A model generated the notes under the pieces. That model saw nothing but the letters and a program-made list of their open reading frames with translations. It was not told where the DNA came from and did not search any database. From Perca fluviatilis (Eukaryota > Chordata > Actinopteri > Perciformes > Percidae), in assembly GCF_010015445.1 (NCBI RefSeq), contig NC_053118.1, positions 18,113,437 to 18,177,436 on the forward strand: a DNA stretch of 64,000 nucleotides, read 5' to 3'. The position numbers and the translations under genes were made by a program. Position 1 is the first letter of the stretch. Every line of letters starts with the position of its first letter. This document shows positions 1 through 64,000 of the stretch, piece by piece.

Positions 1-1815
1 AACAAACCAAGATGGGAGAAGCTGTGTTTCAGGAGAGCATTCTTCTTAGTAAAGGTCTTTGTACAGTCTGTGCATTTAAGAATGTGATGGCACGTCTTCC
101 TCCGGTGGCGCGCAAGAGCTTTTGGAGAGGAGAAATTGCGGCCACATACCTTGCATACGACATCCAGTCTACATCGGTGTAACTGCACATGGTGTTCACA
201 CTCCTTCAGGGAAATAAAAACACGTTTGCACAGGTCACACTCGTAAAACTCTTTCTCAAGGTGAGTTACTGAAAGGTGGCGTTTCAACTCTTCCTTTGAC
301 GCAAAGACCGTCAGACATACGCGGCACTGGGGACGATCCACTTTGGTCTGGGCGTGCGTGCGCAGGTGGACACGGTAGCTGTAGATCTGGCAGAAACGCT
401 TTCCACATTCAGCACAGCAGTACGGGCGTGCTCCAGTGTGCAGATTCATGTGGTCCTGGAGCTTGAATTTGGAGGGCAGCTGGAGATCACAGACACTGCA
501 GCGGTGGTCACCTGAATGACTCGACTCTGCGGAAAAGAAGGAAATCAAAAGTGTGCCAACGGATACAAGTTAAATTGAAGATGTCGATTAGAAGTAATTA
601 CCGTAGACTGACATGAGTGTTTATTTGGTACCACTTTATATCAGTTTTAAAATGATAAGGCTGGCTACCAAAACCAACAATGTGTGAGTCTGTCAATTTT
701 CCTATACGGTCTGTTTTACTCACCCCCAACTAAGGCCATCCATTCCTGCTGCATAATAAATCTTTTAAAAAAACAAATAAAGAAATGTATTTTTTTTTAA
801 TTAAAAGGCTAAACATTTTCTTAAACAGCTGGGCACTGTCGTTTTTATAAAACAATACTTAAAGATCAGTGCATTTGTTGGGGTCTATTTTCAGCAGTGG
901 ATTAATACACATTTGGTGCTCTAGTGCGTATTTCCGACAGCAGGACAGTGTGTGTCAAAGTAAACTACAATGCCCAGATCCATTGTAAGGAAGGAACATG
1001 TCACTCAGTGCCACAGCATAGTTTCTTTTAGTGTTTTTAGTAGTTTCTAGACAAAAATTAAGGTCCATGGCAAAGAGAGGCTTTGGCCTCACAGACAATA
1101 CTTTACGAGGATAACTTAATATTTGGTTTTTGATCTTTTCATGAGAAAACTATTTCAAGCATGTTAGACATTAAATTGTGGCAATTCGGCTAAAACGTTT
1201 GTGTTTTAGACAAACTGTTAACAATACACTACTATGTGCGTATAAGAGTCAAAATGAATAAGTCATACCATTGTTTAGTCCCTGTTCATCATCATCATCC
1301 TCTTCCTCATCCACCTCTTCTTCCTCATACATCTCTGAAACCTCACTGTCATCGGAGTCATCCCCCACACCCTGCTGCATCTCTGTTGAACCCTCTTGTG
1401 CAGCGTCTCGGTCATCAACATATTTCTTTACATTGTCATCCTGTTCAGTTATTGGCTGTGGAAGGTCTGGATCAGTCACCATGGGCTCTGACATCTCGAG
1501 AGCCGCTGTGCGGTGAGAGACAGCGTGTTCATCGTGTAGACTTCGTGGAGGATTTTGGAGTGTAGAAGTCTCTGACAGAGGTGAGGTCTGTTTTGCTGCA
1601 CCTGCTTCTTTAGCATCAACTGACTGCTGGCCTCTGACCAGTCGTCTCTGAACACGTGTGGTTGAAAGTGAAGTGGGAGAGGGACTGGGTACAAATGAGG
1701 CACCAGGTGATGTGGAGCGACAGGGCGTCTCTCTAACCGAGGTCTCGCGTGGCTGTAGGATGTCCGAATACCCCAGCTCTGTTAGCTGGATATCGATGGT
1801 GTATTCAATGGACAT
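1..1815 (-). CDS. C2H2 zinc-finger protein, 3' end outside window
   Basis: A probable nuclear DNA-binding protein, cut off by the window edge. Coding exon 1 is 1269-1815 (ATG at 1815, just after a CAG acceptor at 1818-1819; donor GTATGA at 1268). Coding exon 2 is 526-1, acceptor CGCAG at 527. The join is one base plus two, giving Glu, and the frame is kept. About 357 residues are visible. Residues 1-182 lack fingers and end in a strongly acidic run (EEEEVDEEEDDDD). Exon 2 carries six C2H2-type units, starting CSVCDLQL, CAECGKRF, CRVCLTVF, CDLCKRVF, CKVCGRNF and CTDCTKTF, with linkers unlike the usual TGEKP. Exon 2 has no ATG-started ORF because it runs off the window. A 5' untranslated exon ends at the donor at 2282. 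I do not recognise the orthologue. The gene call is firm; the function is inferred from the domains. Confidence 0.85.
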
Positions 1816-2281
1816 GACTGCTGGCTGAGGAGTCCCAAAGGGTAATCAAAGAGAATAGGCAGGTGTTAAATGAGCATTAACATACTGAGGTATGGATTAG
1901 AGTTTAGGACACAAAATGTAGGTTTATCAATACATTAAAAGGTATACGTGCAATTTTGTGTCCCAAACTCCTTAATTATTTAAGAACCTGCTAAACCACC
2001 TGTGCTACCCTAGCCTGCCTTTAATATGTGGCCTTCTTTTAAACAGCTTTTATATAACCGAACTCGGTGTTTTAAGGAGGTTTTTAAGTGTTTTATTTAC
2101 AACAGTGGTCCCCTTGTGCACGTGTCCCTCACCAGGCGTTGTGTTTTAACCCTAACTTAACCTGTCTCAAATAAGACCCTCATCATTTGGGACACTCAGT
2201 TTTTGGAAAATAATTTGGGACAATAAACTGCAAGTAAGCCTACATAAAAAAAAATGGTAATGTTGTCACATTTCGCCTTAC

Positions 2282-2480
2282 CTGTCGAGCGACTACATCT
2301 GTAATGGTTCCTCTAGGTCTGCGTTTTCTTCTTTCTTTTATTTTCTATCGAGCTTGCAAAACAACTTTTCCATGGAAATACATCTACGACGCACCTTTAC
2401 GCTGTTGTACACCTCGCTCACCTGGTAGGAGGAACTGGTGATGGAACAGCGTGGCTTCAGAACAATTAGCTAGACAACAA
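2282..2480 (-). other. Probable 5' untranslated exon of the 1-1815 gene
   Basis: On the minus strand CGACAG is followed by a good donor GTAAGG at 2281-2276, and the next acceptor is the one just before the ATG at 1815. The upstream (high-coordinate) limit is a guess, since no TATA box is visible. DNA above 2480 would be the promoter. Confidence 0.45.
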
Positions 2481-2736
2481 GCTTTAGCCTTGCTCGGTGT
2501 TCAGCCAAAGCAAATGAGAAGCGAAATTTGAACGACTATACGATGTGAAGATAGAGCAAAAACAATTAGCCGATTTGCTAGCTCCCAACTCACACAACCG
2601 ATCGTATAAAGGGGAGTTGAAAAGGAGGAAAACAAATGAAGCACAAGGAGAGGAAACTCGTGTGTGCGCGCGAGCACACCTAGTGTTCTGGAGCGGCATT
2701 ACCCTGGGGTACGGTACTAGCTACATGACATAACAG

Positions 2737-3917
2737 CTAATAGTCCAGTCATTTTATGAAAAAAGGTAGGCCAAATTGCAAAAGAAGCAAACCTAACTGA
2801 TTTTGTAGGCTATCCTCAATATGTCATGTGTAAGGAAAAAAAAAAGCCCCGAAGAATCCCATTAGGGGAAAGTTTCGAAAAAGACCCAAATATAGCCTAT
2901 TCATACACGTATTCATTCTTTTTCTCAAGTGATAGGGTAAATATTTAAACCTTTAGATATCACCATGAAAATTACTGAGTTGATTACTTACATCAAGACA
3001 AACAATAAATGTATTACAAGTTTTTTTTAAATTGTTTGTTAACATGGGCAAACGGTGCATAATCTAATTACGTATATGCTAATTTGCATAAATACCACAA
3101 CAGATCTAAACATTGGGTATAGCCAGGTGAAAATGTCTTGTTGAATCTTGTTGACATAACAGTAAAAGACTTGAATGGAACCCATTTAGGCTACCCATGA
3201 GCTTAAATACATGGAGGCAGGAAGAAGTACTTTAAACCAGCCATAGTGGTGTGTACGTAATTTGATTGTTTGATCCAGACACTTTTTTATTTTACCTACC
3301 TTTTGTCTTTTGCATTCTCCTTGCCCTTGTCTCCTGTTCTTCCCTCAGACTCATCCCCCAGAATCAGTCCCACGGGCCCATCCCCAAACCCCATCTCTGC
3401 AATAATAATTAATAAAGGCTGGTTTAAAGTACTTCTTCCTGCCTCTATGTATTAATGCTCATGGGTAGCCTTAATGGGTTCCATTCAGACCTTAACATTA
3501 AGTCTTTCACTGTTATATGTCAACAAGATTCAACAAGACATTTTCACCAATGTTTAGATCTGTTGTGGTATTTATGCAAATAAGCACATACGTAATTAGA
3601 TTATGCACCGTTTGCCCATGTTAACAAACAATTTCAAAAAACTTGTAATACATTTTTTGTTTTTCTTGATGTAAGTGATCAACTCAGTAAGTTTCATGGT
3701 GATATCTAAAGGTTAACATTTTCACCCTATTCACGTGAGAAAAAGAATGAATAGGCTATATTTGGGTCTTTTTCGAAACTTTCCCCTAATGGGATTATTC
3801 GGGGCTTTTTTTTCCTTACTCATGACATACTGCGGATACAAAATCAGTTGAGTTTGCTTCTGTTGCAATTTGGCCTAGGTTGACCCCAATTTTGGCTTAA
3901 AATGACTGGACTACTAG
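2737..3917. mobile_element. Foldback-type element with ~500 bp inverted arms
   Basis: The left arm (2737-3243) and right arm (3416-3917) are near-perfect reverse complements around a 172-base loop. Outer ends are CTAATAGTCCAGTCATTTTA on the left, and the complement CTAGTAGTCCAGTCATTTTA on the right. Inner ends meet at GAAGTACTTTAAACCAGCC and its complement. Arms differ only by scattered substitutions and small indels. The loop has no convincing coding capacity. No clear target duplication was found. The structure suggests a non-autonomous foldback DNA transposon; an assembly-created inverted copy is less likely because the arms are diverged. Confidence 0.8.
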
Positions 3918-3924
3918 GGCAAGT

Positions 3925-4075
3925 CCACCCCTAACTAAGCACATTTACACAAGTACTGTATTTAAGTACATATACATTACTTGGTCACTTCAGTTTTACG
4001 CTATTTTATACTTCTACTCCACTACAATTCACTAGCAGTTATTGTACTTTTGTTGATAGATTTTTCATACAATGT
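3925..4075. repeat. Teleost interspersed repeat fragment
   Basis: The stretch with AAGTACTGTATTTAAGTACA followed by TTATACTTCTACTCCACTAC matches, from memory, a dispersed repeat very common in percomorph genomes. There is no coding capacity. Boundaries are approximate. Confidence 0.45.
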
Positions 4076-4107
4076 CATGAAATGACACAATGTAGATGAA
4101 AACGACA

Positions 4108-4877
4108 CAATTATTATTTTTTATTTACTTAACCAGATAGGCCGTTGAGAACAGGTTCTCATTTGCAACGGTGACCTGGCCAAGAAAAGCGTAAGCGTAC
4201 AAGATGACACACAGTTTCACATTCTAAGTAAACAGAGTGCAATAGGCTACAAAGGTACAGATTAAGTAGGCACTTGAAAATCCGGTGCAAAGTGAGGAAA
4301 TGCGAAGGTGGGAAGGTAATAACATAATATACATGAATAGACAATCTATAACATTTGTCTAAATGCAGAATATAGTAAAGAGTCAATATACCGTTATTTT
4401 TGTCTAGGTAGTGAGGTAGAATCAGAAATAACACAACACACTGTATGAATAATAAGATGCTGAGATGAAGTAAGGAGTCAATGTACAGTTTGTGCGAAGT
4501 GTGGACTAGATAGTGATGCTGATCAATCATAGCACAATATACATGAATAAACGGAGCTATCTAAATGCTGAAATGTGGTAAAGAGTCAATATACAATTAG
4601 TGCAAGGAGGTAGGTGTAGATATGAGTAGTGGATGTGCAAAAAATAGTGTGACAACAAGGTAGTGCAACAATGGTGGGAGGAAATACAGTTTTGTATGCC
4701 AGGGCAGATGCAAAGTGCATGGTCAGGCGTGTTTTTAAGGTAGTTAGTGGGATAAGGGTTTTGAGGTTCAGGGCTTTTTGTAGCTCATTCCAGTCATTTG
4801 CAGCTGAGAACTGGAAGGAGTGGCGGCCAAAGGGGGTGTGCACTTTTGGGGTGACCAAGGACAACATGCCCTGTTAC
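4108..4877 (-). mobile_element. 5'-truncated LINE with reverse-transcriptase C-terminal remnant
   Basis: The minus-strand ORF at 4867-4586 encodes a stretch with FGRHSFQFSAANDWNELQ and NLKTLIPLTTLKTRL. This is the usual end of fish jockey/L2-like LINE polyproteins (…FGRrsF…WN.L…lksFK…). The DNA at 4586-4134 would be its 3' untranslated region, and the element ends in an A/T-rich tail near 4108-4135 (AAATAAAAAATAATAATT on the minus strand). The upstream reverse-transcriptase and endonuclease parts are absent, so it is dead on arrival. Confidence 0.6.
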
Positions 4878-4879
4878 AC

Positions 4880-5545
4880 CCATAGACAGTATATAAACTG
4901 GACCAACAGATCCTGTTGCTCTGGACGGAGACCAGTGAAGGATATTAGAAGCACTTTTCTGGTGAGCGCTGAGCGTTACTGCGCAGCCTCCAACTGAGAG
5001 AGATGACGTAGATGTGACGTGAGCAACATGTCTGAAAGTTGTAAGTCTTCTGGTAGCTGTGCCAAGAGAAATCTCAATCATTCCCAATCTTGCAGAGACT
5101 GAGAGCGTAGGTATATGTAAGGAGATAACATAGACACAGGCTAATTATTGCTAACTAAAATGCTAGATAACATTAGTAATTAAACTTAAACAGCTAATGT
5201 AAGTCGAAACTGCCTGCAAGCTTCTCCTGTACTATACGGTAATTCCTCTACTATGCGACAGTAAGTCGCTTGGTTATGACACAACAGTTAGCCTATTTTC
5301 ACAAAAATGTCTGCTACGGAGCCATAACGTGAGATACAAGGTAATGGAGGCTTTTATACATTGTCGTGTTTCTTTAGAAATAAACAATAGACAAAAAAAG
5401 TCTTTAAACGCTTCAGATGTAAAGTTATTCGCTGTCAAAGTGACGTCAAAATGAATGGCAGTCAATGGAATGCTAACGTCAGTTGATCGTTTGGTAGCAT
5501 AAAAATGGCGCCATAGGAGGTTCGAGTTCTGAATCGAAGCTTACC
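4880..5545. repeat. Interspersed repeat, ~670 bp, non-coding
   Basis: The stretch starts around CCCATAGACAGTATATAAAC and ends near CGAAGCTTACCCCCTTGG. It resembles a dispersed percomorph repeat I have seen near genes, but I cannot name the family. ORFs inside are short and unremarkable. Confidence 0.4.
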
Positions 5546-5548
5546 CCC

Positions 5549-6012
5549 TTGGTTACACCCTGCTACGCTCTGCAGTGCCCTGCTACATTCTACTGTGTCC
5601 TGCTACGCCCTGCCATGCTCTGCTGCGTCCTGCTACGTCCTGTAATGCCCTGCTGTGTCCTGCTACGCCATGAACTACTACAACTACTATTTCTGGTCAT
5701 TGTTCCATTATCTTTATTGCGACTATCATTGCCACTGTTCATCACACCCCCAACCGGCACCGTCAGACACCGCCTACCAAGAGCCTGGGTCTGTCCAAGG
5801 TTTCTCCCTACAAGGAAGTTTTTCTCATCACCGAGGTTTCTTCCTAAAAGGAGTTTTTCCTCGCCAAGGTCGCACTAAATACTTGCTCTTGGGGGAATTA
5901 CTGAAATTGTTGGGTCTTTGTAAATTATAGTGTGGTCTAGACCTACTCTATCTGTAAAGTGTCCTGAGATAACTCGTTATGATTTGATACTGTAAATAAA
6001 ATTGAATTGAAT
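5549..6012 (+). repeat. Minisatellite plus SINE/LINE-type 3' tail repeat
   Basis: Bases 5555-5672 are a degenerate tandem array of a ~10-base unit like CCTGCTACGC/CCTGCTGTGT. This is followed by a common teleost repeat body (GCCTACCAAGAGCCTGGGTC, then a duplicated GAGGTTTC…AAGGAGTTTTTCC motif). It ends in AAATAAAATTGAATTGAATA, the GAATT-type tail of a retroposed element. The ORFs covering it are incidental. Confidence 0.6.
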
Positions 6013-6019
6013 AATAATA

Positions 6020-7558
6020 CAGTCTGACAGGTTCCATCATGCATGAGCACTTCCCCTTTTCATTCTTTTAAATACATTTGGCAGGTAATAGTTAAGTACT
6101 TGTAAACTGTTTTTGTTCTGTATTACACTGTTATCTGCGAAAGATACTGAAAGTATCCAAAGTAAATATTAATGTATCATATTATCATGCGTACATTATG
6201 TATTACTACAGATTACTATTATTACTGTAGTTTGCCAATGTGGAGCCAACTCCAAATGCTTTATACTGTATATTACTCGTTTAATTATAGCTATACAAAT
6301 AAATAATCTGGCAATTACTCGACATCAACACATTATGGATCATTCATTTTGGACATGTACTAGACACTACAGAAAACAGACAAAATTACAGCATTTTCTA
6401 AACTATAAAGGAAGGACACAGCAAGATTAGTGCTTGGACAAAATGTTCCATATTCAACCTTTTTATAATAGTTCAGCTGTTCTGTGGTAAAGGTACACAT
6501 CATCCAAATCAGAGCTGCTTGCTGCTAGCATCTGAATCTTGTGTTCCTGCATTAGAAGTGAGAACAAAGACAAAAGGCAAGGTATTTCTTCAGCAGCCTC
6601 CCTTGGGATAGCATGTTTTATTACATTGTTGCAGTGTCCAGACACATTGCAGTGGGGAGAGAAACAATCCAATCAGTGAAAAAACACATGATATACACAG
6701 TTCATTATGGGACTCTAGGCATTAAACAGGCATGAGGTCCATTTAAGAAATGTCCAAGACATGAAACATCATTCTAATAAGTGAAAAATTGAAAAGGAGT
6801 CATTTTTACTGTAGACGAATCAGGATTATAGTGGATCATTTCTGCCCACATGCCAAACACTCCACATTAAACCTGGAGCACTAAGCCAAAATATATTTTT
6901 TTAGCAGAACATAATCATGTTATTTTAAAATTCTTCCTCAATGAAACTTAATTTAGAAAAGAACATAATCAAAATATTAGAGTAAAAAAAAAAAGCACAT
7001 TATGAACCAGAAGCTGTACATAACACATTTCTCTTGACAAACTGTCTAAACATTCAACATAGTAACTCTACTAGGTATCTAATTTGCTTCAAAATATGTA
7101 CTTACCCAATTAGTTTTAAAAGAAAAAAAAATAATAATAAAACAAACATTTTTTTTTAAACCACAGAGTGAGTTGAACAACTCAGGACATAAAATAATTC
7201 ACACCACACGCATTTCACACTTAAAAAAAAACTGAAACAAATCATTAAAAAAGTTATTCAACACAGTTTGTTTTTACAAATAAACAATGTTTTGTGGCAA
7301 AGGGTGTATGGATTTAACAACATTTGGTTAGTCAATTTAGGAGATGTGTGTTTGTCCGAAATTTGAAGAGCTCATGATTAAAACTTAACTTCAAATCCAA
7401 AACTTGCTAAAACGTCATTCTCAAAACCATTCCAAACTCTGAAACCATCATGTGAAGCATCAGATCTCCAATGTTAAAAAAAAAAAAAAAAAAAAAGGAT
7501 AATTAATGATTAAAATCTTCAAAAACAATAGACTTTCTGCACGGTCCCCATGTCTCAA
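6020..7558. other. AT-rich non-coding DNA, largely 3' UTR/downstream of the next gene
   Basis: There is no convincing coding sequence. The part adjoining 7559 is probably the 3' untranslated region of the minus-strand gene ending there; TTTATT (minus AATAAA) occurs at 6610-6615 among others. Short poly-A tracts are present at 6986, 7123 and 7477. Confidence 0.4.
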
Positions 7559-8920
7559 TTATCTCTTTGCACTTGGGTTTTCAGCCTTTTCCTCCGGGTG
7601 GCTTTTCTGGTGAGCTTTTAAGGTGCGCTCACGGCCAAAGCTCTTGCCGCAGGTTGGACAGGCAAGGCGGCCCACGGCGTGAGCCCGGGACATGTGGGCG
7701 TCCAGCTGCTCAGGACGGGCAAAGCTCTCTTCACATTCTTCACAGGGATGGGCTTTCCGTGGGGTGTGTTTCTCCTTCTTGTGAGCACGGAGCTGAATCA
7801 AGCCGGGGAATGCGAGGTCACATTCCGGACAGGGATGCTGACGGGCCGCAGCGGCCGCATCTGCTTTTGGTTTCTTCTCCTTTGCTGGAGGTTGACTGTC
7901 ATCCTCGGGACTCTTAGCATCCTCCGTTTCTGGTTTTGCTGCGGCTTTAGAAGGACGGCCACGCTTTGCTCCACCTGCTTTTCCCTTTTCCTCCGCTGGA
8001 GGGGCTGCTGACTCTGATGTGCTGCCGGCCTTCACTGCCTCCTCGGGTGCTTCTGCCTCATCCTTCTTTTTCCGCTTTCCCTTTTTCTCAGCAGCTGCGA
8101 CGTCTTCAGCTTTGGAAGGCCGTCCACGTTTCTTGACGGATGCGGCGCTGCCGTTGCATTGCTGACCTTCAGGGTACTTCTCCTGGTGGGCTATCAGCTC
8201 TGGTTCTGTTTCAAAGCCCTGACCACACTTCTTACAGCGGTGAGTTTTCGCAGGGTCCTCCAGCGGTTCGGCAGTCTCTACATCTGGGCGGGGATGCTGG
8301 GTCAGGCGATGAGTACGCAACAGTCCAGCACTACGGAAGGTCTCATTGCAATCTTTACATACCAACTGTTTCTCTGGACACACCTGTCTTCTATGGGCTG
8401 TTAGCTGCGAAGGTTAGAAGTAAAAAAACAAAAAAAAACACACATTTAGTATGAAATATAATGAGCTTAATATTTTTGGGGGGGCATTCATGGTGGTATT
8501 TAGTTTTAATACTGCCAGGGACAATTATTTTTAAGCATTTTTTCACACTCACTTCAGAGAATGTTTTAAAGCTCTCCTTGCAGTGCACACATTTGAAGGG
8601 CTTGTCGTCCTTGCTGTGTGTTGGCTGGTGCTGTGTCAGTTCCTCAGATGACTGAAACGTGCGGTCACACACGTAGCATGTGAACAATGTGTTTCCCTGT
8701 GAAGAAATAAAAAAAGAGGAGCCAAAGTTAAAATAATTCAAGACCCAAGAACCACTTGTAAAATGTTAAACCCAAGTTTATCAGAGTCACTTTATCTGCC
8801 AAGGACAAGTGATGTGCAGGAGTTTGTCTCAGGTTACTGACAACTAACAGTAATACTGTATAAATTGTATATCTGTTTTAACAGTGTGCATTCTCTTGAA
8901 TACAATAAAGCAGCATGGAG

Positions 8921-8969
<49 letters not shown>

Positions 8970-9734
8970 CATTTTACAAAATAACTTCAACAAGTTAATG
9001 AATGGCTCTTTGTGACCATGTTTTTTTCTAGTAATACAATGCCACTAACTTTACAGCAATATGAAGGATAAAAGATCTCAAAATATGACAAATTGTATCT
9101 TTTATTTAAAATGGGAACACACCGGAAAATAATGGAAGAATAAGAAACCTGCTTTATTTACTTTTTGAGTACTTTTAAACACAGAAAATTTGAAAAAAAA
9201 AAAAAAAAAAAAAAGGAAAAAAAAAAAAAAAAAACCCCAAAAAAAAATTAAAAAGGAAAAAAAAAAAATAAAAAAAAAAAAATTTGGCCTAAACATCAAA
9301 ATTTGGCATACCAAGTAACACAAACTGTAACAATTCCTAGTGATTGAATGAACGGATAATGTGAAGCTTACCTGCTGAAGCTGTTGCTTATACTCTTCCC
9401 GGTGGCTCTTCTTCATATGCCTTTCCTTGGCTTTGGCACTGCAGAATGTGATGAAGCACTGGAAACACTGCAGGTTTTCATGCTGGTCTGGAAAGACAGA
9501 AGGACATAGAGAGACCATGTAAAGACAAAGTTAATCTTTCAGTTGCTTTCAGCAAACTGAGTTCAAGTTGTGACCCGTATACCACTTACATGGTTGAATG
9601 GAGGGTGCAGGAGGTCCATTCAAAGTGATAGGTTTGTATGGATCTGCTGGCTTCTCAGGGGGAGCTTCTGGAGGTGGATCTGGCAATCCCCGTCCCATCA
9701 CTATCTCCTCTATGTTCAAAATATCCGAGTCCAT
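7559..9734 (-). CDS. C2H2 zinc-finger / AT-hook protein, ZNF576-like
   Basis: A likely nuclear DNA-binding protein of 416 residues in four coding exons: 9734-9590, 9487-9372, 8696-8553 and 8404-7559. Every junction keeps the frame, with donors GTAAGT, GTAAGC and GTGAGT. The start ATG at 9734 opens MDSDILNIEEIV, followed by a proline-rich region to residue 48. Fingers begin CFQCFITF, CYVCDRTF, CVHCKESF, CKDCNETF, CKKCGQGF, CPECDLAF, CEECEESF and CPTCGKSF. Between the fifth and sixth lies a Lys/Glu/Ala-rich linker with two KRGRPSK AT-hook cores. The segment ITF…KAKERHMKKSH…GNTLFTCYVC resembles human ZNF576 from memory. It is also clearly paralogous to exon 2 of the neighbouring 12245-24773 gene. 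Introns hold an (AT)n run and a long poly-A run. Confidence 0.88.
8922..8960. repeat. (AT)n microsatellite
   Basis: About 19 uninterrupted TA/AT units lie in the intron between the second and third coding exons of the ZNF576-like gene. Confidence 0.95.
9193..9282. repeat. Poly-A low-complexity tract, ~90 bp
   Basis: Almost pure A with a few G, C and T interruptions, inside an intron of the ZNF576-like gene. On the sense (minus) strand it is a poly-T run about 90 bases upstream of the 9371 donor. Its length is likely unreliable in an assembly. Confidence 0.9.
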
Positions 9735-9779
9735 CCTGGTATACTTGGTGGTCTCAAAATACGCTCACAACAACTTTCC

Positions 9780-10640
9780 TGGAATCATTTAAAGAACAAG
9801 ACAACGTGAAAGTGAGGTTAAATATCACGTTTGGGTTACAGCGGGAACATAACACGGTTATAACTAGCTAATCCCACAGATAACGTTAAGAAACAGTTAA
9901 CGTTATGTTCAACAAATGACAACGAACCAATTATTTTCTCTGCTAGTTAGGCTGAGGTAGCTCACTGTAACACGGCGGGTTACAGGAATCACAACTTATC
10001 TGTTAGTCCAGTTCCCCAAAGCAAACACTCAAGTTTCGGCTCATTTAGCTATGCTAACGTTACGTTGCTGCCTTTAAGGCCGCTAGCTAAGCTAACTAGC
10101 GCCATGAGCGCCTGCGAGCATCCGGCCACCAGTTAACAGATTAAAATGCCTCACTAGGTATATCGGTTAAGCCGTAAGCGTCAAAAGAAAATGTATCTGC
10201 TTAAGTGTAGTGTTCGTGCATGTAGCTGACGCTAATCACGAAGTACCAGGCTACCGAGCGGGCTACCGCTAGTTAGCTAGCGAGTTATCTTGCTGGCTAG
10301 CTACTGGTTAGCGCTAACAACACTGGCTGCCATTCAAAGAGGATCGAAGACTTTTCGTGCCTTTTTACATATCGAGTTTTAACTCATTGTTTGGCGCTTG
10401 CATTCATCTGCCATGTAACAATATGGTGCACGTAAATATAAACACCAATATATATAACAAACTATTTAGCTAAATAACAAATGTAAAATTGAGTATTACG
10501 TTACCTCTGACCGCTTTTTGAATTTGAGAGTTGACCCCAGAGAAGTACAACGGATAGATCGGACACTTCCTGGTGTATTTGTGATGATAGCCGCTGGTAC
10601 AACTAAGATGGCTGCCATGGAGTCGTCGGTATGTTATAGT
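9780..10640. promoter_or_regulatory. Probable promoter/5' region of the ZNF576-like gene
   Basis: There is no coding sequence. A possible acceptor for the first coding exon lies near 9782 (minus GATTCCAG). The upstream end contains AAGATGGCTGCC at about 10605, close to the YY1 motif typical of TATA-less vertebrate promoters. The whole stretch has many GCTAGC/GCTAACG-type words. The transcription start is not determined. Confidence 0.35.
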
Positions 10641-12244
10641 GTATGTTAAACTAAACAAAACATTGAAATAATATTAAAAATAAAAAATAGACCAGCAAAG
10701 TTGTTCTGTCGCTTCGAGCAGCACTTTGTATGTAGAGTGCAGGAAGAAACATAAAACTTTTATGTAAAAACAGTGCACATGACTACAGTATAAAACAAGA
10801 TTATCTTTCAAGATGTTACCACTCCTTTTATATACTGTATTAAGTAATACAATTATCCTTAAACACACAGCTAACTTTACATCTATATAAACATGGATTT
10901 GAACTTACCCTTCTTTTCTATTTAGTATGGTTCTATGGTTGGTCTCCGTCACGTGACCAAACCAACTTGAAGTACTCTTTGTTTTTATTCACCTTTTTGT
11001 TTACCTCCTTTATATAAAACGAGTACACACACGCTTACACACGTTAGGACCATAGGTTAGGACACCCCAGTCTCTTCATCCGTAGCGTTTCTTGGATCAT
11101 ATGCCTGTAGACCAACATATCTCTGTATAGGAATATGTGTATTATTCAATTTACAGTTATTTATATTTAAAACATATCTTTGTGATTTACACTACTAATG
11201 CACAAAATCAATAAATACTGGAGAGGATGAATGATATGCTGAAAGATTGAGATAAAGCTACCTTTTCAAGACATTCTGACACAGTAGGAAAAGCACACAT
11301 GTAAATAATAAAATTATTTTTGGCTTTATTCCATTTAGCTGCTTCAGTTTCAGGGTTTATGCATGCTGGCTCAGTCTCTATCATCGCTATCGTGGCTTGC
11401 TGGGACACTTCAATCGAACAGAGCCACTTTTAATGTTATTAGCAACAGCTGTTTTTTTCCTGTGTGTATGTCCAAATGTCTGCTGTGAATAAGGTGTTTT
11501 GTGCAAACATTGGTCTGCAGTCTTCAAAAACAAATGCAACAATGACAAATGTTTCATCCCTCTTTTATTTTTTTCTGAAATTCAAAATAAATAATGTTTA
11601 AATTCAAAGAGCCAAAAACAAGCTCAACATGTCAAGTAAATTCAGTCAGGTTAAAATAAATAGTAAAAAAAAAAATCAATATGTTGCGCTCCTTTTGCAG
11701 CAAGTGTATGGCTATGTTTTTTTTTTTTTTTTTACACTTCCTTCTGAAGGCAAATTCATTTTTACACTTGCTCAATGACATAATAAGCCACATCACAAAG
11801 CATTTGCAGCACACTGCAGCACAAATAATACTTCAAAAGAATGCTACTGCCAGTGAAAGGCATATTGGAAAAGTTGTAAGGACAGAGGAGATAATACGAT
11901 TCTTTGATTAGCCTGGTTTTCATACACCAAAAGCACAGTTACATTCTAAATCAGAAAGCAAAATGTTGAAAAAACCGGAGGGAAAAAAAAGAGCCCTTTG
12001 TCGGGCAGTTGATGAATTCCTATTACGTGGATAGACAAGAATACCATCGTTGTAGACTTATGTTCAAATGATCCGTGTCCAGTATCACAGATAAATAGAG
12101 GCTGATGATTTGCGGTTATTCTCAATCTAACCTCCAGTATTGAAAACTGATTATTAAATCAATTATTGTTATTTTATTGGATCAATTATTGAAAACAAAA
12201 TGTATCACAAAAATAAAAATAAAGGGTAAACTCTGTAGTTGGCA
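10641..12244. other. AT-rich intergenic DNA and 3' UTR of the next gene
   Basis: No gene is recognised. On the minus strand a poly-A signal AATAAA lies at 12178-12173, about 70 bases past the stop of the zinc finger-piggyBac gene. The rest is featureless apart from a few A/T homopolymers (11719-11734 poly-T). Confidence 0.4.
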
Positions 12245-15200
12245 CTACTCTTTTCCCAAACTCCCTTGATTATGGAAATTCAAAAAGCAGTTGTGGTTGC
12301 GCGAGATACAAAGAAAGACACAGCACTTAAGACATAGCACTCGAGATGTTCTCTGACAGTCCCCAAAGCGACACTTGCCCCCTTCTCCCTCCCCAAGTTG
12401 CTCTGGCCAGTGGCCTGAACCATCGTACCGTGTGGCTGCATCTGGCAGAGGACTCTCCTCAACCAGGCTGGGATTGGGGGTTTCATTTGTTGCATGAGCC
12501 GTATCTTTGGGGGGTTGAGGGGAAACTGAGTCCTGGGTGTCAGAGCCGCTGGAGAGGATCAAAGCCTTGGACACCTCCAATCTGAAGGCCATGAGAGTCA
12601 AAGGTGCAGACGCTGCCCCGTGTTCCTGTCTGTGTAGGAGCCAGGAGTTGACCAAAGCCAGATCTGTTAGGTACCAGAGTACCGCTTGAGGCCAGCAGGT
12701 TGGGGCCGAGGCAGTGAGAGGGATAGAGTACAGATTCAGCAAATCTCTGTTGAGATGAGCTGACATCTGGGCCATCTCAAAGTTGTCAATGAGTGAAGCC
12801 ATGTTCCTCTGGCCATGTCCCGCAGTAGAAAGTATGAAGCCACAGTGTGATCTGCGTAACATCAGCTTCCCGTCTGAGCTTACAAACTCATCCCCGATCT
12901 GTCCTCGGGCTCCTCCTACCCTTCCTGCACCATGAACCCCAGCAACTAACAAACGCTCGAGCATTGCAGGGGTGGAGAGTTCCTGTTTGCATAGAAACAC
13001 CATACTACCTTTGGGAACCATTTTTTCTACAGCATCTTCTTTGCCCGACAGACCCAACTTAAGATCCACATGTAAGAGAAAACCACCAAATCCAATTAAT
13101 GTAGTACAGTTAAGAGACAGTTTCTTATTGTGCATCTTCCCAGTTAAAGGAAGTGGATATTGGTCAACTGCATAATCACCCTCTCGTCTTAGTGACTGGC
13201 ACCCTGCTTTGAAACGGCACAATAATGGCTGAGCCTTCCACAGGGGATCAGTCTCTGTTTTTGAACTGTTAAGGTCAGTTGGCGTGTCCCCTTGCCTCTG
13301 CCTGTCACTGCGCTGACAAATTTCACTTTGCCTGCTTGAAAGAGTTTTACCTTGCTGTGCATTTTGAAAGTCAATATCATATCTTCCTTCCTGAACATTA
13401 CTGTTGACTGGATCCTTTACAGGAGAGGCAAGCTTCAACATGCGAGACAGCTCGAGGAAACGGGAAAATGGCATGGCGTCAGCAATCAAGGGCACCTTAG
13501 TCAAGTCCTCCCAGTAGAGCCTCGGACTGGGAAACTGAAAAATAGCAAGAGACCAAATAAACTTTTAGTGGTCTTGCATGTCACTAACAGAGCCAAGTAA
13601 ACAAAACGACTCAAAAAACGGAGCACAAACCTTTAAAGTTCCCATTGCAATGTGGATGCCAACAAACCGTGCAACCTCTCTGGCTGTGAAAGGTTTGGCC
13701 AAGTTGGATAGTTTATTTGTGCAATGGGCAATTTCTACCCAGGTATCCCAACCAAAATACTTGGAGAAGTAGTCAATGGACTCTCTGGTCCTGTTTTCCT
13801 CTCTTGGTGTTTGGAGCTGGCTTGTTGAAGTTGGCAAACTAAGGGAGAAAAAGACATTTTTTACCATATTATTCTCCAAAACCCTGATTTCTTCCTTAAT
13901 TGTCCTATTTTAGAACATACAATGAAACATAAGCAGTGCTCTGTAAATGTTTGACAAAAAAAAAAAAAAAGTACTGTACTTTTCTGACATTTCATCTGGC
14001 TGCCATGCTGTGTTTTTTTGGTTCTTGTAGAAATAGGCCATCACTTCTGCTTCTGAGTCAAGCTGAGGATCAGACAATTCAAAACCACCCACGTCCTCTT
14101 CATCAGAATTCTGGAGGAGAAAGTCCCGGAGGGCTTGTGGATGCTGCCACTCAGTGTCTGCCTCAGCTGAAAGATCACATTATATACAGATGAGTTATCT
14201 AAAGTATGATCAAAATGTTTACTCTAGTTTAAGGGCCCTATCTTGCACCCAGCGCAATTGACTTTGTACACCGACGCATGTATCGTTCCTATTTTGCACC
14301 CGACGCACAGCGGACTTTTCCCTCCACAGACGCACGTTGGTAAATTAGGGAATGAACTTGCGCTCCCGGGGGCGGTTCATCAAAAAGAGGAGGCGTGTTC
14401 AGGCGCAAACGTTCCCTGGTGCTATTTTCCAGTTTCAGAAAACAATTCCGCCACTGACCAGGAAAAACCTGGTCTAAAGTCAGTGGTGCTAGTCTAAAGT
14501 CAGTGGTGCGTTATTCAGATGCTATTTTAGGGGCGCATGCTTGGCCATAATGTAGTGTGTGCACAACACGCTACATTATGTACACGGACGCAGCAGTTCC
14601 CATTTTTGCAAACCATACATAATTACAAGGAAAAATATTACTGAAAATGCGCTTCAGGTGTTTAGATAGATCAGGAGGCACTTTACAGTACAGTCCTCAA
14701 AAAGTTGCAGCATTCTTTGTGGCTGGTTGTGTTTTACACAACATTTCCATGAATCATGGATGTGTTGATGACATAAATGAGGAAATATTAGAGGACTTAA
14801 GGAGACGTGATGTTGAACTACGGCGGGATTGGACACTTGAGGGTCTGGGAGTGGCAATGCGCGATGCGCTCCTGGTGGAGTGGGTGGACAGAGATGGAGT
14901 TGGGGGAGGAGGAAGGGGCACAACAGGAGCAGGTGGTGCGTTTGGAGGCCCATGCTTCATGGCTGCAGCAATCCTCTCCAGACTTGAGGAGATGCGCCCG
15001 AGGGGCCGCAGCAACATCGCCACCCGGTCAAGACGGGCATTTATTACTTCCGCATCCCGGACAGCTCCCGCTGGCGTGCGCCAGGCAAATCCGCCGTCAT
15101 AATGGCAATCCGCCATGGAACAAGCGCGCCTGCTCTTAAAGGGAATGTGAGATGACACTCTGATTGGTTTATTGCACGTTACGCCCAAACCACACCCAGC

Positions 15201-18200
15201 TACTTCAGACCAACCTATTTTAGATTTGCGTCGGGCGCAAGACTCATTTCATTTCATCGCCGGTATAATAGCAACAGCGCCAGAGATCCGCCCACAAAGC
15301 TACTTGCGTTTCGCGTTTGATACTTGCGTTTCAGATCGTTAAAATAGGGCCCTAAGAATGTAAAACAAGTGGCTACAAGTACTGGTCATTTTCAAATAAA
15401 AAACAAACCTTGTCCATCTGCAAAGTCACTGACCCCTGGTTCTGACAATAGTCCTCTCACTCTCATTTCCTGGTAGTCAAGTGCAGAAGGGCTCCATTCA
15501 TCTGTTGTTAACAGATTCAACATTAAAATCTTCCTATAATCATTAGTAATAGGAGATTATCACTGGAAAGGCAATGCCTCACCTAAATTACTATCTGCTG
15601 CTTGATGTTCCGTCTGCTGGGCATCACCGGGTGGTCCCGTTGTTAAATCCCCACTGTTGGTCTGAACAGCTCCCAGTAGAACCTCCCTCTCCTCCTCCTT
15701 TACTGGGTAGAAGATACACTGGTTGGTGTTGAACTCCGGGGTGACGCAACCTTCCTTCCTTGTTGGCTCCCCACTCTCCATTACTGAAAGCAAAAAGCCC
15801 AAAACATCCATCTCTGAAAAGATAAAGCCCTCAAAGGCTTACAGACTGTCAATGCAGTGCACAAAGTGGGGTTACCACCACATTATTATTTAGTCATCAC
15901 CTTTCAATGCTAGAGCTAGGAGGTGATTAGCTTAGCTGGAAATTAGCTAATAGCTAATTACAATACATATCTTCTCTTTGTATGATATGAATATTTGACA
16001 TGGTCCCTGACAAATTTACTTAACCTTGGCTTCTTTATTAATGTTGTTAGCATCGTGGTTAACACTATCACTTAGTTTATGACAAATTGTTTCGGCTGTG
16101 CTTTCTAACATTATGTCATTGTGCTAACCGAGCAACGTTAGCCTTTACAACAGAGCCGCTTCAATACACTTGTTAGATAATGTTTCATTACAGAGTTCTC
16201 TGTTGATTTGTGTTTGTCGCTGTGTGCTAGTGGTGGAAAATAATGTATACAGAGAGCGGCGTGCCAGAAATGCAATGCGCCATGACGTAGGTCCCCTTCA
16301 AGGCCAGGCTGATAGTGGACAGAACTCGTAACAGCAACCACATGCTCATAGTGGCATTGACAATGCATAAGCCTGATTAATGCAGTACATATTTATAACT
16401 GGCTGCATATGAGCATTAAATATTAGAATATTATTCCAATATAAAAAAATAAATAACAAATGGTATTATAGAGGAAGACAGCTCTAATGTGAGTGGCATC
16501 GTTCTTCTTATCTAACCCTCAGGAAGAAAGCAAATAATAATATTTCCCAAAATGTTGAATTAGTACTTACAAATTAGTACTTTAAAATGTACTTATAGTG
16601 TGGTCTAATACTTACATGGACTGGAGGTGTTTTCAATGTTGACTGGCTCCACATTCCATCGGATGTGTCTGCTGCCCTGCGTGTCCTGAGCCTCATTTAG
16701 GACGAGGCTGCAGCTCTCCTCCTTCACCAGAACAGTTCTTATATCACGATGGTGCTGTGGCTGCACACTTGCACTCTGTCTGTTTTGACAGGTGGGTGCA
16801 ACCAGTGGTGGTTCTGACATATTCTCTTCAACCTTGATCTCCTGGCTCCCAGTGGCTTCATTTTCAGCACTACAGTTCACACTCTGGAACAAAAACAAAT
16901 GCTTTAGGTTTGCAATGTTAATTATGCATTGTTAATGTATGGTACTTGTTGGTACAATTGGTATCTCACCTGTCTGTTCCTCGCTGTCATCAGGCATGGC
17001 TCCTTGTCAGCCGTCGCTGTTTGTCTAGAGGTGAGGAACTTTTCAAGTATGATGACTGGCGAATGGTCAGCATCCCTGTCATGTTCCTCTCCTCCCTGCA
17101 GTCCTCTAACATTCATTGCCTCCTCAACACTAGCGGTAACCGACTCCGGCTCAAACACTACTCGCTCTTCAGGAGATTCCTCTAATGTAGAGGGCATGGA
17201 AGGCAAAGGTGTGGCAGGAGCAGTAGCTTTGTTGGTCTCAGGACTGGTCTCTGTCTGTGAAGTCTTTGTGCAGGCCTCGCCTTCGTCATTCATTTCTGAA
17301 TCAGAGCTGATGGGACGTTTCTCGTCATCCTGTTCTTTCTCTGATTCTGTTCCTCCGATCGTATCTCCAGCTGAAACTCTCTTTGATATTGAGTCCCGTT
17401 TTAGACGTCCTGTTGCTCTTCTCCTACCACCATTCCTCAAAAAAGATCCCTTTTCTCCTTTTTTCTTCTGGACTAACATTTCTTCCTCCTCTTCTTTGAT
17501 ATCCACTTGGTGAGTGGAGCATGACACAGTCTGTGAAGTTAGACTTTTTCCAGTTGTTATTTCATCGCTAATTTGCCCAGGAAGTTTGTCAGTGCTTCCA
17601 CCCTCAGAATTGCAGGTTCCATTGGATTCGTTTTGGGAAAAAGTGTCTTCATGAGAGGTTGGTTCATCCCTTTCATTCTGCTCCCCAACAGTGACTAAGT
17701 CTACCTCGAAAAGTAAATCCTCCTTAATGTCTTCACGTGTGGTACCCTGGACTTCAGATTCTGAGCTGGGATTCCTTAGTGTGCCTTCTTCTTGCTTGTC
17801 CTCATCTGATGCCAAAGGCTCTCCTGTGTCTGAACTCTTTGTCTGAGTAGAGGTACTTAAAGGACATTCAGATGTGAAGTTTGGAGGGGCCTCACAGGTT
17901 TTGAATTGATCAGATGGTGAGCGAACTTCTGGAGAGGTATAAGATTGATCATTTGCTCCTGTTTTACTTCTAGTCTTATTTTCAGCATCTGAAGGAGGAA
18001 CAGGTAAAGATGGGGATGGAATCAAAGCTGGAAAAGAGACACTTCGCTCTCTCTCCTCTAATGCCATCTCTGGCTCAGTATCCCAGTCTGTAGCAGCATG
18101 CATCACTCCAACAACCTTACCGTGCTGTTTTGGAAGCTGGTAAAGATCCAATCTGGAGACGCCTTCAAAAATGTTCCCATTGGTGTAAGTGAGACCGGGA

Positions 18201-21200
18201 CTCTCTACGATATGCACCGTTGCCTTGTGCTTTTGAAGGGATGAGACTTCGCTAAATCTTTGCCCACAGTCCTTACACTCTAAGGCACGCTTGGAATGGG
18301 AAGTTATCACTCCTTCAGTCTCCACTTTTGAGGAGGCTTTACGTTTCCTGGTGGTCTTTGGCTTGGTGGGCAGCGTCTCAGGTGCTTGACGGGAAGCCTG
18401 TAGCGAGGACAACAATGAAGGAGCTTTTTGGTTCTTTTTGGGTCTTCCTCCTTTTTTCTTACCTTCTGTGGTAAGACTATTTGTAGATTCAATTGTTGAA
18501 TGTTTGCATTTGTTACTTTTCCTCTGTTGGGACATTGTTTGGGCCTCATGAGGAGAAGCCTCCTGTGTCTGACCTGATGCCTTTGAAGGGTCTAACTTGT
18601 AAACTTTCAGTTGAGGCTGTTTATGACCTTTCAGTAGAAGTAGAGCGTCTTGCGTTATGTGTGGTCCAGGCATGTCTGCTGAAGCTGCGCTTGTTTTTGT
18701 ATTGACATTTTCCTCTTGTGCCAGGTTTTTTGTCAGGTTTTTCTTTCGCTTCCCATCCTTTGCATTCTTGGGCTGGTCTTTTCGGATTAGTTTTGTTTGT
18801 TTTTTCTTTTTAAATGCAGGTGAGGCTACAGTTTTATTCTCACATATGTGTGTCACACCCTCCCTAGCCCCTTCTTTTTGCTTTTTCATATTTTTTTTTC
18901 TTGTATCCTCTTTGATTTGTTGTACTTGTGAGTCCTGTGTTGATGAAGGCGATTTTATTTCAGCCGTAGATATCAAATGTCCCCCTTTCTTGTCCCTTTT
19001 TCCTTTTCTTCCCTTCTTCTGCGACGGTACCTTTTTCTCTGAGAGATTTGTTGTTTGTGTTTGACCTCTTATCCCTTCTTTCTGTGTTGGCTGACGCTGC
19101 TGTGATGGCTTCTTCTGTTTCTTGTTTTTCTTCTCTTTATTTTGTGGACCAAATTTAACAACAAGGTGAGACTTTTTTGTTCTTTTCCGTTTGGCAGGTG
19201 TGGCATCAATTTGTAAATCATCCTTGTATATGGAACCAACCAGTTCTTGCATATATCCTTGAAAGATAAATGCCCTGCTAGGCTTTCTTTTCCGCACTTT
19301 CACCAGTTCTTGAGCTGACATTACATTTATGGGTAACTCTGACATCTGTGGCACCTGCTTGGTCTCTAAGTGTGATGGAACCTCTTCTTTTGCAGGTGGA
19401 ACCTCTACTTCAGACAGGTTTTCCACCTGCTCCTGATCCTTCTTGCTATCTACCAGTAATTTCTCAGATGGTTCTTGTTCAGATGGTTCTTCAGCTTGTT
19501 CCTGTGTCTCTTGTGGTGCAGCTCCATCCATCAGTGGGTGGTCCTCATCTAGACTTACTGTTTGAATCTGTGAATCAACCTTTTCTTTGAGATTAGTTTC
19601 AGATTCACTTGGAGTTTGTGTAAGTGTGTCTGGTGTAACAAAATGGCAAGAAGGAAGGCCCTGTTGCTCGGTTTGTAAAGGCATCAGCTCAAGCTCAACT
19701 GTAGTCATAAGTGGTGGGGCTGACAGGCTGGTCTCCTGCTCATCTAATACAGTCTGATCCGCAGTCTTCTCCAGGTCAGTGGTTGGTACCAGAGAGGACA
19801 GGATATCATTTTGTGGGACAGTTTGGGATTGTTCCAGCTCCACAGTTGGTATAAGTTCTAATATGACTGTTTGCTCAAGGTTTTCCTCTACCTCATTCTG
19901 ACAAACCATTTGATCCATTGCATCAGACTGAATTGCACTAATATCGGGCTGTTGAAGGATCTGATGCATGACCTCTCCCTCCGGCCCCTCTGTATGTTGA
20001 GTCGGATTGAATGTTAGCTCCATATTTTCCCCTGCTGCTATATGGGAACCTAGTTCTGAGAAAGAGGGGTTTTCCAACTGTTCATCTGGCGTAATAGGTT
20101 CCAGTATAATTGTTTGCTCCATTGAATAACATGTGTTATTTGAAGGGTCCAATTCAACTATCTTAGATTCCGGCTGTTTCAGTCCTAGAAAATCCATCTG
20201 TGGTGGATTGAGATTAAAATTCCCTGTTTCTATCAGCTGGGATATCTGCTGCACTTCCAGTGGTGGGGCATGAGGTGGCACCTGCCCCAATATGACAACT
20301 TGGTTCACTTTCTGCACATTTCCCAAAGATTCAATAAGTCTGCGAATCTGTTCTGTGTCAATATTGGCATCAACCTTTTGTAGAGGTCCATTGGGCTCCA
20401 TCTGTAGTAAAGCTGGTTGGCAAAAAGATATTGGAGTAATAATGGGTGTACTTTGTTTCACTTGCTGCCCAGCTGGGAGGGTCTTACTGGCTGCAGCAGG
20501 CAACACATTGTGCTTAGTTTTCATGTGATGTAGACGTGTCTTGGTACTCTTGAAAGTGGACTTGCAAACCAAACAAGGGTACTTTATTGTAGAAGCACCT
20601 AAAGATAATAAAGGAAGACAGTTGTGATGCATTATGGTATACCATGGAAAGCACAACATATTTCTGGCTACCTAATAGATATAGTTTATCATTTAAGTTT
20701 TTTTTTTTCTTTCTAATACAACAGCGATATTTAGATAATTTTCAACACCCCTAGTATAAAGAATACATTATTGTTTTTATATATGTTTTCTAATCAACAC
20801 CAGACCTTTTTGAGACATGTATTGGCTACAAAAACATTAAAATAATGTCACATACAACACATTGTACTAATCTAAACTAAGCCCTTGACTCCACGGTTTA
20901 GATGATGCATCCCTAATATTTTATAATTTTAGATCAGAAAAAGGACTAAGAATAAGAGTCTACAACAATGCTAGCAGCTCTGTGAGGCTGTACATAAGCA
21001 CAGCATTGCTTTAAATTGAATGCTGGAGACAGCAGGTATAATGGCCTGACTCTTAGTTTAGTGTGTTAGCATGCTAACATTTGCTAATTAGCACCAAATG
21101 CATGAAGTCCAGTTGAAACTGATGGTATTGTCATTAGTATTTAGTCACAAACCAAAATTAAAATTTGAACTGATGATGGCGCTACATGACAAGTTAAGGA

Positions 21201-24200
21201 ATTAACAACAAGATTACAATTCATCCTGAGACGGACATGAATGTCTGTACCAAATATAATTTAATAGTTGTTGAGACATTTCCCTCAAAACCACAACTGT
21301 CAACTTCATAGTGGTGCCAGAAGGAAAGTCAGGGGATTCACAAATTCATTAGGATTCATCCTTTGAGAACTTTGAATGAGTGTACAAACTTTAATGGGAA
21401 TCCATAAATGTTGAGACATTTCAGTCTGGACCAAAGTGGTGGACTGACTAAACTAATACATTCATCCCTAATACCATGTTGCTAGCAAAGCTAAAGAAGT
21501 ATGTTAACATTTGAATGTGTAAAATAATAAGACATCCGTAACAGACATTTTTCTTACCATTATCTTTCTTGAGTGGTGCTTTAGCTGTGGTGTCTCCCTC
21601 TCCTTCAGCTCCCTCTGGCAAGTGTGACACCATATGTTTCTGCAGAGCTTTGGACATAGTGAACCTCTTTCCACACTCCTTGCAAACATACGGCCTCTCT
21701 CCAGTGTGTGTGCGGCGGTGATACTTCAGCAATGTCATCGTTTTGCAAGGTTTGCCACAGTCAGCGCAGGCATAACCGTCCTGGCCAAAATGAATTTTTT
21801 TATGAAGGGTGAGCTCTGATGACTTATTGAAGGCCTGGCCACAGATTGGACACTTGAAGGGTTTCTTCTCTGTGTGGGCTTTCTGGTGGATCATGAGCTC
21901 GGTGGAGTTTGTGAAGTGGCGGTCACAAACGTAACAGGCGAAAAGGGCGTTCCTAAGAATGCACTGTTCATATTCTGCTGGGTGGCTCAACTTCAGGTGA
22001 CGCTCTTTGCTCTTGTGATCACTGAAGATTATGTGGCACTCGATGCACTGCAGGGAGAGCTGAGACGCTACAGGGAAACAGGGCACGAGGTGAAGAAAGT
22101 TTACATCCATATTCTTAGAATAGAGAGATTTATTCATAAAAAGTATAAAGGCTGGCAAAAATAAAACATAATGTGGCTCTGGAGGGTAATTAAGGCACAT
22201 TCTCGTGTAAACAACTCACAGCAAATAAATGTTTGTCTGGGCAAACAAAATAGTGAAAGGCAACCCTACATCTTCCACAACTTCTATTTACCATCAAGAT
22301 AAGGTCGCATTAATTTATTGCCATACATGCAGGGACGGACTGACAATCTGTGCGTTCTGGAAAAGTCCAGAATGGCTGTCGGCACAAAAAAAAAAAAAAA
22401 AGTCTATTAAAGCGATATTAACAGCCAACAGCAGGGGGCGCAAATACAATCACTTATATGCTACGTGTAAAAATAAAACTGAAGAAGAGTCGGCCTACGT
22501 CATTAGACGTCAGTTAATCTCACATCAGCAATACTGGTAAGTGCGAGGAGCAGGAAACTTATAGGCTGCCTTTATTCCCATCTTAGCGAATTGCATAGTC
22601 AGCTCAACATGAGTGTGCATCATGATTATGAAAATGATCATGCCATTTAGTGCTGTCAAACTTAACGTATTTAATCATTTCTGTTAGGTTAATTTGAAAT
22701 GTTAAACGGTTAGAAATGAATCGCGGGTTGACCGCGATTTCACTTGGTTGTATGAGAGGTTGTAGTGAGCTCACTTTTGCTGCTAGGATGAAGACTATGG
22801 TATAAAATTAAACGGGAAAACATCAGGCATGCATTGGTACCACTCTAAAAGTGATAACAAACAGGGAAGGGGGCTAAATAATTAACCAAATTTAACCAAA
22901 AGTTTAACCAAAAAATCCTAGCTTGCACTTTCTGTCTGTCTTCCATCAGAGTGCAGTTTTTCCTTGTCTTTCATATTTGTGTTTACTATTGTGGAACTGG
23001 CAAAGACCTGGAGGTTGTTTGTGAAAGCTTCACAGACAACATTGATAAGGCCGAGTCATTTTCATCATTTCACAGCCTTAATATGAATCAAAAGTGTAAT
23101 ATAAAAGTGTAAAATATGAAATAGGTTATTCAATGCTAATTCTTTAACACAAAGCAACACATGTTATATACATTTATATTTGAATAGTTATAGTAGTAAC
23201 TAACACTCTCAGTGTAGTTTGGGTATAGGCCTACAATATATCTAATCCCCATGTTCAGGTACAGCAAGTAGCCTACTTTATCTCTGAAAGTGTAGTCAGT
23301 AATACTGTGGTTTCTGTAGCCAGTGACATTTCATTATTTGTATTTTATTTTCAATGCAGATGTAATGGCATTGTACATTTTTAGTTTTTATTTGAAGGCT
23401 GAGGCTTCATTAATAAACACAACCCAAATTATCATCATTGGTTTTGAGTTTGGTTTTACTTGCTGTGAATACAGTATTGTGGCATAGTATCAGGACATCC
23501 TGGCTAGTATCTGTCGCGCACGGCTACGGGCGAATGGCCGGATGATGGGCTATTTGGGAGAAAGTCCAGGGCTGTTTTTTAGCCCCAGTCCATCCCTGCA
23601 TACATGTGAAGTCAAAATTGGAAAACACATCATTACTGTCCTCTGTGCGTTGGAGCCTGCAGTATAGCCAATAGTGGATTTTTGAGGCAGGTACCAATTT
23701 AGATATATGAGAGTTTAATAAATATGATAATAATATATCAGCCAAATGCTTTGGTGACTTTGGCTGCTATTGAACACCAAAACCTATTAACTGCACTACC
23801 AGTATGGTAAAACAAAACATGGAGGTATTTTAAGAGTATTCTATCTTGTAAAACTGCACTGCAAAATGACTGAATTTCACTGTTATGTTTGAGCACACTT
23901 AGCTACTGAAAATATTTTTAACAATAGCCTATATTGTGTATTTAACCTAAAACAACAGTAATCAACATGCCAGGTAGAAATCACATTATTCATTAGACTA
24001 CTGTAGAAAATCACAGTAACTAACATGCTATGACAGTAAATCACAGCAACCACCACCCTACTGTGGAAAATCTGTTTACTATGTGGACCGATGGACTGCC
24101 ATATCACATTGTAAACTGGGTTTTGAGAAACCACAGAACATCCCAACTACAAAATGTGATTTAAAGTACTGTTATATTTCCTTTTTATAGTGGAAAATGA

Positions 24201-24773
24201 ATAATCAAACACCAAATGGGTCTCTCAATCCTTGCCTGGTTCAGAAAGGTATAACACAGAACACCACACATACATGGTGAAATACTCACATGTGAGAGGC
24301 ATAACCAGTGGTTTGGACATGTCCATCTTCAGAGGATCTACCATGGCCTTCTTGGAAGGAACATATTTCCTACCATCACGGATACCTGTATTCTGTTTCT
24401 TTGCCTTTGGCTCACCACACCCAGGATTTGCATTTGTGTCAGGTACCGGTTCTGTGGGGGCACTTGACTTCGAAGCAGAGCTTGTCTCCATCCCTGCAGT
24501 GTCAACTGGGGGCTCTGTTAGTGGCTGAACAGTAGGCTCATTCTCCACTGATTGTGTGACTGCCATACTTGCAGGTGTTTCTGCTGTTAGCAACCCTGTC
24601 CCATTTTCCTGTGGCGAGACTACTGCTGCAGTCCCGTCAGGTTCATTCTCCTTTTCTTGTGCATCTGGTTCACTCTGTGCTGGCAGATCTTCAGTCTCTG
24701 TGTCCAGTGGTTGCTCTGTGGTTGCTGTGGTCACAGGGTTTGGCCCGCAGTTTGACTGGGTCGGACTCTGCAT
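12245..24773 (-). CDS. Candidate zinc finger-piggyBac transposase (PGBD) fusion protein
   Basis: Nine coding exons read in one frame: 24773-24290, 22067-21558, 20598-16970, 16883-16616, 15783-15583, 15501-15409, 14166-13980, 13838-13631 and 13534-12245, about 2,289 residues. Residues 1-161 are Ser/Thr/Glu-rich. Five C2H2 fingers (CIECHIIF to CKECGKRF) span about 169-305, one is at about 340 (CLVCKSTF) and one at about 1103 (CKDCGQRF). Residues 340-1540 are otherwise acidic, Gln/Ser/Lys-rich and probably disordered. From about 1800 a piggyBac DDE domain follows (FTAREVARFVGIHIAMGTLK, YWEDL, FSRFLELSRMLKL, LTDLALVNSWLLHR). It ends with a Cys-rich finger (CRFGDC…CLKCCVFLC…C…H). At least one catalytic Asp seems lost, so a host DNA/chromatin-binding role is more likely than transposition. 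The 16616-to-15783 join could instead separate two genes: an ATG lies two bases into exon 15783. Confidence 0.7.
14233..15352 (+). mobile_element. PIF/Harbinger DNA transposon, internally deleted
   Basis: Short terminal inverted repeats GGGCCCTAT(C/T)TT bound the element, and TAA sits at both edges (14230-14232 and 15353-15355) as the 3-bp target duplication typical of Harbinger. The plus-strand ORF at 14647-15102 carries the end of a HARBI1-like transposase: RFRCLDRSGGTLQYSPQKVA then VAGCVLHNISMNHG. The amino-terminal and most catalytic parts are missing. An opposite-strand ORF (15188-14754) has a helical stretch (ARLDRVAMLL…SSLERIAAAM) that might be a remnant of the accessory Myb/SANT protein. 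It is inserted in the intron between the 15409 and 14166 exons of the fusion gene. Confidence 0.85.
22330..23598. mobile_element. Non-autonomous hAT element, 1,269 bp
   Basis: Termini are CAGGGACGGACTG and CAGTCCATCCCTG (inverted, one mismatch). Both sides carry the perfect 8-bp duplication CATACATG (22322-22329 and 23599-23606). It contains no transposase ORF. It lies in intron 1 of the fusion gene. Confidence 0.88.
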
Positions 24774-25394
24774 GGCTGCCTGCCTTTTGGCTCCTCAAAT
24801 GCACTTGCAAATATAGGTTTCTATGAAATCAGGTTCTACACAGAAACACAGAATGAGTTAATTACATAAACCAACACATAGTTACATAAACACTTACTGA
24901 TATCACAGATGTCATTCAAACGTGCTCAACTGCTGTATAAAATATGAGTCTTTAAGCAGGGAATAGCATCTTTGTTACACGGCGACAGCTGGGAGACCAG
25001 GGAATGAATGGGTTTAAAACATTTGTATTACAAAAGAAGACCGACCGACATGGAGGGCAGCCGTTGGAGGCTGATGTATAACCCAAATTCTACTTTGTGT
25101 AATTGGCATGAATAGTGTATGAATACCATACTGTCTATGATGAATACAGTGCTTTGCCATGCTGATAGTTTGTTGAAAACCCCCTCTAATAATAACCAGA
25201 TACAGATAATGGTAGCCCTGTTAGCTTAAATTCAATGATTTGCGGTAAAAACTAAAATCGTGTAGCAACTGTTTGCATTTCCGACCCGTTACAGCGCCAA
25301 AGACGCTTACTATTCGTTCACTTTCTACGTTTCCCTTTTTACACAGAGACCCGTATAACTGTATGAATGCCGGAGGATGTAGATTTAAGGTTAC

Positions 25395-25500
25395 CTAGGC
25401 TGACTCGTCCGCCCAAACATCTCCGCGTCGTTCCGCACAAAGCCATCACACACACACAGACGAGTTGCAGACATCGTGACGTCACTGACAAGGGCCGCAG
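25395..25500 (-). other. Probable non-coding first exon of the zinc finger-piggyBac gene
   Basis: On the minus strand GCCTAG is followed by donor GTAACC at 25394. A good acceptor (TTCTGTGTAG) near 24837 would join it to the exon with the ATG at 24773. The 5' limit is uncertain; a CRE lies at 25477-25484. Confidence 0.4.
25477..25484. promoter_or_regulatory. CRE-like palindrome TGACGTCA
   Basis: A perfect cAMP-response-element octamer about 85 bp upstream of the proposed 5' splice donor of the zinc finger-piggyBac gene, where the promoter is expected. Binding is inferred only. Confidence 0.5.
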
Positions 25501-27066
25501 AGAAGTCATGGGAGTTGTGGTTTTTCCCACAATTAGCCTCCCCTTAATCCATGACTGTTGCCCACTCTGGTAACGTTAAAATACTACATAGCAGTTTGTT
25601 GTTGGTTTTATAGTTTTGTGATATTCATTGAACTGTATACAGTTGAAGCAATGTACAATAGTGCTAAAAAAAATCTCTAGTTTAGACTTGGACTTGATTT
25701 CAAAAGGCTTAAAACAGCTCTGGGTAGAGTTGAGGTCATTGTATTTCTACGCATATATACAAAATATAGGTGTTGGTAAAAACTATTTTTATTTTGTATT
25801 ATTGTTAGTCTCAGCAGTCAAATTAAATCTTTATGTAGAACTGGAAAAACGGAGAACATAGTCTATTAAGGCAAATTGTAACATAAACACCACAGGGTTT
25901 TTACCACAATTCAGCAAAGGAACGCCCTGGCAACAGCAATGCAATTACTACTAGCAATTAAAGTCATTAAATCAAGTGTTGATCAAATTAAATAATATCC
26001 TTATAGAAGAATTCTGGGAAACTCTTCCCTAGGACACAACTTAATAATGCTCGATAAAAGCACACAGTGGTGTATCGGTGGTGCTATTGCAGCATGTTAT
26101 CATGTGATGTTGCAGGGATGCAGGAATCCACTGTAAAATCCCATTATTGCAGTCCCTGGAAACCTCCATAAATGAATGAAAAAAGTCAATTAGCACACAA
26201 GGCTGTGTCCATTAATACTGGACTCTTCATATCTTTTATTTACATTTACATATTTCATGAGATACTGTATCGCATAAATATAATTTGTACCCTTTTTGTT
26301 ATGTCCTCTAGTTTGCAATGCTTGTATTGAAAAGCGTTATTTGTGCTATGATGTTTTTTACACAGATATCCATAGGATTCATACCCCATCCTTTACATAT
26401 AGCATTGTAGAACCTACATTAGACTTAGAAACAGCTCAGTACGGCAAGCTGATCGACCATGTATAAGCTCATAATTATAGGATTTATAATTAATGAGATT
26501 GTGTGGAAGTCTCTTGATTAGCTCTCACTGTATTAATAACTCAGCCATTACTTACAGTACAGCTCCATTAAAAAGTCAAACTGCAGATTGTGCCGAAATG
26601 ATCAACCATATACAAGCTTATAGTAATTGTATGAGCTATAAAATGCACAGAAGTCTTGCATTCTCTGTTGCGGTCATTCATTAATATCTGGTATGACCAC
26701 ATTCAAATATCTCAGCCCTTGCTACCATATCTAAAACAGGTTTCAGCTCCTAATAACACAACATCTGTCTTAGTTTGGCAATTTGGTAAAGGTTGTTTTA
26801 AAAGTCAGAAAATATATTGTATATTGCTTTCAAGAATGCCTGTAAAACAATGAATTAATATAACATTTAAAAACATAATACTCATTCCCTATGAATATTT
26901 CAACCAAGCCCCAGCAAGATTAATGTTGGTAAAACATGCTGGAAAAATACAGTGGCCAACAGCATTCAGAATTCAGACTATTAGCTCAAAATTATTTCAA
27001 TCAAAACTCCGTTTTTTTCTCCAAAATATTTCCCTTTAGTTGTTTTAACAGTAATGGGGTCACGAG

Positions 27067-27455
27067 CAGGGTTGGGCATCGTTTGGATTTTAACGATTCT
27101 GATTCCAATTACGATTCTTCCTTTCGATTCCGATTCTTTGAGAGGTGGAGTTGAAACGGGTCACATGCTTATTTCACAAATAAGAGGAACGTTTTAATTT
27201 TGAGTCAATGGTGGTTTGCAGTTTTACAGGGCTTTTTCAATGTAAAATAAAGCCACATTAGAGCGCCGCTTACTGTGCTCCATGGCTGCAACACAACAAG
27301 CGCCTGGCCGCTACGGAAACCAAAACTTAAATTTGGAACCCATGATCATATTCGAAACCAAATCCTCCAAACGATTCCAATAAAGAGACGATTCCGATGG
27401 AATCGTAATTTTTTAAACAATCCCAATAGGAATCGGTTCTCGATGCCCAACCCTA
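27067..27455. mobile_element. hAT-type MITE, 389 bp
   Basis: It begins CAGGGTTGGGCATCG and ends CGATGCCCAACCCTA. It is flanked by GTCACGAG (27059-27066) and GTTACGAG (27456-27463), an 8-bp target duplication with one mismatch. The interior contains repeated GATTC/GATTCC words and no transposase. Confidence 0.85.
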
Positions 27456-27917
27456 GTTACGAGTCCACAGAATAGTGTGGTCTCTGTGAATACGCTGCTT
27501 TGTGTAAAATACATTTTTCTTCCCCTGCACATGAAGACAAACCCCAAAAACATTTGGAATGCATTTCATTTTATTTGGTTTTACAAGTAGAGGGTGGTAG
27601 CTTTACTTCAGTTTTACATTTTCAATTCAGTTTCTTTCCCTTTGGTTCATTACAATGGTTTTGCAGCACCGAATATACATTAAAAACCTGTAGTATAATC
27701 TCCTAGCATCAGGCATGAACTGTTGAGGCCTAGATTGTAGATACTCGTTATTATTCTCCTCTTATACTAATAAGAAAGTCATCAACAACACATGTTAACC
27801 CTTTGTTTCTTAACCCTAACCTTGCATCTTTAACAGTAGGAAATGTATAAAAGAAAATAAAAAAAAAGTAAGGCTAAGGTCAACAAAGGCACCAGTATGA
27901 GATAATTCTGTAAGCCT

Positions 27918-29554
27918 TCAACCCTCAGAATCATCCTGTGGTATCGGCAGCTCCCCAGTAGCATGTTTTATGTAATGCAAATGCAGCTTTGCTACTTCAT
28001 CAAAGCCCATATCACATTCAATACACTCCCATTCCCAATACTTATGCTCTCTGTACAGGTTTGTTTCCTTTGACTCCCTCTCATCTAGCTTCTGTCCTCG
28101 TCTGCTTTCGGATTTCAACTCAGCCAGGGGATAAGATCCAGTCCAGCCGGGTGATTTGGAAAGCTTGAAATGATCCAAAGGCTCTCCGCAATCAGACTCT
28201 TCAGAGTTTGCGCGATCCCCAGACCCAGCATCATTCCATGGCTCGAGGGTATAATTTTTCCCCACGCATTTTTCCTTTCCTGGCAGCTCTTGCATGTTTG
28301 TATCCATGTTTGTCTCCTCTTTAACACTAGCGAGAAGAAGTCTCTTTTTTTGAATCACTCGCTTCTTTGCAATAATCGCAGAATTCTTGATCCCCAGAGG
28401 AATCCCACGGGACCCAGCATATTTTCTAAAATGCCTACTGCGGTGTGCAAACAGATTTCCAGGATGGGAAAAGCTCTTCCCGCACAATGTGCACTGGTAA
28501 GGTCTTGCTCCAGTGTGGGTGTTGTGGTGGTTCCTGAGGTGTCTAGACAAGTAAAAGCTCTTGTGGCAAATATTGCATGTATGTGTTCTTGTGAGATTGT
28601 GAGTGTGCAGGTGTTTATCTAGTGACGCTTCATCTTTATAGCCTTTGGCACAACTTAAACACCAAAATGGTTTCTGTTTATGGAGATCGACGTGAGACAG
28701 CCATGACTTTATAGAACTAAAGTTTTTGTTACACTGATCACATCTGGGAGGTTTTGATTGAAGTGACCTGTGAACTCTCAGGTGACCGAGCAGCCGCGCT
28801 CGCCTGATAAATGACATCCCACAGTCTGGACACTGATATTCACGCAAATTCTGACTTGTCGTTTTAGATGATTGTTGGTTTTCATGCAGCTGTTGGTGTT
28901 TTGTGAATGAAACCAGGTATGTATAAAGCTTCCCACAGTCCAAGCAAGCATAACCCTTCCTAGGTTTCTTTTTCCTTGAAGCTGGGGCAACTTCAACACC
29001 TTGTGTTAAGCCTGAGGTTTGGGTTTGCAATGAAGTGCCCATGTCGCACCCGTCTGCATCACCATCCGTGTCTTCACCTCCGTTTTCTCCATCGTCCGTT
29101 CTCTCAGAATCCAGTTTTGCTGCGGGATTCAGGTCGTCTCCCGTCTGAGCTTCTTCCCCCTCCTCTTCCAGGGCATGCTGGTGCAGGTGAGTCTTGTAGA
29201 CGTCCCAGTGTGTAAACTTTAGTCCACAATCCTTACATGAAATGCTGCACGGTTTGACTAGAAAAGAAGAAGAAGAAAAAAAAAAAGGACCAATTTAAAT
29301 TCTTTTACAATTTTCAGTCATTTCATGTACTATATTTTGAACTTTAAGGTATTATGAGTATCCATAAATAAAGTATGTAAAATAAACTACCAGATAGCTT
29401 CTGATTTGATTAAATGAACAAATTGTTCTATGATGTTCCAGCTAAATTTGGCAGACTGGTAACAGGTAAAGGCCTGGTCTTTACTGGTGAGGTTACCAAT
29501 GTTTAACTGCAGCAGGTAAAACTTACAAGACTGAGTTGTGGATCTTCTCTTCAT
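27918..29554 (-). CDS. Eight-finger C2H2 protein
   Basis: The last exon 29257-27918 (acceptor TTTTCTAG) encodes a finger (CKDCGLKF), an acidic linker, then CLDCGKLY, CPDCGMSF, CDQCNKNF, CLSCAKGY, CNICHKSF and CTLCGKSF. A basic region follows (KKRVIQKKR), then an acidic stretch and a final finger (CIECDMGF) ending LHLHYIKHATGE. It opens with two bases of a codon, so a phase-1 exon must precede it. The nearest candidate is 29554-29527 (ATG, nine codons, perfect donor GTAAGT), which would give 455 residues. The alternative is that it shares the first coding exon at 42414-42300 with the 28-finger gene as an alternative last exon. A minus-strand AATAAA lies at 27575-27570. The main exon is secure; the first exon is tentative. 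Confidence 0.75.
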
Positions 29555-29559
29555 TCACA

Positions 29560-31269
29560 GATGGGGGATTACAAGTCAAGTGTTAAGTCAGGTGTAAACT
29601 CTTTATAAAATATTTAAATATCAGCATTGCCCATTAGAAAAAGATATTTGTAGCTTTGTTGATTATGTCTGGAAAGCAAGTAGATTATCTGTGACCCATA
29701 TATGGAGCCTGTGCATGCCATTCAAATAATGATGGCGCCACAACTGCTTGGACTTATTTCTAGGTGGCACATTGCTTACAAATCTTTTAATTAAAGCGAT
29801 AACAAAATGGACATTTTAAATATTAAAGCAGGAAACCGATGTAATGATTTATTCAGAAAACAAACTAGTTTTCTTTACAATTCATTTTGCAATTGCATTT
29901 TAAAATTCAATATGAATTAATTTAAGAGAGATTAAGTAAACAAATGTAATGTTTTGTTTTTTTACTTTGGGAGGTTTATAATGAATCAGTCAACTTTAAT
30001 TTAGTTATACTACAAAAGTCTGTAACTATTAAGGTGACACACTCCAGGCTCCATATCCATAATGTGCTGTGTATGTCTAATGATCTAAAAATGACTTTCT
30101 CAATAGTTATATTTTTTTATGTAATGCTGCTGAAGTTAACATGCCCTGATAATAACCCAATACACGGCCAGTAATAATTACTCAGAAGATGAGTCAAACC
30201 ACAAACATGCAGATTCACTGAACTGAAGTTGAATAAAATCACAGAACCCAGTAATTCACGCAAAAAATTATCAATTTATTTTTGACTCTTTTGAGCACAT
30301 CCTCTTTTTTGTTTCAGAAACAGCAAGTTAAACAAGTAGTCAAAGGGTATATTGGTCATCTAGAGCAAAAAAAGATTTTTTCTTAATTGAAAGTAACATC
30401 TCTTGTACAATACCAATACTTTTTTCCACTAAAAAAGTGGTACAGTAAACTAACTACACTACAAGAACAAAAGCGTTTTTTTCAGTTTAGTAATTAAAAG
30501 TCTTTCCACAACATAGAAATATAACACTCAAAAGGAAAGAACATGGGAGCTTTCAAAACGTTATGTACGTAGCATTACATTATTTGATTGTTAAATTTGT
30601 TTTATGGTAGTAAATGGCTGCAATGGTTAACATCAGGTGTTTTTTACCAATTCACATAAACAGTGCACATTGTTGAATTTCATATATATTAGAATTTCAT
30701 ATATATTATCTTCTCTCTGCTAAACCTCAGGTATTCAAAATGACAAAAGCAAAAACGGTATACATTAGCAGGATTATTTCAATGTCTTCATTAACTCATA
30801 TATAAGTAGTGTCAATTGCACTTTTCAATTTTCATGTGTATGCATAAACCTGCATGCAGGTTTCTAAATCTTTTTTGATATGTCTAGATATGAACTACCA
30901 AACTTCAGCCAGTAAGAGCCACAGAGATTAACAAGTTTCAACGACAGGTCAGTTTTTTTTTTTTTCTCAAAAATTCAAAACTGGATCAAAACTATATATT
31001 TGACATCTTAACATAAGTTTATAAAAAGGGGTTGTTCCTAAACATGTGTACATATACTAATCCAGTGTAAAGGAAAGCCTGAGATTAGGAAAACAGTGTT
31101 TTAAATATAAAGAATCTCAAATAATATAGAGACAACTAGGGAAAGCATGTTTCTACTTAGCCTAAACACATTTCTAAGGAATTATGTAGCTTTAAGTTGT
31201 TCGGCAACTTCCAAAAGAAACAAAAATCAACAATCTACAGTGTCTTCACTTCAGTCCTTTTCAGCTTGT
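29560..31269. other. AT-rich DNA, 3' UTR of the 28-finger gene plus intergenic
   Basis: No coding sequence is recognised. A minus-strand AATAAA at 30280-30275, about 1 kb past the stop, is a plausible poly-A signal, so much of 30.3-31.27 kb is probably 3' UTR. Confidence 0.4.
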
Positions 31270-34200
31270 CTAATACACTCTACTGGCATGTTCAATATAG
31301 TGCTGGTGCAAATCGGTTTCTTGACAAAAAGTAGTTCCACATTCAAGGCAAGTAAGGCCATTAGTATCTCCTGATGAGACCGCAGCGGGGGCATCACTGT
31401 GCCTTTTGTAATCACCGATACATTCCTGGTGATGATCAATAAGGTCCTGTATTTCACTAAAGGTCCTGGGGCAAATAGAGCAATGATACGAGTCATTGTT
31501 GCAGTGCTGAGTTTCGTGTTTTTGTAATGCAGTTGGTGAAAGAAAGGCTTTGCCACAATGTTGGCACTTATGGCTACTTTGTGACTGGCTGTCTGGGTTA
31601 AGTGTACAGGATGGAAAGGACGTCCCTCTCATGTCAGCAGAGAGGATATTAGGTTTGAGAGGCTTTGAGGGCATAGCAGCGCTGAGCCTATAGCGAACTT
31701 CGTTGGGGAGACGACAGCGGACTTCATCGTGCCAGGTGAGGTGTTGTTGCAGCTGATTCTCAGTCCAAAAGCCGTGGCAGCACAGAGCGCAGCAGTAAGG
31801 CCGGCTCTTCGCCTTGGTCTTATGGGTTCCCAATTGTTCCTCCGTTTGGAAAGCTTTCCCACACTTATCACACTTGAAGAGGCATTTGGCTGTATGCTCT
31901 GACAGACGGCTAAGAGGGGGGGAAACCTCAGCCGCGGTTGCAGGAGTTTGGATCTCCTGTTTAGACTCGTGCTTGATCTCCACACACACTTTCTTATGGT
32001 CAAGGAGGGCGCGCGTAGAACTGCACTGCTTCCCACACTCAAGGCACAAGACAAATTTCACAAGTGGAGGGTCTGATCGGATTTTCTTCTTTCCTCTGCC
32101 AACAGGGCTATTTTTCACCGTCACTGTAGTGTTGTCTTCGGTCTGGTTGACTGCACTGCTTGAGGCAATGGACTCCATTTTTAACCTCAAAAGAATCTTA
32201 TTTTTACGTTTTGTCCTCTTCGAGTGGGCTTGCCATTTGTGGGCTCGCAGACCTCGTGCTTTAGCAAAGGTCATAGAACAAAGGGGACACTGGTGAGCCT
32301 TTGGCTTCAGTGTGGTTGACATGGACTCACTCCCATTCAAGTTGACATCAACTTGTTCTGGGACTTGGTCAACCAAGGCGAGCCCATCTCCTTGATGTTC
32401 TGCAGCTTCAACAGTGTTGTTACTGTGCTCACCGTCATAGTGGGCAGCTAGAAGTGAACCTTGCTCAAACGTTTTGTTACATTCTGGACATGAAAACTCG
32501 GAATTTTCCAGTGTCCTGTTGCTTTCGACACTTTTGAGTGAATCAGGCTCTGGCTCAGTTTTGGTTCGACACTGAGGATTAAACATCTGGTGGCGCTGGA
32601 GAACACAATGGTTAAAAAACTGTTTGCCACATTTGTGGCACTGAAAAGGTCCGCCCTCTGTCTTGTGGCTCGCAGATTTCAAATCATCATCTTTTAGCAA
32701 GCACCGTGAAAATTTCTTTTCTTTGTGCCATCTTTTGTGGGAGCCGAGAGCCGAGTTGGACATAAATCGCCTCCCGCATTCTAAGCAGTGAAATTGTCCT
32801 TTGCTTGGATCTTCCGGTTTAGTTTTTTTAAGCATTACAGACATGGCCAGTTTTGCTTTTGGTACAGATTTGTAACCGTCAGCATGAATTCTTTTATGGA
32901 AATTCAAAGCCCCAACTACTGAAAAGCTTCGGTCACACTTTTTGCATTTGTATTTCAAATTGGTTGTACTTGGGTTTTCTAAGTTGCCTTCATCTGTTTG
33001 AATTTCCATCTTTAGTTCCCCACTGTCCATTTCATTCTTTACTCCAGTATGTACCGTGATTTGCTCAGAGCTTTCCCGTGTGACCTCCAAACTATCCTTG
33101 TGCAGTGTTAGAATATCATAGTTTTCTGACGGTTCCGTTTTAAAATCAACTACTTGATTTTCTCTTTTAATGCAAAGTTTTTGATGAGCCCTCAAAGAGG
33201 CCTTGTTGTTGAAATGTGCAAGGCATGTTGCACACTGCCGATCCTCCAGCGTGACAGGAGATCTTGGCGATGATGGCGAGTGCCCAGTCTCGTACCCGTG
33301 GCTTTTCATGTGAAACTGAAGTGCTTTGGCCCGGGAAAACAGCTTCCCGCAGTCAGGACAGCTGTAGGTGTTCTTTTTCAACTGTTCTACCTGATGCTGA
33401 AAAGACTTAATGGGCGGTGGGAGTAACTGGTCATTATGCACAACCTGGTGTCTCAGAAGGCTGGAGAAAAGACGGAACGACCTGTTGCAGAGTTCACATT
33501 TGTGATTTCCATTTTCATGTTTTCGCATGTGCAATGCCATAATGCGCTTGTGACGGAACTTTCTACCGCACACTGGACATGCAACCTTGGAGCGTGGATG
33601 TCCATTAACGGAGTGCAAAGATCCTGTAACACCTTTTCTTAGCCTCAAATCTGTACACAGAGTCTGACTTTGCTTGTGGTGGGAGTAAGCTCCTAGAGAC
33701 CAAAAACCCTTCCCGCATTGTTCACAATGATAAATCTTTGGGCCGAGAAGGGTTTTGTTTGGATTGTATTCTTTCTTAGTGACTGAAATGTTCTCCTTCT
33801 TTTGTGCGGAGCAGTTTTTCATATGATTAAACAGGCTTGCTGCATGCAAATAAGACATCATGCAATCTGGACATTGATATTGTTTTCTTTTGGGATGATG
33901 CAGCTGATGAGAGACTAAAGCAGACAAACGGGAGAAGCATTTACCACACTCATTGCATGCCAGATTTTTCTTCTCTAATCCCTCTGCCTCATCATCAGCA
34001 CTTGTGTTTTGCTTCTTGTGTTGATGAATGTGACTGCAGTGTGCTGCATAGCTACTTGCTTCATGGCCACATGTGTCACATGTAAGAAGTGCCACTGACT
34101 GACCTTGACTCTGCTGTCTTCTCTTACGAACGCCATGCCACATTCTGTGAACGCGCAGTGATGAAGCACTAGAAAACCAACGGTAACACTCTGGACAATC

Positions 34201-35865
34201 AAATCTTTCCTCTGTCGTTTTATTCTCCACTTCTCTCGCTACCAGTGCACACTGCTCGTCAGTTTGCTCAAAGTCAATTTCTACAATTTTCAAATCCATC
34301 TCTGGTTTTGAAACCGGGCTACTGGGTGAAACTCCGGCATCGCCGTCATCTCTTACTTCCTGATCCGATTCACACAGCAGTTCAAGATCAGGATTCTGGT
34401 CTTGGACGGGCTCGTCCTCAGATTCACTTGCACTGATCACCTGTACATTAAAGTCCCCAGGTTCATAACTGTCCCCGTCTTCATCAGTCTCATTTACATG
34501 CAAGTCTTCTTCAGCCACACTGGAAGGAAGCACATTCTCTGAGACCGCTGCTTCCTGCTCAGTCTCTTTTCTTTCGCTTTCCAAAGTTTCCTGTTGAGGT
34601 AGCAGAGAGGTACGCATCTGAGTCTCCTTCTCTGTTTCTCTAAAAACATCCGTGTGATGAAGCTGATGGGAGTGAAGTGCTGAAGCCCTGGAAAACTTTA
34701 GCCCACAATCTTTACATTCAAATGCCTTCTTCTGTAGCTGACACACTTGATGAAGAAAGGACTTTGCTGGGGTCTCATCACTGTGCGCCGTGCGCTGATG
34801 CCTGTAGTAAAAGGTTAGAGTCATAAATACTTTTCCACATTCCTCACATGGGAACCTTTTTGCAGAATCATTTGAATGATTAGCATGCCATCGCTGATGG
34901 TTGAAGAGGGCAATATGGCTATTGAAAGCCTTTTTACACTCACTACAGTAAAACTCACTGCAGCTTTTCTTTGGTTTTTCTTTCATTTCTTCTGGAGAGC
35001 ATTGACTGTTGCGGCTAAATCGTTGATGTGTTTTAAGGCGCATCAGAGCAGTAAAAGCTTTACCACATGAACACTTAAAAGATTTTTCAGGAGTATCATC
35101 TGTCTGGTTTTTACTGGGCTTGGCTTCAACTGTTGGCTCCTCCGTGTGAAATGCATTTCCTGAACTCCTGTTTTGTGACTTTACTAAATTTTCCTCATGA
35201 CAACGACGGTGTGCATCGAGAGCTGAAGCGCGGGAATAATTGCGGCCACAAGACTCGCACTGAAACGACTTCTTTTTCAAATGTTCAAGGTCATGAAAAA
35301 GAGACTTTGAGGCTTGTCTGTGTGAGCGCTGATGGTTGAGAAAGTGTCCAATCACACAGTAACATTTCCCACAGTCTGGACATTCATAGGTGTGTTGCTT
35401 TGTTATCCCAGAAGGTATTTGAATACTAGACTCCTTTTGGGAGGTTTGACCATGGCTCTTCTCCATATGCGAGTGGAACTCACTTGGTTCAACAAATGAT
35501 AGTGAACATAAATTACAGAAATTAGCTGTTGCATTGTCCTTTTCTGCATCATTTAAACCATCTAACTGGTTGTCTAAATACACGCTTTCTTGCGGATGCT
35601 GATGCCGATGCTCCAAGTATGCTGCCTCCTCTCTGAAGACTTCTCCACAATCCCGACAGCAGAAAACCCCAACCCCTAAAAATAGAAAGAGGAAAATAGG
35701 AGGTCAAAGCCACTCCTGTTTCCAGAGAAAGAAAGACAGGAAAAAAAAAGAAAAGAAAAATCACAAAAACAGGTGCAAATCATATCTTTATTTTAAAAGG
35801 TGGGTAGAGTTTACAGTAAAATTACAAAGAGATTTTTCAAATGAAATGATAAAAATTTGGTGGTG

Positions 35866-35903
<38 letters not shown>

Positions 35904-38900
35904 AGAAGGGGTAATACATACAGTGCTTAAGCTAAATGACCTCTGTGAAGTTCAATCATTCAGTTATTTGATAAGTTTTCTGCAGAAAGCGTTGCATTTA
36001 CCAAAGCACCATATTGCAATATATTCACAATCAAATCTAATAGCACACACCAGCCCTATTTATAAAGGGTACAGAATTACGTATCGGATATATGCAAATT
36101 TACGCCATTTTAACCATTGACTCAAAGAATTAAAAGCTGGTCAACGCTATGGCTGCGTGATTTGGAGAAAAAGTCATATTGCGATTAAGATATAAATGGT
36201 ATCATGAGTTTACTTGATTATCGAGGAAAATTCACAAAATAGGCTACTAAAATTTTGAAATGTGTATTTTTTTTAAACTTGAACATACAAATTAAACGAG
36301 CATATAAATAAATACATATACAAACATAAATAACTTAGTATTTTACAAAATTAAATCTTTTTATTACATTTTGTATTTCCTTATAAACGATGACATTCAA
36401 AATGGGTGAAATATAATAACTACTTCAGGGTCCGTAATACTCGCCAGTCGCCAAATGCGGGTACATTTCCAGTTTGGTGAGCAAATCTCAGAGGGCTATC
36501 TGCCACATGGCGAGTAAATGTTTGTATCAAAATAGTTCTGTTTTTCAGAGTCTTTTGGTGAAGCTGCGGCTACTTTCTTTTGTTGCTGTCTGCACGTTGG
36601 AGCTTTGCAGGGGCGGGCCGACACACAAAAACACTGGCGCACACACCAGACGCCAGCCACTACCTTCTGTTAACCGATAGCTAGCGTTTGCCTCAGGCTA
36701 ATTAATTAGCTAGTATGTGGCGATTTTTGGCAGCCAGCCTTCCAAAAGAATGCACAATTAAATTAAATGTTGACCGACAAGCAGGAAACAGGGTCTCAGT
36801 TCACCCATCTGGGAGGCTCTGAAACACTTTGCGCACTCCATGTCTGCAACAGTTGTAGGCTTGTACCGGTGTTGATGTTTTGGGCATTGTGGTGGACACA
36901 TGCAGCCACTTTGCCGAAACCGCTTTTGGGAACGACACAAGTCCACAGTGGCCCGTGGCGTGTATGTCCGAGCCCATCTCCACCGCCTCCACCTGCAGGT
37001 TGTCAGCTGTGTGTCCTCATATATAGTCTGTGTGTAGGACGGTCGATTTAAACCACCGGTCCTCATCGATATAGTTTCATGTGTCACGTAGCTCTCCACA
37101 AGTGGAAAAAAAAGAGGAGCTTCAACACAACTTGCTGGTTCAAAGTTAGGATTAGAAAGTTTCTTTGTGTTGGAATTATAAACTCCGGTGGATTTATGAG
37201 GACTCTGGTTAACTGCTCCTCGATTGGTTTAAAGAAATGCCAATAAACCAATGCACGTTTTTCTCCCATCCCGGAATGCTGTGTGGACAGACCCTCCTCT
37301 GCTCTGCAGCGTGCGGATGGTCTGGCAAAGCAAGACCAACACTAAAGTTACACTTGGCAGCAGGTTAACGTTGATGTTAGCCTACCGTTAGCTAGTAGCT
37401 GGATTAAACACGGTTAAATTCTGATAGCTAAACGGGGTAAAAGTGTGTAGAAGTTATTATTGTTAAAAGTTATTACATTTTTAATAAAATCATTTAAATT
37501 CCCCCCTTTTTTGTGCTGATCCGAAAATTGATCCGATCTGTGACTCAAAACCGTGATCCAAACTGCGAGTTTTGTGACCCGTTGCACTCCTAGTTGTCAG
37601 CATGCTCTGAAACCCTCTACACTTCTGACACTCAAGTGACCATACACGACACACACGCTACTGCTTAAACAGACTCATCACATCTTTTGCGGACAAGTGG
37701 CACGCTCCATGGGGTAGCATAATTCAGAGGGCAGATTCAACACAGAACCATAAATCACGCATTAGTGAGAGCGAGAACGGCAGGCGAGTGAGTGACGTCA
37801 GTGCCCGATTGGTGAAGCAAGGAGAGCAACCTTGAGCGGTGTCGGAGTTAGCGTAGCAGCTGTGTGAGGGAAAGCGAGAGGAAAGGAGATAGCAAAGACG
37901 ATGTAAAGTGAGTTTACAGTAAACAACAACCTTCTTAAAACACGGTGGCTTCATCTGTTGTTACTACTGTCGGTAAAGTGAAGGGTATAACAACGTCAAG
38001 ATTAAGGGTGTCACCGAAATTAAGTCACAATTTAGGTCACAACACGAATTTCGAGAAAAAAAAAAATGGAATCGTCGATGCTGCCACACCCCCATGTCAT
38101 GTCGGTCGGCTTATCAAGCGGAAAAAACACACGTGTTGAAGTGCAACTGCAAGTCAACCTCCTCTAACTTAGCTACAGCCAGTCAAAAGTTAGCATGGCA
38201 ACTGCAGATGCAGGAGACGCATCGACAGAACTTGAACCCCCTCCTTTTTCACTGAAGTCGCCAGTGTGGAAGTATTTTGGATTTCCAGTGAGTTATGTTG
38301 ACAATGTTCGCGTTTGACAAAAAAGTCAGTTTGCAAGCTCTGCTATGTGCATGTACCATATTCTGTGTGTTTACCATTGCACATTAGCCTAGCAGCTAGT
38401 GGGGTTGCCTTCGGTTTACAGCTTAATCCACACGAAAAAAACACACGTGCACATTTTGTAGCCTAAACAGAGCAGCTTATATTGGTTATATTAGAGAGAG
38501 CAACATGTCAGCGGACTGCTGAGTCACCCTCTCTGCCATCTGTCTTCTCAGCTGCTAAGACCGCTGTGCTGGCTCAATGGTGCTTTAAGCCCCCAACCAA
38601 GCCTTCAAGGCAGCGCTGCGACCGTCGTCTTCAATGCACCTAACCATAACCATTGCCTAAACCTAGCGATCGAGTGGGTACACATCTGTTATAAAGGTCC
38701 GGAATTATCCTTAAAATGATTAAAGGCAAGACGGAGGCTCACTGGCATACTTTAAAATATATTTCAGCATTTTGTTAATCGATAAAAATATAAGCAGGAG
38801 AATGTTATCATTGCAAAGTGCTCAGGCTAATGTCTTGTGTTTATTCCACAAGACTTACGGATAAACTGTTTGATTTATAATTATTAGATTATTTTCAAAT

Positions 38901-41900
38901 TTCACTTAACCTGCTGTGCATGAACATAGCTGTTCCTCAGTTTGTGCGTTTCCCATTTGAATGGTCAGCGTATGAGGCAGCTCACATTATGGCATGACCT
39001 ATAGGCTTTAGCTTACATTTTGATGACATTATTCGCTAATGGGTTGCATATTATGCCGTGGATATATCCCTCGAATGCATACTGCAGTCCCCTTTGTCTT
39101 GCTCTCTCAGATATTTCACCTGTTCGCCAAAAAATACTAATAATCTCCTTGGGAATGTCTGACACCGGTGCATACATACTGTAATAGACGTGCAAGGCAC
39201 GAAAGCTTGTCAGGAGTAGCAAGAGTAACTAAGGAGGGCGGGGCTTAGTGAAGGGTCAATTGTCAAGTTTCCAATTGACTGAAGATATAATTATTTTAAG
39301 TTATTGTTATGTTGTTAAATGTTTTAAATTTGACAATGTTGTACATTGCGAACAAAGGTCAGATATTATATTGCATAAAAGTCTAGTCTAAAAATGGCAT
39401 AGCAACCTGTGCTTTTAAAAATGTTTTATTGAATCGAGGGTTTGGAGAATCGTGACACCCCTAGTTAAGACTGCAGTGGACACAAAGTGTCACGCACACA
39501 GCACACCTTATTGTTTACTTAAATCGCACAATTTTTGCAGTTATGTAATCGCAGAGTGACATCGCGATTGCAATTTGATTAATCGTGCAGCCTTAGTCAA
39601 TACTGAAGTTGCACTGAACTGTAAAGTTTGATAGGGGAAACATCTGGTTTAAACAGCCAGTAGAGGACGCACAAGTCAAGATATGCTGATGCTGCCTTCA
39701 AGTGGCTCTTGGCAGTCAAGTTTTTGACACAGAAAGTTAAGTACACAATATGCTTGGAGTGCAATCAGTTAAAGTAGTGACAATAGAAGAAAATTGATGC
39801 CACAAAATTCCTTGTTGTTTTTCTTTTCAAACACAGTAAATGCTTTTTTTCCCCTGGCTTCGCCATGCCAAGGGAAAACAAACTCCCTCCACCTGGTTCC
39901 ATCATTAAGTATGTCAGTGACAACAATCAAGACTGTTTTGCAGGGGTGGGAAAAAAAATAAATCTAAAATCGTTATGTATCGTGATTTGAATGTGCGATG
40001 AACGTTTTTTAAAATTGATTCTTTTCCACAGAAGTTTTTTTTTTTAACCAATGATTCACCTAAATATTTTCTGTTTATACAGTACCGCCGACGGCGACTA
40101 CATCATACAAAACAGACCGAAAGCCGAAAATACATGTTACGTACTTCTTGACTGACGTGATGTGCATTCTTTTCAGAAAACAGTTAGTTTTTAGAAATGT
40201 CTCATGATATATTGTCTCTATAAGTGGATTATTCAACTTTTGTTTTTATTAAAGAGGGAAATGAATATCGCAATACTTCTAGAATCGCAATACAAATCGA
40301 ATGTTGTTGGCCTGCCATGAGTTATACAGCCTTGTCAAGTTCTTACAAAGAACACACATATGCTTTAGTTATCATTATTCATCATATCCTATTAAAGCAT
40401 GTTTAATAGTCAAACACTGTTACTGGCTATGGAGTTTATTTGAAACTAGGGATGCAACGAATATAGATTTTGTTGGTACGATTGTTTGATGTGTTTCATT
40501 TCCCTGCGAATGTATGAAATTACATGAACACTACGGGTGGCACGGTTCACAAAACCCATTTGTCATTGGCTGAGGGTGAAGCCCTGAACTGACGAGTGAA
40601 ACACGTGTCTAAAAGGCGCTTTGTCATTGGCTGAGGGTGAAGCCCTGAACTTTGTGAGAACTGTCCTACCAAAATAAAGGCCCAAAACACCCCCCAAATA
40701 AATTAATTTATTATTTATTTATTTTTTAAATCAAAGTCAAAAATTAAATCATGAACAGGGTGAATCGAGATCGCGATTTTATAACGATTTATCGTGCAGG
40801 CATTGCGCAACTCACATCTGTACTCGTCTCACATCGGGTAGTGACACCGGCTCCTAACTCGTTAGCTGTTTACTGTAACTTTAAAATTAAAACAGGCTGA
40901 CGTTAGCTAACTGGTAACGTTAACAAGCTAACAAATACTTAACAACAACGTTAATAAACAAAGTCGCTAGCAAGCTTACCAACTTGGATTGAATTCCCTG
41001 TTGCAGCTGTCCTGAGGTCGAGGACTGGCTCTGCTCTGTGTTTTCCTGGTGTTTGCTAAGTTTATGCAACATTAAAAAATTGCAGCAGTAACTTATCCCA
41101 CCACGGAGAGCAGTCAATACTCGCAGTGATCGTACCCAGCGTTTAGGTCATCAAGGAGGTTAAATAAAAACTCCACACACTGTTAAACTTAACTTGCAGT
41201 CAGTTAACGCTCTGTGTAGAGGAGCCTTCACAATTTTTAAATCGCGGTTAATAGTGAAATCGGTTAACTGCTGCATCCCTATTTGAAACCATTTGTACTA
41301 TTCATTACCATTCAAAATGTCATCTAAAGAAGATGTAGCGTTCTTATGTTTTATCGTATGATACTTTTGCATACACAACAACTGTCTGAATACAGTATGA
41401 GCTAAATTATCGAAGAAAAAAAAATCTTCTGCCAGTTAGTGTCACAGTCTGGATCAGGAATGCTGTCGTTCTGGGTAGCTAATGAAGCTAAACACACATG
41501 GATCTGAAATTCAACGTAAAGCTTGTTTGGTTGTTTGCTGACTGGTGAATATTGATGCAACAAATACCATGGGAAAGCATAGGATGAGTAAGTCTAAAGT
41601 AGAGCCTAAATCCTGTAGAAATGTTACTCAATGTATAAATGTACAATAAAGTCTCACGATGCAGTGCTTCTGTATGATCTGTGCGTTCATTTTAGCTCTG
41701 TAATAGAGAACAGCACTGTGCTTGAACTAATAATATTTCAAAAAAAGAGGACAATATCCAATTTGCTCAATGGTTTGTGGCTTATAAAATACTAATAATT
41801 GCAGGTCAGCTTATTATTTTTATTGTTTCTCAGCTTGGCCTATACATATTGTTCAATAGGACTACAGTAAAAGCATTTTTTTTATATAACTACATGTAGG

Positions 41901-42414
41901 CTATACTGCTTGTAATGTATTTCTTACATTATGCTCAATAGAATCCGATATATGTAAGTTACTGCCAACACATTTCAAACCATTACCATGGTTGAGTATC
42001 AGCTTGGTCTAACGTTAGGCCTGTTGATGTTTGTTCAATAAACAGCACTGAGCGAACATGAAATAGCCAAAAGGCTAGGGGTGAATATGCAACAGTGCAA
42101 GTTAATGCAACTTTAATTATGCTATATTGTTAGCGTTTTGCATTTGCCGCAAAAATTCAGTTATTTTGCAAAGTACTATATTGTCATGTCCCTGCGCTTA
42201 GGTTGGTGCAGGAGGTCACCACGCCTGAATAATGCTGTTGTTGTATTGACAGTACCAACAATGTTACGTTTAGCTAAGTGACTGCTACCAGATACTTACG
42301 GTCAGCGGTGTCCTCAGCCGATGGACAGACGTTGTTTTCAGATGCTGGGTCTTCATTGCGGGGTTTGCTTTCAGCTCCGTCCTCACTGGTCGCCGCGGCA
42401 GCAGCTCCGTCCAT
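31270..42414 (-). CDS. 28-finger C2H2 protein with one giant exon
   Basis: Coding exon 1 is 42414-42300 (MDGAAAAATSEDGAES…, 38 codons plus one base, donor GTAAGT). Coding exon 2 is 35675-31270 (acceptor CTATTTTTAG). The join gives Arg and keeps the frame, for 1,506 residues. I count 28 C2H2-like units, from CCRDCGEVF near residue 43 to CLECGTTF at the end. They are grouped in small clusters separated by acidic or Lys-rich linkers, not one TGEKP-linked array. Several have atypical final ligands (HMKNC, HQKLC, HHKQSQ). The last finger ends LHQHYIEHASRVY. It is a likely nuclear DNA/RNA-binding regulator. Orthologue not recognised; the multi-cluster layout recalls ZNF646-type proteins, but sequence similarity was not established. 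The 6.6 kb intron is packed with hAT elements. Confidence 0.85.
35868..35902. repeat. (ATT)n microsatellite
   Basis: About 11 TTA/ATT units in the first coding intron of the 28-finger gene. Confidence 0.9.
38003..39463 (+). mobile_element. hAT element carrying a BED-finger transposase exon
   Basis: The ends are TAAGGGTGTCACC and, inverted, TAGGGGTGTCACG. Flanks GTCAAGAT (37995-38002) and GTTAAGAC (39464-39471) match at six of eight positions, as expected for an old hAT duplication. It contains the first coding exon of a hAT/ZBED-type transposase (38195-38287); the catalytic region is absent. Confidence 0.65.
38195..38287 (+). pseudogene. First exon of a hAT (ZBED-like) transposase
   Basis: The ATG opens 31 codons, MATADAGDAST then LKSPVWKYFGFP, and ends at a good donor GTGAGT. 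The SxVWxxFGF start of a BED zinc finger is typical of fish hAT transposases. No downstream finger cysteines or hAT catalytic domain follow, so it is a remnant on the strand opposite to the host gene. Confidence 0.6.
39940..40300. repeat. hAT-like MITE fragment
   Basis: It begins CAGGGGTGGGAAAAAAAATA followed by AATCGTTATGTATCGTGATT, a terminus I recognise from fish hAT MITEs. It ends among AATCGCAATACAAATCG words, but no matching right terminus is seen. Confidence 0.4.
40448..41281. mobile_element. hAT-type element, 834 bp
   Basis: The ends are TAGGGATGCA and TGCATCCCTA, with a perfect 8-bp duplication TTTGAAAC on both sides (40440-40447 and 41282-41289). It contains a 31-base direct repeat (40560-40590 and 40621-40651, period 61) and no transposase. 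Confidence 0.85.
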
Positions 42415-42479
42415 CTTGGAGTGTCTCTGCTTGATGGTGCAAGCTTTACTCTAGCTAGTGCTCGTGAGCTTAACAGCGA

Positions 42480-45060
42480 CACAGTTGTTTTAAATTAGTT
42501 TTTTTCTTATCAGCAGTCCCTCGGTGCAAAGCCGGGATGAAAAGGAAATGAAAAAAATGGTATGCTAAACTAGTCTCTTACCACATAACATGGCAGCATA
42601 TTGTAATGTATTAGCAATGTGAGTAATAACGACTAGCACAGCTAAAGTTAGCACACGGAATGATCGCATGGATGTCCTTCGGCGGAAGCGGATTCTTCTG
42701 TTTTGTTTCCTGCCTTCAAGCAAGACGTGACCTGCAGTGAATCTGATCTGAATCCACTAACTAAAATCTGAATATAAAATATGATTCTCAATGATTGTTA
42801 GTTACTGGTAGGATTAAACAGGCTGAGCAGCATCTAATGGGGCTCCATGTAAAGTTAATAATTATGAATAAATATATATATATATATATATTATTCCACT
42901 AATTTCCAGGTCATTCTTTTGTCCCTACTGACCCCACCAACACATCATAATAATATAAATCATTTTAATTATATAAATATAAATTAATATATTATGCAAA
43001 AAATATAAATTATTCATATAAATTATTTCCCGAGACAAAGAAATTCTCACAAGGTTCCAGGCAGTCCAGGTTGTGAAAATAAAATACAGAAACGAAAATT
43101 GGGCTTTAATGTTTCTAACAATGAGGAACAATATAATGTACTACTAGAGTGAAATACACTAAAATAATATTGTAAAGTATTTTATACATTTTGTAGTAAT
43201 GTAATGAATAAGTAGGAATTTGTAAGAGGGATTCCAGTCCCAATTTATCGGATTGATTCAAGTGCCTCTTTGCAGAGCATTTGTTCTTCCTCCAGGCAGG
43301 CAAAATTTCATAGAGAAAATGCAGAATTTTTAATCAAAATTTTTGATGAATTTCCTTCATCGATCTTGATGCATACTTTACTGTACTTTAAATGTTCCAC
43401 AAATTCAAAAACTACCCAAACCTTTTTCATACTTGATACCCGTCATGTCACTCCTATTTTACTCCATTTCCTTCACAAACCAAATGTATAGGGGAAAACA
43501 TGTATCCTTCAGAATATGACAACTTTCCAAACCAGGATTTAATCCTTTTGTTTGCTTTTTCTTTTTGAGTCCTCTTTTATACAGATGTTGAACCGTGAAT
43601 TAGGTTTACCTAACAAGTATTGCACATTACAACATTGCAATCAAAGGCAAGTTTTATTTAATCCAATATGTAGACATCATGGGAAAATTCTATTTCTTTC
43701 CATGCTAAAACAGTGGATAGAGGTAGAAGGGCACATGTTTTTTTGAAACGGACGCACAGGGACGGTTCTTTTTTGTACAAATGGGCTGTGTGTTTATTTT
43801 ACAGTAGTAATGAAGATTTTCAGTCACTTATTGGGCCACCAAACCTCTTTAAACGCCCATTATCATAACAGAGGAGATGGGATTCTGTACTTGTCTACAT
43901 CTACAGTTATGGAATGAAATCATTCAGTATTCACAAAAAAAAAAACATTGCATTGTACTCAAACGTGGATTTCATTTTACAAATATGGGTACATTCCAAT
44001 CTGAAATAGTCATTCTGGTAAGAGATACACATTACATGGTACTCATCAGTTTCCAGTAGGTGCTAAGTACTGCCACCCAGAATCAGTTAATAATCTAATT
44101 ATAAAATATATATCAGTCATGACACATTGCCAGAAATTAGCTGAATTTGACTAGACCAAAACATTTTATAACATCAGTTTCACGTTTGTATTGCCATTGT
44201 AATACATATTGACAAAACTTCACATAAATCCAAGTTTAATTTATTACAAAACTCACTATTTGACAATTGTGTAATTATGCTAGTTTCTCCCTGTTCCCAA
44301 TGATCACTCAATAGTTAAATTTACAGAAAACTCTGTGAAATGAACTTTACATGTAAGCCTAACTGTCACATTTTGTTTACAGATACTTTCACTTTGACCA
44401 AATTACTATGATGAGAACTTTACTTGTGAAATATTTGGACCAAGCCAATAACCCTGTGGATTTGAGTGTTTCCTAACAGGGTCATCATTTATGTAGTAAG
44501 CTGTTCGTTGTATGTTCTAACACATAAACCCCGTCCTCTTCTCCTCAAAAGCAAAAACTTACATTTCTTTACAGTATCTTGGAAAGAGTTGCTCTGTGTT
44601 TTTGGAGTGAGGTCACATGGTTGAGTCTACCTTAAGCACAACTAGGCCTAAAATACCAAGACAGCAGACATGCAGACTGTACTCATAAAAGGCACACAGT
44701 ATACTGTACATGAAGAAACACAGTTCAAATGGTTCAGGACATATGAACAGAACTATAAAAGTACTAATATTATCTATATCTAAATGTCATAGAACCTCAT
44801 TAATCTGCACCCCTCAGAAAGTGTTTGAACCAGTAAAGTATTTAGATAACTTGAATGAGTTTTTTTTTTTAAAACGGTGAAACTAATGGCTAGTGTATAC
44901 ACCCTCTATTACAAACAACACTCTGTGCAGTCTAATAATAGTGTGCAGAATAAAAAATGTTTTTTACTTTCATCTTTTTGTTTCTAATGCCCATCCACTC
45001 AACTGGTCAAACTGCACAAGTGAGGTTCAAATAAATGAGGTTCCACGGAGTAAAAATTAT
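42480..45060. other. Promoter of the 28-finger gene, spacer, and 3' UTR of the 17-finger gene
   Basis: The 5' untranslated region of the 28-finger gene should start near 42.45-42.7 kb. A short (AT)n lies at 42871-42890. The part from about 43.7 to 45.1 kb is probably the long 3' UTR of the 17-finger gene; TTTATT at 43794-43799 gives AATAAA on the minus strand. No other gene is recognised. Confidence 0.4.
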
Positions 45061-45099
45061 AAAAAAAAATAACCAAGTCTTGTTACTAGTGTAGAAATG

Positions 45100-48000
45100 T
45101 CAAATCTCTCCTTGTGCATGTTGCAAGTAATGCATTTGTAGATCAAGCTCCCGGGGAAGTGAACACCCGCATATCATGCACTGGAGAAGCCGTTCTGGGG
45201 CGAAAGGCAAACGGGGTCCAAGTTTGGGAGGTTCTGTCCGTGGGGCAAGCTGAGGTAGGGGCATGGTCTGTGGTATGTGTGGCCTCTCGCTCATTACTGC
45301 CTGTGGTGTGAAAAAAATATTTGGGTGTGGATGTCTTGAAAGTGTGCCAACTGCGACAGAGTGAAGAGGGTGTGGCCCAGGCAAAGCAAGAGGAGGGAGT
45401 GGAGCAAGTGGAGGTGAGAAAAAAGGAGAAGGCTGATTTATGATTATTTGAGTGCCTGATACCATTGGCTGTTGCTGCAGCTCCTGTCCATTACCTGGTT
45501 TGAGTTGCCCAGTGAGCAGCGTTTGATTACTTTGGAAGCCCCATACTGGCGTTCCCAACGCCTGGCCAAAACGATGAGGCTCGTATTGGATGGAGATGGG
45601 AACCTTCTGTGTCATTGTCTGGCTCTGTACACTGGCCCAGGCAGATGACACCTGCTTTTGCTGCAGCTGAAAATCTTGAGTATTTACTAATTTCTCGGCG
45701 TTTAATGTCTTTGGAATTCCTGGTGGTGTTTGCATGTCCCACAAGGTGCTACCTACCCCATGAGAAACAGGAGTTGAAATTGGCATAGCACTGCTTTGGT
45801 CTATTTGAGTTGAGGTGGACGCACCTGCTAAGCCTGAAACCCACTGCTGTTGCAGCTCACAGCCATTCCATGGCTTCTCTGGCTGGCTAACAGTTGACGG
45901 TATAACTTGAGGATTACTCAAGTCCCACATTCTAGTGTCCTCTTTTTTAGGAGGTGTGGATGGCTCCTTTTGTATTGACACTAGGCCACCTGCCCATCGT
46001 GGCAGCTGAAGCTCTTGGCCGAGCTTATTTGGAGAGATCTGTGAATTTGCTTGTAAAGCAGGTCTGACACTCCACAGAGCTGCCCCATCTATGTAAGATG
46101 AGGGAATAGAAAAATCATGTCGCAAAGAGCTTGTGGAAGCTAGCACTGTGGATGTGGGTGTACTACTCCAAGTAACAGGCTTGGGCTGCCTGTGCTGCTC
46201 CATCTCACTTACTATTGACGGGCTGGATTTTATTGGCATAGCTGCCGTGAGGGAGCTGACAATAGTAGCTGCGCTCTCTTTCATGTGTGAGGACTCTGAA
46301 CTCGGAGCGGAAGTGGGGACTGACTGAGCTATTAAAGGGTTATCTGCCCAGCCTGGACTTCTCTGATGGTGCTGCTGTGGGCCAGGCTGTGGTGGGCTCT
46401 CAAACTGCGTCTGCTGTGGAGCAGCATGTTGCTGCTGTGACGATGGGACAGGCATTACCTCTCCACCGTCCACCTTCCACTGCACCGGTTGAGGGTGTAG
46501 CTCAGACAGCCACGGCTCCTTCTGCAGTCTACCTTGTAAATCCATGCGAGGCGCAAGCACGGACGAATGTGGCTGGGCCGCCCTTCTGTGCGCATCGGCA
46601 TCTCTCAGTACAGAAACTGGATACGGAGACGGCTGAGCGCTAACCATCCCAGAGCCTCCGAATGGCTTAGAAAAGCCCCACATGAGCCTCCCCCCTCTCC
46701 TCCCCCTGATGCCCCTGCCTCTCATCCTAGCACCCATCGGGAAAGAATTGTACTGGCTGAAACCCTGGCGTTTGCGAGCATGGATCTTCTGGTGCACTAA
46801 CAGGCTGCTAAACCAAGAAAAGGTTTTGTGACACTCATCACAGCGATGCGGCCTCTCTCCTGTGTGCGTGTTCATGTGATCACGGAGCAGATAGGCCAAT
46901 CCAAAGCTCTTATCGCACTGGTCACACTTATGACGTTTGTCGCCATTGTGCGATAACATATGGTGCTGCAGTTGGGTCTCGTCGCTGTAGCCTTTGCGGC
47001 AGCTGGTGCAGCGGAACGGTTTTTCCTGATGCAGCCTTTGATGCGTTTTCATGTTCTGGAGGAAGGCAAAATCCTTCCCACAGTCAGGGCATTTGTATGG
47101 CTTCTTGCCTGTATGGATGATGAGATGTTGCTGTAAGTAGCTACCAAATCTAAAGCCCTTGCCACACACTTTGCACTGGTAAGGCTTGTCCTTAGAATGT
47201 ATGCGCATATGCAGCTCTAACACTGAGCGGTGGCGGAAGGTCTTTCCGCATTCAGAACACTTATACGACTTAATACTTATGCCATCGCTTCTCAATTTCC
47301 CCTGTACATTATCACTGCTTAATGGAGTAAATTGATTTGTAGGTGGCGTTGCCACCTTTTTTAAATATTGTGCTACAGACTTGTGGACACTTATCACATG
47401 TAAATTTAAACTGGATTCATCCCGATAAACACATGCGCAGTGCGGACAGGTGTGTCCTTTTTCCCAGTGCTTGTTATTCTCCTTTGGGGGTCTGGGTGTT
47501 CTCTCCAGCGTCTCATACTCCGCCTCGTGAACAAGCATGTGGGCTCTCAGGTTAGCTGGTGCCAAGCAGGTCTGGGGACAAAGGGGGCAGTTGAATGTGC
47601 GTTTCGACTCCTCGATATGGTGCGTGTTCTCTTTTCCCGGCCCTGTAACTGGCTCCTGTACGGACGCAGGGGCCTGCTTGCTGGGCTGCTCAGCGGAGGA
47701 GTTGGTTTTGCGCAGTCTATGCTGACGGCAGTGTGCCTTCATGTTCTGGGCAAAGGCAAATTTTTTACCACATTCAGGGCAGCGGAAGGGCTTCTGGCCT
47801 GTGTGCAGATACTGATGCTGATGGAGGAGGCTGCTGTACTTGAAGGTCTTACCGCAGATGTTGCACAGGTGAGAGCGTGTGTTGCCAGCGTGCTTGCGAC
47901 GGTGGTCCTCCATGACGGAGTAGTGTTTGAAAACCAAACCGCACTCGGGGCATTCATAGGGTTTCAGGGCGGTGTGACATCGCTGGTGGTAGCGCAGGGC

Positions 48001-49355
48001 CATGCTGTTTGTGAAAGTTTGACTGCACTCTTGGCATTTAAAGATGCTCTCATGGGAGTGGATCATCATGTGCTTAGTGACGGACACCTTAAACTGGAAC
48101 TCTTGGCGGCACAGGGGGCAGTGGTAAGGCTTTTCTACTGTGTTGCAGCAGTTGTGGTCCCTCAGCTCATCCACAGCAGAGAATATTCTCTCACATTCTG
48201 CACATTTAAAACGACCCTCCTCCTTTGTTTGCATCTCCTTTTTTGGAGTAACAAGTTGTTCCTCCTTCTCTTTATGTTCATTTCTGTGTTTAATGAGGCT
48301 GCTGCGGTGCTGAAAGGTAAGGCCGCACTCTTTACAGGTGAGAGGCGTGAGCTCATCCTCATGTGCATGAAAGTGACGGTGAAGGTTGAATGTCTCGCGG
48401 CGGGTGAACTTTATCCCGCACTCCTTGCACACCAAACGGCACTTTTTTGGCTTAGCTGTCAAATTAGTGTCCTCTTCTCGGTCTGCCTCTTCATCATCTT
48501 CAATAACCTCCTCTATCCCACAGACTTCTCCCACCGGCTCCTCAGCCAGTCCCTTCTCTGTGCTCTTCTCATCAGGATGTGACGTTTCCTCCTCATGAAT
48601 CTCCTCTGCATCAGCTGTAATGTTATCATCAACATGTGTATCCTGCTGCACCCCTCCAGCACTCTCTGTAACATTATCGAGGTCTGGAAGAGAAAAGCAC
48701 ATCATAATAGCTTAGCAAACAGAGAGGGGAAAAAAAAAACAGTAAACAACCTATCTAGTGTTGATCTAACAAACTGCACGCAACTAACAAAGCTATCCAT
48801 CTTAAGTGCAGATCACAAAATATAGTGCAGGATGCTAGCGGATTTTGTTATGGTAATTACCATTTAGCAGAGTTCACAGTTTGGAACCGGGTGTGAGAGC
48901 TACATCTCAGGTTAGCCTGGAGGCTAAGGCTAACTGTAAAATACATTTAAAAACGTTAGCATACCACACGTATCATCTTCCTCCTTGTGTGTTTTCGCCT
49001 CTTCGTTGTCGTCTTCAGCTTCGGACCAGTCGAAAGCCCGCTGGTCGCCGCCACGAGCCTCGGCCATTTTTTCAGCCGATGTTAAGTCCTCCGGTGAATT
49101 GCTTGTCGTTTTTTCGGCTCCAGCACCGGACTCGAGACTAACCTCAGAATGGCTGGCAATACCCCCGCCATCGTTACAAATACTGGCTCTCTTCTCATCT
49201 TCGGGGCTCTCCTCGGTTTTATTACGTGTTGTTTCATCTTTCTGATTTAAGCTGCATCTGGACTCCACCGCCTCTGTCTTCTCCCCAGATGTTTCCACCT
49301 CCTCCGCAGGGGATTTCTGTCGTGTTGGAGACTCCGATGGGTCTACGGCGGCCAT
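45100..49355 (-). CDS. 17-finger C2H2 protein with RGG patch
   Basis: Exon 1 is 49355-48965 (MAAVDPSESPTRQK…, acidic, 130 codons plus one base; donor GTATGC). Exon 2 is 48683-45100 (acceptor TTCCAG). The frame is kept and gives 1,324 residues. Sixteen fingers fall between about residues 215 and 765, with typical units such as CKECGIKF, CPECGKKF, CSECGKTF, CPDCGKDF and CDQCDKSF; several are joined by TGE/QKP linkers. Next comes an Arg/Gly patch (RMRGRGIRGRRGGR) near 785, then about 500 Pro/Gln/Ser-rich residues with no fold seen, and a last isolated finger (CMICGCSL) ending LQMHYLQHAQGEI. A transcriptional regulator is inferred; the orthologue is not recognised. The start codon context AACATGGCCGCC overlaps a YY1-like motif. 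Confidence 0.88.
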
Positions 49356-49449
49356 GTTTCACCCATGCACCCCCTTGTCCAGAACACACAAGGATCATGC
49401 TCGCCAGCATGAACAAGGAATGGGCTTTCCGGTCGACACTTTCAAAATA

Positions 49450-50559
49450 AAACGCATTGTCACCTGATTGTCACTGACAACCAGCTGCTGTTCATCATTT
49501 CAGAAAATAGAATTATATATATAAATTTCCCTTTCTACTACCGTTGTGACTTTGTTGTTCTACACACCAAACACTCTCTTCACAACATATATACACTTCA
49601 ACTTCAACCATCAATATTACATTATCTTTAAGCTATGTGACAAATCCACAAGTGATCAGATGGATTTATTTGCAGTCCATGTCTGAATTTTATTAAAGTT
49701 AAGTTACATCAGAACAGTTGCTATCTACAAAATATAGATTGTGCAAAACTACGTAGATGATGGCCATATGCTGTTTCTTTGCAACTATCTACAAACACAT
49801 CCATCATACTGCATGCACGAGTAGAATAAATAGCCCCTACATTCTTATGTATGCTTTTATATTCCACCAAAAACATATGAATTAAAGTCCGAAGCCTACT
49901 GTGATGTTTACGCTGGAAGGTTTTTTGTTTTTCACCAAAAACTGGCAAGTCTTTAAAATGTAACACTGTTGTCTTAAAACGCACTGGACAGAACACAACT
50001 TTATTGTCCAACCAAAGCTGGAAAAGACTTACTTTTCCATGAAACTGTTAAAAGCACAAGCATACATTAGCAGGTAAGTACAATAGCTGTATAACTACCA
50101 TATATGGTAACAACTGCAGTACAAGTACTTTATAACATTGTAGTTAGTGTATCAGGAGAATTGAGACAGTACTGAACTAATAAGAGCATCATGAGCTTCG
50201 CAGCTTGGCTGCAAAGCATGTACAGTGACATGCATATTAAACATCAGCACCTACAGTATGTTGTTGTCTGGGTATTCAAAGTCCCATGATTGAAATTGTC
50301 TCTCCACAGAGTCTTTTAGCGTATGTCTGAGGAACCAAGCTAATGTTAAGGCCACCCTATTACTGTATCTTATGTGTCTAATTTTCAGTCATCTTTGAGA
50401 TAAATTTAAGTGCGAGAAGGTTTTCTGGTTGTGGGTCGTAAAACTTCAAATGCCATGGTATTTTACAGAAATACTGTAAAAGAAATAGAAAAAGAGCATA
50501 CTTTCATGTCACATTTTGAAACACCAAATATGCATTTTGAATTTCCAAGTGCTTTCTCC
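49450..50559. other. Promoter of the 17-finger gene and 3' UTR of the Myb/SANT gene
   Basis: No coding sequence is seen. DNA just above 49360 should hold the 17-finger promoter. Most of 49.6-50.56 kb is likely 3' UTR of the next minus-strand gene; TTTATT at 49658-49663 and 49690-49695 (minus AATAAA) are candidate poly-A signals. Confidence 0.4.
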
Positions 50560-52697
50560 TCAGCGCCGTCTTCTGCGCCTGTGTTCGACTGCTCTTCCTC
50601 GCCGGGGCCTCTGCACACATCCATTTGTGTTTGTGGGTGGAGAGGGGAAAGCGCCATGTATGTCAGGGGACGATGGTGCAGGAACCACCGCCACAGCTGT
50701 CGGATTATTTGAATGCTGGGTGACTTGTGGCTGCGGCTGTATTTGTGTTTGGTGCTGTTGTTGTACTACAAGTGGCTGCTGCTGATGTTGTAGCTGTGTT
50801 TGCAGTGGTTCTTCAATCCGCTGTTGTTGTTGTTGTTGTTGCTGCTGCTGCTGCTGCAGTGTTTCTGTGTGTTGTAGCTGCTGCTGCTGCTGCTGAGCTG
50901 GCTGTGGCTGTAAGTGCTGTAGAGATGTTTGTGATTGGTGTGCTTGTTGTACACGATGTTGCTGTGGCTGTGGTTGCTGCTGGGCCTCAAGCACTCCTAA
51001 CAGCCTTTGCAAGAGGACATTGTTTTGTTGTAAACTGACTGCTAATGCCTCTTGCGAAGCGACAAGTGTTCTCATGTCCTGTCTGAAACCTTCCCCAAAC
51101 TCCCGCAGACTTTTTTCTACCCTATTTCCCAGTTGAATTGCCGCTTCCCCTAACCCTCGTAGCTCATCTTCAAGCCAGGAGCTGCGCGGCGGCGCTTCAA
51201 GAGGACCCTGCTGTGCTCCAAGTGAAGGCTGAGGACTGCTGGGCTGAGGGCTGCCATTGAGAAAAGGAGCACTGTAGAGGGGGGAAGGAGGCAGCCATCG
51301 TTCTGATGGAGGGGGTGGTCCTATGCCCAGACCCAGTCCTAATCCCAATTTGTCTTCCATGCTGTTCTCTACTGGTTCACCCTCAGATTCTCCCATCTCT
51401 CTGTCACGCTCAGGATTGTCCTCATCTTTCTCCAAACCATCTCTCTCTGACCCTTCCACTCCTACACCTGCAACAAAAACAAAAAAATATATATATATAT
51501 AAATAAATTAGTTGCATCTATACAAGCTACAAAGAAAAACCAAAGCAGCCAATCAAAGAAGTTATTTTTTTTTTAACCTGTATCAGAGTCAGGAAAGCAT
51601 GGGAAACTGGGCTTTGGTCTGGTGCTTTGCTTTTGCCTGGCTTGTTGAAGCCTGGGGCTCGTCTGGGACGGACGGCCAAGCATAGAGGCTCCCCTGCTGG
51701 ATGGCAGGTAACAGCTGCGGTGGCGAGCATCCGCTAGCCTTCCTCCGTTGCGTCTCTTCAGGTCATCCCAGCGCTTCTTCACCTCTCGAAGGGTGCGTGG
51801 GACTCTGGACACAGCGTTGACTCTCTCGAGGATTCCCGCCCAGATGCGCTCCCTCTCCCGCCGCCGGAGCCTCCCCGCAGGACCAAAGAGCTCTCCTTCA
51901 CACCGAGTGACTTCTGACACCAACACCTCCAGCTCTGCTCCACTGAAACGGCTTTTTCGTTTTCCTGCACCGCCAGCCGCCAGTGCAGCTGACATAGCTC
52001 TGTCTGTACAGAGAGAGGTGAGAGGACAGCCCAGAAGGGAATGAAAAAATATCAAGTGAAGCTAAATATACTGTGTGAGGAAGAGAAATGTGCTTTAACA
52101 GTGTCAGTCTTATTTCCACTCTGCTAAGCCGAAACATATTCAACAATTCCTACTTTTGGAAAGGCATGGAGCATTAAGAGCAACATGTATTTAATTGTTA
52201 CTTCCTTGAATGATTGTATTGTAGCTAAATGTTTCCTTAGTAAAACAATTTGCTGTAGCTGTTTGCATAGATGTATTGGCTGGCTGTGCTTTTCTACACT
52301 GCTGATAAAATCGTTTGATGAAATAATGTAATAATGTGTACTTTTGCCATTAGGAGCCACATCCTCTTCAGAAATTTACAAATAAACAAGGAAACACACA
52401 ATCCGGTTCCCCATAATAGTCTTAATCTCATTCAGGCTTACTTTGTTCAATGGACAAGAGGTCATCTGAGGACATGCCAGGTGCCATGATGTTGGGATGC
52501 ACAACTACCACGTTGAAGGGGAGTCCCCCAGGTAATCCACTGCTCTGGTCACAGCTGCCCTCCGAGTCATCATCCTCCCTGGGGAAGCCGTTTTCTGAGG
52601 CTCCCCCTCCAAAGGGTCCCTCCGGAGACTCCACTTTGATGTGCATGGGAGGTGATTGCTCGTACAGCAGCCCCCCCTCCTCGTAGTACTCAGTCAT
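50560..52697 (-). CDS. Myb/SANT-like DNA-binding protein with polyglutamine, MYPOP-like
   Basis: Three coding exons, 52697-52442, 52003-51578 and 51467-50560, join in frame to give 529 residues. Donors are GTAAGC and the weak GTTAAA. Residues 1-85 are acidic with a KVESPE motif. A Myb/SANT-like domain lies at about 102-170: RKSRFSGAELEVLVSEVTRC, then REVKKRWDDLKRRNGGR. Downstream is a Pro/Ser-rich region, then a predicted coiled coil at about 345-400 (EDELRGLGEAAIQLGNRVEK, NNVLLQRLLGVLEAQQQ). This is followed by a long Gln/His-rich tail with a run of 12 Gln, and a basic end (RRGRAVEHRRRRR). The domain and its …LFGPAGRL…IWAGILERVNAVS pattern recall MYPOP (p42POP), a Myb-type repressor and profilin partner, from memory. 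A role in transcription is likely. Confidence 0.85.
50821..50859. repeat. (GTT/GCT)n triplet repeat coding polyglutamine
   Basis: Six GTT-type then six GCT-type units on the plus strand; on the coding minus strand these are CAG then CAA codons, giving 12 consecutive Gln. The purity suggests length polymorphism. Confidence 0.9.
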
Positions 52698-52749
52698 GGG
52701 TCAGACGTGATTTACAGCAGAACTGACTGGCGGGCCAATTCTGATACTG

Positions 52750-53990
52750 GCAGCTGCTGCCCCATTAACACAGGTTCAAGGTGTAACTGAACCTATTGCT
52801 GAAGACATTACAAATCTCCAGTATACTGTATCAGATAACTATGAACCCGCTTTGACTACAGCTGCAACACACACTGATTTCCAAGCCAAATAAGAGTTAA
52901 AATTCCCCTAACAAACCGTTTTTAACAGTATTCTTCAAATGAATCAAGGCATTGTTGCAGCTTAGTGAGAGATAACGCTATCATGTTGGCTGATTAGAGC
53001 ATGACGTCCAGACGCTTTTATGGCTAGCTGCAGCCACTTAAATCCATTTCTATCATTTTCATTTATAGTGATATGTTACTGAGAACATGTATACACGGTG
53101 TAAAAACATCTGGAGCAGGCTAAGCTACATCTAAACCTCCAGCTGTTATACAGTGAGATGCACCATCAAGGCAGAGAATCACCTCCAGAGCTGAAATACA
53201 ACAACAAAACATAACACTGCTTACAACTGTGTAGCATTTTAAAATAGTTATGTTCGCTTTTATCATTGACGTTGACTTCTGTATTCTGTCGCATCGATGC
53301 GCATTTTTTTCTGCACCACATCCGCAATGGTTGCGCATTCCGCATATATTAGGTGCTGATCCTGCAATGGAGTTGGCTGTTAGCTAACAGGCTACTACGG
53401 TTTGAGGTAAAGCTGCAGCCCGAACTGCCAGCAAAAACTGAGCACACATGATAAGAGCGCCGAGGCTGTCGTATTTCTTACCTCATGATAACTGCTCATG
53501 GGAGACAGAGCAAAACCAAAACACAATTGGTGCAGCTGTTAGCTCAGCAGCCGATACACAAACCGAAGACAGTCGCTTACTATTGACGTCACGGAGAGGG
53601 TATGTTCAGGGCCAATCAAAGTTTGGAGATGCTGAACAAATGTATCTTTTATTTTACAGGTCCTATAGTTTTCTCACATTTCCTAGAGAGGAACTGATGT
53701 GTAAACAGTAAATTCATAGGAAGGATCCTGGGAGGATATATCATTTTGTTCTCAATACAGGGCAATATAGATTGCTGCACCTCAAATTAATGAATTCCAT
53801 TCAACTTGCATATGTATTTCTGGCAGTTTTATTTGTTTTTGATAAGATCAGTAGATTTATTTATTTTTCATATTAAAACAGGTTTTCTGATTTTTTTTTA
53901 ACGTATATCTTCTATTCATTTCTATAGAGAGATGGCTTTTTATCTTGTTTTCCTTACTACTGATTCTTTTCATTGGTAATTTTTTTTATT
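52750..53990. promoter_or_regulatory. 5' region of the Myb/SANT gene and spacer to the trypsin cluster
   Basis: No gene is recognised. A perfect CRE octamer TGACGTCA lies at 53584-53591, where a minus-strand promoter would be expected. The part from about 53850 on is homologous (inverted) to the 3' flank of trypsin copy B. Confidence 0.4.
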
Positions 53991-54100
53991 ATCTAAAAGC
54001 ACAAAACAGGGAACAACAGAGAAAGTGAGGTTGATGTTTATTTTCTCAAAGCAGATACCATAGTAAGAGACTGTTTAATGTTCCTTCCAGTCAAGTGACT

Positions 54101-55306
<1,206 letters not shown>

Positions 55307-55355
55307 GATGCTGTAAGTCTCAGCCTCGGTGTCAGCTCAGCTGCACTGCAGCCCC

Positions 55356-55455
55356 TTTTAAACCCACTCTGTCCCTCTGCTATCTGATGGACCAAGGACA
55401 CATATTTCCATTTTTCACCTTTCTGTTCAGTAACCTGTGAGAAAAACACATCTGA
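55356..55455 (-). promoter_or_regulatory. Trypsin copy A promoter: TATA and PTF1-like site
   Basis: TTTAAAAG at 55363-55356. Further upstream (minus strand) CAGATG then TGTTTTTC (about 55454-55440) resembles the E-box plus TC-box of the pancreatic PTF1 element. The block is conserved in copies B and C. Confidence 0.6.
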
Positions 55456-55506
55456 AAGACAAAAGCCAACATACTGATAATGTGAGCTTTGGTTCCACCA
55501 CCAGTT

Positions 55507-55830
55507 AGGAACAATGAGTTTATGAAAGATATACACTTATTCATTTATTTGAAATTACTGTAGAAATTTAAAGGAAATTGTGTTGCATTTTATTTTTAGC
55601 CTTACAATGCCTCTTTATCTGTCAATGTAATGGAGGTATACTGCATTACTACCATACATGTGCACAAGATACAATAATTTGGAGAAAAACAACTTTCATA
55701 TCGATAGTGTATTTAAGTTGTTGGTATTTAATTTATGATGTTTATATTTTTACTTACTAACAGTTAAAGATATTTACTTTCCCGTCTGTCTCCTGTTTGT
55801 TCTCCTGATTCATAAAACACTGACTTAAAA
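55507..55830. repeat. 5' flank of trypsin A, inverted copy of the 5' flank of trypsin C
   Basis: Sequence from the promoter out to about 55830 (ending near CTGTCTCCTGTTTGTTCTCC) is the reverse complement of 60920-61420, less a 178-bp insertion in the latter. It is part of the trypsin segmental duplication and has no gene. Confidence 0.75.
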
Positions 55831-55947
55831 AAAACAAGACAGAAACTAGTATAAAATTGTCAGACTGCAAAATTGCAAATGTGTAAGTATGATTCTCCAT
55901 AATATATGTGTGATGTTTCTATTGTTTTTCCATGATTGCCTGGTTTT

Positions 55948-56134
55948 TTAAGATTATTCTTATTTATTTTTTGGGGCTTTTCCACCTTTAATGGATAGGA
56001 CAGCTAGGTGAGAAAGGGGGAAGACATGCGGGAAATTGTCACAGGTTGACCTCAAACCCTGGACCTCTGTGTCGAGGCATAAACCTCTATGTTTATGTGC
56101 GCCTGCTCTACCAACTGAGCCAACCCAGCCACAT
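55948..56134 (-). mobile_element. tRNA-derived SINE
   Basis: On the minus strand it starts GGCTGGGTTGGCTCAGTTGG…TAGAGC (A box), with GGTCCAGGGTTTGAGG as B box 40-50 bases later, then a teleost SINE body and an A/T-rich tail. Flanking TGATTGCCTGGTTTT (55933-55947) and TGATTTCCTGGTTTT (56135-56149) form a 15-bp target duplication with one mismatch. Confidence 0.88.
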
Positions 56135-56149
56135 TGATTTCCTGGTTTT

Positions 56150-57300
56150 GAGACCTTTATATGGTCAGAAAGTATATCATCGAGTGTGGAAGTGGGGTAT
56201 TAGCTTTAGTATTGAAGTACACATTCACATTTTCAACACAATAATTCATTGAGGTCAATCTAAAACCAGTCTAATGGTCTCAAATGAAGTGTTTCACACA
56301 AAGCTTACATCATTGAGATTAAAACTAACATTTATGTTATTACTTGAAGACAAATATATTTACATATTGCCATTTATTTGGCAGGGATAAAAATACTCAA
56401 TTAAATTTCAACAATATTCTGTGTAAAAGAAATATTGTTTAGGATGTTGTTCATTGCAAATTGTAACATGAAACACAACACAACCATGAAGAGAAGGCTA
56501 CTTTTATCTAAACAAGGCTCTTAAAGAAACCTTTTTCTATGATTAATAATTTCACCGCTTTGTCATCTACTTTTTGATTTTGATTGATATGAATTACAGC
56601 ACAATGAAAGGTTTGATCAACAAATCAGGAAATAGAATATATTAATGTATCAGTATCATTCTTTCCGTAAAGATTTTTAATATAAATACCCTAAAAGACA
56701 AATATTTAAAATGTCGATGTGATCTGTTTCTGTTGCCAAATTAGTTAATCACCAGTAAATGTTCTTGTCTTGCATAATGTGACAGACACATTCAATCTCA
56801 GAGGGCAAAACCAGACACTCAGTTTTAGTGACAGGAACATTTGATCAAAGAAGCTTCTTCTAAACTCACCTTTAGCTTTAAAACATAAAATGTGTCTCCC
56901 ACTGTAAAGCCAACTTCATGTTATTTCTGATTGTCATTTTGATGTAATCTGCTGTAAACTATCCGAGGCTCTTGTGGATTATCTTCATGGATAATAAACC
57001 AATTCACGCCTTGACTTGAATGGTACGTCAAACTACTACTATCAAAATATACAATAATATAACACAGACAATTGATGTACATTTCTTTGAAAGCTATTGT
57101 TTCTCTATGAACAAGGGGCATCTATTCCGCCTGACTATGATTAAGGAAAATCACAGAGAAAGAAGCAGACATTTAAAATAAAAAAAAATCTTTTGCTTTG
57201 AATAACAATAAAAGAGACGAGTAATAGAGTTAGGGAAATATATTTCTCAATAAATACATGAAAACAGGCCCCGTGTTTAATGCATGTGCCTGGCGTGATG
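56150..57300. other. AT-rich spacer between inverted trypsin copies A and B
   Basis: No coding sequence, RNA gene or recognised repeat. It forms, with the SINE, the unique centre of the inverted duplication. Confidence 0.5.
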
Positions 57301-57344
57301 GTGCAACCAGAGCTCACATTATCAGTATGTTGACTCTTGTCTCC

Positions 57345-57444
57345 CAGATGTGTTTTTCTCACAGGTTACTGAACAGAAAGGTGAAAAATGGAAATATGTG
57401 TCCTTGGTCCATCAGATAGCAGAGGGACAGAGTGGGTTTAAAAG
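57345..57444 (+). promoter_or_regulatory. Trypsin copy B promoter: PTF1-like site and TATA
   Basis: CAGATG/TGTTTTTC at 57345-57359 and TTTAAAAG at 57437-57444, in the same arrangement as copies A and C. Confidence 0.6.
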
Positions 57445-57492
57445 GGGCTGCAGTGCAGCTGAGCTGACACCGAGGCTGAGACCTACAGCATC

Positions 57493-58727
<1,235 letters not shown>

Positions 58728-59209
58728 AGTCACTTGACTGGAAGGAACATTAAACAGTCTCTTACTATGGTATCTGCTTTGAGAAAATAAACATCAACCT
58801 CACTTTCTCTGTTGTTCCCTGTTTTGTGTTGTTAGATGAAAAAAAAATGATTTACCGATTAAATGAATCAGCAATAAGGAAAACAAGATAAAAAGTAATC
58901 TCTCTTTAGAAGTGAATAGAAGATATACGTGCAAAATAAATAATCAGAACACCGGCTTTAATATGAAAAATCATAAATCTACGTATCAAAACCAAACAAA
59001 ATGTAATACTTTTCATAAATATTTAAGAGAAAAAACCTCAAGAAATAAAACAAAAAAAGATATGTAAGTGTTTCTGTACTTTCAAAACTTAAAATTCTGA
59101 AAAGGCAGCCTTCACCACTCGCCAGATATACATTCAGGGACTGAACAAAACAGTTTGGTATTAGAGCGATTTTGAGAAAATTATTTTTCAAGATGTCTGA
59201 CTTTATTTT

Positions 59210-60400
59210 ATATAAATTTATTTTAGGCGTTTTCAATATACAGAAATGAGCATACATACATATACAAACAAACTCGGGACATAGTCCCACATTGGTGTCC
59301 TCCCCTTCTCCCTCCCAATACACCCTTCCATGGGACCAAGAGTATAAAAAAACAAAACAAGATCCAATTCTACAGCAGTATATCAATGGACTAGTCAGAC
59401 AGTTGACTAAAGAGAGCGCTTAGATAACATGAGCTGTTAGAGTTTCAACTCCTTCACATATTCGATGAGGGGAGTCCACACTCTACTGAATGTGTCACAA
59501 GAACCTTTCAGTGTATGTCTAATCTTTTGTAGCTGAAGTAAAGATAGCACCTCCTGGATCCATCTCCTGAACGGTGGGCATTTATTAGATTTCCAATTCA
59601 TTAAGATTACTCTACAAGTTATGAGACTACAGAACGCTACTGCTCTCTTTTGTGTTCTTGTGGTATGTATTTCCGAGGGTGTGACTCCAAATATAGCAGT
59701 GAGTGGATTGGGTTTGAGTGATGTGTTGCATAAAGCTAAAAGGCAGTCAAATATGGAGGACCAGAAATCAACTAGGAGGGGCATGACCGGAACATGTGAC
59801 CCAATGACACAGAGTTTCCGCATCTAGGACAAATAGGATGAACAGATGAGTATATTTTAGCTAGCCTGTCATTGGAGTAGTGTACTCTGTGAAATACCTT
59901 GGATTGTATTAGTCCATGCCTTACACATATAGGATTACAATCCAGGATTACAATTTCCAGGTCCCTTTCCCAGGCTTCACCTATTCTAGTGTGATGGAAG
60001 ATCAATATTATGTATTATATCATACGTCTTAGAGATCAGACCCCTGTTCCATGGATTCAGATTTAATAGGTCATATGCTGTGTCTTTATTTGGCGGCTTG
60101 GGGTAAGTAAGGAAATGTTTGGAGGTAAAACTGCGGACTTGGAGATATCTGAAGAAGTGTGACCTTGGGATATTATGATCTCTAACTAGGGCTTCGAAGG
60201 GCAGAAAAGAATTCTCATCAAAAAGATCAGCAAAGAAAACCAGTCCATGCCGATGCCAACCAGCGAAATTCTGATCCATCTGTGAAGGCGTGAAAAGGTG
60301 GTTAAAGGATAGAGGAGAGAAGCTATTCATCTGATCGAGGTTAAAATGTTTTACGAAATTGTGTCCAGATTCTAATGGAATTAGATACAACGGGGTTAAA
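59210..60400 (-). mobile_element. Degenerate L1-like LINE, 3' portion
   Basis: Three overlapping minus-strand ORFs in different frames (60390-59986, 60005-59772, 59823-59437) read as pieces of one L1-type polyprotein tail. They include IPRSHFFRYLQVRSF, NPWNRGLISKTYDIIHN, VHYSNDRLAKIYSS, CPRCGNSVSLGHMFRSCPS and a final block ending WIQEVLSLLQLQKIRHTLKG. Frameshifts separate them. The G-rich sequence near 59300-59330 (minus strand) and an A/T-rich tail at about 59210 mark the 3' UTR. The catalytic reverse transcriptase is missing. Confidence 0.7.
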
Positions 60401-60919
60401 CAAAAGTCTTACTATTTGTCTGAGTCCAAGATGTCTGACTTAATAAATAAAGGAATGTTTTGACTGCATGTTGCTCAAATCAGTGAAAACATATAACAAT
60501 TTAAATTAACTCAGCCACCTTGGATGATAAATAATGTGTTCATTTCATCATGCATTGAGTATTTACAACAAAACAATTGTTATCCTGAAATATATAGCCT
60601 ATGCATGTGTGTTTTCTTCTGATCACCAGCGTGACAAAAGAGGTAATAATAAATATTGTATGGAAAAATATAATTTTACATTAAGATTCAGTTTACATGT
60701 CACAACAACATCAACAACTATTTAAAAAAAATCACATGCACTGCAAACAATTCCAGAGAAATATTTTGACCCAAGTATTGTTCCCTCTCAAAAGAAAATA
60801 GAGAAATTAACTAAACATGAATACAGCATTGATATATATTGGTGATAGTAATAGCTCAAAAGAAATATTTTGTACATGTTCTATTAGACTGCATTTAAAA
60901 TAAGCGGTCTGACAATTTT

Positions 60920-61425
60920 ACACTAGTTATAAATCAGGAGAACAAACAAGAGACAGACGGGAAAGTAAATATCTTTAACTGTTAGTGAGTGGAAATATAA
61001 ACATCATCAATTAAATACTGACAACGTCAATACACTATTTATATGAAAGTTATTGTGCTTTTCTCCAAATTATGGTATCTTGTGCACCCACTTGAAAACA
61101 CATTTTTTCACACTGGCATATCCAACATGATCACCACTCATCTGTACTTAGTAATGTTCTGTATGTTTTTACTATTATTATTACCATTTTATTGTCTTGT
61201 AAGGGGATCTTGAGTGTCCAGAAAGGCGCCCATAAATAAAATGTATTATTATTATCATTATTATTATGTATGGTAGTAATGCAGTATACCTCCATTACAC
61301 AGATAAAGAGGCATTGTAAGGCTAAAAGTAAAATGCAACACAATTTCCTTTAAATTTCTAAAGTAATTTCAAACAAATTAATAAGTTTATATCTCTCATA
61401 AACTCAATGTTCGTAACAGGGGTGC
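60920..61425. repeat. 5' flank of trypsin C, inverted copy of the 5' flank of trypsin A
   Basis: Matches the reverse complement of about 55507-55830. It is interrupted at 61088-61265 by a 178-bp insertion that ends AAATAAAATGTATTATTATT, a retroposon-type tail with GGGATCTTGAGTGTCCAGAA upstream of it. Confidence 0.75.
61088..61265 (+). mobile_element. Retroposed LINE/SINE tail fragment, 178 bp
   Basis: It is absent from the corresponding place in copy A's flank, where GTGCAC is directly followed by ATGTATGG. It ends GGCGCCCATAAATAAAATGTATTATTATT, a 3' tail I recognise as widespread in teleosts. No target duplication is clear. Confidence 0.6.
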
Positions 61426-61557
61426 AACCAGAGCTCACATTATCAGTATGTTGACTCTTGTCTCCCAGATGTGTTTTTCTCACAGGTTACTGAACAGAAA
61501 GGTGAAAAATGGAAATATGTGTCCTTGGTCCATCAGATAGCAGAGGGACAGAGTGGG

Positions 61558-61565
61558 TTTAAAAG
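61558..61565 (+). promoter_or_regulatory. Trypsin copy C TATA-like element
   Basis: TTTAAAAG, about 50 bases before the ATG at 61614. The upstream PTF1-like block (CAGATG at about 61468) is also conserved, so the broken copy may still be transcribed. Confidence 0.55.
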
Positions 61566-61613
61566 GGGCTGTAGTGCAGATGAGCTGACACCGAGGCTGA
61601 GACTTACAGCATC

Positions 61614-62823
<1,210 letters not shown>

Positions 62824-62879
62824 AGTCACTTGACTGTCATTTGTTGTAAAAAACTGTATATCCCTTTAATAAAAAATCA

Positions 62880-63034
62880 AAGATACATCATGTATTTGAC
62901 TACATATTGTATTCAAACTCATCACTTTGGACTATTAAAAAATGCTGCAACCAATTTTTAATTGACTTTCACAAACCCCAACCCCAGATGTTTAACACAA
63001 CAGGTAACAATCTGTATTTGCCATGATTTATGTA
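62880..63034. other. 3' flank of trypsin C, unique
   Basis: AATAAA at 62868-62873 may serve as its poly-A signal. Nothing else is recognised. Confidence 0.35.
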
Positions 63035-63720
63035 ATGTAGTGTAATTTTATTTAAACCGGGACAGTGTACAATTAAACATTAACCTTGTATAAGAACAAG
63101 GAGAGATGCATTGTACCAGGTTGTACTACGTACTATTTTCCACCTGTAGTCCCTGGGCAGATAGGAAAACAATAAATATTCAATGCAAGTGAAGAACAAA
63201 ACATCAGAATATACTTTACAAACACATTCACACCTAATTTAGAACAATACACAACTATTTGCTAAATTGCATCAATCAAATTCATTCCCACAACCTAAAA
63301 CCAATCCATCCACCCATTCCCATATATGTGTAAAGTGTGCAATCAAAATCCTAAGCCCTCCCATTAACCACACATACACACGCACGCACACACGCATACA
63401 CACTATCTAATTCATAGATGTGTACAAGCTGTGTTGGGAGAGTATTCCACTGACTTACGGCCACAAAAGAAAAAAATGATTTGCCAAACGGAGTTGTAAC
63501 TCTCCTCTAGTAGCTGACCGAGTGGCTCGTGTTTTTTCCGGGTTGAAGGTAACACATTTCTTTTAAAGGAGGAGAAGCAGCATTATGGATGATTTTAAAG
63601 AGTAAACAAACATTCAAATGCATTATCAAATTTTCTAACTTTAAAATACCGTACTTGGTGAGTATTTGACAGTGGTGATATTAACGTGTTCTTTTGTCAT
63701 GGATCTTAAGGGCCGTTTTA
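63035..63720. repeat. Interspersed repeat region, teleost type
   Basis: TTTTATTTAAACCGGGACAG and CACCTGTAGTCCCTGGGCAG are words I associate with a common percomorph LINE-like 3' region. They are followed by a short CA-rich run at 63370-63402. No ORF of note. Family and ends are uncertain. Confidence 0.4.
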
Positions 63721-64000
63721 AATAACGATTCAAGTGGCCTTAAGGCTGTTTTACCTGCCTGAGACCAACTTGTCATGCAGTACAAAAAATGGGGACGATT
63801 CATCCAATCAAGAATAATTCATAATGTTGATTCACAAGCTACTTCTCCTGTCAATCAATATTAAAATAATATTTAGGATCCAAGGATCTCATGGTTATAA
63901 TAAACGTAGAATAAGGATATGTAGATTCTAAACTAAAAATGACAGACATGATCGCATATCAATACAAAAATGACCTTTATTGGTTTTAGGACCAACTATG

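Follow-up and report, generated by a model that had tools for sequence, protein, structure and literature searches.

The locus at positions 12245–24773 (minus strand) of the window, i.e., the whole 64,000-nucleotide stretch of Perca fluviatilis DNA analysed, is a single gene, namely perch znf576, tandem duplicate 1. We consider it likely to be a host–transposase fusion, in which the 3′ exons of a C2H2 zinc-finger gene derive from a piggyBac element that was retained as part of the protein, with a dead transposase part and a product that would act as a SUMO-dependent repressor. An earlier note on this DNA had proposed nine minus-strand exons with matching phases, joining seven C2H2 fingers and a 1,200-residue exon to a piggyBac domain in a protein of about 2,289 residues, and all of these elements exist at the implied places. 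The exons form one open frame of 2,289 residues with a single, terminal stop, and the introns, which total 5.7 kb in the window gene, are all GT..AG with phases matching throughout.

Exon 1 (24290–24773, start codon at 24773; all exons are on the minus strand) encodes a low-complexity N-terminus (residues 1–161) that matches the homologue P0126, and exon 2 (21558–22067; residues 162–331) encodes fingers 1–5. Exon 3 (16970–20598; residues 332–1541, about 1,210 residues) opens with finger 6, continues into a long low-complexity stretch and carries finger 7 late in its length; all seven fingers fit the C2H2 consensus. Exon 4 (16616–16883; residues 1542–1630) holds two ψKxE sites. Intron 4 (15784–16615, minus strand; GT..AG, phase 1 on both sides) separates the zinc-finger-side from the transposase-side exons, and the junction that the earlier note had singled out is as described, with the donor GT beginning at 16615, the acceptor AG at 15785–15784 and exon 5 running from 15783. 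Exon 5 (15583–15783; residues 1631–1697) bears the fourth ψKxE site, exon 6 (15409–15501) continues the joined frame, and exon 7 (13980–14166) encodes an acidic stretch that resembles the piggyBac N-terminus by eye only. By Pfam, the piggyBac-like domain begins in exon 8 (13631–13838); exon 9 (12245–13534, stop codon included) encodes the RNase H-like core and a C-terminal Cys-rich finger. Pfam places the C2H2 fingers in the N-terminal 1,631 residues and the piggyBac domain (PF13843) in the C-terminal 658. Five introns had been assigned to the PGBD part and five are present, but intron 8 is the only one to fall inside the Pfam DDE match. A tRNA scan found none.

A protein search with the joined exons, a check that the earlier note had suggested, returned 233 homologues. 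Among the 120 listed, the closest comes from Perca flavescens, is 2,294 aa long and has 97% identity to the full length of the query, from which it differs by 69 substitutions and 13 gap columns; its annotated name is “zinc finger protein 576, tandem duplicate 1.” Many teleost records of the gene carry this name and many others are “uncharacterized.” As public databases already annotate the gene in many teleosts, the gene model is not new, but we found no paper that presents it as such a fusion. None of the titles and abstract beginnings listed describes a teleost C2H2–piggyBac fusion, which is a weak test of whether one is in print. According to the available portion of PMC2751788, a sole transcript called znf576 has been reported, and its authors did not regard its identity as conclusive.

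Support for a single gene comes from 220 fetched proteins, pooled from three homologue searches (120 of the 128 homologues of one search and 120 of the 233 of the full-length search are listed). The exon 4/5 junction is crossed in a single HSP, with about 30 residues or more on each side, in 142 of the 220, and fingers, junction and transposase part occur together in 112, so that host domain and transposase domain share one open frame both in the window and in these homologues. None of the 220 ends at the junction. Database models are partly made by homology and species are non-independent votes, i.e., the models lean on each other, and contigs are therefore stronger evidence. Four contigs tagged “lgn,” which we take to mark assembled sequencing runs, measure 7,422, 7,140, 6,682 and 6,322 bases and encode 2,275, 2,229, 2,116 and 2,062 residues, respectively (P0140, P0165, P0205 and P0220). 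With fewer than 600 bases each beyond the coding sequence, against 5.7 kb of introns in the window gene, they look like spliced mRNA, processed copies being the less likely reading.

Could gene finders have wrongly merged a zinc-finger gene that stops at about 16.6 kb with an adjacent, separate domesticated piggyBac gene that starts at about 15.8 kb? Read-through of intron 4 does lead to an early stop (the frame ends at 16605), an in-frame ATG lies in exon 5 directly past the acceptor, and the Anoplopoma annotation consists of two loci (P0206 and P0001); the Anoplopoma break, however, falls within exon 3 and not at the junction. Ten of the 220 proteins have their first aligned residue in 1541–1800 (P0003, P0005, P0006, P0010, P0011, P0020, P0034, P0063, P0072 and P0118); among them, P0034 and the annotated models P0011 (Lampris) and P0063 (Brienomyrus) begin past the junction. 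Yet these late starters are mostly short contigs or cut-looking models—P0034 sits on a 1.9-kb contig and is probably cut—and P0118 has 838 residues upstream of its first aligned residue. Set against 142 homologues aligned through the junction in one piece, none ending there, and both halves on single contigs of 6.3–7.4 kb, a split into two transcripts at 16.6/15.8 kb, the outcome named beforehand as refuting the fusion, has little support; we rejected this model as very improbable.

A different arrangement would be one gene with alternative ends, as in CSB-PGBD3 (a precedent described in the accessible part of PMC2268245), giving a long form plus either a short form that lacks the transposase part or a form that starts within it. 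Several isoforms exist in the named records, and four proteins (P0074, P0075, P0076 and P0192) end in or near exons 6–8, so that the greater part of the transposase is missing from them; the first three are the only ones among the 220 whose last aligned residue falls in 1541–1830, at 1725 or later. P0006, a cluster of 44 member sequences, begins at exon 4 with leading residues that resemble the end of intron 3. However, none of the 220 fetched models ends at exon 4, P0192 runs on into intron 8 and P0076 bears the label “partial” (both look like poor models), and the two Nerophis isoforms whose ends were viewed (P0106 and P0217) both retain the transposase end. We therefore regard alternative ends as unlikely and keep to the fused product, for which the full-length teleost orthologues, the conserved junction and the contigs without room for introns all speak.

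Conservation was measured in 86 near-full-length orthologues, a hand-picked set (82 of the 95 proteins P0126–P0220, plus P0083, P0089, P0101 and P0119) made up mostly of percomorphs, such that conservation within it partly reflects shared ancestry. Mean identity to the window protein is highest in exon 2 (0.84), exon 9 (0.79) and exon 8 (0.73) and falls below these domains in exon 3 (0.63) and exons 5–7 (0.50–0.63); the best 40-residue blocks of exon 9 reach 0.95–0.96. The transposase core, beyond a small DNA-binding piece, is thus preserved nearly as well as the fingers. Residues 401–440 of exon 3 (NGPLQKVDANIDTEQIRRLIESLGNVQKVNQVVILGQVPP) also have a mean identity of 0.95 in the 86 orthologues, without a Pfam match; lying downstream of finger 6 and ahead of the low-complexity part, they are a candidate for a conserved motif that has no name as yet.

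The piggyBac assignment had been expected to include a DDE domain with its C-terminal Cys-rich finger; the fold and the finger are present, but the second catalytic Asp is absent. The PF13843 match scores 71.2 bits against a curated cut-off of 22.4, spans protein residues 1812–1997 and covers profile positions 3–144 of 349 only; the same domain is matched in 31 of 31 relatives (E up to 1). Fold comparison found a piggyBac fold across the transposase body and was the sole route by which a PDB piggyBac was recovered: a PDB sequence search with exon 9 alone found no piggyBac, and one with a profile (A2) returned two chance matches and no piggyBac. The Cys-rich finger is of the piggyBac type (12272–12373, minus strand; residues 2248–2281) and can be aligned with that of a piggyBac locus elsewhere in the genome (L001); each of its seven Cys and its last His are kept in 86 of 86 orthologues, and His2274 in 83.

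Catalytic residues were read from alignments of 23 rows, namely the window protein and 22 of 37 sequences tried (those with a recognisable domain start); one of these alignments also used four of eight genome piggyBac loci, the plus-strand ones only. Asp1984 (codon 13163–13165, minus strand) aligns with Asp268, a catalytic residue of the T. ni piggyBac transposase, and is Asp in all 86 orthologues. Lys2043 (12986–12988, minus strand) aligns with catalytic Asp346, where all six templates have Asp and the orthologues have Lys (83) or Arg (3). For the third Asp, one alignment pairs Asp2124, a position that is acidic in 82 of 86, and two others pair His2120, where Arg (52 of 86) and His (23 of 86) prevail; among the four aligned genome loci, L006 has Tyr in place of Asp here. 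The DDD triad of an active piggyBac transposase is thus incomplete: the transposase part has lost at least the second catalytic Asp, therefore it should not cut DNA, and we predict it to be catalytically inactive. Continued activity could draw on the retained Asp1984 and on the one alignment that supplies an acidic third position. As human PGBD5 is said to induce transposition despite a motif that is not conserved (PMC3902484 for the motif, in the part available), sequence alone is not final on this point. Nevertheless, Lys or Arg at the second Asp in 86 of 86 orthologues, together with the two alignments that put His2120 at the third, leaves an active transposase extremely improbable, and we do not favour it.

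The gene is widespread among teleosts. Homologues are present in many percomorphs and in Danio aesculapii (P0101), Carassius (P0060) and Salvelinus (P0035), and Aldrovandia (P0102) has all parts; the lineage placement of these taxa follows common knowledge. Megalops (P0061), an elopomorph, has the junction and the transposase part, and Scleropages (P0119), an osteoglossomorph, has the fingers and the transposase part with a poorly modelled middle. Because both bony-tongues and elopomorphs have the gene, the fusion would be older than the split of the main teleost lineages if it had a single origin, and it probably predates crown teleosts. No non-teleost relative occurs among the named rows of the matches listed (120 of 128 and 120 of 233), aside from one teleost cluster (P0169) whose nr name bears a ferret label, probably through contamination.

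Within the perch's own genome (951 Mb in 297 contigs), the 658-residue transposase part finds its own exons and then distant piggyBac relatives only. Beyond the window, identity is 33% for the best match and peaks at 45%, over about 61 residues. With only such distant relatives, the gene is single-copy within the reach of this search and no recent offshoot of an active element; a recent hop was rejected on the same identities. A search of the locus for inverted repeats of at least 20 nt found none. Full-length orthologues across teleosts, a lost catalytic Asp and the lack of a close genomic copy bear out the earlier suggestion of an old, domesticated insertion. PF13843 has no fewer than 127 matches in the perch genome; many of them lie in open frames, several of 500–680 residues, and piggyBac-like elements may have been recently active in this perch.

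What is new here is a conserved cassette of four predicted SUMO-consensus sites around the junction. With the consensus taken as ψ-K-x-E, where ψ is V, I, L, M or F, the whole protein has only four such motifs, at Lys1366, Lys1558, Lys1595 and Lys1659, which span 294 residues (15698–17497, minus strand; codons starting at 17497, 16835, 16724 and 15700); the first three precede the junction and Lys1659 follows it. They are kept in 85, 83, 82 and 83 of the 86 orthologues, respectively. Control motifs were taken from the same low-complexity regions: four K-x-E motifs that lack the hydrophobic residue persist in 6–52 of 86 and three reversed motifs in 14–64, the value of 64 belonging to one that overlaps a true site. 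By eye, Conger, Carassius and Salvelinus have the motifs in the same order, Megalops has three of the four (its model starts later), and Scleropages, with its broken model, shows a recognisable match to one of the four; further ψKxE motifs occur in most of these five fishes.

We propose that the znf576 fusion protein is a DNA-bound, SUMO-dependent repressor. The frame, homologues and junction behind the fusion were observed directly, and its date comes from the lineages that have the gene. The host zinc-finger gene would have captured a piggyBac element by way of an exon-trap splice site and so gained its 3′ exons, as the available text of PMC2268245 describes for CSB-PGBD3. The C2H2 fingers would then find the target, and the transposase body and Cys-rich finger would give a second DNA or chromatin contact; according to part of PMC8086355, the Cys-rich finger binds transposon-end DNA in the case of piggyBac and, weakly, histone H3 in that of PiggyMac. 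The transposase body may also dimerise, and the four conserved SUMO-consensus lysines would recruit co-repressors such that targets are silenced. A bolder version, which we put forward as a quite unlikely but specific idea, is that this crown-teleost repressor acts against piggyBac itself, its fingers and dead transposase body recognising and silencing either piggyBac ends or loci rich in piggyBac; possible targets persist in the perch genome's piggyBac matches, a good part of which are in open frames.

Several other features lie in the window. Intron 6 contains a repeat with a Harbinger-like remnant (14233–15352, outside the mRNA), with a weak DDE_Tnp_4 match (PF13359, 17.1 bits, below cut-off) and ends, by eye, of agggccctatttt and agatagggccct. 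Further C2H2 zinc-finger frames stand in a row on the minus strand at 7559–9530, 27918–29294, 31270–35703 and 45100–48711; the stretch at 7.5–9.5 kb is like exon 2 (55% over 31 residues and 50% over 52 residues) and may be a second tandem duplicate. At 50560–52061 (minus strand), a Myb/SANT-like domain (PF13873, 72.8 bits) lies beside a glutamine-rich stretch, and as Harbinger-derived genes often carry a domain of this type, it is perhaps another domesticated gene. By eye, large parts of the frames at 54091–54501 (minus), 58327–58737 (plus) and 62424–62849 (plus) look almost identical, the second frame is trypsin-like (PF00089), and with their mixed orientation they are perhaps an inverted trypsin-like cluster.

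Among known systems, PGBD1 of mammals has SCAN/KRAB domains upstream of its piggyBac body and is like the fish gene in placing transcription-factor type domains there. We know of no C2H2 array in PGBD1 and of no C2H2 fusion in PGBD5. PGBD1 differs in that its transposase lies within a single large 3′ exon (PMC2268245, in the part available). PGBD5 is likewise old and single-copy, with introns inside the transposase domain and a triad that is not conserved (available text of PMC3902484), but it has seven exons and is conserved from cephalochordates to humans. In CSB-PGBD3 of primates, as in the fish gene, host exons are spliced in frame to a piggyBac transposase as the 3′ end (PMC2268245) and a catalytic residue has been lost, there one Asp changed to Asn (PMC3902484), both as far as the accessible portions of these sources describe it; CSB-PGBD3, however, is a primate fusion of a SWI/SNF host to one alternative 3′ terminal exon, whereas the fish gene is teleost-wide with a C2H2 host and five exons. 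KRABINER-type fusions (Cosby et al., 2021, as cited in the available part of PMC12062965) similarly join a regulatory host domain to a transposase, though that survey, by the same account, concerns tetrapod evolution and the znf576 fusion is a gene of ray-finned fishes. The database name znf576, tandem duplicate 1, denotes the same gene but hides its transposase half. For a gene so often recorded as “uncharacterized,” the fingers, dead core, Cys-rich finger and four SUMO-consensus lysines now provide a hypothesis. The gene extends host–transposase fusion from the described tetrapod cases to a teleost-wide example, probably older than the crown split, which is of the same kind as CSB-PGBD3 and PGBD1 but differs in its host half, in the greater breadth and age of its distribution and in having several exons.
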